NCBI GenBank assembly: GCA_946894095.1
Contig: OX335660.1
Span: 1,307,001 to 1,371,000, forward strand
Direction: 5' to 3'
From: Incurvaria masculella
Taxonomy: Eukaryota; Arthropoda; Insecta; Lepidoptera; Incurvariidae
DNA length: 64,000 bases
Made by a program: the position numbers and the translations under genes
Notes under the pieces: model-generated
Database searches by the model: none
Told to the model about the DNA's origin: nothing
The model's input: the letters and a program-made list of their open reading frames with translations, nothing else
In this document: one piece after another, positions 1 through 64,000 of the stretch
Layout: the number at the start of each line of letters is the position of its first letter
Position numbering within the stretch: position 1 is the first letter of the stretch

Positions 1-266
1 GATTGGGATAACCCCATCACTATGTATGACTGTTAAGATATATAACATAAGCACTAGTGGTGCGTTAACAATGCAATTTTTATGCAGGTGTGTATCCTAT
101 GTCGTGAGAGTACATGTTGGTAAGTTATATAGCTGGAGGCGTAGGAATAAAACAAAGTTTCTTCAACACATGTTTATTGGAATGTTAAACATTTTTACAA
201 ACAACGAGAGATATAATAGACAGAGACATAGACATATATATATATATATACATACATATACAAGTA
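1..266. other. AT-rich flank with TA microsatellite
   Basis: No gene is supported here. There is a short (TA)n run near 235-250 with CATA variants after it. The last two bases (265-266, TA) form the left half of the target duplication of the Tigger element that follows. Confidence 0.6.
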
Positions 267-2256
267 CAGTAGGGCCTTGCCTTGCTAATCCGGACGGGCA
301 AAAAATCGCCCCTTGCCGGAGTATCAAGGCGTCCGGATTATCGTCTGCAAAATTAGGTTAAGTTTTGTCATATATAAATACATTAAATAAAAGACTAATT
401 TATGTGACACAAGACAAACGACTTTTATTATTCAAAGATACATGTGTGTAGTAAAAAAGGAGCTTATGCTGATGTGAAAAAATCTGTAATACTCTTCTGC
501 TTAAGATTTTCGTACTTCATTTCGAAAGCGCGGTCTCTCAGTCGACGAAGTAACATAATTTCCTGGCTTTCTAAATCATTATCTTCAGCCCATTTCAAAG
601 CAGTGTTTAAAGCACCCATAGCTTCTGCAGGTGATACATTTTTTGAAGTGGATACTTCAACACTTTCGTCGCCATCTTGCTCGTCATCTTCACGCATAGC
701 CGACTGCACGACCTCCTCGTCAGTTAACACCTCACATCTTTGCAATTCTTCATCGGCGCCACCAGAAGCCCACGCTTGGGCTTCTGCCTCAGTTATTTGT
801 GGATGAGTGCTTCCTCTTAATCTGTTGATCAGCTCGGCTAGGGGAATATCATCCTCTGGTTCGATGTTTTCATTTGTGTGAAGTTGGGGACACAAATTCT
901 TCCACGATTTTTTTATGAGGGACGCCTTAAAAGCCGCCCAGCAGTTCACTAAATTAAAAACTGTATCCTTTAAAGTTATGCATTTTAATGAATCTGCGAG
1001 ATTCTCATTACTCAATGGATTAGCGAGACAATCAATTAACAGTGATCTGCGATAATTTTGTTTTACATTTTGTATAACATTCTGATCCATCGGTTGTATA
1101 CAGGCCGTGGTATTAGGTGGCAGGAACATTGCAAAAATGTTGCCATCTTCGGTTATACGTTCTTCAGCTGATGGATGGCCGGGACAATTATCCAGCAGTA
1201 ACAATGCCCGTGTTGGTAAGTTCACCGATAAAAGGTGGCGTCGGACCGCAGGTACAAATTCCATCTTGAACCACTCAAGGAACAAGTCTTTAGTAACCTA
1301 AGCATTTTTCTGTGCTCGATAACATATTGGGAGATTTGTTGATTTAAATGCACGCGGGTTTTTCGCTTGTAGCAATTGAAGCTTGTGAGTGCCAGCTGCA
1401 TTAGCACACGGCATAAATGTGATCCTCATCTTCATAATTTTTCTCCCGGAAGCGGACTGCTCATCACCAGAAGCTAAAGTATGATCAGGCAACAATCGCC
1501 AGTATAAACCAGACTCATCTGCATTGTAAATCTGTTCTGCTGTTAGGTTTTTTTCTCTAATAACTTTTTGAAACTCTTGCTGAAATGGTCCGATAGCAGC
1601 TTCATCACTTGATAGTTTTTCACCGGCCATTTTCAATCGTCTTATTCCATGGCGTTTTTTAAAGTTATCCAACCATCCCCTGCTTGCATTCAAGCTGGTA
1701 CTCGAGTTAGTGATCTGGCGATGAAAAATACGGGCTTTCTCGCAAATCATATCACCACTTATTGCAACATGTAATCGCCTTTGTTGCAAGAACCATGTAA
1801 ACAAAGCATCATCTAAAATGGGATTCTCAGGTTTCTTGAGTGTTTTTCGTACACCGGGACCACGTTCTGTATGGCTTACAAACTTTAAAATATTGTCTTT
1901 GTTCTTCTTTATATCGCCCACAGTTGACCTGCCTATACCGAACTTCCGAGCAATGCAAGGGTAGCTGTCGCCTTTGTCTATCATCTCTATAATTCGCACT
2001 TTATCTTTTAAAGATAATGTTGAATGTTTACGCCGCGGCGGCGGCAGCGGCGCCATTTTTCGAAACGCGATCACGAGAGCGAGAATAACACAGCACGAAC
2101 AGGCAGATCGACTGACGGCCAACAGACTGAGTCGGCAGCGGCGCGGGTGGCGTGATGTGAAATTCCTTCCGCTTCCCCGCGAACACACCTCCTGCCTGCG
2201 TCCGGATTACCGCGATCGCCGAACTAGTGGGGGTCCGGATTAGAGAGGCCCTACTG
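267..2256 (-). mobile_element. pogo/Tigger-type DNA transposon, about 2 kb
   Basis: The element starts CAGTAGGGCC at 267 and ends GGCCCTACTG at 2256. Both ends continue inward into related TCCGGATTA-type sequence, so the termini are inverted repeats. TA flanks it on both sides (265-266 and 2257-2258), the duplication expected for the Tc1/mariner-pogo superfamily. It holds one minus-strand transposase gene (464-2056). Structure is complete, so this is a full-length copy disabled only by one nonsense codon. Confidence 0.88.
464..2056 (-). pseudogene. Tigger-like transposase (CENP-B family), one nonsense codon
   Basis: A 531-codon frame runs from the ATG at 2056 to 464. The N-terminus carries a CENP-B/psq helix-turn-helix region (KDKVRIIEMIDKG, then YPCIARKFGIGRSTV), followed by a second CENP-B-type DNA-binding domain. 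The DDE nuclease region shows NADESGLYW, LLLDNCPGHPS and the QPMDQ motif, which carry the three expected acidic residues. The only break I see is an in-frame TAG at 1298-1300 (codon 253), where family members have Trp (TGG); the frame continues unchanged on both sides. I chose this ATG because it leaves the usual short N-terminus before the HTH. It would act in the nucleus, cutting and pasting at TA sites. Confidence 0.88.
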
Positions 2257-3498
2257 TATAACAAATAATGTGAAGTGGTCACACAGTAACATTATCATAA
2301 CGTGAGTCACGCACAATAACTTGAGCATTAAGGCGTTTAAAAAAAAACAATTATTTTCTTTTTACCTTTTTAAATCAACCAAAATGTTGTTTGAGATGAT
2401 GAAAAATAAGTTTTGTTAAAGCTTGAGCTCCTAATATTTATATGAAGAGGTGCCACTTCATGATTTTTGTTTTTTTCAACTTATTGCATTTTTTTTTTCA
2501 CCGCCGTGCTGAACGGGTTAAAAAATATAAGTTGTTATCGAAAATTTAATACTCTACAAAAAAGGTCTGATTATAAATTTTCGTCAGACAAACGCTTTCC
2601 ATGTAAATCATGCCTTGAAGATTAATCAGTTTCCGAAATATAATTTTTCACATTTTAAATTTTGCAATTAGTAAACAAATTAATATTTAGGAAAAATAAG
2701 TTAATATTTTTGAAGAAAATTAGATGTTCTAAGAAAAAGTGGCTCAACATTTTTTTGATAAATTCACTCCTTCAAAAGTTATTCAAGGTTGAAGGTTGAA
2801 TTCGGAATTGTTTGACATTTTTTCAATTTCCCAGCGAAAGTAGAAAATTCAACGCTCTACAATAAAAAATCAAGAATATACTTCTATAATTTCAAAATAT
2901 ACAAACTATATATTTTAAATATATGAAAAATATATCAAAAATATATAAATTATATAAAAAAATTATAAAATTTTATAAAAAATAAATATTTTCAGGATAA
3001 CATTTTTGGCTGTTTACGTATATATTGTATATAATTCATGGGGGATTGGATGCTTTAATCATGCTCACGGAAATTATACCTATATATGAATTGGTTCTTG
3101 ACAGTAGAAGAGAGAAAGAAATGTTGCTCATGGCCAAAGCCTACTATACTAGGTAGGGCAGAGTATACTGAATTAGGTAGTGCAATATACAGTGAGACAA
3201 TGAAGCATCGCACAAAGAGGAGGCCCCAAGAATAGGATACGCTGTGTAATGTATTCCATCTCATGTACCTATTTTAAATAATTATGCTTGTTCTGAAATT
3301 GCTAATTAAAATAATTGTGACGTGTAGAAAAATCTATCAAATAAATGAACTATGAACTAATCATTCTTTTGAACGTTCACTCCTACATATATGTATATGT
3401 TTGTCTCTTTCTAAGCATAACGCCTCAGTTTCGAGTGTTACATTTGGTTGTACTCCTCATAAAATTTCCGTACCAGGCCTTATAACGCAAATCGTTTC
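2257..3498. other. AT-rich intergenic DNA, no gene seen
   Basis: About 1.2 kb of AT-rich sequence with poly-A/T runs (for example 2880-2990). Short ORFs here lack any recognisable motif and I do not support a gene. Confidence 0.55.
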
Positions 3499-3878
3499 TT
3501 AAGGTCGGCCCGTAAGCACCTGAAAATTTCGCCTCCCATACAAACGTAGTTTACTAATCATTTGAAAACCAATGTTCCAACTTATTTGGTATCTAATATT
3601 AGGGTACAAATATCTGTGTCTGCATGCCTTTGTTTTTTCGGTAAATGTATTCTGGGTCAAACCATAGAGAAAACAAAATTCGTATGAAGATTTTCTTTTT
3701 GCTTTCATTTCATTCGGTTTGGATTTTTCAAAAAAACAAAAGCATGCAGACACAGATATTTGTTATCTGATATTAGATTAAAAATATCAATTTAATTGGA
3801 ATAGCGCTTTCCAAATTATTAGTAAACTGCGTTTGTATGGGAGGCGAAATTTTCAGGTACTTAAGGGCCGAACTTAAG
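3499..3878. repeat. Foldback (MITE-like) element
   Basis: The two halves are inverted copies. The left arm has CTGAAAATTTCGCCTCCCAT near 3520 and the right arm its complement near 3840-3857. Inner arms with the ATATCTGTGTCTGCATGC word (about 3609 and 3735-3760) are also inverted. The ORF at 3499-3753 is an accident of this hairpin. The superfamily cannot be assigned from the ends. Confidence 0.7.
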
Positions 3879-3994
3879 GAGTAAACTCCAAAAATAATAA
3901 TATTATAATTATCTGTTTATCACTCATTTTTTTCTCCGTGATAGTTGATAAGTTCCTCAAATAATCTACAAGACTTATTCAAGTTCCATCATAG

Positions 3995-4426
3995 AATTCA
4001 TGTGTTACCATTATTGTTTACCATAGAATTTTAACCCGTTTATGTTAGTGCCTTTCACAATGGTGTCAATCAGCCAGCTTTGCTGCATGTAATTTGTCAT
4101 GTGTCGCAACTGCTATGTGGATGCTCATTTGGCCGTCAAAGTTAACAGGAAGTTGTTCGTTGTAGAAATTAAAAAAAAAACATCCATGGCCCGACACTCA
4201 CCACGAATCATCAATTCATGTGTTACCATTATTGTTTACCATATAATTTTGACCCATTTATGTTAGTGCCTTTCACAATGGTGTCAATCAGCCAGCTTTG
4301 CTCCATGTAATTTGTCATGTGTCGCAACTGCTATGTGGATGCTCATTTGGCCGTCAAAGTTAACAGGAAGTTGTTCGTTGTAGAAATTAAAAAAAAAAAC
4401 ATCCAAGGCCCGACACTCACCACGAA
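3995..4426. repeat. 218-bp tandem duplication
   Basis: Two nearly identical direct copies, 3995-4207 and 4213-4426, each start AATTCATGTGTTACC and end with CCCGACACTCACCACGAA. They differ by a few substitutions and the length of an A run. No coding content is visible. Confidence 0.85.
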
Positions 4427-4578
4427 ACATCATTGAATTTTATTCTCAACGTAAGAGTCAATCAGCTTCACAAAATGACGGCTACTTTCGGTACGTCGCG
4501 TGAGGAATGGGCAATGCTTGTGCTTAAAAAAATACGGCACAAATACAAAAGAAAATTCCGTTTTTACACCGTCCATAG

Positions 4579-4608
4579 CTCAGAGGAAACATAAACCATA
4601 GAGCGAGC
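4579..4608 (+). repeat. Left terminal inverted repeat of the P-like element
   Basis: 30 bp, identical to the complement of 8545-8574. Preceded directly by the target duplication GTCCATAG. Confidence 0.9.
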
Positions 4609-5097
4609 CTATCACCCCGCCGCCTGCTTGACGATCGTAGACAGATGTGCTATAGCTACCTACATTACGTATGTATCGCAAATAAGGATGTCCAAAAGCG
4701 GAGCTCTTGCACATTTATCGATAAGCAGAATTAAAGCTATTAGCAACCGCTTGGTTTGAAGAGTGAGTCGAATTAATTATGGTAGAATAATAAGTACGTA
4801 TATGCGTAGGGAGGTAAGGTCAAGAATATTCATGTCTTTACATTGGAAAATGAATGAGTTTATAAACCTCTTTTACGCCAAGGTAAATGTCAATATGAGA
4901 ATGAGACCTTTAATTCATGTAAAAACATTCAATACTTTATTATTTTTTTAGTTTCTTTTTTGTTTGAATTACTCTAGTCTGCTATTAAGTAGTGTAAGAT
5001 ACGTACGTTATTTATTTAAATTCCATTAATACCTCATACTACATTTAAAATGCTAAGAATAAAACACAGATTTCATAGTTTTTTTTTAATTAACTTT

Positions 5098-8000
5098 CTA
5101 TTGTCCTTTAAAATGGGTTAGCTTGTTGTAGACCTGCCTTTTTGTTTCCTTTACATTGGAGCGACGAACTAAATACTTTACCCTTATGTCAACATATTTT
5201 TGGATGACCGCACTTAGGAGATGCACTAGATGATTGCTGCAAGGCTCTTGTTCAAACAGATGACTATGGAGAACGCTGAAAATATCTTTTCCAATAAATA
5301 ATTTCAAGGTCTTAATAACCATACTTTTAGTGTTAAGGTCGGCTTCTTTTTTGTCATAATTCCCGTCCAAACAACATAAAGCTGTCTTTACTATTGTTTC
5401 TGTGGCATTACAAATCGCAAAGACATCCTCTGATGGATACACGAGGCCACCTCTATCCTTAAACGCAATGAACGCGTGATGATTGGCGGGTTTATTAGAA
5501 ACCAAAGCCATAAAACATTGAGGGCAATGAATTTTTTTGAATAGGTATCTGACAACATATCCCGCAATGTATGATACAATGTGTTGTGATAGTTCTGACA
5601 ACAGAACTTTGGGTAAACTTGAATCTTCTTCTTCTAAGTCAGCCATGAATTGTTCGTCCACCATCACATTTTCTAATTTGGATCTGTATCCTTTAGTTGT
5701 CAAATTTATGTGATCGGCTGAAGAAGAACACGTCAACAAAGTTATATGCTCAAGAGGGACACAGTTACCTCGGAAGCTTTCTTTTAATTCCATATGAACC
5801 AAAAGCTTTCTGTAGATTGCTTTAAACTGTAGCGCAGATGGATTATTGTTGAATCCTCCATGAGACCTTATCACTGAGAAAAGAATCTCCAGATGGTCCT
5901 GGCTTATTTTGTACATAGGTATAAACGTCATAACTTTCTCTACCTTCACCAACCTCTGATATAATTCTTTCATGCTATTTATGCACACGTATAACCCCAG
6001 AAATCCTATTCTATTTCTTGTGCACATCAAAGGTTGTTTATCTCCAAACACAACTAGTTTCTTCAAGTAGGCTTGTGTCTTTTCCATGAAAGCTAAATAT
6101 TTAGCTTCGTTTTTTTCATTGATAGGTGCTTTGTAGTCAATTCCAGGAAATTTTCGCGAATTTAATAGGTCGAAGAGATCATTTATCAAATATGTGAAGA
6201 ATACTGTAGCATCAGAGTTGAAGAAATTCAATATGTGCAATTCCTTATCGCAATATTCAATTGCTTTTGCTACACTTCTACTCAATAATTGCACAGCAAG
6301 CTTCACCTTCATCTTTTGATTACTGAACGCAATGTGTCGCGAAGTCAATTTGTTCGCTAAATGAAACATTTCATTTTGTTGTAGGGTGTTGAGGTCAATG
6401 AAATACTGCCATTTGATTTTACCTCCATTTTCATCTTGAAGAATCTTCTTGTTTTCCAATGTATTTCTCACAAGCTTGATCATATGGCATGGGTCTAAAA
6501 ATACTGAAACAGGTTTGCTGGTTTCAGGGTGCGGGAACGATGTTTGTAGATTACCTTGGTAGTCAAACGAGCAGCCTAGTTGTTTGGCCATAGCGATATT
6601 AGCTGGACAACCATCGAACGTCATTGACACTACTTCTACGCCAGCATCATGACAATGAGTGAGACACATTTTCACAAGATTGGCTCTTTGCTCTCCTGTT
6701 ACGCCATTAACAAGAAAATAACCTACCGGTAGTTTCCATGATTCATTCATGGCCACCAGGAGGAATACTAGAGCTTGTGTGCAAGGCAATGACAAGTCCC
6801 CTGGTTCATTTAATTCGCCTCCGAAATCGACAAAACCTTGTACCATGTCCTCGTTGCACTCATTTAAAAGTCGAATGGACATCTCGTCTGTTACCAAGTT
6901 GCAAATTATTTTTTTCTCGGACTCTTTTGCTTTTAATCGTAATACCTTAAATGCTTCGGTAGTAAATCCTGGAGCTGCATCAATGGATTTATACCATTTT
7001 CTTATTGTGCTCGGGTGTGGCAAACATGTATTAAATGTGCTTCTTAAGTAGGAGTAGGCCTTCGGTGAATAAAAGTGAAGCGTAAGTGCGAAGGAGCGCA
7101 ACGCAGGTGTATATCGTTTTTCTTTATTTAGCATTCGCTTGTAAAGATCTTTTACAGATACCTCACAAACTTCGAGAATGTCGTGATGTTCTTGAGTGAT
7201 AAATCTTTTATCATTTAGCTCCTTCAGCATTAGAGAAAGGCTGTCCACTTTTTTCTTTAAGCGTGTACGAGCTGCATACAGTGTTTTGCATCTTAAGCGG
7301 CGTCGTTTTGCTATATCCTCCAACCGAATTATTTCTTTCTTCAGCTTTCTTTTCCTTGGAGTATCGGGTATTTCAGAATTAACGACAGACATTCTGCCAG
7401 ATACTGATTGTAATGGATTTGAAGACGATGTCAGCTCCGATTGATGGTCAGGTGATGGAGATTGTCGAAGAAAAAGCGTAGGTACAGCATCTTGCACTAG
7501 CTTACGGAGTCCACTTTTGGTTTCGTACATTGACGTATCCGAGAAATGCGTTGAACACACTTTGCTCCAAATGTTGGGCTCCCAATCGGGCCTCCTTATG
7601 GCGTCGACCCATTTTTTCATCAAATCTGGTGATTTTGGAAACCTGAAAATTAAGGTATTCACTGAGTCAAAGAAGAAACATACCGTACTAATTTAATTAT
7701 GTCACTGGTTTTGATATCCAAAGTCACAAAAACAAAAATAAAATGGTCGCCACAATTAAGTATCGTCATGTTTTTGAGTTCCCATACATCCAATCAAAAT
7801 CACGCATAACCAAACAAACTAACGGAACGAAAATTTGGTATAAATATTTATGCATAATGATAGGATTACATAATGATATAATGACATAATGTGTATATTG
7901 ATAATGATCCATAAGACATATCTACATATACTCAAGTGAAATTCTGGCTCTGAATAAAAGGCTCCGCTCGGGTAAATGTCCAAATCGATATTGACTCGAG

Positions 8001-8405
8001 CAAAACCGGGTACCGCGGATAGTTATCTATTATTTTATAAAATTCAGATACCCAAAAAATCTGTGATAAAATTTGATGCGTTTGAAATAATGAACACAAA
8101 GTCACGATATTCATAAATGCAATGATTCCCAATATTTACACTTCATCCAACCAAGGCGAAGATATCGACCCACGCACATCCCTATTCGACTCTCTCCGTT
8201 TGCAGGGTAGCGGCGGGGTAGCGGCGGTTAAGCGAGGCGGGGCTCGCAACCTCGCCTCTCACGCCTTCTTCACCCCCGCTTCGACTAGTTTTAGTTTTGC
8301 ATTTAAGTATTGAAATTTTACTTACCGGTGAAACGTAATGTTAGATTTCAGTTTGGTGTGTTTCCGAGTGTCTTTTTTGCATACTTTAACTACACATTTC
8401 ACCAT
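5098..8405 (-). CDS. THAP-domain P-element-type transposase (THAP9-like), two exons
   Basis: Exon 1 is 8326-8405 and exon 2 is 5098-7642, joined by a GT-AG intron (7643-8325). Together they give 2,625 nt, an unbroken 874-aa frame. Exon 1 supplies the first zinc ligands (CVVKVC) and exon 2 the rest of the THAP domain (CSTHF, then AVPTLF) within about the first 85 residues. A basic, probably coiled-coil stretch follows at roughly 120-175. RNase H-like catalytic candidates are D279 in TDEMSIR, D370 in FDGCPAN and E612 in the segment before IRSHGGFNNNPSA, a block typical of THAP9 and P transposases. The protein should bind the element ends and move it by cut and paste, probably with GTP as cofactor as in Drosophila P. 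The ATG at 8405 was chosen because it restores the THAP domain. A domesticated gene is less likely given intact inverted repeats and target duplication. Confidence 0.87.
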
Positions 8406-8544
8406 GGTTATTACTTAAAACAGTGAAAAAATACTCCGCAATCCTTGACAGGCGCTCGTCGCTCGGACTCGATCGCGACTGCTTGCCAAATCGAACGCAC
8501 CGATATGATGTTCTCACTCGTGTCTACTGTTCCCACCCGAGTTC

Positions 8545-8574
8545 GCTCGCTCTATGGTTTATGTTTCCTCTGAG
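8545..8574 (-). repeat. Right terminal inverted repeat of the P-like element
   Basis: 30 bp, perfect inverted copy of 4579-4608, followed by GTCCATAG at 8575-8582. Confidence 0.9.
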
Positions 8575-9110
8575 GTCCATAGCCAGACGTAGGGGGCGTA
8601 CATTCGTGACCCTGTCTTGACGTCTCCAACAATGATTTCTGCTACGTCAATCCTGTTGAACTTTGAGAAGTGTTCTAGCAGGTCATTGTGCACCATAATC
8701 ATGATGAAGTATTTGGGATAGCTTTCCCACTCGCGTGGTAATATGCATCCGTATCGGTATTGCATAATGGCGCGAACAAGAAGCGATAACAGACGACTGG
8801 CGTGCTCCTCCAAATTTGTTAGAGTAGTCACGCGATGAAATTCGAGCGCATTTTAATAATTCAAAGAGTAACGGCCGGGATGACGTCTAATATTTCGTGT
8901 CATTGAAGCGTTAAAGTGCATAGCCTTTTTTATTATCGCAATAACATGTTTTTCAAGATTACTCTTCGATTCGGAAATTGGACAGTTTTTTTGAGAGTAA
9001 CAGTACATTCTTTTTTGGTGACTAATGACGTCTTTTACTTGGAAACCTGATAGCTTCTCCAACAGGCACTCTCCATCTACGGTAAAATCTAAAACCTCTA
9101 CCACACCATA
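8575..9110 (-). pseudogene. Broken gene of unknown family, interrupted at its 3' end by the P-like element
   Basis: Two minus-strand frames follow each other: 8853-9104 (starting MVEVLDFTVDG, Cys-containing) and 8575-8831 (containing CILPREWESYPKYF). A stop and frame change separate them. The second frame resembles the ORF at 28020-28268: both have a Cys-Ile, Pro, Trp, Tyr-Pro pattern (CILPREWESYP against CIIPKAWDYYP) and a following hydrophobic strand. They are therefore paralogues of one family I do not recognise. The P-like element inserted within the last few codons; without it the frame ends two codons beyond the target site, near 4566. The neighbourhood (ankyrin and PTP genes) suggests a bracovirus-type gene, but that is inference. 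Confidence 0.5.
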
Positions 9111-9704
9111 ATCTATGAAAGTTCGTCAACATACTTTTGTTCCATTGCGATGATTGAAGAGCTTCAAATGCTTGCTGTCAACCAAAAGTTTATAATCTGA
9201 CGAATTATGATAGTCTCGAAAGCAATCCAATCATATCGCATGACAAATGCCAAAAGGGTGTATTACAGCAGTTAGATAGAGATCTATGCCAAAAGGGCGT
9301 ATAGACAAAAAATGTTTTGCCATTCGATTTAAAATCACTCAAAACGTAAAGATCTGCGAAAAAAAAATTATTTGATGTACTAACGCCAAAGAAGCGTATA
9401 AAAAAATTAAGTTTGGATACAAACATTGAAAAATAACTCGTTAACGAAGCTAGATCATAGTAGAAGTGGAGAATATGAAATTGAACTGTAAAAAGTATGG
9501 AAAAGGGGAAAAATTGGCAAAAGCAAAAAAAAACATCGAAAGATTTCAATCAATACTTTTTGGCTTGCGAAAGACACCATTTTTTGGCTTGAGAATTATA
9601 TTTTCAAGCTCAGACTGGCCTAGCGTACCAGAGGCCCGGGTTCAATACCAACTTGCACCACTGTCTTTCTCTTTCAGAGTTCGATAAGTGCATTTCGTCA
9701 CGAA
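9111..9704. other. AT-rich intergenic DNA, no gene seen
   Basis: Contains a short repeated phrase (ATGCCAAAAGGGNGTAT, near 9244 and 9286) and overlapping meaningless ORFs on both strands. I see no gene. Confidence 0.45.
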
Positions 9705-10000
9705 TGCGAGCTGCTCCATGGTTCAGAATCCATGTAAAACTGTAGGTCCCCTTCCCCTACTAGGTGGTAGGGTTTAAGCCCGCCCGGTTGGTACCATCGC
9801 ATTGGATGAAAAGATGGTCGAAGCGGCAATGAAAAATTGTCCGTGTTTTCCATCCAGCTCAATGTAGCCGTGCTCATAAAAGGAAGGTCCTGGCATGGCA
9901 CCTAATTCCTTCGGGAATGTGGTGTATTGGGCTAATATCATAACGGTAGTTGTGTGGTATTAGCCATCCATGTCAGGTCGAAAAAAAAACAAAAACAAAA
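9705..10000 (+). mobile_element. Short retroposon copy (same family as 54.6-55.7 and 59.8 kb)
   Basis: Shares with 55305-55660 the phrases GTTCAGAATCCATG, TAGGTGGTAGGGTT, CCCGCCCGG, GCGGCAATGAAAA, CATCCAG and AAGGAAGGTCCTGG, in the same order. It ends in an A-rich tail (about 9980-10003), which fits a SINE or truncated LINE on the plus strand. Confidence 0.72.
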
Positions 10001-10150
10001 AAATACTGACAAAATTAATGCGTGCTACATTAATTCAGCTTTTCGCTGACTATACACCACTTTTTGACTTATGCTAAAACTTAAATCTTCTTGTAATGTC
10101 TGTATTCTTACATCTATCTTATTCAAGCTGAACTATTTTCTTTCTTCCGA

Positions 10151-10665
10151 TTAACAAACACTATTGCGTCGAGTGTTGTTTGCAGCTGATCTCCGCAGGT
10201 CTCGTGTTCTCCTTGCGCGGAGTTCTATCCCAGTAGCAAGCCGATTGGATTCTGTTCGTCTTTCTCTTTGTTTGTCTCGCAGACTCCTAACATGAGTGAT
10301 GGCATTCACGACCAATTTTATTATTTGTAGGCACATGTGTATACTGGTTATGCCGGCACAGATAATGCCGATCGTGATAAAATTGTCCCAGGTTATGTAT
10401 CGTGCACACCCGTCGAGCTTAAGGTCCGTTTGGTAAACTGTAACGTAGGAACCTTTCAGGATCTTGAACAAAGCTTAGTGGTTCTTTGGTTTGAGAATTG
10501 TTTCGTCCTGGCGACGCATTGGATTGCTCCTGCGTATAAATTCCACTGACAACTGGCCTCGCCTGGACCCCTGGAAAATAGACAAACTCTGTAACCATTT
10601 GGTTCGATTCCCAGATTCTGTAACCTAGCTCGAATTGGAGCAAGAGAAGCCAGTTGCAAAATCAA
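10151..10665 (-). pseudogene. Possible tetraspanin-like C-terminal fragment
   Basis: The minus-strand frame 10151-10471 contains LDGCARYITWDNFITIGIIC followed by a long hydrophobic segment and a basic tail (HVRSLRDKQRERR). A Gly-Cys and Trp-Asp-Asn run into a last membrane helix is how tetraspanins end. Upstream coding signal (10456-10665) is in other frames, so any gene is frameshifted, and the first three helices and CCG motif are not visible. It could equally be another membrane protein or chance. Treat the name as tentative. Confidence 0.28.
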
Positions 10666-10921
10666 TGGCTAACGTTTATACTTTGGTGTGGCAAATATTA
10701 CTTCAATAAAACTTGTGAAGAATTATTTATTATTTATTTATTTTAAGAAAATTTCACAAAAGAATAACAGTAAACTATGGTAGATTTAACTATGAAGCTT
10801 AATCACAAGTAAATATGCCTGTTTATAATTTGCTTCGGTGGTTTTAATATTATAATTAAAAGTAACATAACATATGATACGAGTAATTTTAAAAACTAAT
10901 TAAAATCAGATTGTAACAAGT

Positions 10922-11171
10922 TGTAGCGACCTAGCGCCCTCTACTGAGAGCTGCTCGTTTCACATGCCACAAATGCGACCAACAGATGCAATAGAAGCTA
11001 GTTAACATGGCGGGCGCTAGATGGCGCTTTCAGCTAGACATATAAATCTATATCGCACAAACGAAGTTTCCCAGCGAGTTAACACATATACAACATTCAA
11101 ATCACGACTAGGGGAGAGCAGCTGCGCAGCCGTGGGTCTCAAGACCTGACCCACCTTTTCATCTCTCCACA
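10922..11171. repeat. Left LTR of the TRIM
   Basis: 250 bp, TG...CA, near-identical to 11653-11902. A TATAAAT sequence near 11040 could be the promoter TATA box. Confidence 0.85.
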
Positions 11172-11652
11172 GTGGTGACCCCGACGTGATCCAGCATCCC
11201 GACGTGATTCAACAACAACAACCACGCCTCCTCTAGTCACAACAAGGTATACTTCAGCAGTCACGACAGTTGCTACCGGCCTCCCACCAGCGGGTCTCAC
11301 CGGTAGTAACTCAAGCATGTCGTCATCCAGCATCACTCCAACCCAGCAGAAGAAAATCAGCACCATCGTCCTAAGTAGGTGTATCGATACGCCAACTAGG
11401 ACGCCGGTAACATCATTACCTCCGGCAGCCGTCGCCAGCATCACGACCGACTCACCGCGTCACACTGGGCACCTCCGGCAGCCGTCACCCAGCATCACGA
11501 CCGACTCACCGCGTCGCACTGGGCACCTCCGGCGCTCCGTCATCCAGCACCACGACCGACTCACCGCGTCACACTGGACACTGACGACCAGCACCGAAAC
11601 CAGCAGCAACATCGTCTTCATGGCAACTTGCCATTCGACTGGGGGAAAGTGT

Positions 11653-11902
11653 TGTAGCGACCTAGCGCCCTCTACTGAGAGCTGCTCGTTTCACATGCCA
11701 CAAATGCGACCAACAGATGCAATAGAAGCTAGTTAACATGGCGGGCGCTAGATGGCGCTTTCAGCTAGACATATAAATCTATATCGCACAAACGAAGTTT
11801 CCCAGCGAGTTAACACATATACAACATTCAAATCACGACTAGAGGAGAGCAGCTGCGCAGCCGTGGGTCTCAAGACCTGACCCACATTTTCATCTCTCCA
11901 CA
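11653..11902. repeat. Right LTR of the TRIM
   Basis: 250 bp, TG...CA, near-identical to 10922-11171; followed by the target duplication AAGT. Confidence 0.85.
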
Positions 11903-12079
11903 AAGTGATCAAATAAGGTTGACTTGAAAACCTCAAGGCTACACGAATTTATTTCATTTGACGGCAGGTTTTGCCAAAGACGTATAGCAGTTATTACAAA
12001 TGAGTTTTCATAATAAGACGAGCTAAAATTTGGTACTTCAAAATTTACATTATTAATTTTGTTTGCAAGTCTTTGCAAG

Positions 12080-13160
12080 AATTACTTGAACTTGTACTTA
12101 CATGAGATACTCAGAATGGTGATCCTAAAATGCCTTCCTAAAATCGCAGCAGTTTTTGAGGCTGCAGGCTTTGGCGGGACGGGCGGTGCGTCCATTGGTA
12201 ATGTGATTAGTTACTTCGACAAAAATTCAAGAAAACCAGTACCAATTCACGTTACTTTTGCTTCTCTACCACCCAACTCCCGCAGCTTGTGAAATTGTAA
12301 GTTAGTACAAAGAGAAATATAATCGAATTCGGATTTGCTATTCTAAGTTGAAGATTCTCACGGACGTGTAAGCAAACTGCAAGATGTTTTGCGAATGACT
12401 GCTTTAGGTCTCTATCTTCTTAAAAATAATTTTGTTTTTAATTGTAAGTTTGATAACATTTTACGAGGCAATAAAATTCTTCTAGTAGATAACTGGTGGA
12501 GTTCACGAGAGTCGTAAAGTCTTGACTCTCAATTCTCATACTCTTCGGTAAATATGTCTACTGATTAAGTGATAGAAGATGTCCACTAATGAGCCCAAGA
12601 TGATGACATACTAGTGTAGTGATTCAGTTCCACTGTAATAAATGGCGCTGAAATTGTGCCTCTTGCAAGTACTATTTTCATACCTATTCAATATATTGGA
12701 AACTGGCAATCGCACGACACCAACTCATCGTCAAAGACAGTACCACTGAAACCGGGTCATGCATTCTTATGGTGTCAACGTATTCGCCACCTGGATTTTT
12801 AAAATATATTTAATTCTAACGAAACATCGTTCATCCATGAATAAATTCTCGAAAACTCGAAACTATTTGACTGGTCATTATGAAACTTGGTATGGATATG
12901 TATTTTTTCACGGAGAATGTTTATATGCTATCCTCATTGATGTACATCGCCACCAGACGGCACTGAGATATATCGACTTCTACATCGTTCAATCGCTTGT
13001 CATGAAAATTAGTATGTACATGTATTTTTTCATGAACAAAGTGATTATGTTAACCGTATTGTTAAAATCGCCAACAGATGTTTTTTTTTTACAAAAGTTT
13101 GTCATTTTTTTATTGTAGTCCCTTCGAGGTGCGAAAACAGGGGTACTTATTGGCCATATT
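12080..13160. other. AT-rich DNA with loose tandem repetition, no gene seen
   Basis: Between about 12780 and 13090 an imperfect unit recurs: CGCCACCTGG, CGCCACCAGA and CGCCAACAGA, each followed by related text ending in ATGTATTTTTTCA. The ORFs at 12059-12292 and 12759-13118 fall in this sequence and show no domain. Confidence 0.4.
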
Positions 13161-13164
13161 GGAA

Positions 13165-13512
13165 TCAATTAACAACAGATTTTACGAAATTCGAATTCCA
13201 AAAGAACGATTGGATTATAATTATATAAGAAATCGTATTAGTCCGATTTCTTAGTCCAGAATTTGATGAACAGTTAGCCGAATTCCGGGAAGTCTCGCGC
13301 AGTGCTCCATTCTTCTGGAGTAATATCATCATCTCAGCGTCATTTCGATTACAAGCAATTTTATACGGAGTCTGCTGCGCGAAGTTCCGAGCTTCTATAT
13401 CAACTTGGGGATGCTGACACAGCCATTTGATTAACCTGTAGTATTTAGTTCGCACAGCAACATGTAGAGGAGTTTCACCATGGATTTTTGCTCTGGAATT
13501 TATATCCGCTCC
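13165..13512 (-). pseudogene. Ankyrin-repeat (vankyrin-like) gene fragment
   Basis: The minus-strand frame reads through two ankyrin repeats: HGETPLHVAVRTKYYRLIKWL, with the TPLH turn, and then ARNFAQQTPYKIACNRNDAE with MILLQKNGA. Upstream of the first repeat an in-frame stop (about 13515) interrupts what looks like a preceding GADINSRA turn. The start is therefore missing. Length and sequence class match the short IkB-like ankyrin proteins of bracoviruses, thought to trap host NF-kB factors. The fragment is probably inactive. Confidence 0.6.
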
Positions 13513-13570
13513 CTAGTCCGTGAGACGATGGAGTTTTCTCGGAGACAAGTTTAGACACTTACAAAGTTAT

Positions 13571-14006
13571 CTACAACGAATAGTCAAAGCAAGCGTCATC
13601 AAAAACTTCACTGTCCACTGGGTTGTCACAGGCAGCACCATTATTCCTCAGAAGGTCCATCATATTTTGATCACGAGCACAGTACGCCAGGTGGTGCGGG
13701 ATTTGAAGCTGATAGTTGATGGCTGCACCAATGCTCTTAGACTCCTGAAGCAGCCACTCAGCTAGTTCGTAGTTTCTTCTTCTGACCGCGATGTGAGGTA
13801 GGGAATCACCAGATTTAGTCTCGGGTGCTCTTAAATCTGCACCCATTTGGACGAGGAGCGACATTTTCATTACAGCGTCTGTAGTGTTGTACATGGCTAC
13901 TATGTGAGGAGCGACATTTTCATTACAGCGTCTGTAGTTTTGTACATGGCTACTATGTGAGTGTCTTCCTTTGTCATCAGTATGAGTGGATCAAAAACTC
14001 AGGATT
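13571..14006 (-). pseudogene. Ankyrin-repeat (vankyrin-like) gene broken by a 53-bp duplication
   Basis: The 3' part (13571-13894) has the phrases QMGADLRAPETKSGDSLPHI and RRNYELAEWLL, closely matching the ankyrin units at 38.9-43 kb (GADL, GD, HI, RRNYELVEWLL). It ends at a stop near 13573. Upstream frame (to about 14006, LMTKEDTHIVAMYKTTDAV) is separated by a direct duplication of 53 bp: GAGGAGCGACATTTTC begins at 13853 and again at 13906. The 53-bp insert shifts the frame and brings in a stop. It is a relative of the tandem array but well diverged from it. Confidence 0.65.
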
Positions 14007-14009
14007 CTT

Positions 14010-15580
14010 AACGAAAAGTGACACCTCCATAAGTTCATATACACTGCCCATGCGCGACAGATGGACTGCAGATAGCTGATGTCTTCGTACGCAAAACTTG
14101 ACTGCTCAAATTGTTCCAAGTTCTTAAGTTTCCAGATTGCAATTTATCCTAGTATCATTTAAAGAGTATATTAAAGAGATGCCAATTTTAAATCTTCTAG
14201 TTCCATATTATTAATATGCAATGGTTCAAATAAAGGAACTTGTAACGCCATGTTATTGGAGGCAGTGTGTATAGGCTGGCCTCCTGCCTTCCTCCCCGCA
14301 CATAATCCAGTATGGCGCCGATTGTGAAGTCGGCGGGTGCGCGTGCGTTTTTTCGAGAAACATACCTAACTTAATTGTGTTTTTTTGTGAAAGTAAAGCA
14401 ATAAACGAATATTTTAGTGGTCTTCTTTCGTTAGGAGTGATATAAACTAGCGACCGCACTAAAAACTGTTTTATTAATTTTATCTGCGTAACAACATTGA
14501 GTAATTTCGAAAATTTCCTTAATTTATAGTATACATATATAAATTACTATATTTTGTTTTATTACTGGTTACATTTTGTTCATGAATTTTTAAATTATCG
14601 CGCGTAAAAGAATAGAAATAACCTATTTTTGAATCACCGCACATTTTCTTCCAAATAGAGCTCTTTGAATTTTAATTTTAATTATAGAGGGAATAACTTC
14701 GATGACTTGCGTCTGCTTCGATTTTCGGAGTTATCATTTTATTAGGGTTACCGCTTTCATAATTTGATAAATGTGGAATATTCGATTTATTCGATAGGAT
14801 TGGTTGAAATAAAAAGAATGATAATGGAGTTCATTTGATATCTATTCGAGTGACGTAAATTTAATTAATTGTCGTATTTAACATTGAAGCGTAAGCGAAG
14901 CCAACGAAGCTTTTGACGTTCGAGAAAAATACACCATCTTTTATTTTTTTATAAATATTGCTTTCTTTAATATCTGGATTCGATACATTGACGTTTTTAT
15001 GTTTCTGAACGAGGTTTCAGAGAAAACAAATAATTGTCAACTAACTGTGATTCGGTGTATAAACTCATTTGTTTCCCATAAATAAAAAGTTTATTTGTTC
15101 GATCAGTGTAAAATTTTCTTAGAAATTTTTCAAGCAACAATTTTTGGGTCGAATTACAGGGGACAGTTAGATGAAGGAACAAACTTTCAGAGGGTTATAT
15201 TTATTGACGTTTACATCGAGGTGACTCCCCCGTTCAAAAGTCCATCCTGATTCTCTGTGCTCAACTTCTAAAATTTGTAATTCAACCTTTTCAAAAAATT
15301 TTACTCGGTGTTACTTCTTTTATGGGATCCAAACTTTTTACTCGGAACGTTAATATTAAATTTTTTGCAGTATAAAACCACTATAGAATGGTGTATCTTA
15401 ATATATTATAACATTGAAGAGAAACTTAATACTAACATTCTTTCTGGGTAACATAGAATAATGTGTCAAACGAATAAAATGTTTTATTCATTAAATATAA
15501 ACACAAAAATAAACTCGCCTGTTCGCATGTTTGAATTTACGAACTGTTTTTCGTTCACATTGAAGGAATCTTGACAAATG
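14010..15580. other. AT-rich intergenic DNA, no gene seen
   Basis: About 1.5 kb without a supportable gene. A GC-richer patch at 14260-14345 and many A/T runs are the only visible structure. Confidence 0.45.
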
Positions 15581-15583
15581 TTT

Positions 15584-15766
15584 TTACGATTCCGCTTCTT
15601 CATCAATACGTGTCTTCATCGCCAATATTGCATGCTCCCTTCTATTTAAGGGTTGCACGTATTCAACATCTCTAGCTCGATACACCTTTATTTCTATGTA
15701 GAACTCCCCCTTTATATCTTCGAGTTGGTTCTTAGTGTAGCTGTTCCCTCGACGACGTACCAGCAA
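15584..15766 (-). CDS. Short unidentified ORF in a decayed minus-strand block
   Basis: 60 codons rich in charged residues, with KGEFYIEIKVYRARDVEYV and LNRREHAILAMKTRIDEE. I do not recognise the family. It lies downstream of three other minus-strand coding remnants (15880-16131, 16949-17690, 18264-18690), so it may be the end of the same ancestral unit. Confidence 0.3.
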   Translation of the reverse strand: MLVRRRGNSYTKNQLEDIKGEFYIEIKVYRARDVEYVQPLNRREHAILAMKTRIDEEAES

Positions 15767-15879
15767 ACAGATTTAGGACCCCGGCTGAGGCTTAACAGTC
15801 GAAAGTGCTGTTGAAGTGTTACCATCGCTATCGCTGAAGAACGGATCCTGAGTGTGGAGACGTTTACCGAAAGATTTCT

Positions 15880-16131
15880 CTAGATTGCGCTCGAGAGCGC
15901 TGTTACTGCTGCGTTTCTTCTGCTTGTTGACCAGGTTTCGCCACCGACTTCAAAGTAATGAACTCGTCTCGGTCCTGAACTAAGATTGATTGTAATATTT
16001 GTACCTGGCATCGACGTTTGCAGCTGAGCTATGTCGTCAAGCAAGGAGTTGGAGTCCTCGCGGGCCTCCTCCTTCTCCGATTCCGAATCGCTTATAATTT
16101 TCCGACTCTTATGCTTGGGGATTGGAGTCAC
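15880..16131 (-). pseudogene. Unidentified ORF with acidic serine stretch
   Basis: The minus-strand frame has a basic start (IPKHKSRK), an acidic stretch ISDSESEKEEAREDSN of the casein-kinase-II type, then PGTNITINLSSGPRRVHYFE. Composition looks like real protein and not random AT-rich ORF. Coding-like sequence upstream (16131-16260) is in other frames, so this is a fragment. Family unknown; proximity to an NS1-like remnant makes a virus-derived origin possible. Confidence 0.33.
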
Positions 16132-16948
16132 CGCAACTTCCTGCGCTCTTGGCGTTTTCTCCCGCGGAGGCTCAATTCTGTCGCATATTCTACGTCATCG
16201 AGACCTTTACCCACATGTCTCGAGAACGTCTCGTGACTCGTCGCCAAAGCGTGCATCTCCATAGTGGCCGTATGGGCCACGAAGAAAAGATGTAGCGGCC
16301 ACACTTTGATTTGGAAAGAAATTATAAAAGGTAATATTGATCAACACATAATGCTGGCACAGTTTCACACTCGCGATAGTAAATAAACAACTGCGGCGGT
16401 GAGGGCGTGGCGGCTGTACTGTAGAGATGTCCTGCGCAGGCGGCGTCCGAGGCACGAATGCTCGCTGCGTGTTGTTGCATGAAGGGGATAAACAAACAAC
16501 GCATATTCGTAGATTCGTTGACGTAACCAAAGCACCTATGTTGACATATGTATTTATTAACAACTAATTTTGCGTTATCGCCAATGTCACCAAAACATTG
16601 TAATTTGTATATAGTGTTCAATACCTCTAATAACTTTTATAAAAGGCTTAACATATTATCTCTTCTGCTGTAAATGATTTATTATTTATTTGGAATAGGT
16701 CCCATTACAATACGCTCAGTAATACATACAAAGTAATCGTATCCGAATTGAAATAGGCTAAAAAATATAGTGGCCCGCGGTGTAGTTGAAGGCTTTATAC
16801 AATTTTAAACTTATTTTGCCGACCCTATCTTACACATTACCCGCCTAATATCTCTACTCCTACTTACTCCCTCCACAGTTGCTCCCATGTTTGCGCCATA
16901 TTCTAAAATACTTAATTTTATAATTAATAATTATATAATTTTTATAAT
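16132..16948. other. No gene supported
   Basis: Contains minus-strand coding-like fragments just upstream of 16131 and then AT-rich DNA (16600-16948). ORFs at 16207-16621 show no domain and overlap in two frames. Confidence 0.35.
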
Positions 16949-17690
16949 TTATAATTTATTAATTAATTTAAATTCACACGGTACGTTGCAGTACTGTTCG
17001 ATCGGAAAGTAACTACACGTGTACAACACACAGTTCTCCACGCCGTTCCGATCCTTGTAATTCACACCTTCACTCATCGGCGCGCCCGACGGAATCAGTT
17101 TCCTTTGTTGGAACTGGTTATCGGTCAATTTGCATTTGGATGGCATCAGGAGCCCGCTAAAGTTGAAGCTGCTGTTGCTCACCAGTCCCGTCAATCGAAT
17201 GTACATAGTTAAAGTGAAACTCGACCAGGCTGTTTATCAGCATGGTTTTCCCGGTCGACACTGGTCTGATGAAAAACAGATTATTCCTATCCCCGTTCTC
17301 CTGGTCGAAGTGGTGTCCGGCTATAGGACACCACGTCGCGTGGAACTGGGCGGCTTGCATCACCTTTGTGAGCGCCTGCATCGGTTCCTCCTGTTGCGGG
17401 ATTTCCTTTAGCGCGATATTGCATTCGAGCATGTTCTCCTCCATATCCTCGAATTTGAGGCTCATTTCCAATACCTGTCGCTGACAATGGTCCCTCTCCG
17501 CAATTACTCCTTCCAATTGCTTCGGATGGGTGGTCTGTTTTTTTATTACATTATCCATGTCGTCCATTCTGTCGGCTTGGAATTGAAGCAATTGGCGAAG
17601 GTCGTCTTGCATTTCACTGCTTGATTTTTTTTGTGTGGACGATATTATGAGCTTTACATCCTTTTGCAGTTGACTGACTGCATTGCTCAT
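16949..17690 (-). pseudogene. NS1-like superfamily 3 helicase remnant (parvovirus/bidnavirus type)
   Basis: The upper frame (17157-17690) starts with a helical, Lys/Gln/Glu-rich region and ends with a P-loop, FFIRPVSTGKTMLINSLVE, followed by an aromatic stretch. That layout (aromatic strand, G-x-x-x-x-GK-T, then a small-residue helix) is the Walker A of SF3 helicases in NS1 proteins. The usual first Gly is Arg here. After a frame change the lower frame (16949-17206) has FNFSGLL and a GAPMSEGVNYKDR-like segment that would match the region between Walker B and motif C in NS1. No Walker B acidic pair is clear. It is a broken endogenous copy. A different P-loop protein is possible. Confidence 0.42.
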
Positions 17691-18263
17691 GTCGACGGGG
17701 ACCGAGAAAGCTCCAACAGGCGGGTCAAGGTTAATATCTTCGCTGACCGATATATTCTGTACAGAGCTTCGTTTGCATTTGGTGCATTTCCATTCAACTT
17801 CGACGGCTTCTATTGCATTAGAGTGTTCAGCGAAATCTTGGTGAAACCAATTATTGCACTCACCGCAACATTAAATCCCCGGTAATTTTTTTTTTAGAAC
17901 ATGACTTGCAATTTGCCATATTTCCGCGTGTCCCGTCCGAAAAAACAGTTGCAGCACAGTTTATTGTGAGATTTCAAGACAATCCATTAATGTTGTGCAT
18001 TAATAACACGAATAGATGGCGACAAATATTCGGTCAAAATAGTATGGACACGCAGCTCGCTGCGAAATGGTTAAGTAGTGTCAATGTGCAGGAATAGATG
18101 GCACCAATTGAGAGTCAGTTTCTGTCCAATGTTGAATTGATTGATGTAAGTATGAACACACCTTTCACCGACCTATCCACGTGTGGGTTATTATAAAATT
18201 AAGTATTTAGCCTTTATTAGGTTACATTGACTTATTATAACACTCTCACATGGGTAATTTACT

Positions 18264-18690
18264 TCACTTTATCGGTTTAAATATGTTTCGGAGTCTTTTA
18301 GAACTTTTTGAAGCGAATCGTTTAAATATTCTTATCTTCGACGATAACAGGTTGTTAACCTCTCTTGTCCCTCCTTGCTGGGCTGGACCGGATGTTGAGG
18401 CGAAGGTCGTAACAGCGATACCGCTTTTCGAACGCAAGCCGCCAGTCGTTGTTTCACTCGTCCGAAGATTAGGTATAGTCACACCAACGCGATAAGCAAC
18501 AACGTGAGACCAGATGCACACTGAATGCCCAGGAAATAATATCACGCCGAGGATGCACCTCGACGCGGTTCGAAGTAATTTTCGCCCCGATTATTTTATC
18601 GTGCTCATTCTTGCTACTTGAACCACCCATGGGCAGGACAGAGAGTAGAGAGAGACACCGACGTACCGAATGAGAATAATACAAGCTTCG
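18264..18690 (-). pseudogene. Small single-pass membrane protein, frameshifted; relative at 27.1 kb
   Basis: The start (from about 18627) encodes MGGSSSKNEHDKIIGAKITS, a possible N-myristoylation start. After a frame change, a hydrophobic helix and a FGRVKQRL basic segment follow in another frame with one stop. The ORF at 27087-27371 shows the same plan: KNEEVIGAKITS, a membrane helix, FGKVKTLLSKR, then a proline-rich end. The two are therefore copies of one protein of about 110 aa. Function unknown; the shared neighbourhood with virus-like and gypsy remnants suggests an accessory gene of a mobile or viral element. Confidence 0.5.
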
Positions 18691-18699
18691 AGATATACC

Positions 18700-19300
18700 T
18701 GATACTTGTAATCATAAGAAATACGGTGAAAAGCAGGTCACACCGGCATTTGCCGAATGACATACAAATTAACTGTACATTCAGTAATCTTGCTAAATAA
18801 ATGATTTATTTTGCTAGATTACTAACGTAAGTAAAAATATTTCCTTTGTTCCCGTTTGAAATGTTTAGTCTGTAATCTGCGAGTCGTAATAACATGCTAG
18901 CCCAAGCAAATATACATGTACCTATAGCCGAGCTCCCGATGAATGCGGACTCGCAGCGCTCGCGCATGCTTATCGCTAACGCCACAGTAGAAACAATGTA
19001 CAGCGCCGTAGACTGCATTACCGACGTGGCCAAAGTACACATTTAGTACAGTAAGTCCACTTAACCTTAAGATTTCTCTATCGAAATCTCTTTCGTGTGG
19101 TGTTAGTAAAGGTACATAGAGCTGAATTATACAATCGTCGATTTTGGATTTTATTAATTTAGTTTTTAGTTTGATCAACGTTTTGTATGTATTTAATAAG
19201 GTCTTTGTGTAACTATCGTTTGCTCGGTTGTAACATAATATTAGTGTCTTATCTGACTGGGTCAAGTTCTGGGAGAATTTGACGGAGTTCAATGTCTTTG
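18700..19300. other. No clear gene
   Basis: Two overlapping minus-strand ORFs (18806-19042 and 18897-19307) exist. The first is strongly hydrophobic and could be part of a membrane protein, but I cannot connect it to a family. Confidence 0.3.
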
Positions 19301-19304
19301 AACT

Positions 19305-20480
19305 CAAATCAAATCAAATCTTTTTATTAGCACACATAAATACAATTACAATTACAAACATAAATACAATTTTTACAGGTATGTAGCTTATAATTATATT
19401 CCTGCGGCATCGTCAGTTTTCCTTTTATCTACAGGTTATATTTTCAAGATTGCTTATAAATGTTCGGCTATATGATAATATTAAAAAATGACAAGTCATA
19501 AAATGTTTTATCTTGGAGCCACTTATTTAATTGTGCTTTAAACATTTGTATGTTATTTTGGTTCTCTCGCAATTCTTTCGGCAGTTTATTGTAAATATGA
19601 ATGCTGGTGAACATAACGCTTTTTTTAATTTTTTCTGTATTGTGGCTTTTTTGTTGAATGTTCCTCTTGTACCTGGTTGAGTATTGATGCTCTAAACAAT
19701 TATACTGCTCAGGGTTATTTCTAATGTATAGACATATTTTTTGTACATACACATCGTATATTGTTAATATTTTCAGGCGTTTGAATAATGTGTGCAGTGC
19801 GCATCCCATTTAGAGTGCGTCATTATTCTAACTGCTTTTTTCTGTAATCTGAACACTCTGATTGCTCCCCCCGAGGAACCCCAAAATTCGATTCCGTAGC
19901 TCATTATGGAGTAAAAGTACCCGAAGTAAGCACTTATCAGAGTATTTAGATCGGAATTTATTGATAAAGTCTTCAGACAGTAGCAAGCCTTACTAAGTTT
20001 GTCGCATACTTTGTCAATATGTTCCCCCCAGCGTAGGTTCGAGTCTAGTGTGAATCCCAAAAATACTGTAGACGCTGCAAATTGTATAACTTCATCGTTA
20101 TATTTTAAAAACATTTGATCGTTACCTTCGGTTTCGCGATTCGTTATAGTGAAGTGGATGCAGTGAGTCTTTGCGCTATTTAATATAAGGCCATTCGATA
20201 AAAACCACTGTCCGACTTCTCCTAGAGTGTGTGTCATTTTTGTCAATAAATTGTGTATGCTATCCTCTGTCACAATCACATTGGCATCATCGGCATACAG
20301 CACTATTAGCGCACTTAATACCGATAGAGTAGCATGTTTGGGAAAGTCATTCATAAATATTATAAACAGTAGTGGCGCTAATATGGAGCCCTGTGGGACA
20401 CCGTATTCCATTTCAAATGGTTGCGAGTGAATGGTCTCTAAAGTTCCTTTACGTGTATTTGAGAATTGTAACTCAAGTAC
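19305..20480 (-). pseudogene. 5'-truncated LINE reverse transcriptase (CR1/jockey-like)
   Basis: The minus-strand frame 19773-20480 carries the RT signatures GVPQGSILAPLLF and YADDANV, then the thumb region. After a frameshift near 19800 it continues in 19468-19809 with the LINE C-terminus (YNKLPKELRE). The 3' end lies at about 19305, where repeated GATTT units (minus strand) form the tail. The endonuclease half is absent. The upper limit near 20480 is where the sequence changes to gypsy RNase H; the join is marked by an 11-bp hairpin (20479-20506). Confidence 0.85.
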
Positions 20481-21286
20481 GTAGGAGATAATTACATCTC
20501 CTACGTATTGCTTTATCTTCGTTATAACCGTGTTATCAGAGGATGCGTCACAGGGAATGAACATAAGAATATGCTTATTATTTTTATCAAATATTGCTTT
20601 ATATGATTCTTCAGTATTTATTGGTTCGATTTTATTATTATAAAGTTTTAATTTAAAATCTGATAAAATATCTTTCCTTTGGATTACATTTATGTTTGGT
20701 CTAGATAGTGCGTCAGCATTTTGATTCTTTTTACCGGGTTTGTAAATTATTTTATAATCGTATTGTTCTAATTCTAGACGCCATCGAATTAATCTCGATC
20801 CTGGATCTTTAACTAAAAAAAACTACGTGAAAGGTTGGTGATCCGTAGTTATAGTGAATTTTCTTCAAAAAAGGTAGGGCCTGAAATGCTTAATGGACCA
20901 TTTTATGGCTAGTAGTTCTCTTTCGATTGTTGAATATCGTTGCTCCGATTCGTTTAACGTTCTTGATGCATACGCGATTGGTTTTTCTTGTCCTACTTTT
21001 TGACCTTGAGATACCAGCTATGGCTACCTGAGATGCATCGGTAGGTAAGATAAGCTCTTTTCTTTTCGAAGTCAGGATATTTTAATATAGGAGCTGATGT
21101 TAATAGCCTTATCGCATTATGTGTCCAAACAAACTTAACATTTTTATTTAATAGGTTAGTTAAGGGTTTCGTTATATCAGCAAACTGAGGTATAAAGCGT
21201 CGATAGTAGCCTGCTAATCCTAAAAAATCTTTAATAGACCTAGTATTGGTTGGCATTGGGTAAAGTTGAAAGACAACACCAAGCAT
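20480..21286 (-). pseudogene. Ty3/gypsy pol fragment (RT thumb and RNase H)
   Basis: On the minus strand, 20993-21286 has DFLGLAGYYRRFIPQFADI and PLTNLL, the RT-to-RNase H connection of Ty3/gypsy elements. Further down (20560-20830) come RWRLELEQYDYKIIYKPGKK and NADALSRP, the end of RNase H. Several frame breaks lie between them (20830-20990). The 5' end of pol and the integrase are missing; the fragment runs straight into the LINE at about 20480. Confidence 0.8.
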
Positions 21287-21289
21287 TTT

Positions 21290-22080
21290 GCTATGCGTGC
21301 GATCGAGCTCAGCGCGCCAGAATGGTGCCAGTACATATTTATGTAGCTATGGCACGGCCAAAAGAAAAACTAAAGGTTTGACAAATCCATCACAATCTGA
21401 TATCCGCCGTCCTAGACAATATGAATCGTGTCTAGTGCGCGGAAATTCAGTTATAATATTAATAATAATAATAGTACAATAGTCTAGTCAATAAACAAAG
21501 GTAGATAGGATGCACTGGTCGCACTGAGTATAGGGTTTAGCGTGGAGCACGTCGCACAGGCTAACCCCTGTTTTAAGACACTTTTGCCGTCTCGAGAGTT
21601 TAAGTAGTTAACTTAGATATCAGAAGGTTGTTCGGCAAAAGAATAGAGTTAGTCACTGAGTTATGCGTGTTACAGGCCGGCAAATCAAACACTTTGGATT
21701 ACGTCGAAGAAGTATAATATGGAATGTTCATGGACACGACACGTCGATGCGAGTATGAAAGGAAGACTGTCGAGCTTGTTTGCGAAATGCACGTATGTCA
21801 ACGGGTGCGCGGCCGGCGGGGCGAGGGACGAGGTAGCCACGCTCCGGTTACATCCTGCCGCGTCAGTGCTATATGTGCCTACCGGCACACACTCACTACT
21901 ACATTCGCGGCGCGTAAGTTGGAGGAGGTGCTGGTCCGAGGTGTCCGCTGTGTTCTAGGACGGACTCCGCGAGTTCAATGCGCGTTTGCTGGAACGTTGC
22001 GCGCACCATCCTTCGCGGTCAGTTCCTTTGGAGGGTTTTATAGATCAATATGCCGAGGACAATCGCTGCCATGATGGCCG
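21290..22080. other. Unassigned moderately GC-rich DNA
   Basis: No coding match is visible. The stretch 21480-21960 could be LTR-like or untranslated DNA of a neighbouring retroelement, but I found no second copy in the window. ORFs on both strands overlap without domains. Confidence 0.3.
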
Positions 22081-22083
22081 CGA

Positions 22084-22650
22084 TTATAGTCGCGACGTCA
22101 GGTTGGATTCAAAATTCTGTCCTCTGTCGCTGGTGATACGCAATGGACAACCAAAACGCGAGATATAATGATCATACAACACGCGCGCTGCGGTTTCCGC
22201 TGTTTGGTCAGGAACGGGGATGGCTTCTAGCCAAGATGTACACCTATCGATAATGGTTATGATATAGCGATTGTCATTCGATGGTGGAAGTGGTCCCACG
22301 ACATCCACGTGGATGTGTTCGAAACGAGCCGCATCCTCGAAGGTACCTAAATGTGACTTGGTATGACTAGACTTTTGGCACTGAACACATGTCCTAGACC
22401 ACTTGGCTATATCCGAGTTCATCCTCGACCAGAAGTAGCGTTGAGTAATTAGTCTCCGCGTTCCGCGTACTCCCGGGTGGGCGATTCCATGGACGGTTTC
22501 AAAAACCTGTGCACGGAACTCTTTTGGGACGTACGGCCTTATATTTCCTTGGTGGATGTTGCAATAGAGCTGTGTGTTACCTGTAGGCAGGCATGTCTAG
22601 TTTGACTAGGGGGGACGGCTCCTTAGCTAAGAGAGCCTCTAGTTCTCGGT
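22084..22650 (-). pseudogene. Ty3/gypsy integrase fragment
   Basis: The minus-strand frame includes zinc-knuckle remnants (CVQCQKSSH) and the integrase core: FEHIHVDVVGPLPPS, IDRCTSWLEAIP, then FGCPLRITSDRGQNFES. The two Asp of the D,D-35-E triad are visible (in HVDVVG and TSDRGQ). The frame stops at 22084, losing the Glu and the C-terminus. Upstream sequence to 22650 reads as the region before the zinc finger in broken frames. It belongs with the RNase H and RT pieces at 23110-23236 and 26040-26813 (same strand, right order), which the Harbinger element split. Confidence 0.82.
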
Positions 22651-22659
22651 CGCCAACTT

Positions 22660-23110
22660 GTTTCGCGATGCTATTTTTATTTTATTTTATTTTATAAGAA
22701 ACCTTACAGCTAATCTTATATTATTACATGATAATTATTTTCATATTTTTAAGCCAATGATTAAGTTTCATTGTTTACAAACTGAAATGTCTTACTACAA
22801 AACAATATGTAACTTGCAACATTCCACAAAGGTGTGTATGATAGGGTGAGTGGGCGGTATGTATGTGGTGAAAGTGTGTGTGTAATGTGTTAACGATGTA
22901 TGTCTTGAGTGTATGCACTACGGGTCAATGTATTAGCTGCCAATCCATCGAAGTGTGTCGAATTCAATCCTTGTATTAATATATCTTATTTTATTATGTT
23001 TTTTTTATTTAAGTGTTATTGTGTTGATGATAATATATTTTTGAATTTTTATATGTAATATTATTATTTATTCAAGTGTACAAAAGTTTTCAATGCTATA
23101 AAATGATATA
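22660..23110. mobile_element. AT-rich insertion with (ATTTT)n end
   Basis: A run of ATTTT repeats (22672-22696) followed by about 400 bp of AT-rich DNA separates the gypsy integrase segment from the RNase H segment. This looks like the tail and 3' region of a LINE or SINE on the minus strand. No coding sequence is visible. Confidence 0.45.
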
Positions 23111-23236
23111 AAGTGTATGCCAATCTAATGGGGAGGGACAATCTATAGACTCTACCCGGCTCATGGCGTCCGCGGGAGCATTATCAAGGCCAAACACGTG
23201 TACCAGATGTGCGCAATATTCGGAGATGAGCCCTAA
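23111..23236 (-). pseudogene. Gypsy RNase H end, left side of the Harbinger insertion
   Basis: The minus strand reads through EYCAHLVHVFGLDNAPADAM and SRVESIDCPSP, the end of a gypsy RNase H domain. The frame is cut at the TAA target site (23234-23236) and resumes at 26027. Confidence 0.65.
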
Positions 23237-23416
23237 GGGCCCCCGCAGACTATGGCCACTAGTGGCGGCTTCTAAACGCGACCACCAGTGTTTCAGTCAG
23301 GCCACTACACGCCGCCACCAGTGGCAGCCACTAGTGGCTGGATGAGGCGCTCAGTGGCCGCCACTTGTGGCAGTTGTTCTGGTGTTTCGACAGAGGCGGA
23401 CGTGTGTTTGTCAAAA

Positions 23417-25510
23417 ATGGACGCACTGTTGATTTCGTTATTGTTGCTTATTATACTGAGACGTAGAAAATGTCGCAGAATTCAGAACCATCGACGTCCA
23501 ATTCGTCGGCGTTACTGGGTTCATCCAATTTTAACTTCACGCAATAAAAATGGACAGCACAAATTGCTTTTCGAAGAGTTAAAAAGTCATCCAGATAAGT
23601 TCTTCAAGTATTTTAGAATGAGCGTGAACTCATTCAACGAACTACTTAGCGTGCTGCACGATGACCTCAAACATCAAGATACACAATTGAGAAAAAGCAT
23701 CTCTCCGACAGAAAGGCTCGCTATTACTTTAAGGTAAGTAGGCACCATTTTGCTTCTATCAGTTTGCTAGATTATAGACGGACTCTTAAAAATGTATTCT
23801 TGTATGTAAATGAATAAAATGAAACGAAATTGTAATGGAAATTGTTTATTAATTGAGAATCAACTTAACTATCAAAAAGATGTTCATTAATGGAATCTTC
23901 CGACAAAAGAGAATTAATAGTGTTATCAGATGCAGTTGGTGAGTTTACAGAAAATTCATTCTCAATAGTTGATTGATAGCCCATAGTAGATGGACGCGGA
24001 GTTGGTTGATATCCCACCACAGTAGATGGACGCGGAGTTGGTTGATAACCCGAAGTAGATGGTTGCATATTATGGTATGAGCGTGGTTCCTGAGATAGTG
24101 ATGTAAAATATCCATGTTGTTGATTCTGTGAGGTTCGCATATACTGTTTATATTTTTTTAGTACCATCAATACATCAGTTTGAGCATCCAATTTAAATTC
24201 ATTGGGTATTTCTTTAAAGTGCGGGACTAAGGACAAAGCAAAGTTATGGTCAGCGTCTTCTTCATGCTTGTTATAATTACGAGATTTTAATTGCTCTGAA
24301 ATACTAACAAGTATTTCAGTTTCTGCCTGACTTTCTTCATTGTTTGTTTTCTTCTTTTTTGCCCTTTTTCTCTCAGTCGCGTCTTGTACTTCATTCGGTA
24401 ATGGACTCGGATCACGTCGTGTGTCAGCCAAATTTTTTAAAAAAGATAGTTGTTGATAATATATATACGGCTTGCGACTTGATGATGCAGATCCACTTTT
24501 AGTACTGGTTTGTTTAGAGTGCTCTCTCTTGAAACAGTCACGGAGACTTTTCCATTTGCTCTGCAACTGGGATGCTGAAAATATAAAATACCTTATTAAA
24601 GGTGTCTACATCTGTTGTTTTGTTGCAGGTACCTTGCTACTGGTTGTTCATTTGGTGACTTTGAATTCGTATATCGTTGTGGTGCGTCAAGATAGCGGGT
24701 CCTTATATGATTGTAAAAGAAACGTGTAAATTAATTAATGCATCAATTGAGAATATCTGCGTACCACAACCTGAAGAGATGTGGAGTAATATAGCTAAGG
24801 GCTTTCAAGAATATGCAAACTTTCCAAATTGCTGTGGTGCAATTGATGGAAAACATATAAGGATTATTAGGCCTCAAGATAGCGGGTCCTTATATTATAA
24901 TTATAAACACTATTTCTCCATCGTACTTCTAGCTGTCTGTGACGTGAATTATAAGTTTACATTTATTGATGTCGGGTCTTATGGGAAAGCTTCAGATTCG
25001 ACTATCTACAAAGAATCGAAATTATTCAAAAAAATAGAAGACCAATCCCTGAATTTTCCTGCACCAAAACCAATTTCTAGTAGTTCTGGCCCTGTAAACT
25101 ACTGTTTTGTTGGTGATGAAGCTTTCGGCCTTGCAGAACACATGTTGAGACCTTATTCAGGAAAACATTTAAATATTGAGAAAAGAATTTTCAACTATAG
25201 GCTTTCTCGTGCTAGGCGTCATATCGAGTGCGCCTTTGGGATACTAGTGAATAAGTGGAGAATACTACATCGACCATTGAATGTGTCAATAGATTTCGCC
25301 GAAGAAATCGTGAAGACATGTTGTATACTACACAACTTTGTTCGTCAGAGAGATGGGTTTAATTTCCATCATACATTAACTGTACCAGGACTTCACGAAA
25401 TCGATAATTTCCACGTGCCAACTCGTCGTTCATTAAGCACTAGAGATATATTGAAAGATTATTTTATTAGCAACGAGGGAGCTGTATCTTGGCAAAATAA
25501 TAAAGTGTGA
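23417..25510 (+). pseudogene. Harbinger transposase (DDE_Tnp_4 nuclease), two exons, frame broken
   Basis: Exon 1 is 23417-23733 (KNGQHKLLFEELKSHPDKFF, then SPTERLAITLR) and exon 2 is 24629-25510, with a GT-AG intron. At the junction the frame continues as RYLATGCSFGDFEF, the expected Harbinger sequence. Catalytic Asp/Glu candidates: GAIDGKHIRI, then VGDEAFGL, and the RRHIECAFGILVNKWRI end motif. About 60 nt into exon 2 (24687-24708) the expected sequence is replaced by 22 nt identical to 24874-24895; this brings in a TAG and shifts the frame. Total exon length (1,199 nt) is not a multiple of three. Otherwise the protein would be about 400 aa. Confidence 0.87.
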
Positions 25511-25747
25511 TAAATATATAAAAATAATCTGAAATAAAAGTGTACAAAACTTACCTGCTTTGTTTTTTTCCGCTACATTTTTTTCACTAAAATTTGGAAT
25601 GTATTTAAGGCACAATTCCTCCCAAGCTTCAGTTTATTTACCCCGGTCACTATACAACTCTGACTTTAAATCCCAAATAGCCGGACGCTCTTCGATATCG
25701 GAAATAAAAACATCAACGTCAAAATGAGGGATCGGATCCGTAGACAT
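23865..25747 (-). pseudogene. Harbinger accessory MADF-domain protein, two exons, one nonsense codon
   Basis: Exon 1 is 25555-25747 and exon 2 is 23865-24574, joined GT-AG, giving 301 in-frame codons. The MADF (Myb/SANT-like) domain spans the join: ERPAIWDLKSELYSDRGK and AWEELC in exon 1, SQLQSKWKSLRDCFKRE in exon 2, then YYQQLSFL. The C-terminal part is low-complexity with a repeated YQPTPRPST phrase and a BESS-like segment before it. One in-frame TAA at 25634-25636 (codon 38) is the only break. In Harbinger elements this protein imports the nuclease and binds the ends. Exon 2 lies inside the transposase intron, and this gene's intron holds transposase exon 2. Confidence 0.83.
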
Positions 25748-26026
25748 CGCGTACGTGCATTCAGTACGCTGCTTACACAAGACTAGACCTGAGACGCGGG
25801 AGCGGGGAGAAGCCGGCGACTAGTGGCCGTGTGTGCGCGCGAGTCGAACGACAAAACGCGGCCACAAGTAGCGAGCGCGGTCGACTCCCGCAGCTTGTGG
25901 CTCGGACGCGGCCACTCGAACGCTTGGTGTGCGCCTATGCTATACAAAATGTATGGAGGAACGCGTCCGCAACTAGTGGCGGCCACTAGTGGCCGCCACT
26001 AGTGGCTCAATGTGCGCTCGCTCTAA

Positions 26027-26813
26027 TTGCCTAGATCGATGGGGTTTATCACTCTCGCCACATCCGTTTTTGTTAGTGAAAATCAGCGGGTTGTGGTCCG
26101 TGTGTACGGTTAAACGTCGAAAATGTTTAATCGCGGAATAGATGGCTTATAACTACCGATCGAAAGTGGAGTACTTCACCTGTGTAGCCGTCAGGGCTCT
26201 AGAGCCGGCTAGGTAGAAGTTAAGGGCGCGTTGATTTTCGGCAGCTGATGGAAGACAATCATGATAAAAATTCAACATCCCTAGGAAACGTCGGAGCTCG
26301 AATACTGTTACTGCTCGGGGATACTCTGATATGGCTTGTGTTTTTTCGGGCAGGGGGGCTATCCCCGTACTCTTGACGTCCATAGCCAAGGTATGATATG
26401 CGCGTCTGGTCGTATACGCACTTCTCGACATTGATACGGACACCGTACTTATTTAAGCGTTCGAGTACCTCTCTGACGTGTTTCATGTGGTCCTGTTCCG
26501 TTTCCGATGCAATTAAGACTTCATCAAGGTAAATGAATATAAAGTCCAGTACTCTCAGCATGTCATGCATGTGTCGCTGGAAAGTCATCCAAGCGTTACG
26601 CATGCCAATCATCGCTCCATAGCCTATACGTATGCCAGCACTCGTTAATAAATCTTTCAGTGTACAAGTCTTTCGATACATAAGAACTCCTAAAACACCA
26701 ATATTGCCAAAAAGCCACGGTGACGAGGCATACGCGTTCCCCCCTAGGATCTTTCGAGGACTCCGGGCGTTTTGAGCATATTCATGTCGACGTGGTCGGA
26801 TCTTTAAGCCCAT
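26027..26813 (-). pseudogene. Ty3/gypsy reverse transcriptase and RNase H fragment
   Basis: Minus strand. RT parts: TFQRHMHDMLRVLDFIFIYL, with YLDE in place of the usual YLDD, then EHDQDHMKHV-like spacing and FLGMLNFYHDCLP at the thumb. Two frames overlap around 26300. RNase H sequence (LTVHTDHNPLIFTNKN) follows at about 26045-26125. It is the upstream part of the pol gene whose downstream parts lie at 23111-23236 and 22084-22650. The changed catalytic Asp and frameshifts mean it is dead. Confidence 0.78.
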
Positions 26814-27010
26814 CGAAAGATTGTAGGTACGTGATCACCATCGTAGATAGGAAAACGTCGTGGCCGGAAGCTATTCCGGTAATGAACCAGACAGCCGAAA
26901 ACACAGCCCGGGTCGTGTATGAACATTGGATTACTCGTTTCGGGTGTCCTTTCAGAATTTCTCCCGATTTATACACATTGTTAGAGGTAACGATTTCGAA
27001 GATGTCACTG
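26735..27010 (+). pseudogene. Gypsy integrase fragment, inverted relative to the other gypsy pieces
   Basis: The plus-strand frame shows FEHIHVDVVGSLSPSKDC, ITIVDRKTSWPEAIPV and HWITRFGCPFRISPD, closely matching the integrase at 22084-22650 on the opposite strand. It begins directly at the end of the RT fragment and stops before the catalytic Glu. This is a second copy of the same family in inverse orientation. Confidence 0.78.
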
Positions 27011-27086
27011 ATTTCACTTGGTATTAGGTACTCGAATCTCTTGGGAAATCCCGTGTACACTGCGAGCCGGCGTATAGTTTTTAAGA

Positions 27087-27371
27087 CTATACCGGCGACG
27101 TGTATTGCGGAGGGGCAGCGCACGGTTGTTGTTGGCCTCGCATAGCCGCAACCTCTTTCCGCATCCGCTTGGACAGCAGCGTTTTGACCTTGCCGAAGCA
27201 AAGGTACAGCACCAGTAACCCGAACAGCATTACAGTGGCCACCGACGTCAGTGTCAGCCAGTACAGCGTATCACTGGGCCCGGCGACCATTTGGTTGGTG
27301 CTCGTGATCTTGGCGCCGATAACTTCCTCGTTTTTCTGTTGTGAGTTATAATTGCCCAGTGTCACGGCCAC
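27087..27371 (-). CDS. Small single-pass membrane protein, relative of 18.3-18.7 kb
   Basis: A 94-codon frame includes KNEEVIGAKITSTNQ, a hydrophobic helix (TLTSVATVMLFGLLVLYLCF), FGKVKTLLSKRMRKE and a Pro/Gln-rich end. The same order of motifs occurs, frameshifted, at 18264-18690. No ATG with the MGGSSS-type start is retained, because 27371 abuts a LINE fragment. Function unknown. The context (gypsy pol remnants on either side) would fit an accessory or envelope-tail gene of a retroelement, but I cannot show that. Confidence 0.45.
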   Translation of the reverse strand: MAVTLGNYNSQQKNEEVIGAKITSTNQMVAGPSDTLYWLTLTSVATVMLFGLLVLYLCFGKVKTLLSKRMRKEVAAMRGQQQPCAAPPQYTSPV

Positions 27372-27757
27372 TTATGAACACGTTTGAGCTTTGTCTTTCC
27401 TACTTGTACGTCGCAGGGGACAGTGTCATTTCTTAAGGAAAATTTCATACATAGAGTCTTATCTACGTTTAGTACGAGCTGGTTGCTTTGAAACCAGCTG
27501 TGAACTTTCGTCAATACATTATCTCTTGTGTTATCATTCTTTTTTAATTGAATTATTATGGAAGTGTCATCAGCAAACATAACTATATGTGCCATAATAG
27601 CTACAAATTCAGGAAGATCATTTACGTACACCAAAAAAAGCAGGGGTCCAAGTATTGATCCCTGAGGTACACCACAAGTTATAGTCAGAGGATAAGACTT
27701 CGCTTCATTAATTTGAGTACACTGAGTACGATTGCAAAGATAGGATTCGTTCGTCAT
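27372..27757 (-). pseudogene. LINE reverse transcriptase fragment
   Basis: The minus strand has ITCGVPQGSILGPLLFLVYV, then MFADDTSI, with the FADD catalytic motif, and WFQSNQLVLNVDKT. Only the palm domain remains. It differs in sequence from the LINE at 19.3-20.5 kb, so it is a separate family or an older copy. Confidence 0.83.
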
Positions 27758-28019
27758 CGTGACCTTGATACAGCAGAAGCGTCCGGAGAATAGATTCGCT
27801 GGCCGCCGCGCTCAAATCGAGGGCTACTTGCGCTGTCACGCCATAAATAACAAGCGCATTTAATGGGTTCACCAGAGCACGACGCTATTTTTATAGGTGC
27901 GCACTAAAAGATTTAGAGCAAACGACATGAAAATTCTTATCAAAATCGAATATATTGCTTAAATCAAAACTTCTTAAAATTAATCTTAACTTAGCACGGC
28001 ACACTTTGAACACGAAACA

Positions 28020-28268
28020 TCACTCGGTATAAGGAACGTGGATGATGAAGTAGTCCTCATTCTTGGGATGATCTGTAACGTCATCGATGATTTTGAACCA
28101 AATCGCTGTAGTTTGGTAATCTCGGGAAACCGCCATCACGCCTTCCAAAGAGATCGATAGTCCGATCAGGGTTTGATGAAGGTTATAGTGCTCCTCCAGG
28201 CTGGATTGGACGATGACAGTAACCAAAAACTCGGGATAGTAATCCCAGGCTTTAGGTATGATGCACAA
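28020..28268 (-). CDS. Unknown family, paralogue of the gene broken by the P-like element
   Basis: An 82-codon minus-strand frame: CIIPKAWDYYPEFLVTVIVQ, a charged helix (SSLEEHYNLHQTL), and an ending of VTDHPKNEDYF then a short tail. Its first part matches the minus-strand frame at 8575-8831. It has no convincing start: a stop precedes the first codons, so it is a 3' fragment or an exon. It lies 330 bp downstream of a PTP gene on the same strand, within the bracovirus-like core. I do not recognise the family. Confidence 0.45.
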   Translation of the reverse strand: MCIIPKAWDYYPEFLVTVIVQSSLEEHYNLHQTLIGLSISLEGVMAVSRDYQTTAIWFKIIDDVTDHPKNEDYFIIHVPYTE

Positions 28269-28598
28269 TTAGTGGGCCATTGTCTTCTGATTGAATGCGG
28301 CGGCGAATGCTTACAGAATGGAGTCATCTTGATTAATCGAAAACCTTATATTCCCACCGAGAGAATCAATGACCCCGGGATCTTTGTCTATTTTTCGCCC
28401 TCTACCGAAGGTTAGGCCTTTTGATGGTATCCAAGCAATAAATTAGCACAAAATAAAGGCCAACAATTGTTATTAACTTCCCGCTAAAAATCTGAGATCA
28501 ATGATCTTCGAAAATCAATGATTTTCGAAAAATCTGAGCTCGGAGAGCTCAAAACCATCGCAACTACCGACGAAATCGCATGCGTTTGATAATTGAAT

Positions 28599-29540
28599 TT
28601 AGAGGGAAGTTGTAGGGATGGGCTTTCGGATCAACCGTTTTCCAAATTTTCCTAATTCATATGACCCTAAGTAATCATACAAAACAAAGTAACAGATACT
28701 ATGGTGGCTTAATTCGTACACTCTGTTGAATCTTTTATTTTTCAATTCTAACATAGTTGAGAACAAGTTAATTTTTCCTGTTTTCAAAAACCTTGTCATT
28801 GAAATATCAATCGTGCAAAAAGCCATTGACCGACCTGCCCCGTCGCTACACTGGATCACTATTGGACTTTTACAGTCTCCAGGAGCATATTGCTTCACTG
28901 TATTTTTACTGTACAGTCGTACAATCCTGACTAACTCAAGAAGGTCACCACACGGGGGCGGGTTATAAAACACCTGCCTATTTGTAAATAAAAAGTGGTT
29001 GACGAACAATGGATTTTTGTCTTTGTGTGTTACAACAAGCTTCATGAATTGGAAACCCGATAAACGTATCGGCTGAATTATTATAGTTTTGATCTCTAAC
29101 TCTCCACTTTGGAACGACTTTCCTTCTGCTTGGTTCCAGTAAAAACTGCCCTCTTCACTGTAACTAGGCTCGTTTAGCGTCACAATGATTTCAGTTTTGT
29201 GTTCCCAAATCATTCTCCAGAACTTGCAGGTTGTTGTCTCGGAATACGGGATTTCTGTTGCAATGTAGGCCTTTGGTTGCTGGAAGCTGTCGATGTAGGA
29301 GGCGTTGATGTAGTTGGTCACTCCTTCTTCTGAAAGGACCACGCGGTTGTGGTCGAAGCGCAGTCTTTCTCCATATCGTTTATCTTCCAGGTCTGCATCA
29401 GATTTACAGGCTTCGAATGTTCCTTCTAGTTTTGTATTAATTATTTGTCTGTACTCTTTAAAAATATAGTCAATAGAGTTTTTGCTATCAAGTAATTTGA
29501 TGAAAGCTTTGCTGGTCAGAAGTTTTGAATTAGTGGAACC
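28599..29540 (-). pseudogene. Bracovirus-type protein tyrosine phosphatase (PTP-A), split from its start by a transposon
   Basis: A single-domain PTP of about 315 codons. Visible motifs: FDHNRVVL, NYINASYIDSFQQPKAYIAT, FWRMIWEHKTEIIV, and the P-loop IQCSDGAGRSMAF, which keeps the catalytic Cys and Arg (CX5R) but has Gln for His and Ser-Asp for Ser-Ala. The WPD loop is replaced by FTNRQVFYNPPP, so the general acid Asp is missing and activity is doubtful. The original start codon (ATG at 32041) lies beyond a 2,490-bp insertion (29541-32030) that hit codon 4. Paralogue of 45775-46757. Bracovirus PTPs are delivered to host haemocytes, where they interfere with phosphotyrosine signalling. Confidence 0.85.
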
Positions 29541-30002
29541 CGAGGGGTCACTCACTCAAGGAATCTGGTGTACAATCGTTTGGGAATCTCAAGAATCTTA
29601 GGTGGGAGTCCGAGGAATCTGGTGGGAGTCCGGAGAATCTCGGAAATCTTATGTAATCCCGAGTAATCCTAAAGAATCTGGAAATCCCAAGGAAATCATT
29701 GGGAATCCTATCAAATTCATGGAAATCTCGGGTAATCTTAGGCGGAGTCCGAGGAATCCGATGGGAGTCCGAGGAATCTGGAAATCTTATGTAATCCCGA
29801 GTAATCCTAAGGAATCTGAGAATACCAAGGAAATCATTGGGAATCCTTTCAAATTAATGGAAATCTCGAGTAATCCTGGGCGGGAGTCCGAGGAATAGGA
29901 AAATCTTGGGTAGTCTCGAGTACTCCCAGGGAGTGTAGGAATCCTAAGCGAATCATTGGCAATCCGATCAAAGTCTTTGTAATCTCAGATAATCTTGTCG
30001 GG

Positions 30003-30573
30003 GTCGGACTAAACCGGTTGTATGCTTAGTCCGGTGCAATTCTAGTACAGTACGTAAGTTTTGACAGGTTAGTTCTGAATAAGACTGTAAAGGTTTTTAA
30101 AATAAGAGTACCTTATCTCGAGTACGTGAAATATTTACTAGGTTTTTAAATATAGACTTTTATAACGGCCCAGGCAAAGAAATAATCAACTTTGACCTAA
30201 TGATGGCTGAGATACTAAGGGATTTCGAAAGATCGGAGTACCTCATCGTGAAGTTGAGTATGTCAAATATGTATTATGGCTTCAAAAATGGTATTGCATA
30301 ATGCATCAGGCAAAAAAAAAACAGGGCTGACCTAATGATCGCTGAGATAATACGGGATCTAATCTAACAATGATAGCGCGGCCGTGGGCGCGGCCGCCAG
30401 TTTGCGAAGAAATCACGCACACGTGTGCGCACGAGTGTGCGCAGCGCGCACCCCGCGTGTGCCCGACGACACAATTTCAAAACATATTCAGCCGTATTCA
30501 GAGTAAACCTGTCAAAATTTAGTACGGGATAAGCACCGGATTAACCAAACAAAAACCGGTTTAGTCCGACCTT
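30003..30573. repeat. Nested inverted-repeat segment, copy 1
   Basis: Starts TCGGACTAAACCGGTT and ends with AACCGGTTTAGTCCGAC in reverse, so it has inverted ends. Its interior (CCAGGCAAA, TGACCTAATGATGGCTGAGAT, GGAGTACCTCAT) recurs at 31155-31375. It contains a GC-rich CGCGGCCGTGGGCGCGGCCG patch near 30377. Confidence 0.55.
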
Positions 30574-30623
30574 AATACGCGTACTAAGCGAATAGAAGGT
30601 TATCATGCGTATACTACTTTTTA

Positions 30624-30905
30624 GGGTTCCGTACCGAAAGGGTGAAAACGGAACCCTATTACTAAGCCTCAGCTGTCCGTCCGTCCGTCCGTCTGTCACA
30701 AAGCTGTTACTCATGAACCGTAATAAGTACGTAGCTGAAATTTTCACAGAGTGAGTATTTAATTTGCCGCTATAACAACAAATAAGTAAAATTTAAAGAT
30801 AATAAAAAAATACAAATAATATGATTTTTTGGTGTTAAATCATTTACGATGGTACGGAACCCTTTGTGTGCGAGTCCGACTCGCACTTAGCCGGTTTGTT
30901 TACTG
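30624..30905 (+). mobile_element. Lepidopteran-type retroposon (GGTTCCGTACC family)
   Basis: Starts TAGGGTTCCGTACCGAAAGG, then GGAACCCTATTACTAAG, (CCGT)n near 30678, and TGAAATTTTCACAGA. It finishes ACGGAACCC, then GAGTCCGACTCGCACTTAG and CCGGTTTGTT. I recognise this as a repeat very common in moth and butterfly genomes. It is nested in the transposon inside PTP-A. Confidence 0.75.
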
Positions 30906-30959
30906 TGTTTATTGTATGTATTTTGATTAAATAATTAGATGATTGTAGGTATGTTGTGA

Positions 30960-31375
30960 ACCGAGCTCGGGGCGGACTAACTTTACTACGCGTATTAAGG
31001 TCGAAGTAAACCGGTTTTTGTATGGTTAGTCCGGTGCTAATCTCGTACCAAGTTTTTACAGGTTCACAGTGAATACGACTGCAAGGGATTTCGAAAAAGA
31101 AGAGTACCTACCTAATCGCGAAGTTTTCTACGTGAAATATTTGCTAAGGTTTCAAATATAGCCTTTTATAATGACCCAGGCAAAAAAAAAATCAACCCTG
31201 ACCTAATGATGGCTGAGATTCTAAGAGATTTCGAAAGAGCGGAGTACCTCATCTTGAAATTTAGTATGTGAAATATGTACTGTGGATTCAAAAATGGTAT
31301 TGTATAATGCCTCAGGGAAAGAAAAAATCAGCGCTGATCTAAAGATCGCTGAGATAATATGGGATCTAATTTAAC
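30960..31375. repeat. Nested segment, copy 2
   Basis: Shares long phrases with 30003-30370, including GTTAGTCCGGTGC, ACCCAGGCAAAAAAAAA and the GCTGAGATAATANGGGATCTAAT ending. The right end is not inverted as in copy 1, so this may be a partial copy produced by local duplication. Confidence 0.5.
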
Positions 31376-31409
31376 CGGATTCCGCCTGGGTAAATATGTC
31401 CAAAACGAA

Positions 31410-31600
31410 TATCGCACGGCCACGGCGCGGGGGCTCCCCGCCCGCCGCGCCGTTGCCGTCTCCTGCGGGCGCCGCTCGCCCCCGCCGCCCGTGCCCGCGC
31501 TGTTGCCGCCACGCGCGGACGCCGCGCCCGTGCCGACCCCCACCGCCGGCCGCGCCGCCCGCCTGTCTGCGATGACGTCACGGACACGTGCTGCGCGCAA
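31410..31600. other. GC-rich island in the non-autonomous element
   Basis: About 190 bp of very GC-rich DNA (CGCGGGGGCTCCCCGCCCGC and following) in an otherwise AT-rich region. All six frames are open simply because stop codons are rare at this composition, so the ORFs here are not evidence of a gene. Confidence 0.6.
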
Positions 31601-32342
31601 CGCGCAATTATAAGTCTCTGAATCGTTGGTGGTCACTAAGAATCTTTAGAAATCCCGAAATCATTGGAATGTACCAAAAATGTGTTGGTAGTCCTTAAAA
31701 ATCCAGGTAATCTTTGGTAGTCTCTAGGAATCTTTGGTAGTCCTCAGAAATCTTACGAAATCCCAGTATATTTGAAATCTCCAAGAATCTTTGGTAGTCT
31801 TTGGAAATCTTTAGGAATCTCCAGGAATCTTTGGAAATCTTTAGGAATCTCTAAGAATCTTTGGTAGTCTTTGGAAATCTTTAGGAATCTCCAGGAATCT
31901 TTGGAAATCTTTAGGAATCTCTAAGAATCTTTGGTAGTCTTTGGAAATCTTTAGGAATCTAGAAATCCCAAGGAAATCTTGACTACTGGGAATCTGGTGT
32001 ACACTTTTTGCTCGAGTGACTAACCCCTCGGTGGAACCCATTTTGATATGCCAGCCAGTGTAGAATGCGGGGTCAATACTTGTAGATTTCACTAAATCAC
32101 AGTGTCAACTGGTAGGTCACTAATAGTGCATCGATATTTAAAGGTCTACTTTTCTTTGTTTGGTATAATGAATTACAAATGACGATTAGCTGACTAATGG
32201 ACACTAATTAACCTAGTTGAAAATGTATTTTTAATGAATAACATATATGTCATGCTATATGGTTTAACGTCAGGTAAAACTGATAAAAGTTAATGACTGA
32301 AAGTACAATACGTGTCATCAAATCCAGAGTTTGTTTCCCGCA

Positions 32343-33776
32343 ATGGCTACCGATCTAACAGCACTTATTACAGCTGCTAATTTTGTGCAACGAGACTACC
32401 AACCACCCGAAGTACATCGACGTTATATGTCGTGAGCATTGCGACGTCATTGCTATACCAATAAACGGGGTTTCCGTACTTTCCGTGTTGGGATATTTCC
32501 CATGTGGTTTTAACCAATATTAGCGATGGATCAGACTACATAAACGCTAATTATGTAAGCAGCTACGACTCGAGAAAATTTGTAGCGGCTGACGGCGTCC
32601 ACCTTGGACAATTTTTGGTCCATGATTTGGCAAGAAGATTCTCGAGTGATTGTGGTGCTGACCAGCGTCGGAGAAGAATCACAGCCGGACTGTGCCCTGA
32701 AGGACTTCATATTAAAGGAAGAAAGCATTCATCTGGAATTATACTACTTCGCGTTAAGGTGGCTCAACCCGGCGGGCCTAACTCATTCGCGGGCACGGTA
32801 CAAAACCGTGCTGTTGCGCTCTGGGACCTTCTCTGTTTCAAAGAATAAGACAGGCTCCGTGATGAGGAAGATGCAACATGTCCACAAAAAAGACAATGTG
32901 CATAGTGTATGATTTGGTAAGATTTACGAAAATTTTAATTTCAAAACGACTTATAGCTAAAAGTAAACCACGACCGCAGTTGTAAAAAATCGAACAAAAA
33001 CCAAATAGATTATAAATCTTGATTAAATAAGCTATGTCTGATGACTAATCTTTTTAAGATGTTCTTACTTTATCATTGCGTAATCCACTTCCAAAGTTAT
33101 TGTATAAAATGCGCGAAAAATGCGAACTTTCGGACCTTATAACTTAGAAATCAAACACAATTTTACAATGCCAATGGTCATCAGACATCTAGTTTGAACA
33201 AATAAAGCTATTTGGAGCACAATTTTGGATCTCTGACAAGAAATATGGGCGTGATCTTCTTTCCCCTTTTGTATGGGGAGATGAGCGGGATGGGCCACCT
33301 TAACACTAAGTCTCACTCACAAACAGACTGGAGAGATAAGAACGATGTATCATTTCAAGTATTTAGATTGGCCCAAAAACAGAATTCCTGATCTCAAAGG
33401 ATTTATTGAATTCTTGCTGGTCGTCAATAAGCAGTACCAAGTACTTTTCCTCGAAGCAATAGCTACCAGCCGATCTCGGCCAGGCCCGATTATTGTCTAC
33501 GGAAAGGCTGGTGTCGGAAGAACTGCGACATTTTGTGTTGAAGATTCCTGTCTGTACCAGCTAGTTCATACGGCATCCATATCAGTACCATCAGCAGTGC
33601 TGAAGATAAGGCAGCAGCGAAGTTTCAGCATGTTGTCTCAAACGCAGTGCATTTTTATATACATTGTCTTGCTCCACTTTCTACTTAGAATTCGATCAAA
33701 CATGGGAATATTTTTAAAACTGCGCTCCCACTTTACGGCCAAAGACGCGTTTTTAATAAACCTCCAAACGAGTTAA
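32343..33776 (+). pseudogene. Bracovirus-type PTP (PTP-B), degenerate and catalytically dead
   Basis: Plus strand. The start (MATDLTALITAANFVQRDY at 32343) is followed by a stop after about 30 codons. Next come SDYINANYVSSYDSRKFVAA in one frame and FWSMIWQEDSRVIVVLTSVG in another (32604-32700). After a gap, the second half at 33345-33776 reads MYHFKYLDWPKNRIPDLKGF and IIVYGKAGVGRTATF. The catalytic His-Cys-Ser is Tyr-Gly-Lys, and WPD has become WPK, so both catalytic residues are lost. Intervening 32900-33340 has no coding match. The copy is missing from the duplicated locus at 46.9 kb. Confidence 0.82.
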
Positions 33777-33779
33777 GTT

Positions 33780-34470
33780 CTATGATTTTAAGTTAGGAAT
33801 TATATGTTACTATTTATATACGAATCTTTAGGTATATTATTTTGTTTACTTTAAGTTAGCAATAAACATTTTTTACTGTTCAAGTTATTTGGAACTTTAA
33901 ATAACTATTATGCGATAATTTCTACACATCACCGAGCACTATGACGTGTATGAGTAATTATATTTTTTAAAGGAGATTTGCACGTAAAGATCCGGACCTG
34001 CTAAATTTTTCAGCACCCAATAGCAAAAAATGTTTGATACATACAAGGAAGATCACTATTGAAGAAATTAGAGTTCTGAGTTTCCGTAAGCACGTGATAC
34101 CAATTTCAGCAAACTAGTTTATAGCTATACAGGAAAAAGACTCAAATAACTTATAAATGGTTCGATCTCGTTTTCACGCCGCGGGCTGGAGGCAACCGAG
34201 ATAAGACTTGACCTGAAACTGGCCCCGGCTTCTGGGAAGCCTAGACCAAAATAAAAATGTTACTGTGCGACAATTATTTTGTCGATTAGCAATCACATGT
34301 CAGGGTTTTCGGGCGCTCAGGTTCACACGCTGTTTTGTAGTTGAAAACAAAATATTTTAAACTGCCGAGTTTTTTTAGTTTGGAATATTGTTTCTATAAT
34401 GAAATATTTCCTGCTCTACACTCAGTACAATTAGATTAGTATAGAAATCGCATAATTTTAATAGGAAGAT
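33780..34470. repeat. Segmental duplication, left copy (partner 46937-48035)
   Basis: Matches 46937-48035 over its whole length, apart from insertions in the partner: for example ATATGTTACTATTTATATACG, CACCCAATAGCAAAAAATG, GGCTGGAGGCAACCGAGATA and GTTACTGTGCGACAATTATT. No gene is visible in either copy. It is the 3' continuation of the PTP-A/PTP-E duplication. Confidence 0.85.
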
Positions 34471-34959
34471 TTGCAATGTAAAAACCTTGTGGACACGGAA
34501 AATAACCTGCAGTAAAGACTACACCACATGCAGTTGGATTTACCCCCCGTTGAAAATCTCCATAAAAGTCTCCGAGTCTTAAATGGGAAATTTTTAACGT
34601 GGAGTAAATCCAATTGCACTTGATATTAAAGCGAATAAAGATCAAAATGTATAGCTTTTTAAATTCTCAATGAGAAAAATAAATGATTTTTATTATTTAT
34701 AATTACATTTTTTTGGAAATATATCATTTTATATTAGTAGGTCATGAGAAGTATATATATAATATATATATCTACTCTCTTTACTACTAATAAAAAAGAT
34801 ATAACGAATAAAAATAAACAATTGTTTGACATACTACAAAAACAGATGCATCATTGCAGGATTATTCCCACGAATCATACTCATTACTTTATCTACCTGT
34901 ACACATCTTAATATTCTATTAGTGCAATATACTCCAGGAACTTTAGCCTTAAATCAGCA
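34471..34959. other. AT-rich intergenic DNA, no gene seen
   Basis: Contains a short inverted pair (GCAGTTGGATTTAC near 34529 and GTAAATCCAATTGCA near 34604) and a TATA run near 34755. Nothing coding. Confidence 0.45.
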
Positions 34960-35790
34960 CTTAGAAAAACATTAAATCCGAAATGCATTTTTTTTTCCTC
35001 ATAAACGTAGTATTTCATGTGGACGTGTGTACATTAAGTTTGCAACATTTTGGGGGGTCCGGAAGTTAGAAATAAAATATGGAATATGTTTAAAAAATGA
35101 TATCTCCTAAACAAACATTTAGAAATGTTATTTAAAAATGTTATATGTTAGCTAATTTTAGGTGTGATATTACTGTGAATTTGCAACAATTTCTTATTTA
35201 CGGAACTGTGTAAATATATTTTTTTTGTACTATTTTCATAATATCTGCAAAGCAAATAATTAAAATTCTATTTTATTTTCTGAAATTGGAAACTGACCGC
35301 AAACTCTATATTCTGTGAAATTTGTAAAATGTTGCAAATATTAGTAGCACATTTTTATTCATTTATAATTTTTACATTCACACAAAAACTAAACAAAAAA
35401 TTCGAAATACGTATAAAATCGTTCGTTGTATAGTTTTTAAAGAATTTAATTTTCTTTTACATATTCTAGAAAGAAATATAGCAATAGCAAGTTAGGTTCG
35501 CGGAATAGATTTTTTTTAGTAAAAACTTTTTTTTAAATACATTTCCGTAATTACAAAATTGTTGCAAATTCACAGTTACATTATGCCTTAAAAGACTTAA
35601 CATATAATTTTTTTTAATACCGTTTCTAAATATTTGTTTAGGAGATATATATTTTTAATACATTTGAAAAAAAAATTCTATCTTCCGGACCCCGCTAAAT
35701 GTTGCAAACTTAAGGTAAGCATATGAACATGAAATTATATATTTCTGAGAAAAAAAAATTCATTTCAGATTTCATGTGCTTCTCAAACCG
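34960..35790. repeat. 830-bp foldback element
   Basis: Left half and right half are inverted copies over most of the length. Examples are TTAAGTTTGCAACATTT (35036) against AAATGTTGCAAACTTAA (35697), GGGTCCGGAAG against CTTCCGGACCC, and CTGTGAATTTGCAACAATTT against AAATTGTTGCAAATTCACAG. Central sequence is AT-rich. No coding capacity, so a large MITE or foldback transposon. Confidence 0.78.
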
Positions 35791-36300
35791 TATCTATCCC
35801 GGTCTAATAGAATAATAACATTATTCACAATATACGTGATTATTCTCTATTCTTCGATGATTAGTCATACCCAGTAAAATATCTTTAATGTAATAATAAC
35901 CTATCGATACATTCTAATCGAGTTATTGTATCACTAAACTAATCTCGTCACACTTTTCGTAACCCACAACTTATCTTTGCATTCAAATCTTACCTAATTG
36001 TCAAACAATATTATCTATGAGAATAAAAGATCTTTATAATTCTACAACACTAAAGTAGTGATATAATTTATTCATAAATTATTCTTATACAAAGTCATTG
36101 ATAAAGGAAAATTTATAAATATCACGTTGATATGATAAATCGAGACAAAATTGGCAATGTGAAACACTACAGGTGATTTGAGTTTGACGATTGTCTGATA
36201 GGAAACTTCACAGATATCGAAAGGATGATAATAGATAACACCAATTGCATTAAACTTAATTATATATATATATTTATGTATAATATATAAATGGTGAAGG
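35791..36300. other. AT-rich intergenic DNA, no gene seen
   Basis: Only AT-rich sequence with a (TA)n run near 36263. It lies just downstream (3') of PTP-C. Confidence 0.5.
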
Positions 36301-36307
36301 GGTATAT

Positions 36308-37341
36308 CTATAGCTTTTTAAAATCAGAATTAAAATTTTGTGCGGGCACTGAGACTTTCTCGGTCTTGACTAACTGGTATACACATGAGTTCGCCGCTAA
36401 AAAAGTCCCGGTTCTTCCGACCCCGGCGCTGCAGTGAACAATGATTGGCCCAACCGCTGGTCCATTTCTTGCTGCAGTTAAGTTCTTCTGATGTTCAGAA
36501 TTCACATCTAGAATGAGCTCTATAAACGATTTGCCGTTGGAAGGTATTCCTTGATCCGGCCAATCTAAGTACTGATAGTGCATAATTGTCCTCTTTTCCT
36601 CGTTAATGGAATTAAAAACTTCAAGAAATGTCGTAATGTATCCTGAATTCCTTACTTCCTCTACTGTCCTGATCGACAGATCACCGGCTCGGAAAATGAC
36701 TTGTTTGTTGCTAAAAGGGTTCCAGTACAGAGCACATTTCTGCTTCCCGCCAACTTAGAGTTCTGTCAACATGACGATAATATGGGAGTTTTGTTCCCAG
36801 ACGAGCTGCCAAAATTGATCGACTGTCGCTTCCAGAGGTCCTTGCGTGGCCACGTACTTCCTGGATGTCCCGTAATGATCCACATAATTCGCATGAACCC
36901 GCAGTAGAACACTGTTGTTTCTGTCGTCGGGCTCCAATACTGATAACAGGCTCCATTCGTTGTCTCAGTTAACATGACGATGACTCTACTTTGATATGCG
37001 AACACCATTTTCCAAAAGTCTTCAGCTGTTGATTGGAGTGGTCCCTGACAGCACAGGTACTTGTCCTTAGTTTGGTATCCGTCGACACGGCTGGCGTTGA
37101 TGAAGTCGTTTTCCCCGTTATCTGCTGGCAGGAGCACCCTGTTGTGATTTAAACAAGGTAAGAACCAGAATCTATTCTTCAGGATGTTTTCGGGCTGCAA
37201 CGATACGCTGCGATCGTAACAGACTTTCTCTTCTAATATTTTTTGATGTTCTTGCACGAGGAGGCGAAATAGGTGAGTATGTTTCATATGGTCTTCAAAG
37301 TTACTAGCATGGAATCGTTTTTTCGTACAATTCGCGCCCAT
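36308..37341 (-). pseudogene. Chimeric bracovirus-type PTP (PTP-C) with intact active-site loop but truncated end
   Basis: Read on the minus strand from the ATG at 37341 (MGANCTKKRFHASNF). The first part runs through HNRVLLPADNGENDFINASR, QGPLQSTAEDFWKMVF and [19 protein letters not shown]. It then joins, in changed frames, to a second copy of the same region: [20 protein letters not shown] and [18 protein letters not shown] (36755-36870). The last part (36308-36583) has HYQYLDWPDQGIP with the general acid Asp and the P-loop IIVHCSAGVGRTGTF, both canonical. The end is cut after VSVPAQNF, before the usual QMRQQR-type helix. It looks like recombination between two PTP genes, leaving a partly doubled N-terminal half. 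Confidence 0.82.
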
Positions 37342-37425
37342 TTTTTTTAATTTGAATTCACAGGATAACAATCTTAGTCCCGACTGAAGCTGAGAATCGA
37401 ATGCGAGTTTTATACCGACCGCTAC
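37342..37425 (-). promoter_or_regulatory. Probable 5' region of PTP-C
   Basis: Directly upstream of the PTP-C start codon. No clear TATA box is visible within 100 bp. Assigned by position only. Confidence 0.25.
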
Positions 37426-37876
37426 GAATTTATACTATTGTTTCAGTATTAATATTTCATTTATTCCTTCATGAATTTTAAGTCACCTAATATGACGCAC
37501 AACATTCCAGCTAGTCCAGTCGTCTTGAAACCAAGATGGCCGAACTCGTCGTTTTCCTTAAAAGTGAATCGATTTTGACGTTTTTTTTCCCCCCGGAGAC
37601 GGAAAAAGGATTTTCTGACTTTTTGAACACACGCCGATAGGAACTTTTTATTTGTTTAAAAAATTACAATTGCTTGCAACTTTACATTAAAATATCTCGT
37701 AAACTATTGAAAATTAGTCGACATGCTGCGGATGAAATGTAGAGAAAAGATTAACGAACAAAATTAAAAAAAACATCTCTTTACGACCAATAGTTTACGA
37801 GATATGGCGTTTTTAATGTAATCTAAATAAATAGCTCTAAATCGGCTGAAAATGCATCAATTTGCATTTTTTTTTT
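37426..37876. repeat. 450-bp block duplicated at 39708-40150
   Basis: Nearly identical to 39708-40150, including GACGCACAACATTCCAGC, CCCCCCGGAGACGGAAAAAG and TCTAAATCGGCTGAAAATGC. Contains an internal inverted pair, ATATCTCGTAAACTAT and ATAGTTTACGAGATAT. Here it lies upstream of PTP-C; the second copy is inside ankyrin unit B. Confidence 0.88.
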
Positions 37877-38434
37877 CAATTACAGCATTAACCTTCTACT
37901 GTTTATAACAAAATTAGCGAAACTTAATAATTATTATCGTATTAAAACAAATTTCAGTTTTGTACAATAAAACGGCCGAAAACTTACAATAAATTATTTT
38001 TAATTAGCATACATATGTTCTATAGGCAACAAAATATTAGGAAATGTACAAATTTTAAAATGAAAAAGTTTTTTTTACATAAAAAAAACAATTGCAATAT
38101 TTGAAAATTCACGGGACCGCCTGTATGGTTCTAATGAATAAAAATTGAGCCCCTCCGTCCCGTCCATGATCAAAATAATCTTACGTATGTATTACAATAC
38201 CTTTGATTTTTTCTACCTTTTGGGTCTTATGAAATTTGCATTGGAAAAGAGACAGGGGATGTGTAACATTGTTATTCGCTATTTATACAGCTATTAACAT
38301 ATTGGAATGTGATTTTCCACTTCACGCCCAGTGAGCGTGGGTGGGCTATCTAAGCACTTCCTTATTGATAAAAGACTCGGTTATGCTAGGCTAGCAACCC
38401 ATGGCTAAACAGTTCTGCGAAATCCAATATGGCT
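37877..38434. other. AT-rich intergenic DNA, no gene seen
   Basis: No coding sequence. It separates the PTP-C upstream block from the ankyrin array. Confidence 0.45.
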
Positions 38435-38466
38435 GAGCATATTGTGCATGCATGCACAATATGCTC
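38435..38466. repeat. Perfect 32-bp palindrome at the edge of the ankyrin array
   Basis: The half GAGCATATTGTGCATG is followed directly by its exact complement, with no spacer. It overlaps the first bases of ankyrin unit A. A decayed version (CATGTATGCATACCCAATATG) is found at 44750 just before another fragment of the unit. Confidence 0.9.
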
Positions 38467-38920
38467 ACGTTTGAAAAAACAATGGGGTTTTGAAACAACT
38501 GATTTTATTTAGTTATTCAATGTCTGTGTGTTTGTTAAAGTTGTTTTGTTTTCCTAAGTACTAACGTCAGCAAAGCCACAAACCAGGCATATTTCTATTT
38601 ATGGTAGTTTTTATTTGACTCATGGTAGTGTTTCATGTTGACTTACATTTTCCTGAAGTACTTTTAATAGTGTGATTCAAAGCAACAGGCTGACACAGCT
38701 TTTATTGACACGAACAATAGGAAGGATATCAATATTTGATAGGTATATAATAAAGTAGAAAAAAATAACTTGGAATAAACTTACATTTATTTAAATTCGT
38801 AAAAACTAGAGTGCATGAGAACAAACTTGAACCTACATTTTACTGACTAAATACAAAAAGTGTAACAGCCTCAAACTTATGATAGAATACAACCTGAAGA
38901 TCACTTTAAGCTGATGGACT

Positions 38921-39388
38921 CTAAAACGCGTTCACTTTGGACTCAGAAAATAGCTTCATCATATCATGGTCATCGCTTTGTTGAGCCACTTCATATGCCG
39001 TCAGTGCCTTCTCATTTCTTATGCTTACATCAACGCGCATCTCAAGTAACCATTCCACCAGCTCGTAGTTTCGCCGTGTGATCATTATGTGAAACACAGT
39101 GTCTCCGGTACCATCTTCCTGAGCATCTAAATCCGCTCCCATTTCAGCCATCTGTGCTATTAGCCTCTCAGCACGGACTCCAGTTAGATTCTTGGCGGCG
39201 CAATGCAGACAAGTTTCTCCGTTTCCGTTCTTCAGTAGCAGAAGGTGCTTCAGTTCATTTCTTTCTGTAGCGTTCCAAATTCGGTGCAAAATATCGTCGT
39301 AGTCTGACTGAGCAATGAGATAGAATATGGTGTTATTGTTCTCTTCCTTAACTTGGCCAAAGATGTCGTTGAATCTTTCCAAAGCCAT
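38921..39388 (-). CDS. Vankyrin-like ankyrin protein, unit A
   Basis: 155 aa from the ATG at 39388 (MALERFNDIFGQVKEENNN). Four ankyrin-type repeats are visible: SDYDDILHRIW; GNGETCLHCAAKNLTGVRAE; GTGDTVFHIMITRRNYELVE; and LTAYEVAQQSDDHDMMKLF. There is no PEST or signal-receiving N-terminus, as in viral IkB mimics of bracoviruses, which hold Rel/NF-kB factors in the cytoplasm. A TATATAA box lies 83 bp upstream. The ATG was preferred to the upstream GTG frame opening. It is intact, ending ...VNAF and stop. It differs from unit C by a handful of residues. Confidence 0.85.
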   Translation of the reverse strand: MALERFNDIFGQVKEENNNTIFYLIAQSDYDDILHRIWNATERNELKHLLLLKNGNGETCLHCAAKNLTGVRAERLIAQMAEMGADLDAQEDGTGDTVFHIMITRRNYELVEWLLEMRVDVSIRNEKALTAYEVAQQSDDHDMMKLFSESKVNAF

Positions 39389-39470
39389 TTTCACGATGAG
39401 TGTGATGTCACTTGTTCAGGTACCAAAGAGAAATGATTTCACGTCCTACTGGAACCCTCCTTATATATCG

Positions 39471-39478
39471 TCTTGCTG
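39471..39478 (-). promoter_or_regulatory. TATA box of ankyrin unit A
   Basis: ATATATAA on the minus strand, 83 bp upstream of the start codon, in the context GATATATAAGGAGGGTTCC. The same sequence recurs at the same distance in units B, C, D and E. Confidence 0.6.
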
Positions 39479-39707
39479 TAATTAAAATCGAATAATAAAA
39501 ACAATCTGAATCGCCGGTTTTCCCAGGGTTTAAATGCTGTTGCGTTCGTAATTCCCACACGCTTCATATGGCACGTTGCCAACTCATGTTTCTACCGACG
39601 GCTCAACCAACGTTTCAAAAAAACATTGGGCTTTTGAAACAACTGATTTTATTTAGTTATTCAATGTCTGTGTGTTTGTTAAAGTTGTTTTGTTTTCCTA
39701 AGTACTA

Positions 39708-40150
39708 ACGAATTTATACTATTGTTTCAGTATTAATATTTCATTTATTCCTTCATGAATTTTAAGTCACCTAATATGACGCACAACATTCCAGCTAGTC
39801 CAGTCGTCTTGAAACCAAGATGGCCGAACTCGTCGTTTTCCTTAAAAGTGAATCGATTTTGACGTTTTTTTTCCCCCCGGAGACGGAAAAAGGATTTTCT
39901 GACTTTTTGAACACACGCCGATAGGAGCTTTTTATTTGTTTAAAAAATTACAATTGCTTGCAACTTTACATTAAAATATCTCGTAAACTATTGAAAATTA
40001 GTCGACATGCTGCGGATGAAATGTAGAGAAAAGATTAACGAACAAATTTAAAAAAAACATCTCTTTACGACCAATAGTTTACGAGATATGGCGTTTTTAA
40101 TGTAATCTAAATAAATAGCTCTAAATCGGCTGAAAATGCATCAATTTGCA
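39708..40150. repeat. Second copy of the 450-bp block, inside ankyrin unit B
   Basis: Matches 37426-37876 with a few substitutions. It replaces the 3' part of unit B from the CCTAAGTACTAACG phrase to the last ankyrin repeat. Confidence 0.88.
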
Positions 40151-40536
40151 TTTTTCTTCTCATTTCTTATGCTTACATCAACGCCCATCTCAAGTAACCA
40201 TTCCACCAGCTCGTAGTTTCGCTGTGTGATCATTATGTGCAACACAGTGTCTCCGGTACCATCTTCCTGAGCATCTAAATCCGCCCCCATTTCAGCCATC
40301 TGTGCTATTAGCCTCTCAGCACGGACTCCAGTTAGATTCTTGGCGGCGCAATGCAGACAAGTTTCTCCGTTTCCGTTCTTCAGTAGCAGAAGGTGCTTCA
40401 GTTCATTTCTTTCTGTAGCGTTCCAAATTCGGTGCAAAATATCGTCGTAGTCTGACTGAGCAATGAGATAGAACATGGTGTTATTGTTCTCTTCCTTAAC
40501 TTGGCCAAAGATGTCGTTGAATCTTTCCAAAGCCAT
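40141..40536 (-). pseudogene. Vankyrin-like ankyrin protein, unit B, C-terminally truncated
   Basis: From ATG at 40536 the frame is the same as unit A through RRNYELVEWLLEMGVDVSIR (Gln for the first Arg of RRNYE). It then runs from RNEKK into the duplicated 450-bp block and stops. The last repeat (AYEVAQQSDDHDMMKLF) is lost. 131 aa remain with three repeats. It could still be expressed, because its upstream region, with TATATAA near 40609-40616, is unchanged. Confidence 0.78.
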
Positions 40537-41197
40537 TTTCACGATGAGTGTGATGTCACTTGTTCAGGTACCAAAGAGAAATGATTTCACGTCCTACTGG
40601 AACCCTCCTTATATATCGTCTTGCTGTAATTAAAATCGAATAATAAAAACAATCTGAATCGCCGGTTTTCCCAGGGTTTAAATGCTGTTGCGTTCGTAAT
40701 TCCCACACGCTTCATATGGCACGTTGCCAACTCATGCTTCTACCGAAGGCTCAACCAACGTTTCAAAAAAACAATGGGGTTTTGAAACAACTGATTTTAT
40801 TTAGTTATTCAATGTCTGTGTGTTTGTTAAAGTTGTTTTGTTTTCCTAAGTACTAACGTCAGCAAAGGCACAAACCAGGCATATTTCTATTTATGGTAGT
40901 TTTTATTTGACTCATGGTAGTGTTTCATGTTGACTTACATTTTCCTGAAGTACTTTTAATAGTGTGATTCAAAGCAACAGGCTGACGCAGCTTTAATTGA
41001 CACGAACAATAGGAAGGATATCAATATTTGATAGGTATAGGAAAAAGTAGAAAAAAATAACTTGGAATAAACTTACATTTATTTAAATTCTTAAAAACTA
41101 GAGTGCATGAGAACAAACTTGAACCTACATTTTACTGACTAAATACAAAAAGTGTAACAGCCTCAAACTTATGATAGAATACAACCTGAAGATCACT

Positions 41198-41680
41198 TTA
41201 AGCTGATGGACTCGAAAACGCGTTCACTATGGACTCAGAAAATAACTTCATCATATCATGGTCATCGCTTTGTTGAGCCACTTCATATGCCGTCAGTGCC
41301 TTCTCATTTCTTATGCTTACATCAACGCGTATCTCAAGTAACCATTCCACCAGCTCGTAGTTTCGCCGTGTGATCATTATGTGCAACACAGTTTCTCCGG
41401 TACCATCTTCCTGAGCATCTAAATCCGCTCCCATTTCAGCCATCTGTGCTATTAGCCTCTCAGCACGGACTCCAGTTAGATTCTTGGCGGCGCAATGCAG
41501 ACAAGTTTCTCCGTTTCCGTTCTTCAGTAGCAGAAGGTGCTTCAGTTCATTTCTTTCTGTAGCGTTCCAAATTCGGTGCAAAATATCGTCGTAGTCTGAC
41601 TGAGCAATGAGATAGAACATGGTGTTATTGTTCTCTTCCTTAATTTGGCCAAAGATGTCGTTGAATCTTTCCAAAGCCAT
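41198..41680 (-). CDS. Vankyrin-like ankyrin protein, unit C
   Basis: 160 aa from the ATG at 41680. Same repeats as unit A, with Ile for Val in FGQIKEENN, GTGETVLHIMI and MRV changed to IRV near the end. A substitution in the usual stop codon (TAG to TCG) extends the C-terminus by five residues (SSPSA). TATATAA lies at 41753-41760. Intact. Confidence 0.85.
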   Translation of the reverse strand: MALERFNDIFGQIKEENNNTMFYLIAQSDYDDILHRIWNATERNELKHLLLLKNGNGETCLHCAAKNLTGVRAERLIAQMAEMGADLDAQEDGTGETVLHIMITRRNYELVEWLLEIRVDVSIRNEKALTAYEVAQQSDDHDMMKLFSESIVNAFSSPSA

Positions 41681-42356
41681 TTTCACGATGAGTGTGATGT
41701 CACTTGTTCAGGTACCAAAGAGAAATGATTTCACGTCCTACTGGAACCCTCCTTATATATCGTCTTGCTGTAATTAAAATCGAATAATAAAAACAATCTG
41801 AATCGCCTGTTTTCCCAGGGTTTAAATGCTGTTGCGTTCGTAATTCCCACACGCTTCATATGGCACGTTGCCAACTCATGCTTCTACCGACGGCTCAACC
41901 AACGTTTCAAAAAAACAATGGGGTTTTGAAACAACTGATTTTATTTAGTTATTCAATGTCTGTGTGTTTGTTAAAGTTGTTTTGTTTTCCTAAGTACTAA
42001 CGTCAGCAAAGCCACAAACCAGGCATATTTCTATTTATGGTAGTTTTTATTTGACTCATGGTAGTGTTTCATGTTGACTTACATTTTCCTGAAGTACTTT
42101 TAATAGTGTGATTCAAAGCAACAGGCTGACACAGCTTTCATTGACACGAACAATAGGAAGGATATCAATATTTGATAGGTATAGAAAAAAGTAGAAAAAA
42201 ATAACTTGGAATAAACTTACATTTATTTAAATTCTTAAAAACTAGAGTGCATGAGAACAAACTTGAATCTACATTTTACTGACTAAATACAAAAAGTGTA
42301 ACAGCCTCAAACTTATGATAGAATACAACCTGAAGATCACTTTAAGCTGATGGACT

Positions 42357-42975
42357 CTAAAACGCGTTCACTATGGACTCAGAAAATAGCTTCATCATAT
42401 CATGGTCATCGCTTTGTTGAGCCACTTCATATGCCGTCAGTGCCTTCTCATTTCTTATGCTTACATCAACGCGCATCTCAAGTAACCATTCCACCAGCTC
42501 GTGGTTTCGCCGTGTGATCATTATGTGCAACACAGTGTCTCCGGTACCATCTTCCTGAGCATCTAAATCCGCTCCCATTTCAGCCATCTGTGCTATTAGC
42601 CTCTCAGCACGGACTCCAGTTAGATTCTTGGCGGCGCAATGCAGACAAGTTTCTCCGTTTCCGTTCTTCAGTAGCAGAAGGTGCTTCAGTTCATTTCTTT
42701 CTGTAGCGTTCCAAATTCGGTGCAAAATATCGTCGTAGTCTGACTGAGCAATGAGATAGAACATGGTGTTATTGTTCTCTTCCTTAACTTGGCCAAAGAT
42801 GTTGTTCCTTAATTTAAATGTAATTTTTTGTATAATTATAATTGTAATTTTCAATAATTTGTAAATTTAATGTAACGATTTTATTTTAATGTATTATAAC
42901 ATGTGCACGGCCCGCAAGGGTTATTTATGCTCAATAAATATAAATATAAATATAAATATGTCGTTGAATCTTTCC
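42357..42975 (-). pseudogene. Vankyrin-like ankyrin protein, unit D, start region split by an insertion
   Basis: The body (from IFGQVKEENNN to VNAF and stop, 42357-42798) is as in unit A, with His for Tyr in RRNHELVE. After the codons for DIFGQ the frame runs into the 159-bp insertion 42802-42960. The original start codon and first dozen codons lie on the other side (42961-43000). The open frame across the insertion has no native start. Confidence 0.82.
42802..42960 (+). mobile_element. 159-bp retroposon fragment in ankyrin unit D
   Basis: Absent from units A, B, C and E at the same site. Ends in repeats of AATATAA (42935-42957) after TTATTTATGCTCAATAAAT, the usual look of a LINE/SINE tail. 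ATG at 42799-42801 and at 42958-42960 is the apparent short target duplication. Confidence 0.8.
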
Positions 42976-43509
42976 AAAGCCATTTTCACGATGAGTGTGA
43001 TGTCACTTGTTCAGGTACCAAAGAGAAATGATTTCACGTCCTACTGGAACCCTCCTTATATATCGTCTTGCTGTAATTAAAATCGAATAATAAAAACAAT
43101 CTGAATCGCCGGTTTTCCCAGGGTTTAAATGCTGTTGCGTTCGTAATTCCCACACGCTTCATATGGCACGTTGCCAACTCATGCTTCTACCGACGGCTCA
43201 ACCAACGTTTCAAAAAAACAATGGGGTTTTGAAACAACTGATTTTATTTAGTTATTCAATGTCTGTGTGTTTGTTAAAGTTGTTTTGTTTTCCTAAGTAC
43301 TAACGTCAGCATAGCCACAAACCAGGCATATTTCTATTTATGGTAGTTTTTATTTGACTCATGGTAGTGATTCATGTTGACTTACATTTTCCTGAAGTAC
43401 TTTTAATAGTGTGATTCAAAGCAACAGGCTGACACAGCTTTCATTGACACGAACAATAGGAAGGATATCAATATTTGATAGGTATAGAAAAAAGTAGAAA
43501 AAAAGAACT

Positions 43510-43571
43510 ATGGTGTTATTGTTCTCTTCCTTAACTTGGCCAAAGATGTCGTTGAATCTTTCCAAAGCCAT
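43510..43571 (-). pseudogene. Ankyrin unit E, remnant of the first 20 codons
   Basis: Only the start (ATG at 43571, MALERFNDIFGQVKEENN) survives. The rest of the gene between 43510 and the 3' flank has been deleted, joining AAAAAAGAACT to the middle of the reading frame. Its upstream region with TATATAA remains. Confidence 0.85.
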
Positions 43572-43768
43572 TTTCGCGATGAGTGTGATGTCACTTGTTC
43601 AAGTACCAAAGAGAAATGATTTCACGTCCTACTGGAACCCTCCTTATATATCGTCTTGCTGTAATTAAAATCGAATAATAAAAACAATCTGAATCCCCGG
43701 TTTTCCCAGGGTTTAAATGCTGTTGCGTTCGTAATTCCCACACGCTTCATATGGCACGTTGCCAACTC

Positions 43769-44749
43769 AAATTACTAGAGACTGTTCATAACATAGTGGT
43801 ACAATGCGTCCTAACAAAAAATTTAATTTTCTGGTCGGCTAATGGCGTTTTTATTCACCTGTCTTATCTTCCTTAGGGGCTTTCGATACAAATACGCTCT
43901 TTTCCTTCTTAAATTCAGCAATGCACATGTCTAATAAACAAAACACCCCGCACTTATTAGTACCATCGCTGCAAGAGATGACGTCTTCTAGTGTTTCATT
44001 AGCTAAGAGTCATTGAATTTATATCAATAAGTGCGGAATTCTTTACTTAATTAATTGCCAAGAAAACATAGGTCACATGCTGAGATATTCGGCTGCCCCA
44101 TTTTAAAACACAGTAACTGCAAAATTTTATACCTGATTTTTTTTCGGTATTATTGCATCTTTCATTACTTTTAGGACTTAATTTCAAGTATTTTTTCTTC
44201 CAAATATTTTGATTGCAGTATTTTCTGTTCATAAATCAAGTTTTTTATCAATTTGGCGCGCAATTTTTTTTTTAATAAAGCAAATGAATAAAAATCTGAG
44301 AATTGTCAGTTACTGTGTTTTGACATGGGCAGCCGTATTGTATTGCTATAAAGTGATTAATCCCACGTGATATGATTGGAGGAATTATACAACTTAATAC
44401 CACATAAATAGTTTTATTCAAATCAATTATCAAGACTTCGATTATTTTTTTCACATAAGGTAATAAGAATAACCTTCTCCGAGTATAGGTCGTTTACTCA
44501 GAAACACTATCTCCTTTAACCAAAAACTTCTCCATCATATCATGGTTATTGACTGTAAAACAACAAGTTAGGAAATTCCCAGTAGTCCAGGGGTAGATAA
44601 ATGAAAATGTATCAAGTTTCACTGAAATGACGCACGAAATAACTTTTGGAGTAAATATTAATTGCCTAACTATAAAAAATAATTTCTTCTCTCTTGACTA
44701 CGAGATAAGAGTCATTTTTGTTTGATTAACTGCTCCAGGTGGGTAAGTT
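43769..44749 (-). other. AT-rich DNA with a short ankyrin remnant
   Basis: At 44497-44560 the minus strand encodes NNHDMMEKFLVKGDSVSE and a stop, resembling the DDHDMMKLFSES end of the array genes but more diverged. This is an older ankyrin copy reduced to its tail. Nothing else coding is seen. Confidence 0.4.
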
Positions 44750-44830
44750 GCATGTATGCATACCCAATATGCTCACGTTTGAAAAAACGTGGGGTTTTGA
44801 AACAACTGATTTTATTTAGTTATTCACCAG
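44750..44830. repeat. Fragment of the ankyrin unit boundary
   Basis: CAATATGCTCACGTTTGAAA and TTTTGAAACAACTGATTTTA match the first 70 bp of unit A, including part of its palindrome. It is followed by PTP-derived sequence, so it marks a deletion or recombination joint. Confidence 0.75.
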
Positions 44831-44869
44831 TGTGTAGTTGACACGTGAATTTCCATTCACGTGTCAAAA

Positions 44870-45122
44870 TAACTCCAAAGAATGGTGACACCGACTACAT
44901 TCATGTCAACTATGTGGATCATTACGGGACGTCGAGGAAGTACGTGGCCACGCTTAAGTTGGTGGGAAGGAGAAATGTGCTCCATATTGGAACATTGACA
45001 ACAAACAAGAGATTTTCATAGCCGGTGATCTGTCGATCAGGGCAGTAGAGGAAGTGAAGTATCCAGGATACGTCATGACTAAATTTGAAGTTTCTAATTG
45101 CGCCACCGAGAAAAAGAGACAT
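44870..45122 (+). pseudogene. PTP fragment (PTP-D)
   Basis: The plus strand encodes [20 protein letters not shown], then after a deletion and frame change a segment containing PYWNIDNKQEIFIAGDLSIR. It closely matches the second segment of PTP-C ([15 protein letters not shown]) in the opposite orientation. No P-loop remains. About 250 bp. Confidence 0.75.
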
Positions 45123-45774
45123 TGTAAAGTTAATTATGTATTCAAAATATCAATGAATGTACGAATTTTTTCCTGTAATTGTTTCGAAATAAAACGATGC
45201 GCATGACACTCGTTCTATTTATGTTATGAATGTGATTGAGTTATGAAAGTGATTGAGTTATGAAAGTGATTGAGTTTTGTTGCCAATGTCTCAATTGTAG
45301 GTGTAAGTGATTTGCAATTGTAACGTAAATTAGTTGTAAAATAGCATGTAAGTATAAAATTTGCTTTTTCTTCAATTGATTCATGCATGTTCTTAAATTT
45401 TTCACTGTATACTCGTTATTTCGATATTAAAATTATTACTTTAACTAAGAGTTTTAATTATTACTTTCAAAAGCCCATCCATCAATGATTTAGGTTTTGG
45501 TAGAAATAATAAAAGGGTTACGAATTAAATTTTTAATTTTATTAAGCGTCTAAAAAAGGTTACTAACTCACTGACAATCACATTAATCTTAGGCTAACTT
45601 ATCTATGAATAACAACTATTCTAGAAAAAAATTGAGGCTACTGTTAATATAAATAAAAAAACTTTACATGAGATCCGTCACAAAATAAAGGCCAACATTT
45701 GTATTAACTTCCCGCTAAGAAAATCAATAATTTTCGAAAAATCTGAGCTCGGAGAGCTCAAAATAACACAAAAA
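45123..45774. other. AT-rich intergenic DNA, no gene seen
   Basis: Contains a short triple repeat of TTATGAAAGTGATTGAG (45228-45275). The part from about 45680 matches the 3' flank of PTP-A (28470-28600). Confidence 0.5.
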
Positions 45775-46757
45775 TTAAATTTTTGACCTCAAAGAGCTCA
45801 AAAACATCGCAACTAGCGACGAAATCGCATGCGTTTGATAATTGAATGCATGATGGATGGGCTTTAGGATCAACCGTTTTCCAAATTTTCCTAATTGATA
45901 TGACCCAAAGTAATTATATAAAACAAAGTAACAGATAATATAGTGGTTTAGTTCGTACATGTTTCCGAATCTGTTCTTTTTCAATTCTAACATAGTTGAG
46001 AACAAGTTAACTTTTCCTGTTTTCAAAAAATATCGCAAAAAGCCATCGACCGACCTGCCCCGTCGCTACACTGGATCACCATTGGACTTTTACAGCCTCC
46101 AGGAGCACGTTGCTTCACTGCATTTTCACTGTACAATCGTACAAACTGCACTAACTCAAGAAGGTCACCATCCGGTGGCAAGATATAAGACAGCTGCCAA
46201 TTTTTAAATATAAAGTGGTTGACGAACAATGGATCTTCGTCTTTGTGTGTTACAACAAGTTGGAAACCCGATGAAATCATCGGCTGAATTTTTAAAGTTT
46301 TGATTTCTAACTCTCCACTTTGGAACAACGTTCCTTCTGCTTGGTTCCAGTAAATACTGCCCTCTTCACTATCACTAGGCTCGTTTAGCATCACAATGAT
46401 TTCAGTTTTGTGTTCCCAAATCATTCTCCAAAACTTTTAGGTTGTTGTCTCGGAATACGGCGTTTCTGTTGCAATGTAGGCCTTTGGTTGCTGGAAGCCG
46501 TCGATGTAGGAGGCGTTGATGTAGTTAGTCACTCCTTCTTCTTCTGAAAGGACCACGCGGTTGTGGTCGAAGCACAGTTTTTCTCCATATCGTTTATCTT
46601 CGAGGTCTGCAGCAGATTTACAGGATTCGAATGTTCCTTCTAGTTTTATATTGATTATTTCTCTGTACTCTTCAAAAATATAGTCAATAGAGTCTTCGCT
46701 ATTAATTAATTTGATGAAAGCTTTACGGGTCAGAACTTTCGAATTAGTAGAACCCAT
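45775..46757 (-). pseudogene. Bracovirus-type PTP (PTP-E), paralogue of PTP-A with two breaks
   Basis: Starts at ATG 46757 (MGSTNSKVLTRKAF). NRVVL, NYINASYIDGFQQPKAYIAT and the P-loop IQCSDGAGRSMAF are present and match PTP-A closely. As there, the WPD loop is gone (FKNWQLSYILPPDG), so it was probably a pseudo-phosphatase before it broke. Breaks: an in-frame TAA at 46437-46439 where PTP-A has Cys, and a deletion of about 19 nt right after the P-loop (near 46030) that shifts the frame. The C-terminal helices (45775-46038) are intact in the other frame. Confidence 0.87.
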
Positions 46758-47230
46758 TTTCATTTCATGAAATGAAATGAAATGAAGCCAGCAAGTGTAG
46801 AATGCGGGGTCAATAGGTGTAGATTTCACTAAATCACAGTGTCAACTGAATGGTCACTAGCAGTGCATCGGTATTTAAAGGATCTACTTTTCCTTGTTAG
46901 GTATAATTAATCACAAGTGACGATTGGCTGACTAATTGATGATTTCAAGTTAAAGATTATATGTTACTACTTATATACGAATCTTTAGGTATATTATTTT
47001 GTTTACTTTGGGTTAGCAATAAACCTTTTTTACTGTTCAAGTTATTTGGAATTTTTAATTAACGATCAAGCGATAATTTTTCAGCACCCAATAGCAAAAA
47101 ATGTTTGATACATACAAGGAAGAAACTATTGAGGAAATTAGAGTTCTGAGTTGATGTACTCAAGGTGAGAGTCACATATTAATAGTCTTCATAATTTCCG
47201 TAAGCACGTGATACCAATTTTAGCAAACTA

Positions 47231-47422
47231 TTCGCTCCGAGGGCAACTAATACACTTACAGAAAATGTTAGTGTTTTAGCGTCTGTGTATATCCGTGAGA
47301 GATTATGAAGTTCCGACTTTTGTCGCAGATGTCGCGTCTTATGGGAAATTACATGGGTTTTCTGGGTGCGAAGTTATAAAATTTGTCACCCCGAGCGCTA
47401 GTCCTGTTGCCCTCGGAGCGAA
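47231..47422. mobile_element. 192-bp MITE with TA target duplication
   Basis: Ends TTCGCTCCGAGGGCAAC and GTTGCCCTCGGAGCGAA are perfect inverse copies of 17 bp, flanked by TA (47229-47230, 47423-47424). Absent from the duplicate at 34.1 kb. This indicates a Tc1/mariner-type non-autonomous element. Confidence 0.88.
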
Positions 47423-47702
47423 TAACAGGAAAAAGACTCGAATAACTTATAAATAGTTTAATCTCGTTTTCACGCCGCTGGCTGGAGGCAACCGAGATAA
47501 GACTTGGCCTGAGCCTGGCCCCGGCTTCTGGGAAACCCAAACCAAAATAACAATGTTACTGTGCGACAATTATTTTGTCGATTAGCAATCACATGTCCGG
47601 GGTTTCGAACGCTCAGGTTTACACGCAGTTTTGTAGTTGAAAACAAAATATTTTAAACTGTCGAGTTTTTTGGGTTTGGAATTTTAAGTTTATATATTGA
47701 AA

Positions 47703-47940
47703 TCCCGGGAAAAAATAAATTAGATCTACGGAGATCTACATGTTATAGATCTCCGAAGATCTAAATTTTGGCGCTAACTAAATCACATATTATTGTGTAA
47801 GATGTAAGTACATCTACGTAGATCAAAAACAATTTTATAGGTTATAAGGAGTTCGTGATATACCTAGATTAACAATCATCTAAGTAGATCTGAGTAGATC
47901 TACGTACATGTACTTAGATGTGAAAAAAATTTTCTCGGGA
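47703..47940. mobile_element. 238-bp MITE made of GATCTA words
   Basis: Ends TCCCGGGAAAAAAT and ATTTTCTCGGGA are inverse copies. The interior is rich in AGATCTAC/GTAGATCT motifs (at least eight). Absent from the corresponding site near 34400 in the partner copy, which proves it is an insertion. Confidence 0.8.
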
Positions 47941-48239
47941 TACTTCCTGTTCTACACTCAGGACAATTAGTATAGAAATCGCATAATTTTAACAGTAAGA
48001 TTTGCAATGTAGAAACTTTGTGGATACTTAGTAAAAATTTGCGCTGATGGACATGTATGTATATATATACATTAGTATTCATGTGTATATATGTTACGGT
48101 TAAAGCCCGATCTTGGTTAAAGTCCGATGTACACTGAGAGAAACGGTTGTAAGATATTTACTGAAATCCACGTAAAATTTTACACAACTGTTTAGCTGCT
48201 GAGGGGACTGCTAAACGCTTGGGTAATAATAGCTAAATG

Positions 48240-49200
48240 AGGAGTTATGTAAAAAAATATTGAACTATTTAGTAAAATAAATAGCTAAAGTAGTATGTAT
48301 TAATTTAATAAATGTTTTATAAAAATCTCCTGAAGTATTTAGTGCGAGATAGTTAAATCATTCGGTAGGATCTTTCTAAACTATTTGGTAAATATCTATT
48401 TAACTGGTGGTAGGATGATCCTAAACTGTTTTGTAAAAATGTACTCAACAGCTCGGTGCGAGATAGTTAAATAGTTCGGTAGGATGTTCCTAAACTGTTT
48501 TGTAAAAATCTACTCAACAGTTTGGTGCGAGATAGTTCAATAGTTCGGTAGGATGTTCCTAAACTGTTTTGTAAAAATCTACTCAACAGTTTGGTGTGGG
48601 ATAGAAAAATCATTCGGTAGGATGTTCCTAAACTGTTTTGTAAAAATCTACTCAACAGTTTGGTGCGAGATAGTTAAATAGTTCGGTAGGACGTTCCTAA
48701 ACTGTTTTGTAAAAATCTACTCTACAGTTTGGTGTGAGATAGAAAAATCATTCGGTAGGATGTTCCTAAACTGTTTTGTAAAAATCTACTCAACAGTTTG
48801 GTGCGAGATAGTTAAATAGTTCGGTAGGATGTTCCTAAACTGTTTTGTAAAAATCTACTCAACAGTTTGGTGTGAGATAGATAAATCATTCGGTAGGATG
48901 TTCCTAAACTGTTTTGTAAAAATCTACTCAACAGTTTGGTGTGAGATAGTTAAATAGTTCGGTAGGATGTTCCTAAATTGTTTTGTAAAAATCTACTCAA
49001 CAGTTTGGTGTGAGATAGATAAATCATTCGGTAGGATGTTCCTAAACTGTTTTGTAAAAATCTACTCAACAGTTTGGTGTGAGATAGTTAAATAGTTCGG
49101 TAGGATGTTCCTAAATTGTTTTGTAAAAATCTACTCAACAGTTTCGTGCGAGATAGTTAAATAGTTCGGTAGGATATTCCTAAATTGTTTTGTAAAAATG
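48240..49200. repeat. Left subterminal tandem array, about 70-bp unit
   Basis: About 13 copies of a unit containing GGTAGGATGTTCCTAAACTG, TTTTGTAAAAATCTACTCAACAG and TTTGGTGNGAGATAG. Successive units alternate between AGTTAAATAGTTCGG and AGA(A/T)AAATCATTCGG, giving a 140-bp higher-order period. The unit also occurs complemented in the right array. Possible transposase-binding region. The ORF across it is a repeat artefact. Confidence 0.88.
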
Positions 49201-49204
49201 TACT

Positions 49205-49612
49205 CAATCGTTTGATGTGATGTAGCTAAATCACTTTTGTAGGATGTACCTCTAATATTTTGTAAAAATCTACCACACTGCGCATTTGTATTTACTGAAG
49301 TTTTGCAAGTATGTTTATTTAAATTGTGAAAATCTATATGGCTGCTTTACCAAAATGTTATAAGTCAGGTTCAATAAGGCATATTACAATGTAGAATCTG
49401 AAATATTACCTTCCCGGGTAAAATGCCTTTTTTTACAATTGAACCTGACTCATACAATTTTGATATGGTATAGCCAACCAGATCTTCACAATTCAGTTAA
49501 ACATTCTTACATACTTCAATAAAATACAACTACACAATGAAGTAGATTTTTGACAAAACATAAGAGGTACATCCTACAAAGAGATTTATGTAGCTACCTG
49601 ACTAAGGGTCTC
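49205..49612. repeat. Large hairpin inside the giant element
   Basis: An imperfect palindrome centred near 49410: TAGGATGTACCTC near 49248 against GAGGTACATCCTA near 49564, GTAAAAATCTAC against GTAGATTTTTGAC, and GTCAGGTTCAATA against TTGAACCTGAC at the centre. It continues the left subterminal array inward. Confidence 0.75.
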
Positions 49613-49775
49613 TTCCACCATGTGCTGATTAGCTTAATCGGTACAGAACCATTAACTAAGGGGCCTTAATTACCATCTTGCAATCAATAGCAGTACAAAA
49701 TAAATTGGCAGTTTGGTAATAAAGGCCCTTTAACTGTCGATTAAGATAATCAGGACATAATCAGCACTGGGAGAA
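49612..49775. repeat. 164-bp foldback element
   Basis: GTGCTGATTAGCTTAATCG against CGATTAAGATAATCAGG and TAATCAGCAC, and AAGGGGCCTTAATTACCA against TGGTAATAAAGGCCCTTT. No coding capacity. Confidence 0.65.
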
Positions 49776-50408
49776 AACCAAGCTAATAAAATTGCTGCAA
49801 CAGAACACATCTACAGCGATTAAGTTGCTCTTATTTCACAGTTACAGGTAACAGGTAGTTACAGGTACAGGTACATAATAATGAAAGTTGATAAATGAAA
49901 AGAAGCATTTATTCAAACAATTTCTTATTATGTAGGTATTATAAAAATGTATTTTCCGAGTGAAACAATGATAATCTGAAACTAACGTAGAAGTAAATGA
50001 TGGACCCTTCATTAAAGTAAAACACAAAAAATTAAATAACAGCATTACAACATATGGATATAATATCGACCCAATTTTGAAAAATATTTAATTAAAGTAT
50101 CTTATGTACTAATACTAAATCCTAGCTATTAACGTAAAGTGGGATTAATTATTTAATTAAAACATTCATATAACCTAGTATTCAATAACCTAATCACATA
50201 GAGTATGTTCTCTCCGATAATGAAAAACACGCATGAGGAAACCTGTAACTGTATGTAACAGTCAGGGCAGTAAATATACACTCAATAATTTGAAGTTAAT
50301 ATTACAAGTTAAGGTGATCCAATCCATCTGACTTGGCCAGTTTATTTTTTCATTATGGAAAATTTTCCGCATAAAGAAATTTAAAACTTTTAAACAACTG
50401 TTATTTAT
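49776..50408. other. AT-rich DNA, no gene seen
   Basis: Includes an ACAGGTA-rich microsatellite (49845-49875). Nothing coding. Part of the interior of the giant element. Confidence 0.45.
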
Positions 50409-50670
50409 ACCGGGTGTTAGCTGCGGTTTGGTCCAAACGTTAACCAGGTGTTGCTGGCCCTATTTGAAGTAAAAAGGTAGATAACATTTTGTTGTATGGC
50501 TTAAAAAAAAATCGTTCACCCCATACATTTTTGTAAATACCTACACACAAAATGTATGAGGACGACGAAAAATTTTTAAGCCGTACAACAAAATGTTATC
50601 TACCTTTTTTACTCCAAATAGGCCCAGGAACACCTGGTTAACGTTTGGACCAAACCTCCGCTAACAGCTA
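50409..50670. mobile_element. Foldback MITE, copy 1 (ACCAGGTGTT family)
   Basis: Inverted halves: GGTTTGGTCCAAACGTTAACC at the left against GGTTAACGTTTGGACCAAACC at the right; AAAAAGGTAGATAACATTTTG against its inverse; a CCCCATACATTTTTGTAAAT centre. A near-identical copy is at 56133-56390. Confidence 0.85.
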
Positions 50671-50694
50671 GTGTAAATATCTTATACCAGGTGT

Positions 50695-50940
50695 TAACGG
50701 GGCTATAGTCCAAACTTTAACTAGTTATTCCTTGGCATGTTTGGAGCAAAAAAGGTAAGTAACATTTTGCTCTCCAAATTTAAAAATCCGTCCGCCCCAT
50801 ACATTTTTGTAAATACCTACACACAAAATGTATGGGGATGACAAGTTTTTTTAAGCTCTACAAAAAAATGTTATCTACCTTTTTTACTCCAAATAAGCCC
50901 AGGGACACCTGGTTAATGTTTGGATCATTTTTATTTTGAT
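50695..50940. mobile_element. Foldback MITE, copy 2, diverged
   Basis: Same plan as copy 1 (CCCCATACATTTTTGTAAAT centre, ATGTTATCTACCTTTTTTAC arm, GGACACCTGGTTAATGTTTGG end), with more substitutions. It lies directly after copy 1. Confidence 0.75.
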
Positions 50941-50969
50941 CATTTATATTAAAAACCCCCATTAACACC

Positions 50970-51110
50970 CTGGTTAAACATTAACCAGGTATTCCTGGAC
51001 CTATTTAGAGCAAAAAAGGTGGATAACATTTAATTTCTAATAAAAATAACCATACATTACGGGTGTAGGTATTACACATTTGTATGTGGAGGACGTTTTT
51101 TTTAAGTCGT
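50970..51110. mobile_element. Foldback MITE, partial copy 3
   Basis: GGTTAAACATTAACCAGGTATTCC and GCAAAAAAGGTGGATAACATTT match one arm of the family; the rest is truncated. It ends 55 bp from the stop codon of the transposase-like gene. Confidence 0.6.
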
Positions 51111-51163
51111 AGGGCTCAAATAAACTGTACTGGTTGGCTGGATAGGATCGCCCTAAGGAGTCT

Positions 51164-53599
51164 TTATAAATGTGACCTTAATGTAATGTATCTATTTCCA
51201 TTTGGTGCTACAGAGATATGACAAGGCACGTGGCTTACCAAACAGTCGTAGAACATATAAATGATTTCTTCATTTGGGGGAACTTCTACTAAGTAACAAT
51301 GAAAGTGTTCGTCAAATTCTACAGTATTTAACAAAGTACATTCGAAAATAATCCTTTCTACGCTATATATGTAAACATTTTTGATTGACATGAATCTTAT
51401 CTCTCCTAAGTCATGAACATTTTCAACAAGTATTGTTTGACATTTATATTCTGTACCCTTAATTTTTACCCATGCGACACGCTCCAACGATTCATCGGAC
51501 ATGAGGTTAAGTGATGTTACAATTTCTTTGCATTTCTCTAAGGAAATATTTTTGATGGGACCTACGTTAATTATTTTACTCAAATGTCCCTTCAGAAAAA
51601 TTTCATTGAGCTGCATCTGATGTTTTATGGCAAGTGTGGCCGTAATATTACGTCTATTAAATGAAGCTCGAGCTGAAATTTTAGATATCCTGTGTTTGGC
51701 TTCGAATCGCATAGCCCAAAAGTTAACTAGAGGTCCAAATTTAACCATAAATGATGGATAGTGAACGAGAAAGTGAAATTTCGGCTTAAGTTTCTGGTTA
51801 GTTAAAGTCAAATACATCTCGTTAAGTTCTCCGATCAAGCATTTTAGTAATTCAATAGCAGCATTATTAATTCTTGGACACATCACAATATCAATTATAT
51901 TTATCAGTGTTGTATACAAACACCAATATTGTTCATTTAATGGAACAAAATCGCCAATAAGTAAACCAAAATAACGAACCAACGTTAACATTTCGGAGGC
52001 CGATAAGCGTACATTACCATTAGAAATATGGTCCATACTCAAGAGGCATGGTTTGCTGCTGCTATCGGGACCATAATCGAAGCAAGCGATTCTATCATTT
52101 AATAATTGAATTGAAAAATATTTCAAACCTGTTACATATTTTGATATTAAAAAGCTCATGACATATTTAGCGACACCTTCGAGTATATCGTGCATTACAT
52201 CGACTCCTACTTGTTCGAATAAACTGAATTCTTTTACATTGAGCCACACACACTTCTCTTTTACACCAGTACTAGACGAGTCACTTCTTATCAACTGCAG
52301 TTCATAATCTACTACATTACGGAATAAATCTGAATTCTCATAACATTGCGTTTTAAGTGTTTCTTTAGATACGTTACAAATACGGCAAGGAAAATTTGAA
52401 GAAAATGACTCATTAAATCCGATAATAGAGTGGATGCCAAGATTATCTCCAACTATAAGAGCAAGTTGAAAGTATAGTGTACCTTTAAAACAGGTGGTAT
52501 TTATTACTACACCATTTTTTGACAAAAAGTTAAATTCTTCAATAAGCGGCTGAAAAATAACTCCGTTACCAAATGCTACTCTATCGGAAGAATGGAACAA
52601 CAAAGCAAGGAAAATATTACTCAAGGAGGAAGCTCTGTGTGGTGGAATGCAGCCGACTGAAACGTAAACAGCTCCCAATTTATGTATACCCGAATGACTT
52701 CCTAATACATTTCCACTTTCATAATCATCAAAAAACATGAACAGGGGAAAGACCAATTTAGCGTCTGTGTTTTTCATTCGATTAACCCAAAAACTTCCTT
52801 GAATAAAATTTTCAATTAAACCTTTACTGGACATTTCAGACAGGAAATTTATGTAAGTTAAAGTTTCTTCCATAACGTCATCAAGAGAAAAAAAAATTTT
52901 CAATACACTACGAAGGGGAATAAACTGTTCGGTGCAATTAATCGGCTTGACATTCAGTACTCCGTGTTGTCTGATCGCAGACCTCCTCTGGCCTATCGTT
53001 ATTTGATTTGGCGGTATGTAGGTACCTTTGGATAAGAAATGTTTAAAACGCAAGTGTTCTGTTCGAAAACAATCTAACGGTGTTCGCACAGTTGACAAAA
53101 GCTTCTCCCTCAATGTCGTTACGTCTTGACCTTTCTGTATCGTAGTTAAAATTTCATCAAAAACAATTTCAACATTTCTAGTTAAACTTTCAGACATGTA
53201 TTTACTCATACCATCAACAACAGACTGAACTGCATTTCTAGGCAATAATGGATTCGCATACAAAGATGATAAAAATATATCCAATGAATTAGACACTGCA
53301 ACCGAATGTGAAGTTTTTGGCATAACTTCAAGAGAAATTGAATCAGAAGATTGCTCTGGGATTTGATAAGATGTACCAGGTAGGTCATCGCTAACGATAT
53401 TAGGATTACAATCGTCTCGACAAGCATGCTGCCTTTTTAAATGTTTACGAAATGTGTTAATTAAGTGAAATGACCTCAAGCACCCATCGTCAACGCAATG
53501 GTATGTTGAAAAATTGTGGCTACTGTGAAAATAATCAAAGTGTTTGAATAAGTCCGGTGTGTTGTTAGCAACTTTACGACAAAGAAAACAGGTTGGCAT
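51164..53599 (-). CDS. C2H2-zinc-finger transposase-like protein of the giant element
   Basis: 811 aa without a break from the ATG at 53599 (MPTCFLCRKVANN). Two C2H2-like fingers open the protein: C-x2-C with HFDYFH, then CVDDGCLRSFHLINTFRKHL and KRQH. The middle has IGFNESFSSNFPCRICNVSK, a zinc-ribbon-like Cys pair, and VGVDVMHDILEGVAKYV, a D-x-M-H-D-x-x-E-G motif typical of animal CACTA/EnSpm- or KDZ-type transposases. Near the end is LKPKFHFLVHYPSFM and FWAMRFEAKHRISK, another hallmark. I infer an RNase H-fold transposase; precise catalytic residues are likely the Asp and Glu in these motifs. It starts one base after the SAM gene stop. An upstream TTG/no-ATG extension was rejected. Its expression may depend on the SAM gene transcript. 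Confidence 0.78.
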   Translation of the reverse strand: MPTCFLCRKVANNTPDLFKHFDYFHSSHNFSTYHCVDDGCLRSFHLINTFRKHLKRQHACRDDCNPNIVSDDLPGTSYQIPEQSSDSISLEVMPKTSHSVAVSNSLDIFLSSLYANPLLPRNAVQSVVDGMSKYMSESLTRNVEIVFDEILTTIQKGQDVTTLREKLLSTVRTPLDCFRTEHLRFKHFLSKGTYIPPNQITIGQRRSAIRQHGVLNVKPINCTEQFIPLRSVLKIFFSLDDVMEETLTYINFLSEMSSKGLIENFIQGSFWVNRMKNTDAKLVFPLFMFFDDYESGNVLGSHSGIHKLGAVYVSVGCIPPHRASSLSNIFLALLFHSSDRVAFGNGVIFQPLIEEFNFLSKNGVVINTTCFKGTLYFQLALIVGDNLGIHSIIGFNESFSSNFPCRICNVSKETLKTQCYENSDLFRNVVDYELQLIRSDSSSTGVKEKCVWLNVKEFSLFEQVGVDVMHDILEGVAKYVMSFLISKYVTGLKYFSIQLLNDRIACFDYGPDSSSKPCLLSMDHISNGNVRLSASEMLTLVRYFGLLIGDFVPLNEQYWCLYTTLINIIDIVMCPRINNAAIELLKCLIGELNEMYLTLTNQKLKPKFHFLVHYPSFMVKFGPLVNFWAMRFEAKHRISKISARASFNRRNITATLAIKHQMQLNEIFLKGHLSKIINVGPIKNISLEKCKEIVTSLNLMSDESLERVAWVKIKGTEYKCQTILVENVHDLGEIRFMSIKNVYIYSVERIIFECTLLNTVEFDEHFHCYLVEVPPNEEIIYMFYDCLVSHVPCHISVAPNGNRYITLRSHL

Positions 53600-53600
53600 C

Positions 53601-56600
53601 TTATTGCAGAGCAATGTTCAGGTCAGTCATAAGTGAATTTGCTGCTGTGTATACTCTGTCGTATTTAGTTTTAATCTTATATATTGCTTTTTGAATAAAA
53701 TTCCAGATATGGGCACTTTCACTGGGGAACTCTGCATTTAATGCAAAGATTATCTTAAAGCAAGCATCGACAGCGTGGATGGTTGAGGTGGAACTGTAGC
53801 GTACGTCCTTTGTTGGTGAGTATGTAACATTGTTGATGACAATGTACCTAGTGTGAATAGTGTTGAGGGTGTCACCAATTATAATGATGTACGGCTGCAC
53901 ACAAAGTCCCAAAGATGCGAATTTCTCTCTCCTTAATGTGAGAGAAGCCTCCAGATCAGCAGCCGTTGGGATGTGAGTTATGAAGCTTTCAAGCGATTCT
54001 ATCTTTGATGGTCTCCACAGCTTCTTGATTTTCGCCTTGCGGACTGTGCTGATGTTCATCAGAAAGGCGAGTGACATGAAGGCGACAGTGTCAGCGGCAT
54101 CATCGTTTACAATATCTGTAAATATTAAAACATATTTACTAAAACAAAATCAAGGGAATGACTGATTGCTACTTTTTCCGAACTGGTACATAGATACACC
54201 ACATTCACAGGCTTCGCACTACATCCGATGACACTATAAATGCACTTGTATTGTTTTTGTGGTTTTTTATATTGTCTAACATTCCACCTTGTTAGTAAGG
54301 AATTGGATGACTGTGAATCCGAACCACGACTAACATCTCATGTCACCCATCCAGAACCCGACAATGCACAGTATTGCTTAACCTCGAAGATCGAACGCCG
54401 ATGTGTCGCCCCAGTGGTGCCTGAGGCTGACAAGAGAAAGTATGTATAAAAGAAGTTGATTCTTTATCAAAACAAGGTGGTTAATGCTTGAGTGAGAGTT
54501 TGACGAACTTAATTACTTAATTATCAAAGCCAACGGGCGGACTTTGGTGGGAGCTGCCTGATAATTTAGTTCCAGGCTCGGTATAGCTTTGACAATTCCT
54601 CAAGCTTGGATTTCACTTTAAAAGATAGTCGAAGCGGCAATCAATTTTTTCCGTGCATTCCATCCAGGGTGCCCATTCCGGTATGAGTGAGTTCGAGTTT
54701 GAGAGTGAGTTAACCTAAAAATAGCTAGAGAAAATATATTTTTTTAAACAACGTAACTGTTATTTTACCGTCCAACATATTCATGTGAACAAACTAAAAT
54801 GATGTTAAAAAAGTGCGGTACATGAACTATTTATAAAAGTGAGTTGATATTTAGCGCCAAACTTGAACTCACTTTGTACCAGAATGGGCACCCAGTTCAA
54901 TTTAGGCATGTAATTCAAGGAAAGACCTGACACCTAGTTCACATGGCTATGATAAGCTTAATATTTTGACAGTGGGTGTGGTATTAGAAAACATGTAATG
55001 TTAAAAAAACGCTTGGATCACGTTTTATGCAGTTTTATGAAACTGACATGAAGGCTAACTACCACTGTCATGATATCAGCCCATAACACCACAGGGGATC
55101 TAGGTGCCATGCGAGAACCTTTCTTATAATACACGGCTACATTGAACAGGATGGAAAACACAAAATTTTCATTGCCGCTTCGACCATCATTATATTCAAT
55201 GTGGTGGTACCAACCCGAGCGGAAGTGAATACCACCGTACCACCTTGAGAGTAAGGAAGGGGACCAACAATTTAACATGGAATCCGAACCACCCCTGTGT
55301 GACCGTGTGGGTCTGGCACGTAAAAAGAATACAAGTGGGCCCACTGCATTTCTTCCCATGCATGTCGTAAGAGGCGACTAAGGGATTCTTCGTTCGTGGC
55401 TCGGAATCCACGTTAAACAGTAGTTCCCCTTCCTTACCAACTAGGTGGTAGGGTTATTCCCGCCCGGGTCGGTACCACCGCATTGGATAAACGATTGGTC
55501 AAAGCGGCAATGAAAATAGTATGTTTTCCATCCAGTTCAATGTAGCCGCGTAATAAAGGAAGGTCCTGGGATGGCACCTAGTCTTCATGAGGTGTTATGG
55601 GCTGATATCATGATGGTGGGTGTGTTATTAGCCATCATGTCGGGTTTCCATAAAAAAAAACCCCAGCCTCTTTCCAACGGACGAACATCACCCATCCAAT
55701 GCTTAACTTCGAAGTGTCGCGCCAGTACGCTGAATCGAAAACTGTTATTCGTAGAACTCCAATATTTTTTTAAAACCTATCCAATGATACCCTATACAAT
55801 ATAATAAAAAAAAATATGTGTATGGGAGGTACAGTAGGGGTCAGACCAAAGTATCCACTTCCGGTTGAGAGTCAAAATGAACGATGCGATAATTGAAACT
55901 TCCTATGCATTTTTGTAGTATTTTATACACATTTGAATAACAGACACTTCCAAAAATGGTTTAATGTATAGTCAATATTAATAGTGTTGCCAGAAGTCAA
56001 CGTATTTTGTCTGTTCATTTTTAACTTGACCCGATTTCCGGTACTTTCGTCAGACCCCTACTGTACACTAAATAAATTGTTTTTCCAAATTTTATATCAC
56101 AGTTTTGTCGGCATGATTAATGTATATGTATACGGGTGTTAGCGGAGGTTTGGTCCAAACGTTAACCAGGTGTTCCTGAGCCTATTTGGAGTAAAAAAGG
56201 TAAATAACATTTTGTTGTACGGCTTAAAAAAAATTCGTTCGCCCCATACATTTTTGTAAATACCTACATATAAAATGTATGGGGAGGAAGAAAAATTTTT
56301 AAGCCGTACAAGAAAATGTTATCTACCTTTTTTACTCCAAATAGGCTCAGGAACACCTGGTTAACGTTTGGACCAAACCTCCGCTATCACATAACTATGC
56401 AAAATTACAGCTTTCTACTACCAAGAGTTTCCGAGATAAATGTCGGACAGACGGACTGACACGACAGACATGGCTAAACTATAAAGGTTGCTTGTTCACT
56501 ACGGAACCCTAAAAATGAACATATTTTCAAATGAATGAAAAGAAAATCCCACTAACCTTCATCCAGGTTTGACAATATTTTCTGGAGGGCTGGATCATTG

Positions 56601-58808
56601 CGTTTCCTTGCAAGTTCGAGGATTTGGTCACGGTAGAGAGGCCAGATGTTGAAAAGTTTGTCCTGCTCTTGCGGGTACAGACTGGAGAAGTCCTCCAGCA
56701 ACTGTTAAGAAATATGAAAATTAACTATTTTCAACATTCACAATTTATCAATGAGTAAAAAGTAAAGTTTAAGTTCGAAAGCCCATAGGCGTCGAGTAAC
56801 TCATTGAGGGCCTGGCGCACAGCATGTCAGGTTTTATATAAAAAAAAAGTTATAACCTGACATAACTTCAGTAATTGGGAAACAATATGGTATTCTATAA
56901 ATTAGGAATGTTTTCTCACTTATTTATAAATATGGTAACTAAAAAACCTATCTAATCAAAGCAACAAGTGGGAAACACCTTATGAAAAGACAACATAAAT
57001 ATTATACATAATATCTATACACATACCAAATGCAGACCACCGGATTGTCGCAGTGGCCTAAATTCATTGAAGTAGCCTTCTATAGTCGTCCCCGACCTTA
57101 CTAATTTCTCGAGGCGCACTTTTTGCGTACTCGTCCAATACAATTGGGCAGTCGTCCACGGGTCGCAAGAATTTCGGAGCCACAATAGACAATCTTCTTG
57201 ACCCTCCTCTGCTTCGACCGAAGGACAAGGCAACTTGTTTGCCGCCTCCTCAATTCTTGACGATGGTGAACCAGGAGCACTGTAGCATGAAGAGCTTGTT
57301 GAAACAGTTCGTTTTCTAGGAATTATGAGCCCCGACTTACTATGCTCTCTGCGTCTTTGCCTGTATGTATCAAGCAGTTTTCCTTTGGCCGCAATTTTTA
57401 TAGCTGGACTAAGATTCATGTATGGGGAGAAGTAGACCGGGGCACTTTCTTTCACAAATACTTTGGTTATTTCGTATGCGAGTTGATAAAATCGCGTGGT
57501 TGATATTTTTGTGTCTGGGTCGCTCTTCAACTCGTTTGAGATGATTATGTTGCACAGTTTCCTTCTTCCGCTGTTATCGAGGAGTCCAACGTTTTGATAT
57601 TTAATCAAAAGCGCCCTTCCTTCATTCGTGCTGGACAGATAGTTTTGGAGAGTAACTTCGGCTTCTGAACCTTCGGATTGAGAGTTTAGAGCCTTCAGTT
57701 GCGTGCTGTTTAGGAGATTTGTTAACGAATAATCATTAGAGCTCGTGGAAGCATCCATAAAGCTGAGATCCTGAAAAAAAAAAGTATTTAAGAAAGGGGT
57801 AAGGGGGTTCTGTCGCAAAAAAGGGTCCGTGTCTGTCGTGAGACGCGGGAGAAAAACAAATTAAAAACTTTTGAAAAATAACATAATTTGAAAATATTAT
57901 AAAGATGTGCTACAAATTATGACGATTCTTAATTAGTGAACAGTAATGGTCCAATACGAAAATTTTAAAATTCATTTTGTTTAAAAGAACCAGTTGGGTA
58001 TCGATATTATTATGTAATAACGCCGTCAATACGAATATGTTTTTTTTTTATTAGAGAAATAAAAATTTGTGGACGTGCAAAAAGTTGTCCAAATATTTTA
58101 AAAAAAAAAAAGATACATTATAATATAGTATTTATCCTGTTCGTTTAAAAAAAAAATCAAACTTACGCTCGGTACGGTGATGATGTTCGGTGAATCCTTG
58201 TTGGTAACGGCTTTCAAAACTTGTAGCTGATTTGAGAGAAGTACTCGATGGCCAACCGAAGTGATGAGTTCCTTTATTTGGTCATCTGATATTAACAGCA
58301 GAACATCTAAAGTGATATTTTGCTCTGAAACAAAAGAAACAAATGTTTACAACAAGCTAGTTCGTGGGGAATTTGGAGAATTGTTTTTGTTGCAACATAG
58401 GGGAGCCAATAATAAATATTTCTTTCATATCAATGAGAGACGCCTGTACACAGCATTGGGACGAATAAAATGGCTGCAAAGAAAAAAAAAGGAGGGTACA
58501 ACACATGCATTCCGTCACGGCGTACCTACATGCAGTTTTCAGCGCCGCGTCATCGCCACTTTTGCCACGCCGTTTCTGTATACTTATAAGCGGGTTAAAC
58601 TTTGGCCGCGCACGGTTACAATTAAAAAACACGTGTGAACATGCCAATACGTCGTCATGGGTGACGGGAGCCTCGGACATGCGAGGTGCGAGTTATGCCA
58701 CGATGGACAGATTTACGATAGATACTTGGAGCCCTTACCTTTAAATTTCTGTATATACATCTCTAAGCCCCACGCTACAAGGTGATCCTCGACGGATTGA
58801 TCGGCCAT
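53601..58808 (-). CDS. SAM-domain protein of the giant element, five exons
   Basis: Exons 58739-58808, 58167-58324, 57027-57770, 56557-56701 and 53601-54115, all with GT-AG borders and matching phases, give 1,632 nt and 543 aa. Exons 1-2 encode an N-terminal SAM-like domain (DHLVAWGLEMYIQKF, then ISDDQIKELI, VGHRVLLSNQLQVL). Exon 3 has NEGRALLIKYQNVGLLDNSG, KISTTRFYQLAYEI and a serine-rich linker, a pattern I know from insect 'sterile alpha motif domain-containing 3-like' proteins. Exon 5 carries SFITHIPTAADLEASLTLRR and ends in ALQ. SAM domains mediate protein or RNA binding. The role is unknown; its tandem position suggests a partner or regulator of the transposase. Introns hold MITEs and retroposons (the last, 2.4 kb, especially). 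Confidence 0.75.
54600..55000 (+). mobile_element. Short retroposon copy split by a MITE
   Basis: Left piece to 54667 (AGTCGAAGCGGCAATCAAT, CATTCCATCCAG) and right piece from 54892 (AGTTCAATTTAGGC, AAGGAAAGACCTG, GGGTGTGGTATTAG) match consecutive parts of the 55305-55660 copy. The MITE 54669-54891 lies between. It is within the last intron of the SAM gene. Confidence 0.7.
54669..54891. mobile_element. 223-bp MITE inside a retroposon
   Basis: Ends GTGCCCATTCCGGTA and TACCAGAATGGGCAC are inverse with one mismatch; GAGTTCGAGTTTGAGAGTGAG and its rough inverse lie inside. CCAG is repeated at both flanks. It interrupts the retroposon copy cleanly. Confidence 0.82.
55048..55290 (-). mobile_element. 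Short retroposon copy, minus orientation
   Basis: The complement reads GGATTCCATG, CCTTCCTTAC, GGTGGTA, GAAGCGGCAATGAAAATTTT, TTTTCCATCCTGTTCAATG and GGCACCTAGATCCCCTG, in the order of the plus-strand copy that follows it at 55305. The pair therefore forms an inverted repeat. Confidence 0.75.
55305..55660 (+). mobile_element. Short retroposon copy, most complete
   Basis: Starts GTGGGCCCACTGCATTTCTT, then TGTCGTAAGAGGCGACTAAG, TAGGTGGTAGGGTTATTCCC and GCGGCAATGAAAATAGTATG, ending in an A tail at 55651-55661. It resembles retroposons common in Lepidoptera. It is a non-coding insertion in the last SAM-gene intron. Confidence 0.78.
56133..56390. mobile_element. Foldback MITE, copy 4 (ACCAGGTGTT family)
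   Basis: Near-identical to 50409-50670, with GGTTTGGTCCAAACGTTAACC and its inverse at the ends. Intronic in the SAM gene. Two such close copies in the element show recent activity. Confidence 0.87.
56380..56515 (-). mobile_element. Lepidopteran-type LINE tail fragment (GGTTCCGTAG family)
   Basis: The complement starts TAGGGTTCCGTAGTGAACAA and continues CTATAGTTTAGCCATGTCTG-like text, GTCAGTCCGTCTGTCCGAC, and AAGCTGTAATTTTGCATAG. I know this pattern from butterfly and moth genomes. Confidence 0.68.
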
Positions 58809-59190
58809 TCTTCTCTCACGGCAAAGTGAAGCACACGAACACGATGAAACAGAACTGACCTTGCTGCTTGGCTAGTGTTAGAGTGTGTGGTCGTGTGGTG
58901 GTTCTCCTTCTCTAGCGTCGCGTCCATCGCGTCAGTAAGTTACGCCACAGATTATGCTTGCATCACGTATTCGTCATCATCACGACGGCGCGGTGCAGAC
59001 GGCAATGTTGCCAGTAGAAATTATTCCCATGAATTGTCTATTAATATAAGCCGCCGCCGCCTTCGTCCATGAACTGTTGATAAATTATAATAATTATTCC
59101 CACTTTACGTTATCTAACTTATTTTGATTTATTGATTATTATATTTTGATTTGATGATTTGATGAATGATTATTTTTTGAAAAACTATAG
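58740..59190 (-). promoter_or_regulatory. 5' region of the SAM gene
   Basis: Upstream of the ATG at 58808. The first 250 bp is GC-richer than the surroundings (for example ACGACGGCGCGGTGC), like a CpG-type promoter; there is no TATA box at a standard distance. Promoter assignment is by position. Confidence 0.35.
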
Positions 59191-59191
59191 T

Positions 59192-59236
59192 GGCGGAGGC
59201 GCGTTGACGGCCGCATACCTCTAACGCGCCTCCGCC
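59192..59236. repeat. GC-rich perfect hairpin upstream of the SAM gene
   Basis: GGCGGAGGCGCGTT at 59192-59205 and its exact inverse at 59223-59236, separated by 17 nt. In AT-rich DNA, about 385 bp upstream of the SAM start codon. Confidence 0.85.
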
Positions 59237-59299
59237 GTGTTCACTACGCCTCACGTTCACTCCTCTGATTCTAAAAAAATAATGAAATATTTTTTGAAA

Positions 59300-59560
59300 T
59301 TACGTAGGATATAAAGAGCTGATATAGTAAAAATCACCCAAACATTAAGCTAAATTTGCTAAATGTTATGTATATCTCTACTAAGTATTTGGTAAAAAAT
59401 TACTAAGTAAAAAATACTTTGGTAAAATTCTACTAAACATTTAGCTAAACGTCCCGTGCATTTAGTAAAAATACTGTTCGTTTAAATATTACATAATGTT
59501 TTTGTAAAACTTGTAAAAAGTTCAGCTATCAATAGCTAAACTGTAACGGCCGAGTCAGCC
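59300..59560. repeat. Inner edge of right subterminal region
   Basis: Dispersed TAGTAAAAAT, CATTAAGCTAAAT and CTACTAAGTA words like those of the terminal arrays but without a regular period. Confidence 0.5.
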
Positions 59561-59825
59561 CTAGGTTGTTTGTTAAGTATTGTTAACTTTTTTCGTACCA
59601 TTACCCTTAACATGTAGGTACGTCGCTTCTTTCAACGAATATAATTTGAATGTAATAAAGATGTATGTAAATAATTATCTGTACTTCATACTTAAATGTC
59701 TCTGCAAAATTATTTGCAATTTGTGAAGATGAACCGTCCATAAACCGCATTATGTTGTCTGTCATTATGTTGATTTTTTATCGTTAGGTACCTAAGATTT
59801 CATTTATTATATGCCAGTTTTAATA

Positions 59826-59960
59826 AAAGTGGGCCCACTGCATTTCTTCTCGTGCATGTCGTAAGAGGCGACCAAGGAATTCTTCGTTTGTGGTTCGGAA
59901 TCCACGTTAAACAGTAGGTCGTCTTCCTTACTAACTAGGTGGTAGGGTTATTCCCGCCCA
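59826..59960 (+). mobile_element. Short retroposon fragment
   Basis: AGTGGGCCCACTGCATTTCT, GTCGTAAGAGGCGACCAAGG and TAGGTGGTAGGGTTATTCCC match the first 140 bp of the 55305 copy; truncated at its 3' side. Confidence 0.78.
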
Positions 59961-60600
59961 GCGGCCCTATTGCCGATCAGCGTTACCGCTATTAGCGATC
60001 GAAATTTGACGTTTATCCGTCCATTGCGATCGCCGATGCTCGGTTTGCGACAGAATTTCTACCGCTACTGTTCTAACCGCATTGACGTTAAAAATAGGTC
60101 AACACCCATACATTTCACAGTGATGTTAACAATCAATTGCGATTGCGTATCTTTTGGCTGTAAATTTTAACGGATGGTTATTGCTATCTCGGTATTGGTC
60201 AATGTTTTGAGATTTTTCAGTGATTTCAGGGTTTTGAGGTCTTAGCAACTCGATCGCTCTCCCTTCATCGATTGTCCTAAACTGTAATTTTACAACTAAA
60301 AAACACGCAAACATAAGACTGAACTAGCCTACAATTCGCACAGAGTATAGTTTATACGGACAACTCAATTCCACTCAGGGGGAAATCTAGTCATGAAATT
60401 CACTTTCCTTTATGACCCACTTTAACCTTCCATCCACTATACAGGACAAAACAAAATGTTGCCTGCTTTTTTCTCTATTCCGGATGAAAGGTGAGAATGG
60501 GTCACAATCAACAGTAAGCATATGTATGCTTATATTTGCTGTGCCCTAGCAGGGCACTATAGTGGATGACAGCTACTCGAGTGAAAGTTTCTCGCTCTGC
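59961..60600. other. No gene seen
   Basis: A moderately GC-rich stretch (59965-60130) and AT-rich DNA; the ORFs at 59970-60314 overlap on both strands and show no motif. Confidence 0.4.
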
Positions 60601-60605
60601 GCGGT

Positions 60606-60950
60606 GATGCACCCAAACTTTAGTAGTACGGTATGAAACTGTTCAGTTAATTCAACCTAACTTCCGTTTCTACTGAACAGTTTGGGTGATATACCCAAAC
60701 TTTAGTAGTTCGGTATGAAACTGTTCAGCTAATTCAACCAAACTGTTTAGTTGATTTCTACTGAGCAGATCGGGTGATGCACCCAAACTTTAGTAGTACG
60801 GTATGAATCTGTTCAGTTAATTCAAGCTAACTTCAGTTTCTACTGAACAGTTTGGGTGATATACCCAAACTTTAGTAGTTCGGTATGAAACTGTTCAGCT
60901 AATTCAACCAAACTGTTTCTTTGATTTCTACATAGCAGAAACATATTCTA
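60606..60950. repeat. Right subterminal array, 170-bp unit, two copies
   Basis: ATGCACCCAAACTTTAGTAG begins at 60606 and again near 60776, with CTGAACAGTTTGGGTGATAT and TCGGTATGAAACTGTTCAGC within each. It shares the AACAGTTTGG word with the left array. Confidence 0.8.
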
Positions 60951-62035
60951 CCATACTCTACAGGACCATGTTTAGCTACTACCCAGCTAAACAGTTATGT
61001 AAAAATTTAATTGTACAAATCAGTAATTATCTACAAATTCCCTCTTTGTCAATAGTAAAAATCTAATAAACAGATATCTCCAGAACAGTTAAGTGAAAAT
61101 CTACAAAACACTTCAGTATCATTCGAACTTATGCTACTGAACTCTGTTAAGCTACTAATAGCTAATAGTTTAGCTATCCCAGCTGAATAGTTATGTAAAA
61201 AAATATTTGGTAAATTTGATTGTACAGTTCAGTAATTATCTACAAATTTCCTCTTTGACAATAGTAAAAATCTACTAAACAGAAAACTCCAGAACAGTTA
61301 AGTGAAAATCTACAAAACATTTCAGTATTATCCTACCATATTCTACTGAACCCTGTTTAGCTACTAATAGCTAATAGTTTATCTATCCCAGCTGAATAGT
61401 TATGTAAAAAATTATTTGGTAAATATTGATTGTACAGTTCAGTAATTATCTACAAATTTTCTCTTTGACAATAGTAAAAATCTACTAAACAGAAAACTCC
61501 AGAACAGTTAAGTGAAAATCTACAAAACACTTCAGTATTATCCTACCATATTCTACTGAACCCTGTTTAGCTACTAATAGCTAATAGTTTAGCTATCCCA
61601 GCTGAATAGTTATGTAAAAAATTATTTGGTAAATATTGATTGTACAGTTCAGTAATTATCTACAAATTTTCTCTTTGACAATAGTAAAAATCTACTAAAC
61701 AGAAAACTCCAGAACAGTTAAGTGAAAATCTACAAAACACTTCAGTATTATCCTACCATATTCTACTGAACTCTGTTTAGCTACTAATAGCTAATAGTTT
61801 AGCTATCCCAGCTGAATAGTTATGTAAAAAATTATTTGGTAAATATTGATTGTACAGTTCAGTAATTATCTACAAATTTTCTCTTTGACAATAGTAAAAA
61901 TCTACTAAACAGAAAACTCCAGAACAGTTAAGTGAAAATCTACAAAACACTTCAGTATTATCCTACCATATTCTACTGAACTCTGTTTAGCTACTTATAG
62001 CTAATAGGTTAGCTATCCCAGCTGAACAGTTATGT
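60930..62035. repeat. Right subterminal array, 210-bp unit, about five copies
   Basis: CTGTTTAGCTACTAATAGC recurs at about 61142, 61351, 61561, 61771 and 61981. Each unit has AGTTATGTAAAAAATTATTT, TAGTAAAAATCTACTAAACAG and TATTATCCTACCATATTCTA. The last three units are almost identical, so the array expanded recently. Confidence 0.9.
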
Positions 62036-62397
62036 AAAAAAGCATTTATTAAATTCGTTTAGTAGAATACAAGCAAACATTTTGTACTTATTAACTGAAA
62101 ACATATTTTACTAAATTTAATTAGCTACAAGTACCCAAAATATTTTGTTCATAAAGCTAAACTATAGGTGGCAACTACTAAAGTTTAGTAAAATGAAAAA
62201 TAGCTAAACTATTTAGTAAAATAATTTTTTTCAGTGTAATTTGCACGTTTCGGACTTTGACCAAGAAATGCTCTGTTTTTGGTTTAAGTCCGAAAATGCA
62301 AATTGGTGCTCGAAGTCGTAGCCTTGTCGCTCGGAGCCGATTTTACGTTCATCAAATTCGTCCCCCAATACTCGAGTGTTTCGCAGATCCTTTGTAA

Positions 62398-62703
62398 GAT
62401 GACTCTTGATGAAACTGCCAAATTGTTGATCTCGGCCAAGGAATACTCCGACCCTTCCGCCATCGACGATTACCTCGCAGATTTCAAAACTATTTTCGAA
62501 GCCCGCCAGCGTCCACAAATCGGTCCCAAAGCGTGGCGGCAAATTGCGCTCTGCTTCAACAATGTCGGGTTCGCGTGCTACACTCTCTTTGTGGGTGCGT
62601 GCCACCAAAGTCCAAAATACAAACACGATTTGGAGAAATGGTGCAAACTCTACTCGGAAATGGCGGCTGATCTTTTGGAAGACATCACCCTTGCGGGCTG
62701 ATT
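62398..62703 (+). CDS. Unidentified small protein
   Basis: About 100 aa from ATG at 62398 (MTLDETAKLLISAKEYSDPS), with IDDYLADFKTIFEARQRPQI, CFNNVGFACYTLFVGACHQ and a helical end (MAADLLEDITLAG). Composition is that of a real folded alpha-helical protein and it is not repeat-derived. A longer frame reaches back to 62303, almost to the giant element's end, so a 5' exon may have been lost or lie elsewhere. I do not recognise it. Confidence 0.45.
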
Positions 62704-62873
62704 ACCGGTATTGCGCAATTGCAAAATTTTGAATACTTCAGAGGCATAAACGTGCAAGTAACTTACCAAGATTGAAAAGAGATGTTGTTTGGTCCAGGGA
62801 AAATTTGATAAAAAGGTTTTTACCAATTACTGGCCGTTTACAATTACTGGCCGTAAATAGTACATAAGGTGAA

Positions 62874-63146
62874 ATGGAGGACCCCCTGACCAAGGAATTT
62901 ACAGAATACGTGCAGAATCGAAAGCACTTGGAAGATAAATTCGGACCGATCGGTGGCGCAAAACCTACTACTGTGCCGCGAAATTGCGCTGAATTTTCGA
63001 AGGTTTTCAATGAAATCATCTCGATTCTATCCGACGAGCGTTCTTCAACACCGAGCTTAACCATAAAATTTGGAGACCCTTTAACTCTAAATGAATATTC
63101 GTTCTCTCTCTGTATTTTGATCGCCTGTTCTGTTGGATTTTTATAA
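62874..63146 (+). CDS. Unidentified small protein or second exon
   Basis: 90 codons from ATG at 62874 (MEDPLTKEFTEYVQNRKHL, then CAEFSKVFNEIISILSDERS). Soluble and charged to about residue 70; the hydrophobic end (SLCILIACSVGFL) may be read-through. It lies 170 bp after the previous ORF in the same direction; the two could be one gene or two members of an operon-like viral cluster. No family recognised. Confidence 0.42.
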   Translation: MEDPLTKEFTEYVQNRKHLEDKFGPIGGAKPTTVPRNCAEFSKVFNEIISILSDERSSTPSLTIKFGDPLTLNEYSFSLCILIACSVGFL

Positions 63147-63149
63147 AAG

Positions 63150-64000
63150 TAGCGGGTAAACTTTTATAAAAATCCATTGAATTAATGAGGTTTTTCAAAT
63201 GATTGTTACATTTCCTTCCTTAAGGCGCTAGGACTAGCCAACTACTCGCGCCATACAAATGCACTTTTTAACAAATGTAATAATATGTAGTGAAACGCTT
63301 CAGCAAATCCAAATAGAACTCCAGACTGATAATGGATTGTTAATATTTTTTTATTCCATCATTTATTTAAATAATAATAAAAATAAAAAAAGTTGATTTT
63401 TCTCATTAGAAATCTGAAAGTCATTCGATTTCTAGATATAAGCAAAAACAGCATATATGCATAAACAAAAAATTCCATTTGCTTTTAGATTTCTACATTT
63501 AGTCAAAAAAGTTCGGAAATGGACACCGTTTCCGCAATGTATTTTGTATAGAAAAAGGAAACATACATTAACGAAAATCATTCGATTCCTAGAAAAGGAA
63601 TCATATATTGTAAGGATGACACTTATAATCGTCAGACTTAGTTAGTTTACTTGGGGTGCCTCGTCTAACTTTGCGATTTGGCTAGTACCAGGCCCTTAAA
63701 TAGAGGAGGAGCAGAGGCAAATGGAAAGTAAAACATGACACCGTCTAAGGAGTGCATGACTTGTTTAAAATATCGCGATATCTATCTATCTATGGTTATG
63801 GAATATTTTTTATTAATATAAATTGAAATTGATTACATTTTCAATAAAACATTTGTGATAATTGGAAATTTCAATGAAACAAACGAGTATACTATTGACT
63901 GATATCTTTTATTTTTAAATTTCTTATTTAAATATTATTGCTTACAATACAAAAGGTACAATTGCAACTTTCGCAGAAATTTTTCTGACTATGTTTTCTA
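63150..64000. other. AT-rich intergenic DNA, no gene seen
   Basis: Short ORFs only. ATTCGATTTCTAGA and ATTCGATTCCTAGA phrases (63424, 63580) hint at a weak repeat. Nothing else supported. Confidence 0.5.

Follow-up and report, generated by a model that had tools for sequence, protein, structure and literature searches.

The putative element described here spans 48132..62236 of the window (the whole 64-kb stretch of DNA that was analysed) and is oriented on the minus strand; its extent was set from its ends and TA flanks, which can be read directly, and from words in the flanking DNA. Its genes are on the minus strand, which places the 5′ end of the element on the right. The terminal sequences are CACTGA from 48132 and TCAGTG up to 62236, with a TA on each side (48130..48131 and 62237..62238) as the putative target-site duplication, so that direct reading confirms the inverted ends and TA flanks proposed by a sequence-only reading of this DNA. 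The left terminal inverted repeat (CACTGAGAGAAA, 48132..48143, plus strand) matches the right one (CACTGAAAAAAA in minus-strand reading, 62225..62236) at 10 of the first 12 bases in an end-to-end comparison, with little match further in. CA..TG termini, flanked in this one copy by a TA on either side, fall within the description of clade CMCT, in which most ends are CA..TG and duplications are of 2-5 bp (PMC12730594). End hexamers with an adjoining TA are not rare in the 64 kb, where TACACTGA occurs at two places and TCAGTGTA at three, and CACTGA/TCAGTG ends taken alone are weak evidence. The window contains one copy of the element.

Two co-directional genes lie between these ends, and the sequence-only reading had described both as long and unbroken. 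This holds for the putative transposase, a single open reading frame of 811 aa (51164..53599, minus strand) with C2H2-like fingers, recognised by eye, at its N-terminus. Eight residues of the CMC (CACTA/Mirage/Chapaev/Transib) type occur in order along the protein: D291/D292, D385, C405-x2-C408, H470, H609-x3-H613 and E633, corresponding to the D, D, C-x2-C, H, H-x3-H and E given as the conserved set of CMCT-clade transposases in PMC12730594. A strict form of this residue chain was found in 0 of 2000 residue shuffles and a loose form in 27 of 2000, both forms having been defined after the protein had been viewed.

Other comparisons of the transposase returned little. None of the CMC families in Pfam passed its cut-off: Transposase_21 scored 11.8 bits at E = 0.14, short of its cut-off of 28.6 bits, and FOXP-CC gave another sub-threshold match (E = 3.3). 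Motifs I and A of SmTRC1, as printed, have no match in the protein, in which only a relaxed motif A (VDVMHDILEG) can be recognised. The best sequence match in the PDB had E = 0.72, and a fold predicted from the single sequence was uninformative (mean pLDDT 32). Motif patterns derived from the transposase hit 1, 0 and 1 stretches in virus contigs and 70 in prokaryote genome contigs, with no relative among them, and there was likewise none among 3 pattern matches in virus contigs and 12 in prokaryote genome contigs. When the transposase was compared by tblastn with all 72 of the matched loci, each taken as a piece no longer than 8 kb, no match had an E value below 0.9, and these matches are due to chance. 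One of the matched loci (L001) looks phage-like from its reading frames, by eye. A search of NCBIfam with the transposase, the SAM protein and the piece 62402-62701 returned no family at E = 1 or lower.

The second gene, encoding the SAM protein, is predicted to be split into five exons on the minus strand rather than unbroken: exon 1 (58739..58808, with the ATG at 58808), exon 2 (58167..58324, carrying the remainder of the SAM domain), exon 3 (57027..57770), exon 4 (56557..56701) and exon 5 (53601..54115, with the stop codon TAA at 53601-53603). With GT-AG introns, the predicted exons give a frame of 543 aa without an internal stop, and this stop stands one base ahead of the transposase ATG, in the arrangement TAA-G-ATG. 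SAM_1 matches residues 4-61, across the junction of exons 1 and 2, at E = 1.1e-7, which passes the curated Pfam cut-off. The other Pfam matches of the SAM protein were to SAM_2 and, below threshold, to FANCI_S1-cap (E = 0.15). No PDB sequence matched it at 0.01, and no relatives of exon 3 were found in the virus contig collection.

Tandem arrays occupy both subterminal regions. On the left is a 69-bp unit repeated 12.5 times with 91% matches (48409..49273); on the right are a 170-bp unit repeated 2.0 times (60603..60939, 95%) and a 210-bp unit repeated 5.0 times (61003..62041, 96%). We compared the stretches 48132-49300 and 60600-62236 for shared words, using 200 dinucleotide shuffles as control. 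Of 12-mers, the two stretches have 20 in common in direct and 6 in inverted orientation, where the shuffles gave means of 0.7 and 0.5 and maxima of 5 and 7; for 10-mers the counts are 39 and 16, with shuffle means of 7.4 and 6.4 and maxima of 18 and 14. Direct sharing is clear and inverted sharing borderline; the earlier description of subterminal arrays with common words stands. Three words were scanned through the window. At a match of at least 17/22, TGTAAAAATCTACTCAACAGTT occurs 13 times on the left, 12 times on the right, once at 59.3-59.6 kb and nowhere else in the window; at 15/22 the counts are 26, 25 and 4, with 12 elsewhere. The second and third words, at a threshold of at least 17, are nearly confined to the left side (11 left, 1 right and 1 outside the element; 13 left and 1 right).

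Further repeats are found inside the element. A possible small cluster of similar words, weakly marked, occupies 59301..59600, upstream of the SAM ATG by about 0.5 kb: 14 direct 10-mers recur in the right subterminal stretch, more than the maximum of 10 in shuffles, and one 17/22 word is present, but neither the shared 12-mers (2, maximum 4) nor the sharing with the left stretch (6, maximum 8) goes beyond the shuffles. Palindromic repeats at 50402..51031, with a second copy at 56133-56390, are within this window confined to the element; a search for RNA families gave 10 weak matches, all below the gathering score and all within these repeats. Finally, repeats at 55101..55659, with further pieces at 54620-54667 and 59891-59959, are about 80% identical to 9719-9989, and this occurrence outside the element points to uptake of other DNA by the element.

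The flanks bear on whether the 14.1 kb arrived as a unit. Two words resembling GGTTAAAGTCCGA lie in the left flank (48098..48127, plus strand) and two more, one inverted and one direct, in the right flank (62250..62293). With at most 2 mismatches, all 4 such words in the 64-kb window lie no further than about 60 bp from one or other junction. Since four matches were also reached in 7 of 100 shuffles, it is only the placement of the words that is informative. The left and right flanks pair at 16 of 17 bases (score 14), a score reached by 0 of 396 pairs of random 60-bp pieces, the highest of which scored 12; part of this pairing is not specific to an insertion, because the right flank is palindromic by itself (62238-62304, 76%). 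The presence of the words at both junctions indicates that the flanks were apparently once one sequence, which favours, for this one copy, a single insertion of 14.1 kb. No empty site was found within the 64-kb window. A paralogous block at 28.4-34.5 kb was considered as one and rejected, its match ending at 48027, 104 bp before the junction. We also considered whether a larger element might in truth end at the outer inverted words, and rejected this because direct copies adjoin the inverted ones and the sequence outside them shows no duplication.

These features are best explained by a complete, apparently intact two-gene CMC-type cut-and-paste DNA transposon, probably from an animal, with one transcription unit and working like En/Spm, a reading to which we give a probability of roughly 0.7. 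The ends, the TA flanks, the subterminal arrays and the eight CMC-type residues together support the view, taken already in the sequence-only reading, that this is a CMC-like DNA transposon. A transcript initiated within the right end would have the five SAM exons spliced together and would read on directly into the transposase gene, which has no introns. The encoded transposase, a presumed DDE enzyme with fingers at its N-terminus, would cleave at the CACTGA termini and integrate the element at a TA, giving rise to the TA duplication. The SAM protein may play a role like that of TnpA, oligomerising via its SAM domain and keeping the enzyme on the subterminal arrays. We infer the host kingdom, the transcription, the splicing, the mode of translation of the second frame, the binding of either protein to DNA, the oligomerisation of the SAM protein and mobility. 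That the SAM protein is a second partner, or built-in accessory factor, is plausible by analogy because its gene is located inside the ends, terminates a single base ahead of the transposase ATG and has a precedent in En/Spm.

In maize En/Spm, TnpA binds the subterminal repeats and the transposase frames come first, and plant CACTA elements generate a 3-bp duplication. The present element is similar to En/Spm in its CACTA-type ends, and differs from it in that the second protein, a SAM protein, comes first, in that its ends are CACTGA and in its TA duplication. According to PMC1636069, Spm transposition requires the products of both tnpA and tnpD, and the messages of Spm TnpD and of SmTRC1 clone B4 have two tandem frames; two element-encoded proteins, and tandem frames in one transcription unit, which is predicted here, are points of likeness to En/Spm (TnpA and TnpD). 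The animal TRC elements (SmTRC1, Aedes, Tribolium) are likewise CACTA-related, with 2-bp direct repeats at their ends and a large transposase frame, and SmTRC1 also carries a second protein, of unproved role. However, as that account describes them, TRC ends start with CCC whereas the present ends are CACTGA, the printed motifs I and A are absent from the present transposase, and a SAM protein is not mentioned in its treatment of TRC; the second proteins of SmTRC1 are said there to have no similarity to those of other animal or fungal elements. The same source gives an average of 14.1 kb for Rim CACTA elements, so the earlier suggestion that this element is unusually large was not borne out.

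By the description in PMC6004678, CAC..GTG ends and 2-bp duplications like those of the present element occur in ENS1_Cis, a CACTA element of Ciona, and in CMC-NA_1 and CMC-NA_2, which are miniature elements from polydnaviruses and wasps. The CMC-NA elements are described there as non-autonomous, their autonomous partner not having been found. ESTA, an EnSpm-like element of fungi, can also be likened by description to the present one in its CMCT clade and TA duplication; it differs in comprising three fungal families with TET/JBP genes, as outlined in PMC12730594. Searches of one open-access literature library turned up no description of a CMC element that carries a SAM gene.

A one-step variant of the two-gene reading is that alternative splicing yields the transposase as a SAM-transposase fusion. 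An AG directly precedes the transposase ATG (AATAAG, then ATG). Up to the donors of exons 2 and 3 the exon lengths add up to 228 and 972, both divisible by three, and these donors stand in phase 0; splicing from either donor to this AG would therefore fuse the SAM domain in frame. The Spm and SmTRC1 proteins are made by alternative splicing, in the account of PMC1636069. Two of four donors in phase is nevertheless unremarkable by chance, and the tract ahead of the AG is, by eye, not a strong polypyrimidine run, and we regard the fusion as a tentative option. It is unlikely that this is a one-gene CMC transposon carrying a captured host SAM gene as a passenger with no role in transposition. The SAM gene does have introns where the transposase has none, and the element includes a repeat known also outside it; random capture, however, would not be expected to leave a SAM frame open over five exons and ending one base before the transposase ATG. 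Least probable by far is that the SAM and transposase genes belong to the host as a resident, domesticated pair, with CACTGA words present by chance and tandem arrays that are unrelated satellites: the recurring end hexamers, the single copy in the window and the nearly left-only distribution of two of the three scanned words would suit this, but not the excess of shared direct words over shuffles, the absence of TGTAAAAATCTACTCAACAGTT outside the element at 17/22 or the restriction of the flank words to the two junctions.

The two-gene transposon could, more speculatively, represent an animal CMC lineage in which a SAM protein is the obligate co-encoded partner of the transposase. The SAM protein and the transposase would share one mRNA, with translation stopping and restarting at TAA-G-AUG, or splicing would join them in frame as a SAM-transposase fusion; the SAM part would polymerise into a scaffold that assembles the enzyme on the long subterminal arrays; in insects, such elements could be the missing autonomous partner of the CMC miniature elements of wasps and polydnaviruses. 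We consider this possible, at well below even odds. A recognisable SAM protein just before the transposase is a concrete candidate for the second partner in animal CACTA-type elements, TAA-G-ATG is a testable translation junction, and the end sequences of the element can be used for finding its short non-autonomous relatives.

The element occupying 48132-62236 begins with CACTGA and finishes with TCAGTG, with TA flanking each end, so direct reading bears out the inverted ends and TA flanks described in the sequence-only reading. By themselves the end words and TA are weak evidence for an element: the 64-kb window contains 2 instances of TACACTGA and 3 of TCAGTGTA, and the left and right ends are identical at 10 of their first 12 bases. 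The subterminal regions carry tandem arrays: inside the left end are 12.5 copies of a 69-bp unit (48409-49273), and inside the right end 2.0 copies of a 170-bp unit (60603-60939) and 5.0 copies of a 210-bp unit (61003-62041). Compared with 200 dinucleotide shuffles, the left (48132-49300) and right (60600-62236) subterminal stretches have 20 direct 12-mers in common, against a shuffle mean of 0.7 and a maximum of 5, and 39 direct 10-mers, against a mean of 7.4 and a maximum of 18. The claim that the arrays use the same words therefore holds for direct sharing, whereas inverted sharing is borderline (6 12-mers, shuffle maximum 7; 16 10-mers, shuffle maximum 14). When three array words were scanned across the window at a threshold of at least 17/22, TGTAAAAATCTACTCAACAGTT had 13 hits in the left stretch and 12 in the right, with a single one at 59.3-59.6 kb as its sole occurrence in the rest of the window, and the other two were nearly left-only (11 left, 1 right and 1 outside; 13 left and 1 right). 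The region at 59.3-59.6 kb, ~0.5 kb 5' of the SAM start codon, is a possible cluster of array-like words: in direct 10-mers it exceeds shuffles against the right stretch (14, shuffle maximum 10), but not in 12-mers or against the left stretch. A regulatory role for it is speculation.

The flanks favour a single insertion of 14.1 kb. With at most 2 mismatches, GGTTAAAGTCCGA matches the window at four positions (48098, 48115, 62250, which is inverted, and 62281), all within ~60 bp of the two junctions and flanking the 14.1 kb on either side; it is this placement rather than the count that is informative, because 7 of 100 window shuffles also give four matches. When the two flanks are brought together across one TA, 16 of 17 bases pair (score 14), whereas 396 pairs of 60-bp pieces drawn at random scored at most 12, although this pairing is less independent than its figure implies because the right flank, directly outside the right end, is imperfectly palindromic on its own (62238-62304, 76%). 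A duplicated block (45679-48027 versus 28447-34496, pieces 76-96% identical) ends 104 bp before the element; it includes self-inverted pieces near 47704-47939, a stretch absent from the other copy. No empty site was found in the copy at 28.4-34.5 kb, which is ruled out as a paralogous empty site since its match to the left flank stops at 48027. On the other side, a 100-aa frame (62399-62701) has its ATG 163 bp right of the element, and the element may be located in the upstream region of this frame; for the piece 62402-62701 (99 aa), Pfam gave nothing at 0.01 and NCBIfam nothing at 1.

The transposase is an uninterrupted 811-aa frame (53599-51164, minus strand) whose N-terminus has C2H2-like fingers, one detected by pattern search and the second by eye. 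The CMCT clade is characterized in PMC12730594 by a residue set of D, D, E, two C and three H. The predicted protein displays this set as D291/D292, D385, C405-x2-C408, H470, H609-x3-H613 and E633, with H470 assigned as the third H in this analysis. Regular expressions for the residue chain, both composed after the protein had been seen, matched 27 of 2000 residue shuffles in loose form and none of 2000 in strict form. Profile searches of both proteins had been proposed; for the transposase, Pfam returned Transposase_21 at E = 0.14, under the family cut-off. SmTRC1 motifs I and A in their printed form have no regular-expression match in it. On its residues and the ends of the element we therefore classify the predicted enzyme as CMC-type (CACTA/Mirage/Chapaev/Transib) and outside the TRC group. 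Scans of prokaryote and virus collections with the transposase, its motif patterns and SAM exon 3 found no relative, which tells little given the make-up of these collections.

The SAM gene (58808-53601, minus strand) consists of five predicted exons with GT-AG introns, encoding 543 aa with no internal stop; of the two long unbroken genes originally proposed, only the transposase is in one piece. SAM_1 (E = 1.1e-7, residues 4-61) crosses the exon 1-2 junction and so supports that predicted splice. Beyond SAM_1, SAM_2 and one sub-threshold Pfam match, searches of Pfam, NCBIfam and PDB sequences returned nothing. Proteins with such a layout, named ‘sterile alpha motif domain-containing protein 3-like’, are common in animal genomes, which is a lead only.

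The two genes abut: the SAM stop TAA is followed by a single G and the transposase ATG, so a transcript with the SAM stop also carries the transposase start, barring cleavage and polyadenylation inside the transposase frame, where AATAAA or ATTAAA is present at 52505, 52103 and 51941. Three ways of making the transposase remain: stop-restart translation at TAA-G-ATG, splicing to the AG directly before the ATG, with exon 2 or exon 3 as donors that would keep the frame, or a putative promoter in intron 4 or exon 5. Stop-restart translation is described for the silkworm retrotransposon SART1, where a downstream structure is required and, as reported there, stop and start overlap (PMC5972666); in the present element a single base lies between them. 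Messages with two tandem frames are reported for both Spm TnpD and SmTRC1 clone B4 (PMC1636069).

The element had been thought unusually large, a view not borne out: PMC1636069 gives 14.1 kb as the average for Rim CACTA elements. Some of the length is repeats. Pieces ~80% identical to a repeat outside the element (9719-9989) lie at 55101-55291, 55397-55659, 59891-59959 and 54620-54667, ~0.6 kb altogether. A palindromic repeat (50402-51031 and 56133-56390, ~0.9 kb) may belong to the element itself, since within the window it is confined to the element's interior.

Elsewhere in the window, protein-tyrosine-phosphatase-like frames were seen by eye at 28599-29555, 32465-37434 and 46023-46841, partly broken or fragmentary; Pfam confirmed Y_phosphatase in both pieces searched (28599-29555 and 46023-46424). 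A tandem array at 38474-43841 (unit ~1,144 bp, four copies 97-100% identical and one piece at 84%) contains ankyrin-repeat frames, Pfam-confirmed for 41198-41707. The phosphatase and ankyrin frames resemble bracovirus virulence families, so the window may come from a wasp proviral locus or from an insect genome that carries insertions of this sort. A THAP9/P-element-type transposase frame (5098-7692, 864 aa stop to stop) has six Pfam families over cut-off, and frames at 464-2206 and 24665-25510 resemble, by eye, pogo/Tigger-type and Harbinger-type transposases.

SAM domains generally oligomerise, and TnpA binds subterminal repeats. Maize Spm requires two element-encoded proteins, TnpA and TnpD, according to PMC1636069, and the element here likewise has a transposase and a SAM gene in one unit. 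By analogy with Spm, the SAM protein would organise the subterminal arrays and the transposase would cut the element ends, making an accessory role for the SAM protein in transposition plausible. The element is real and apparently intact: a CMC-type transposon, probably of an animal to judge from the introns and the neighbouring genes, with the SAM gene and the transposase in one unit.
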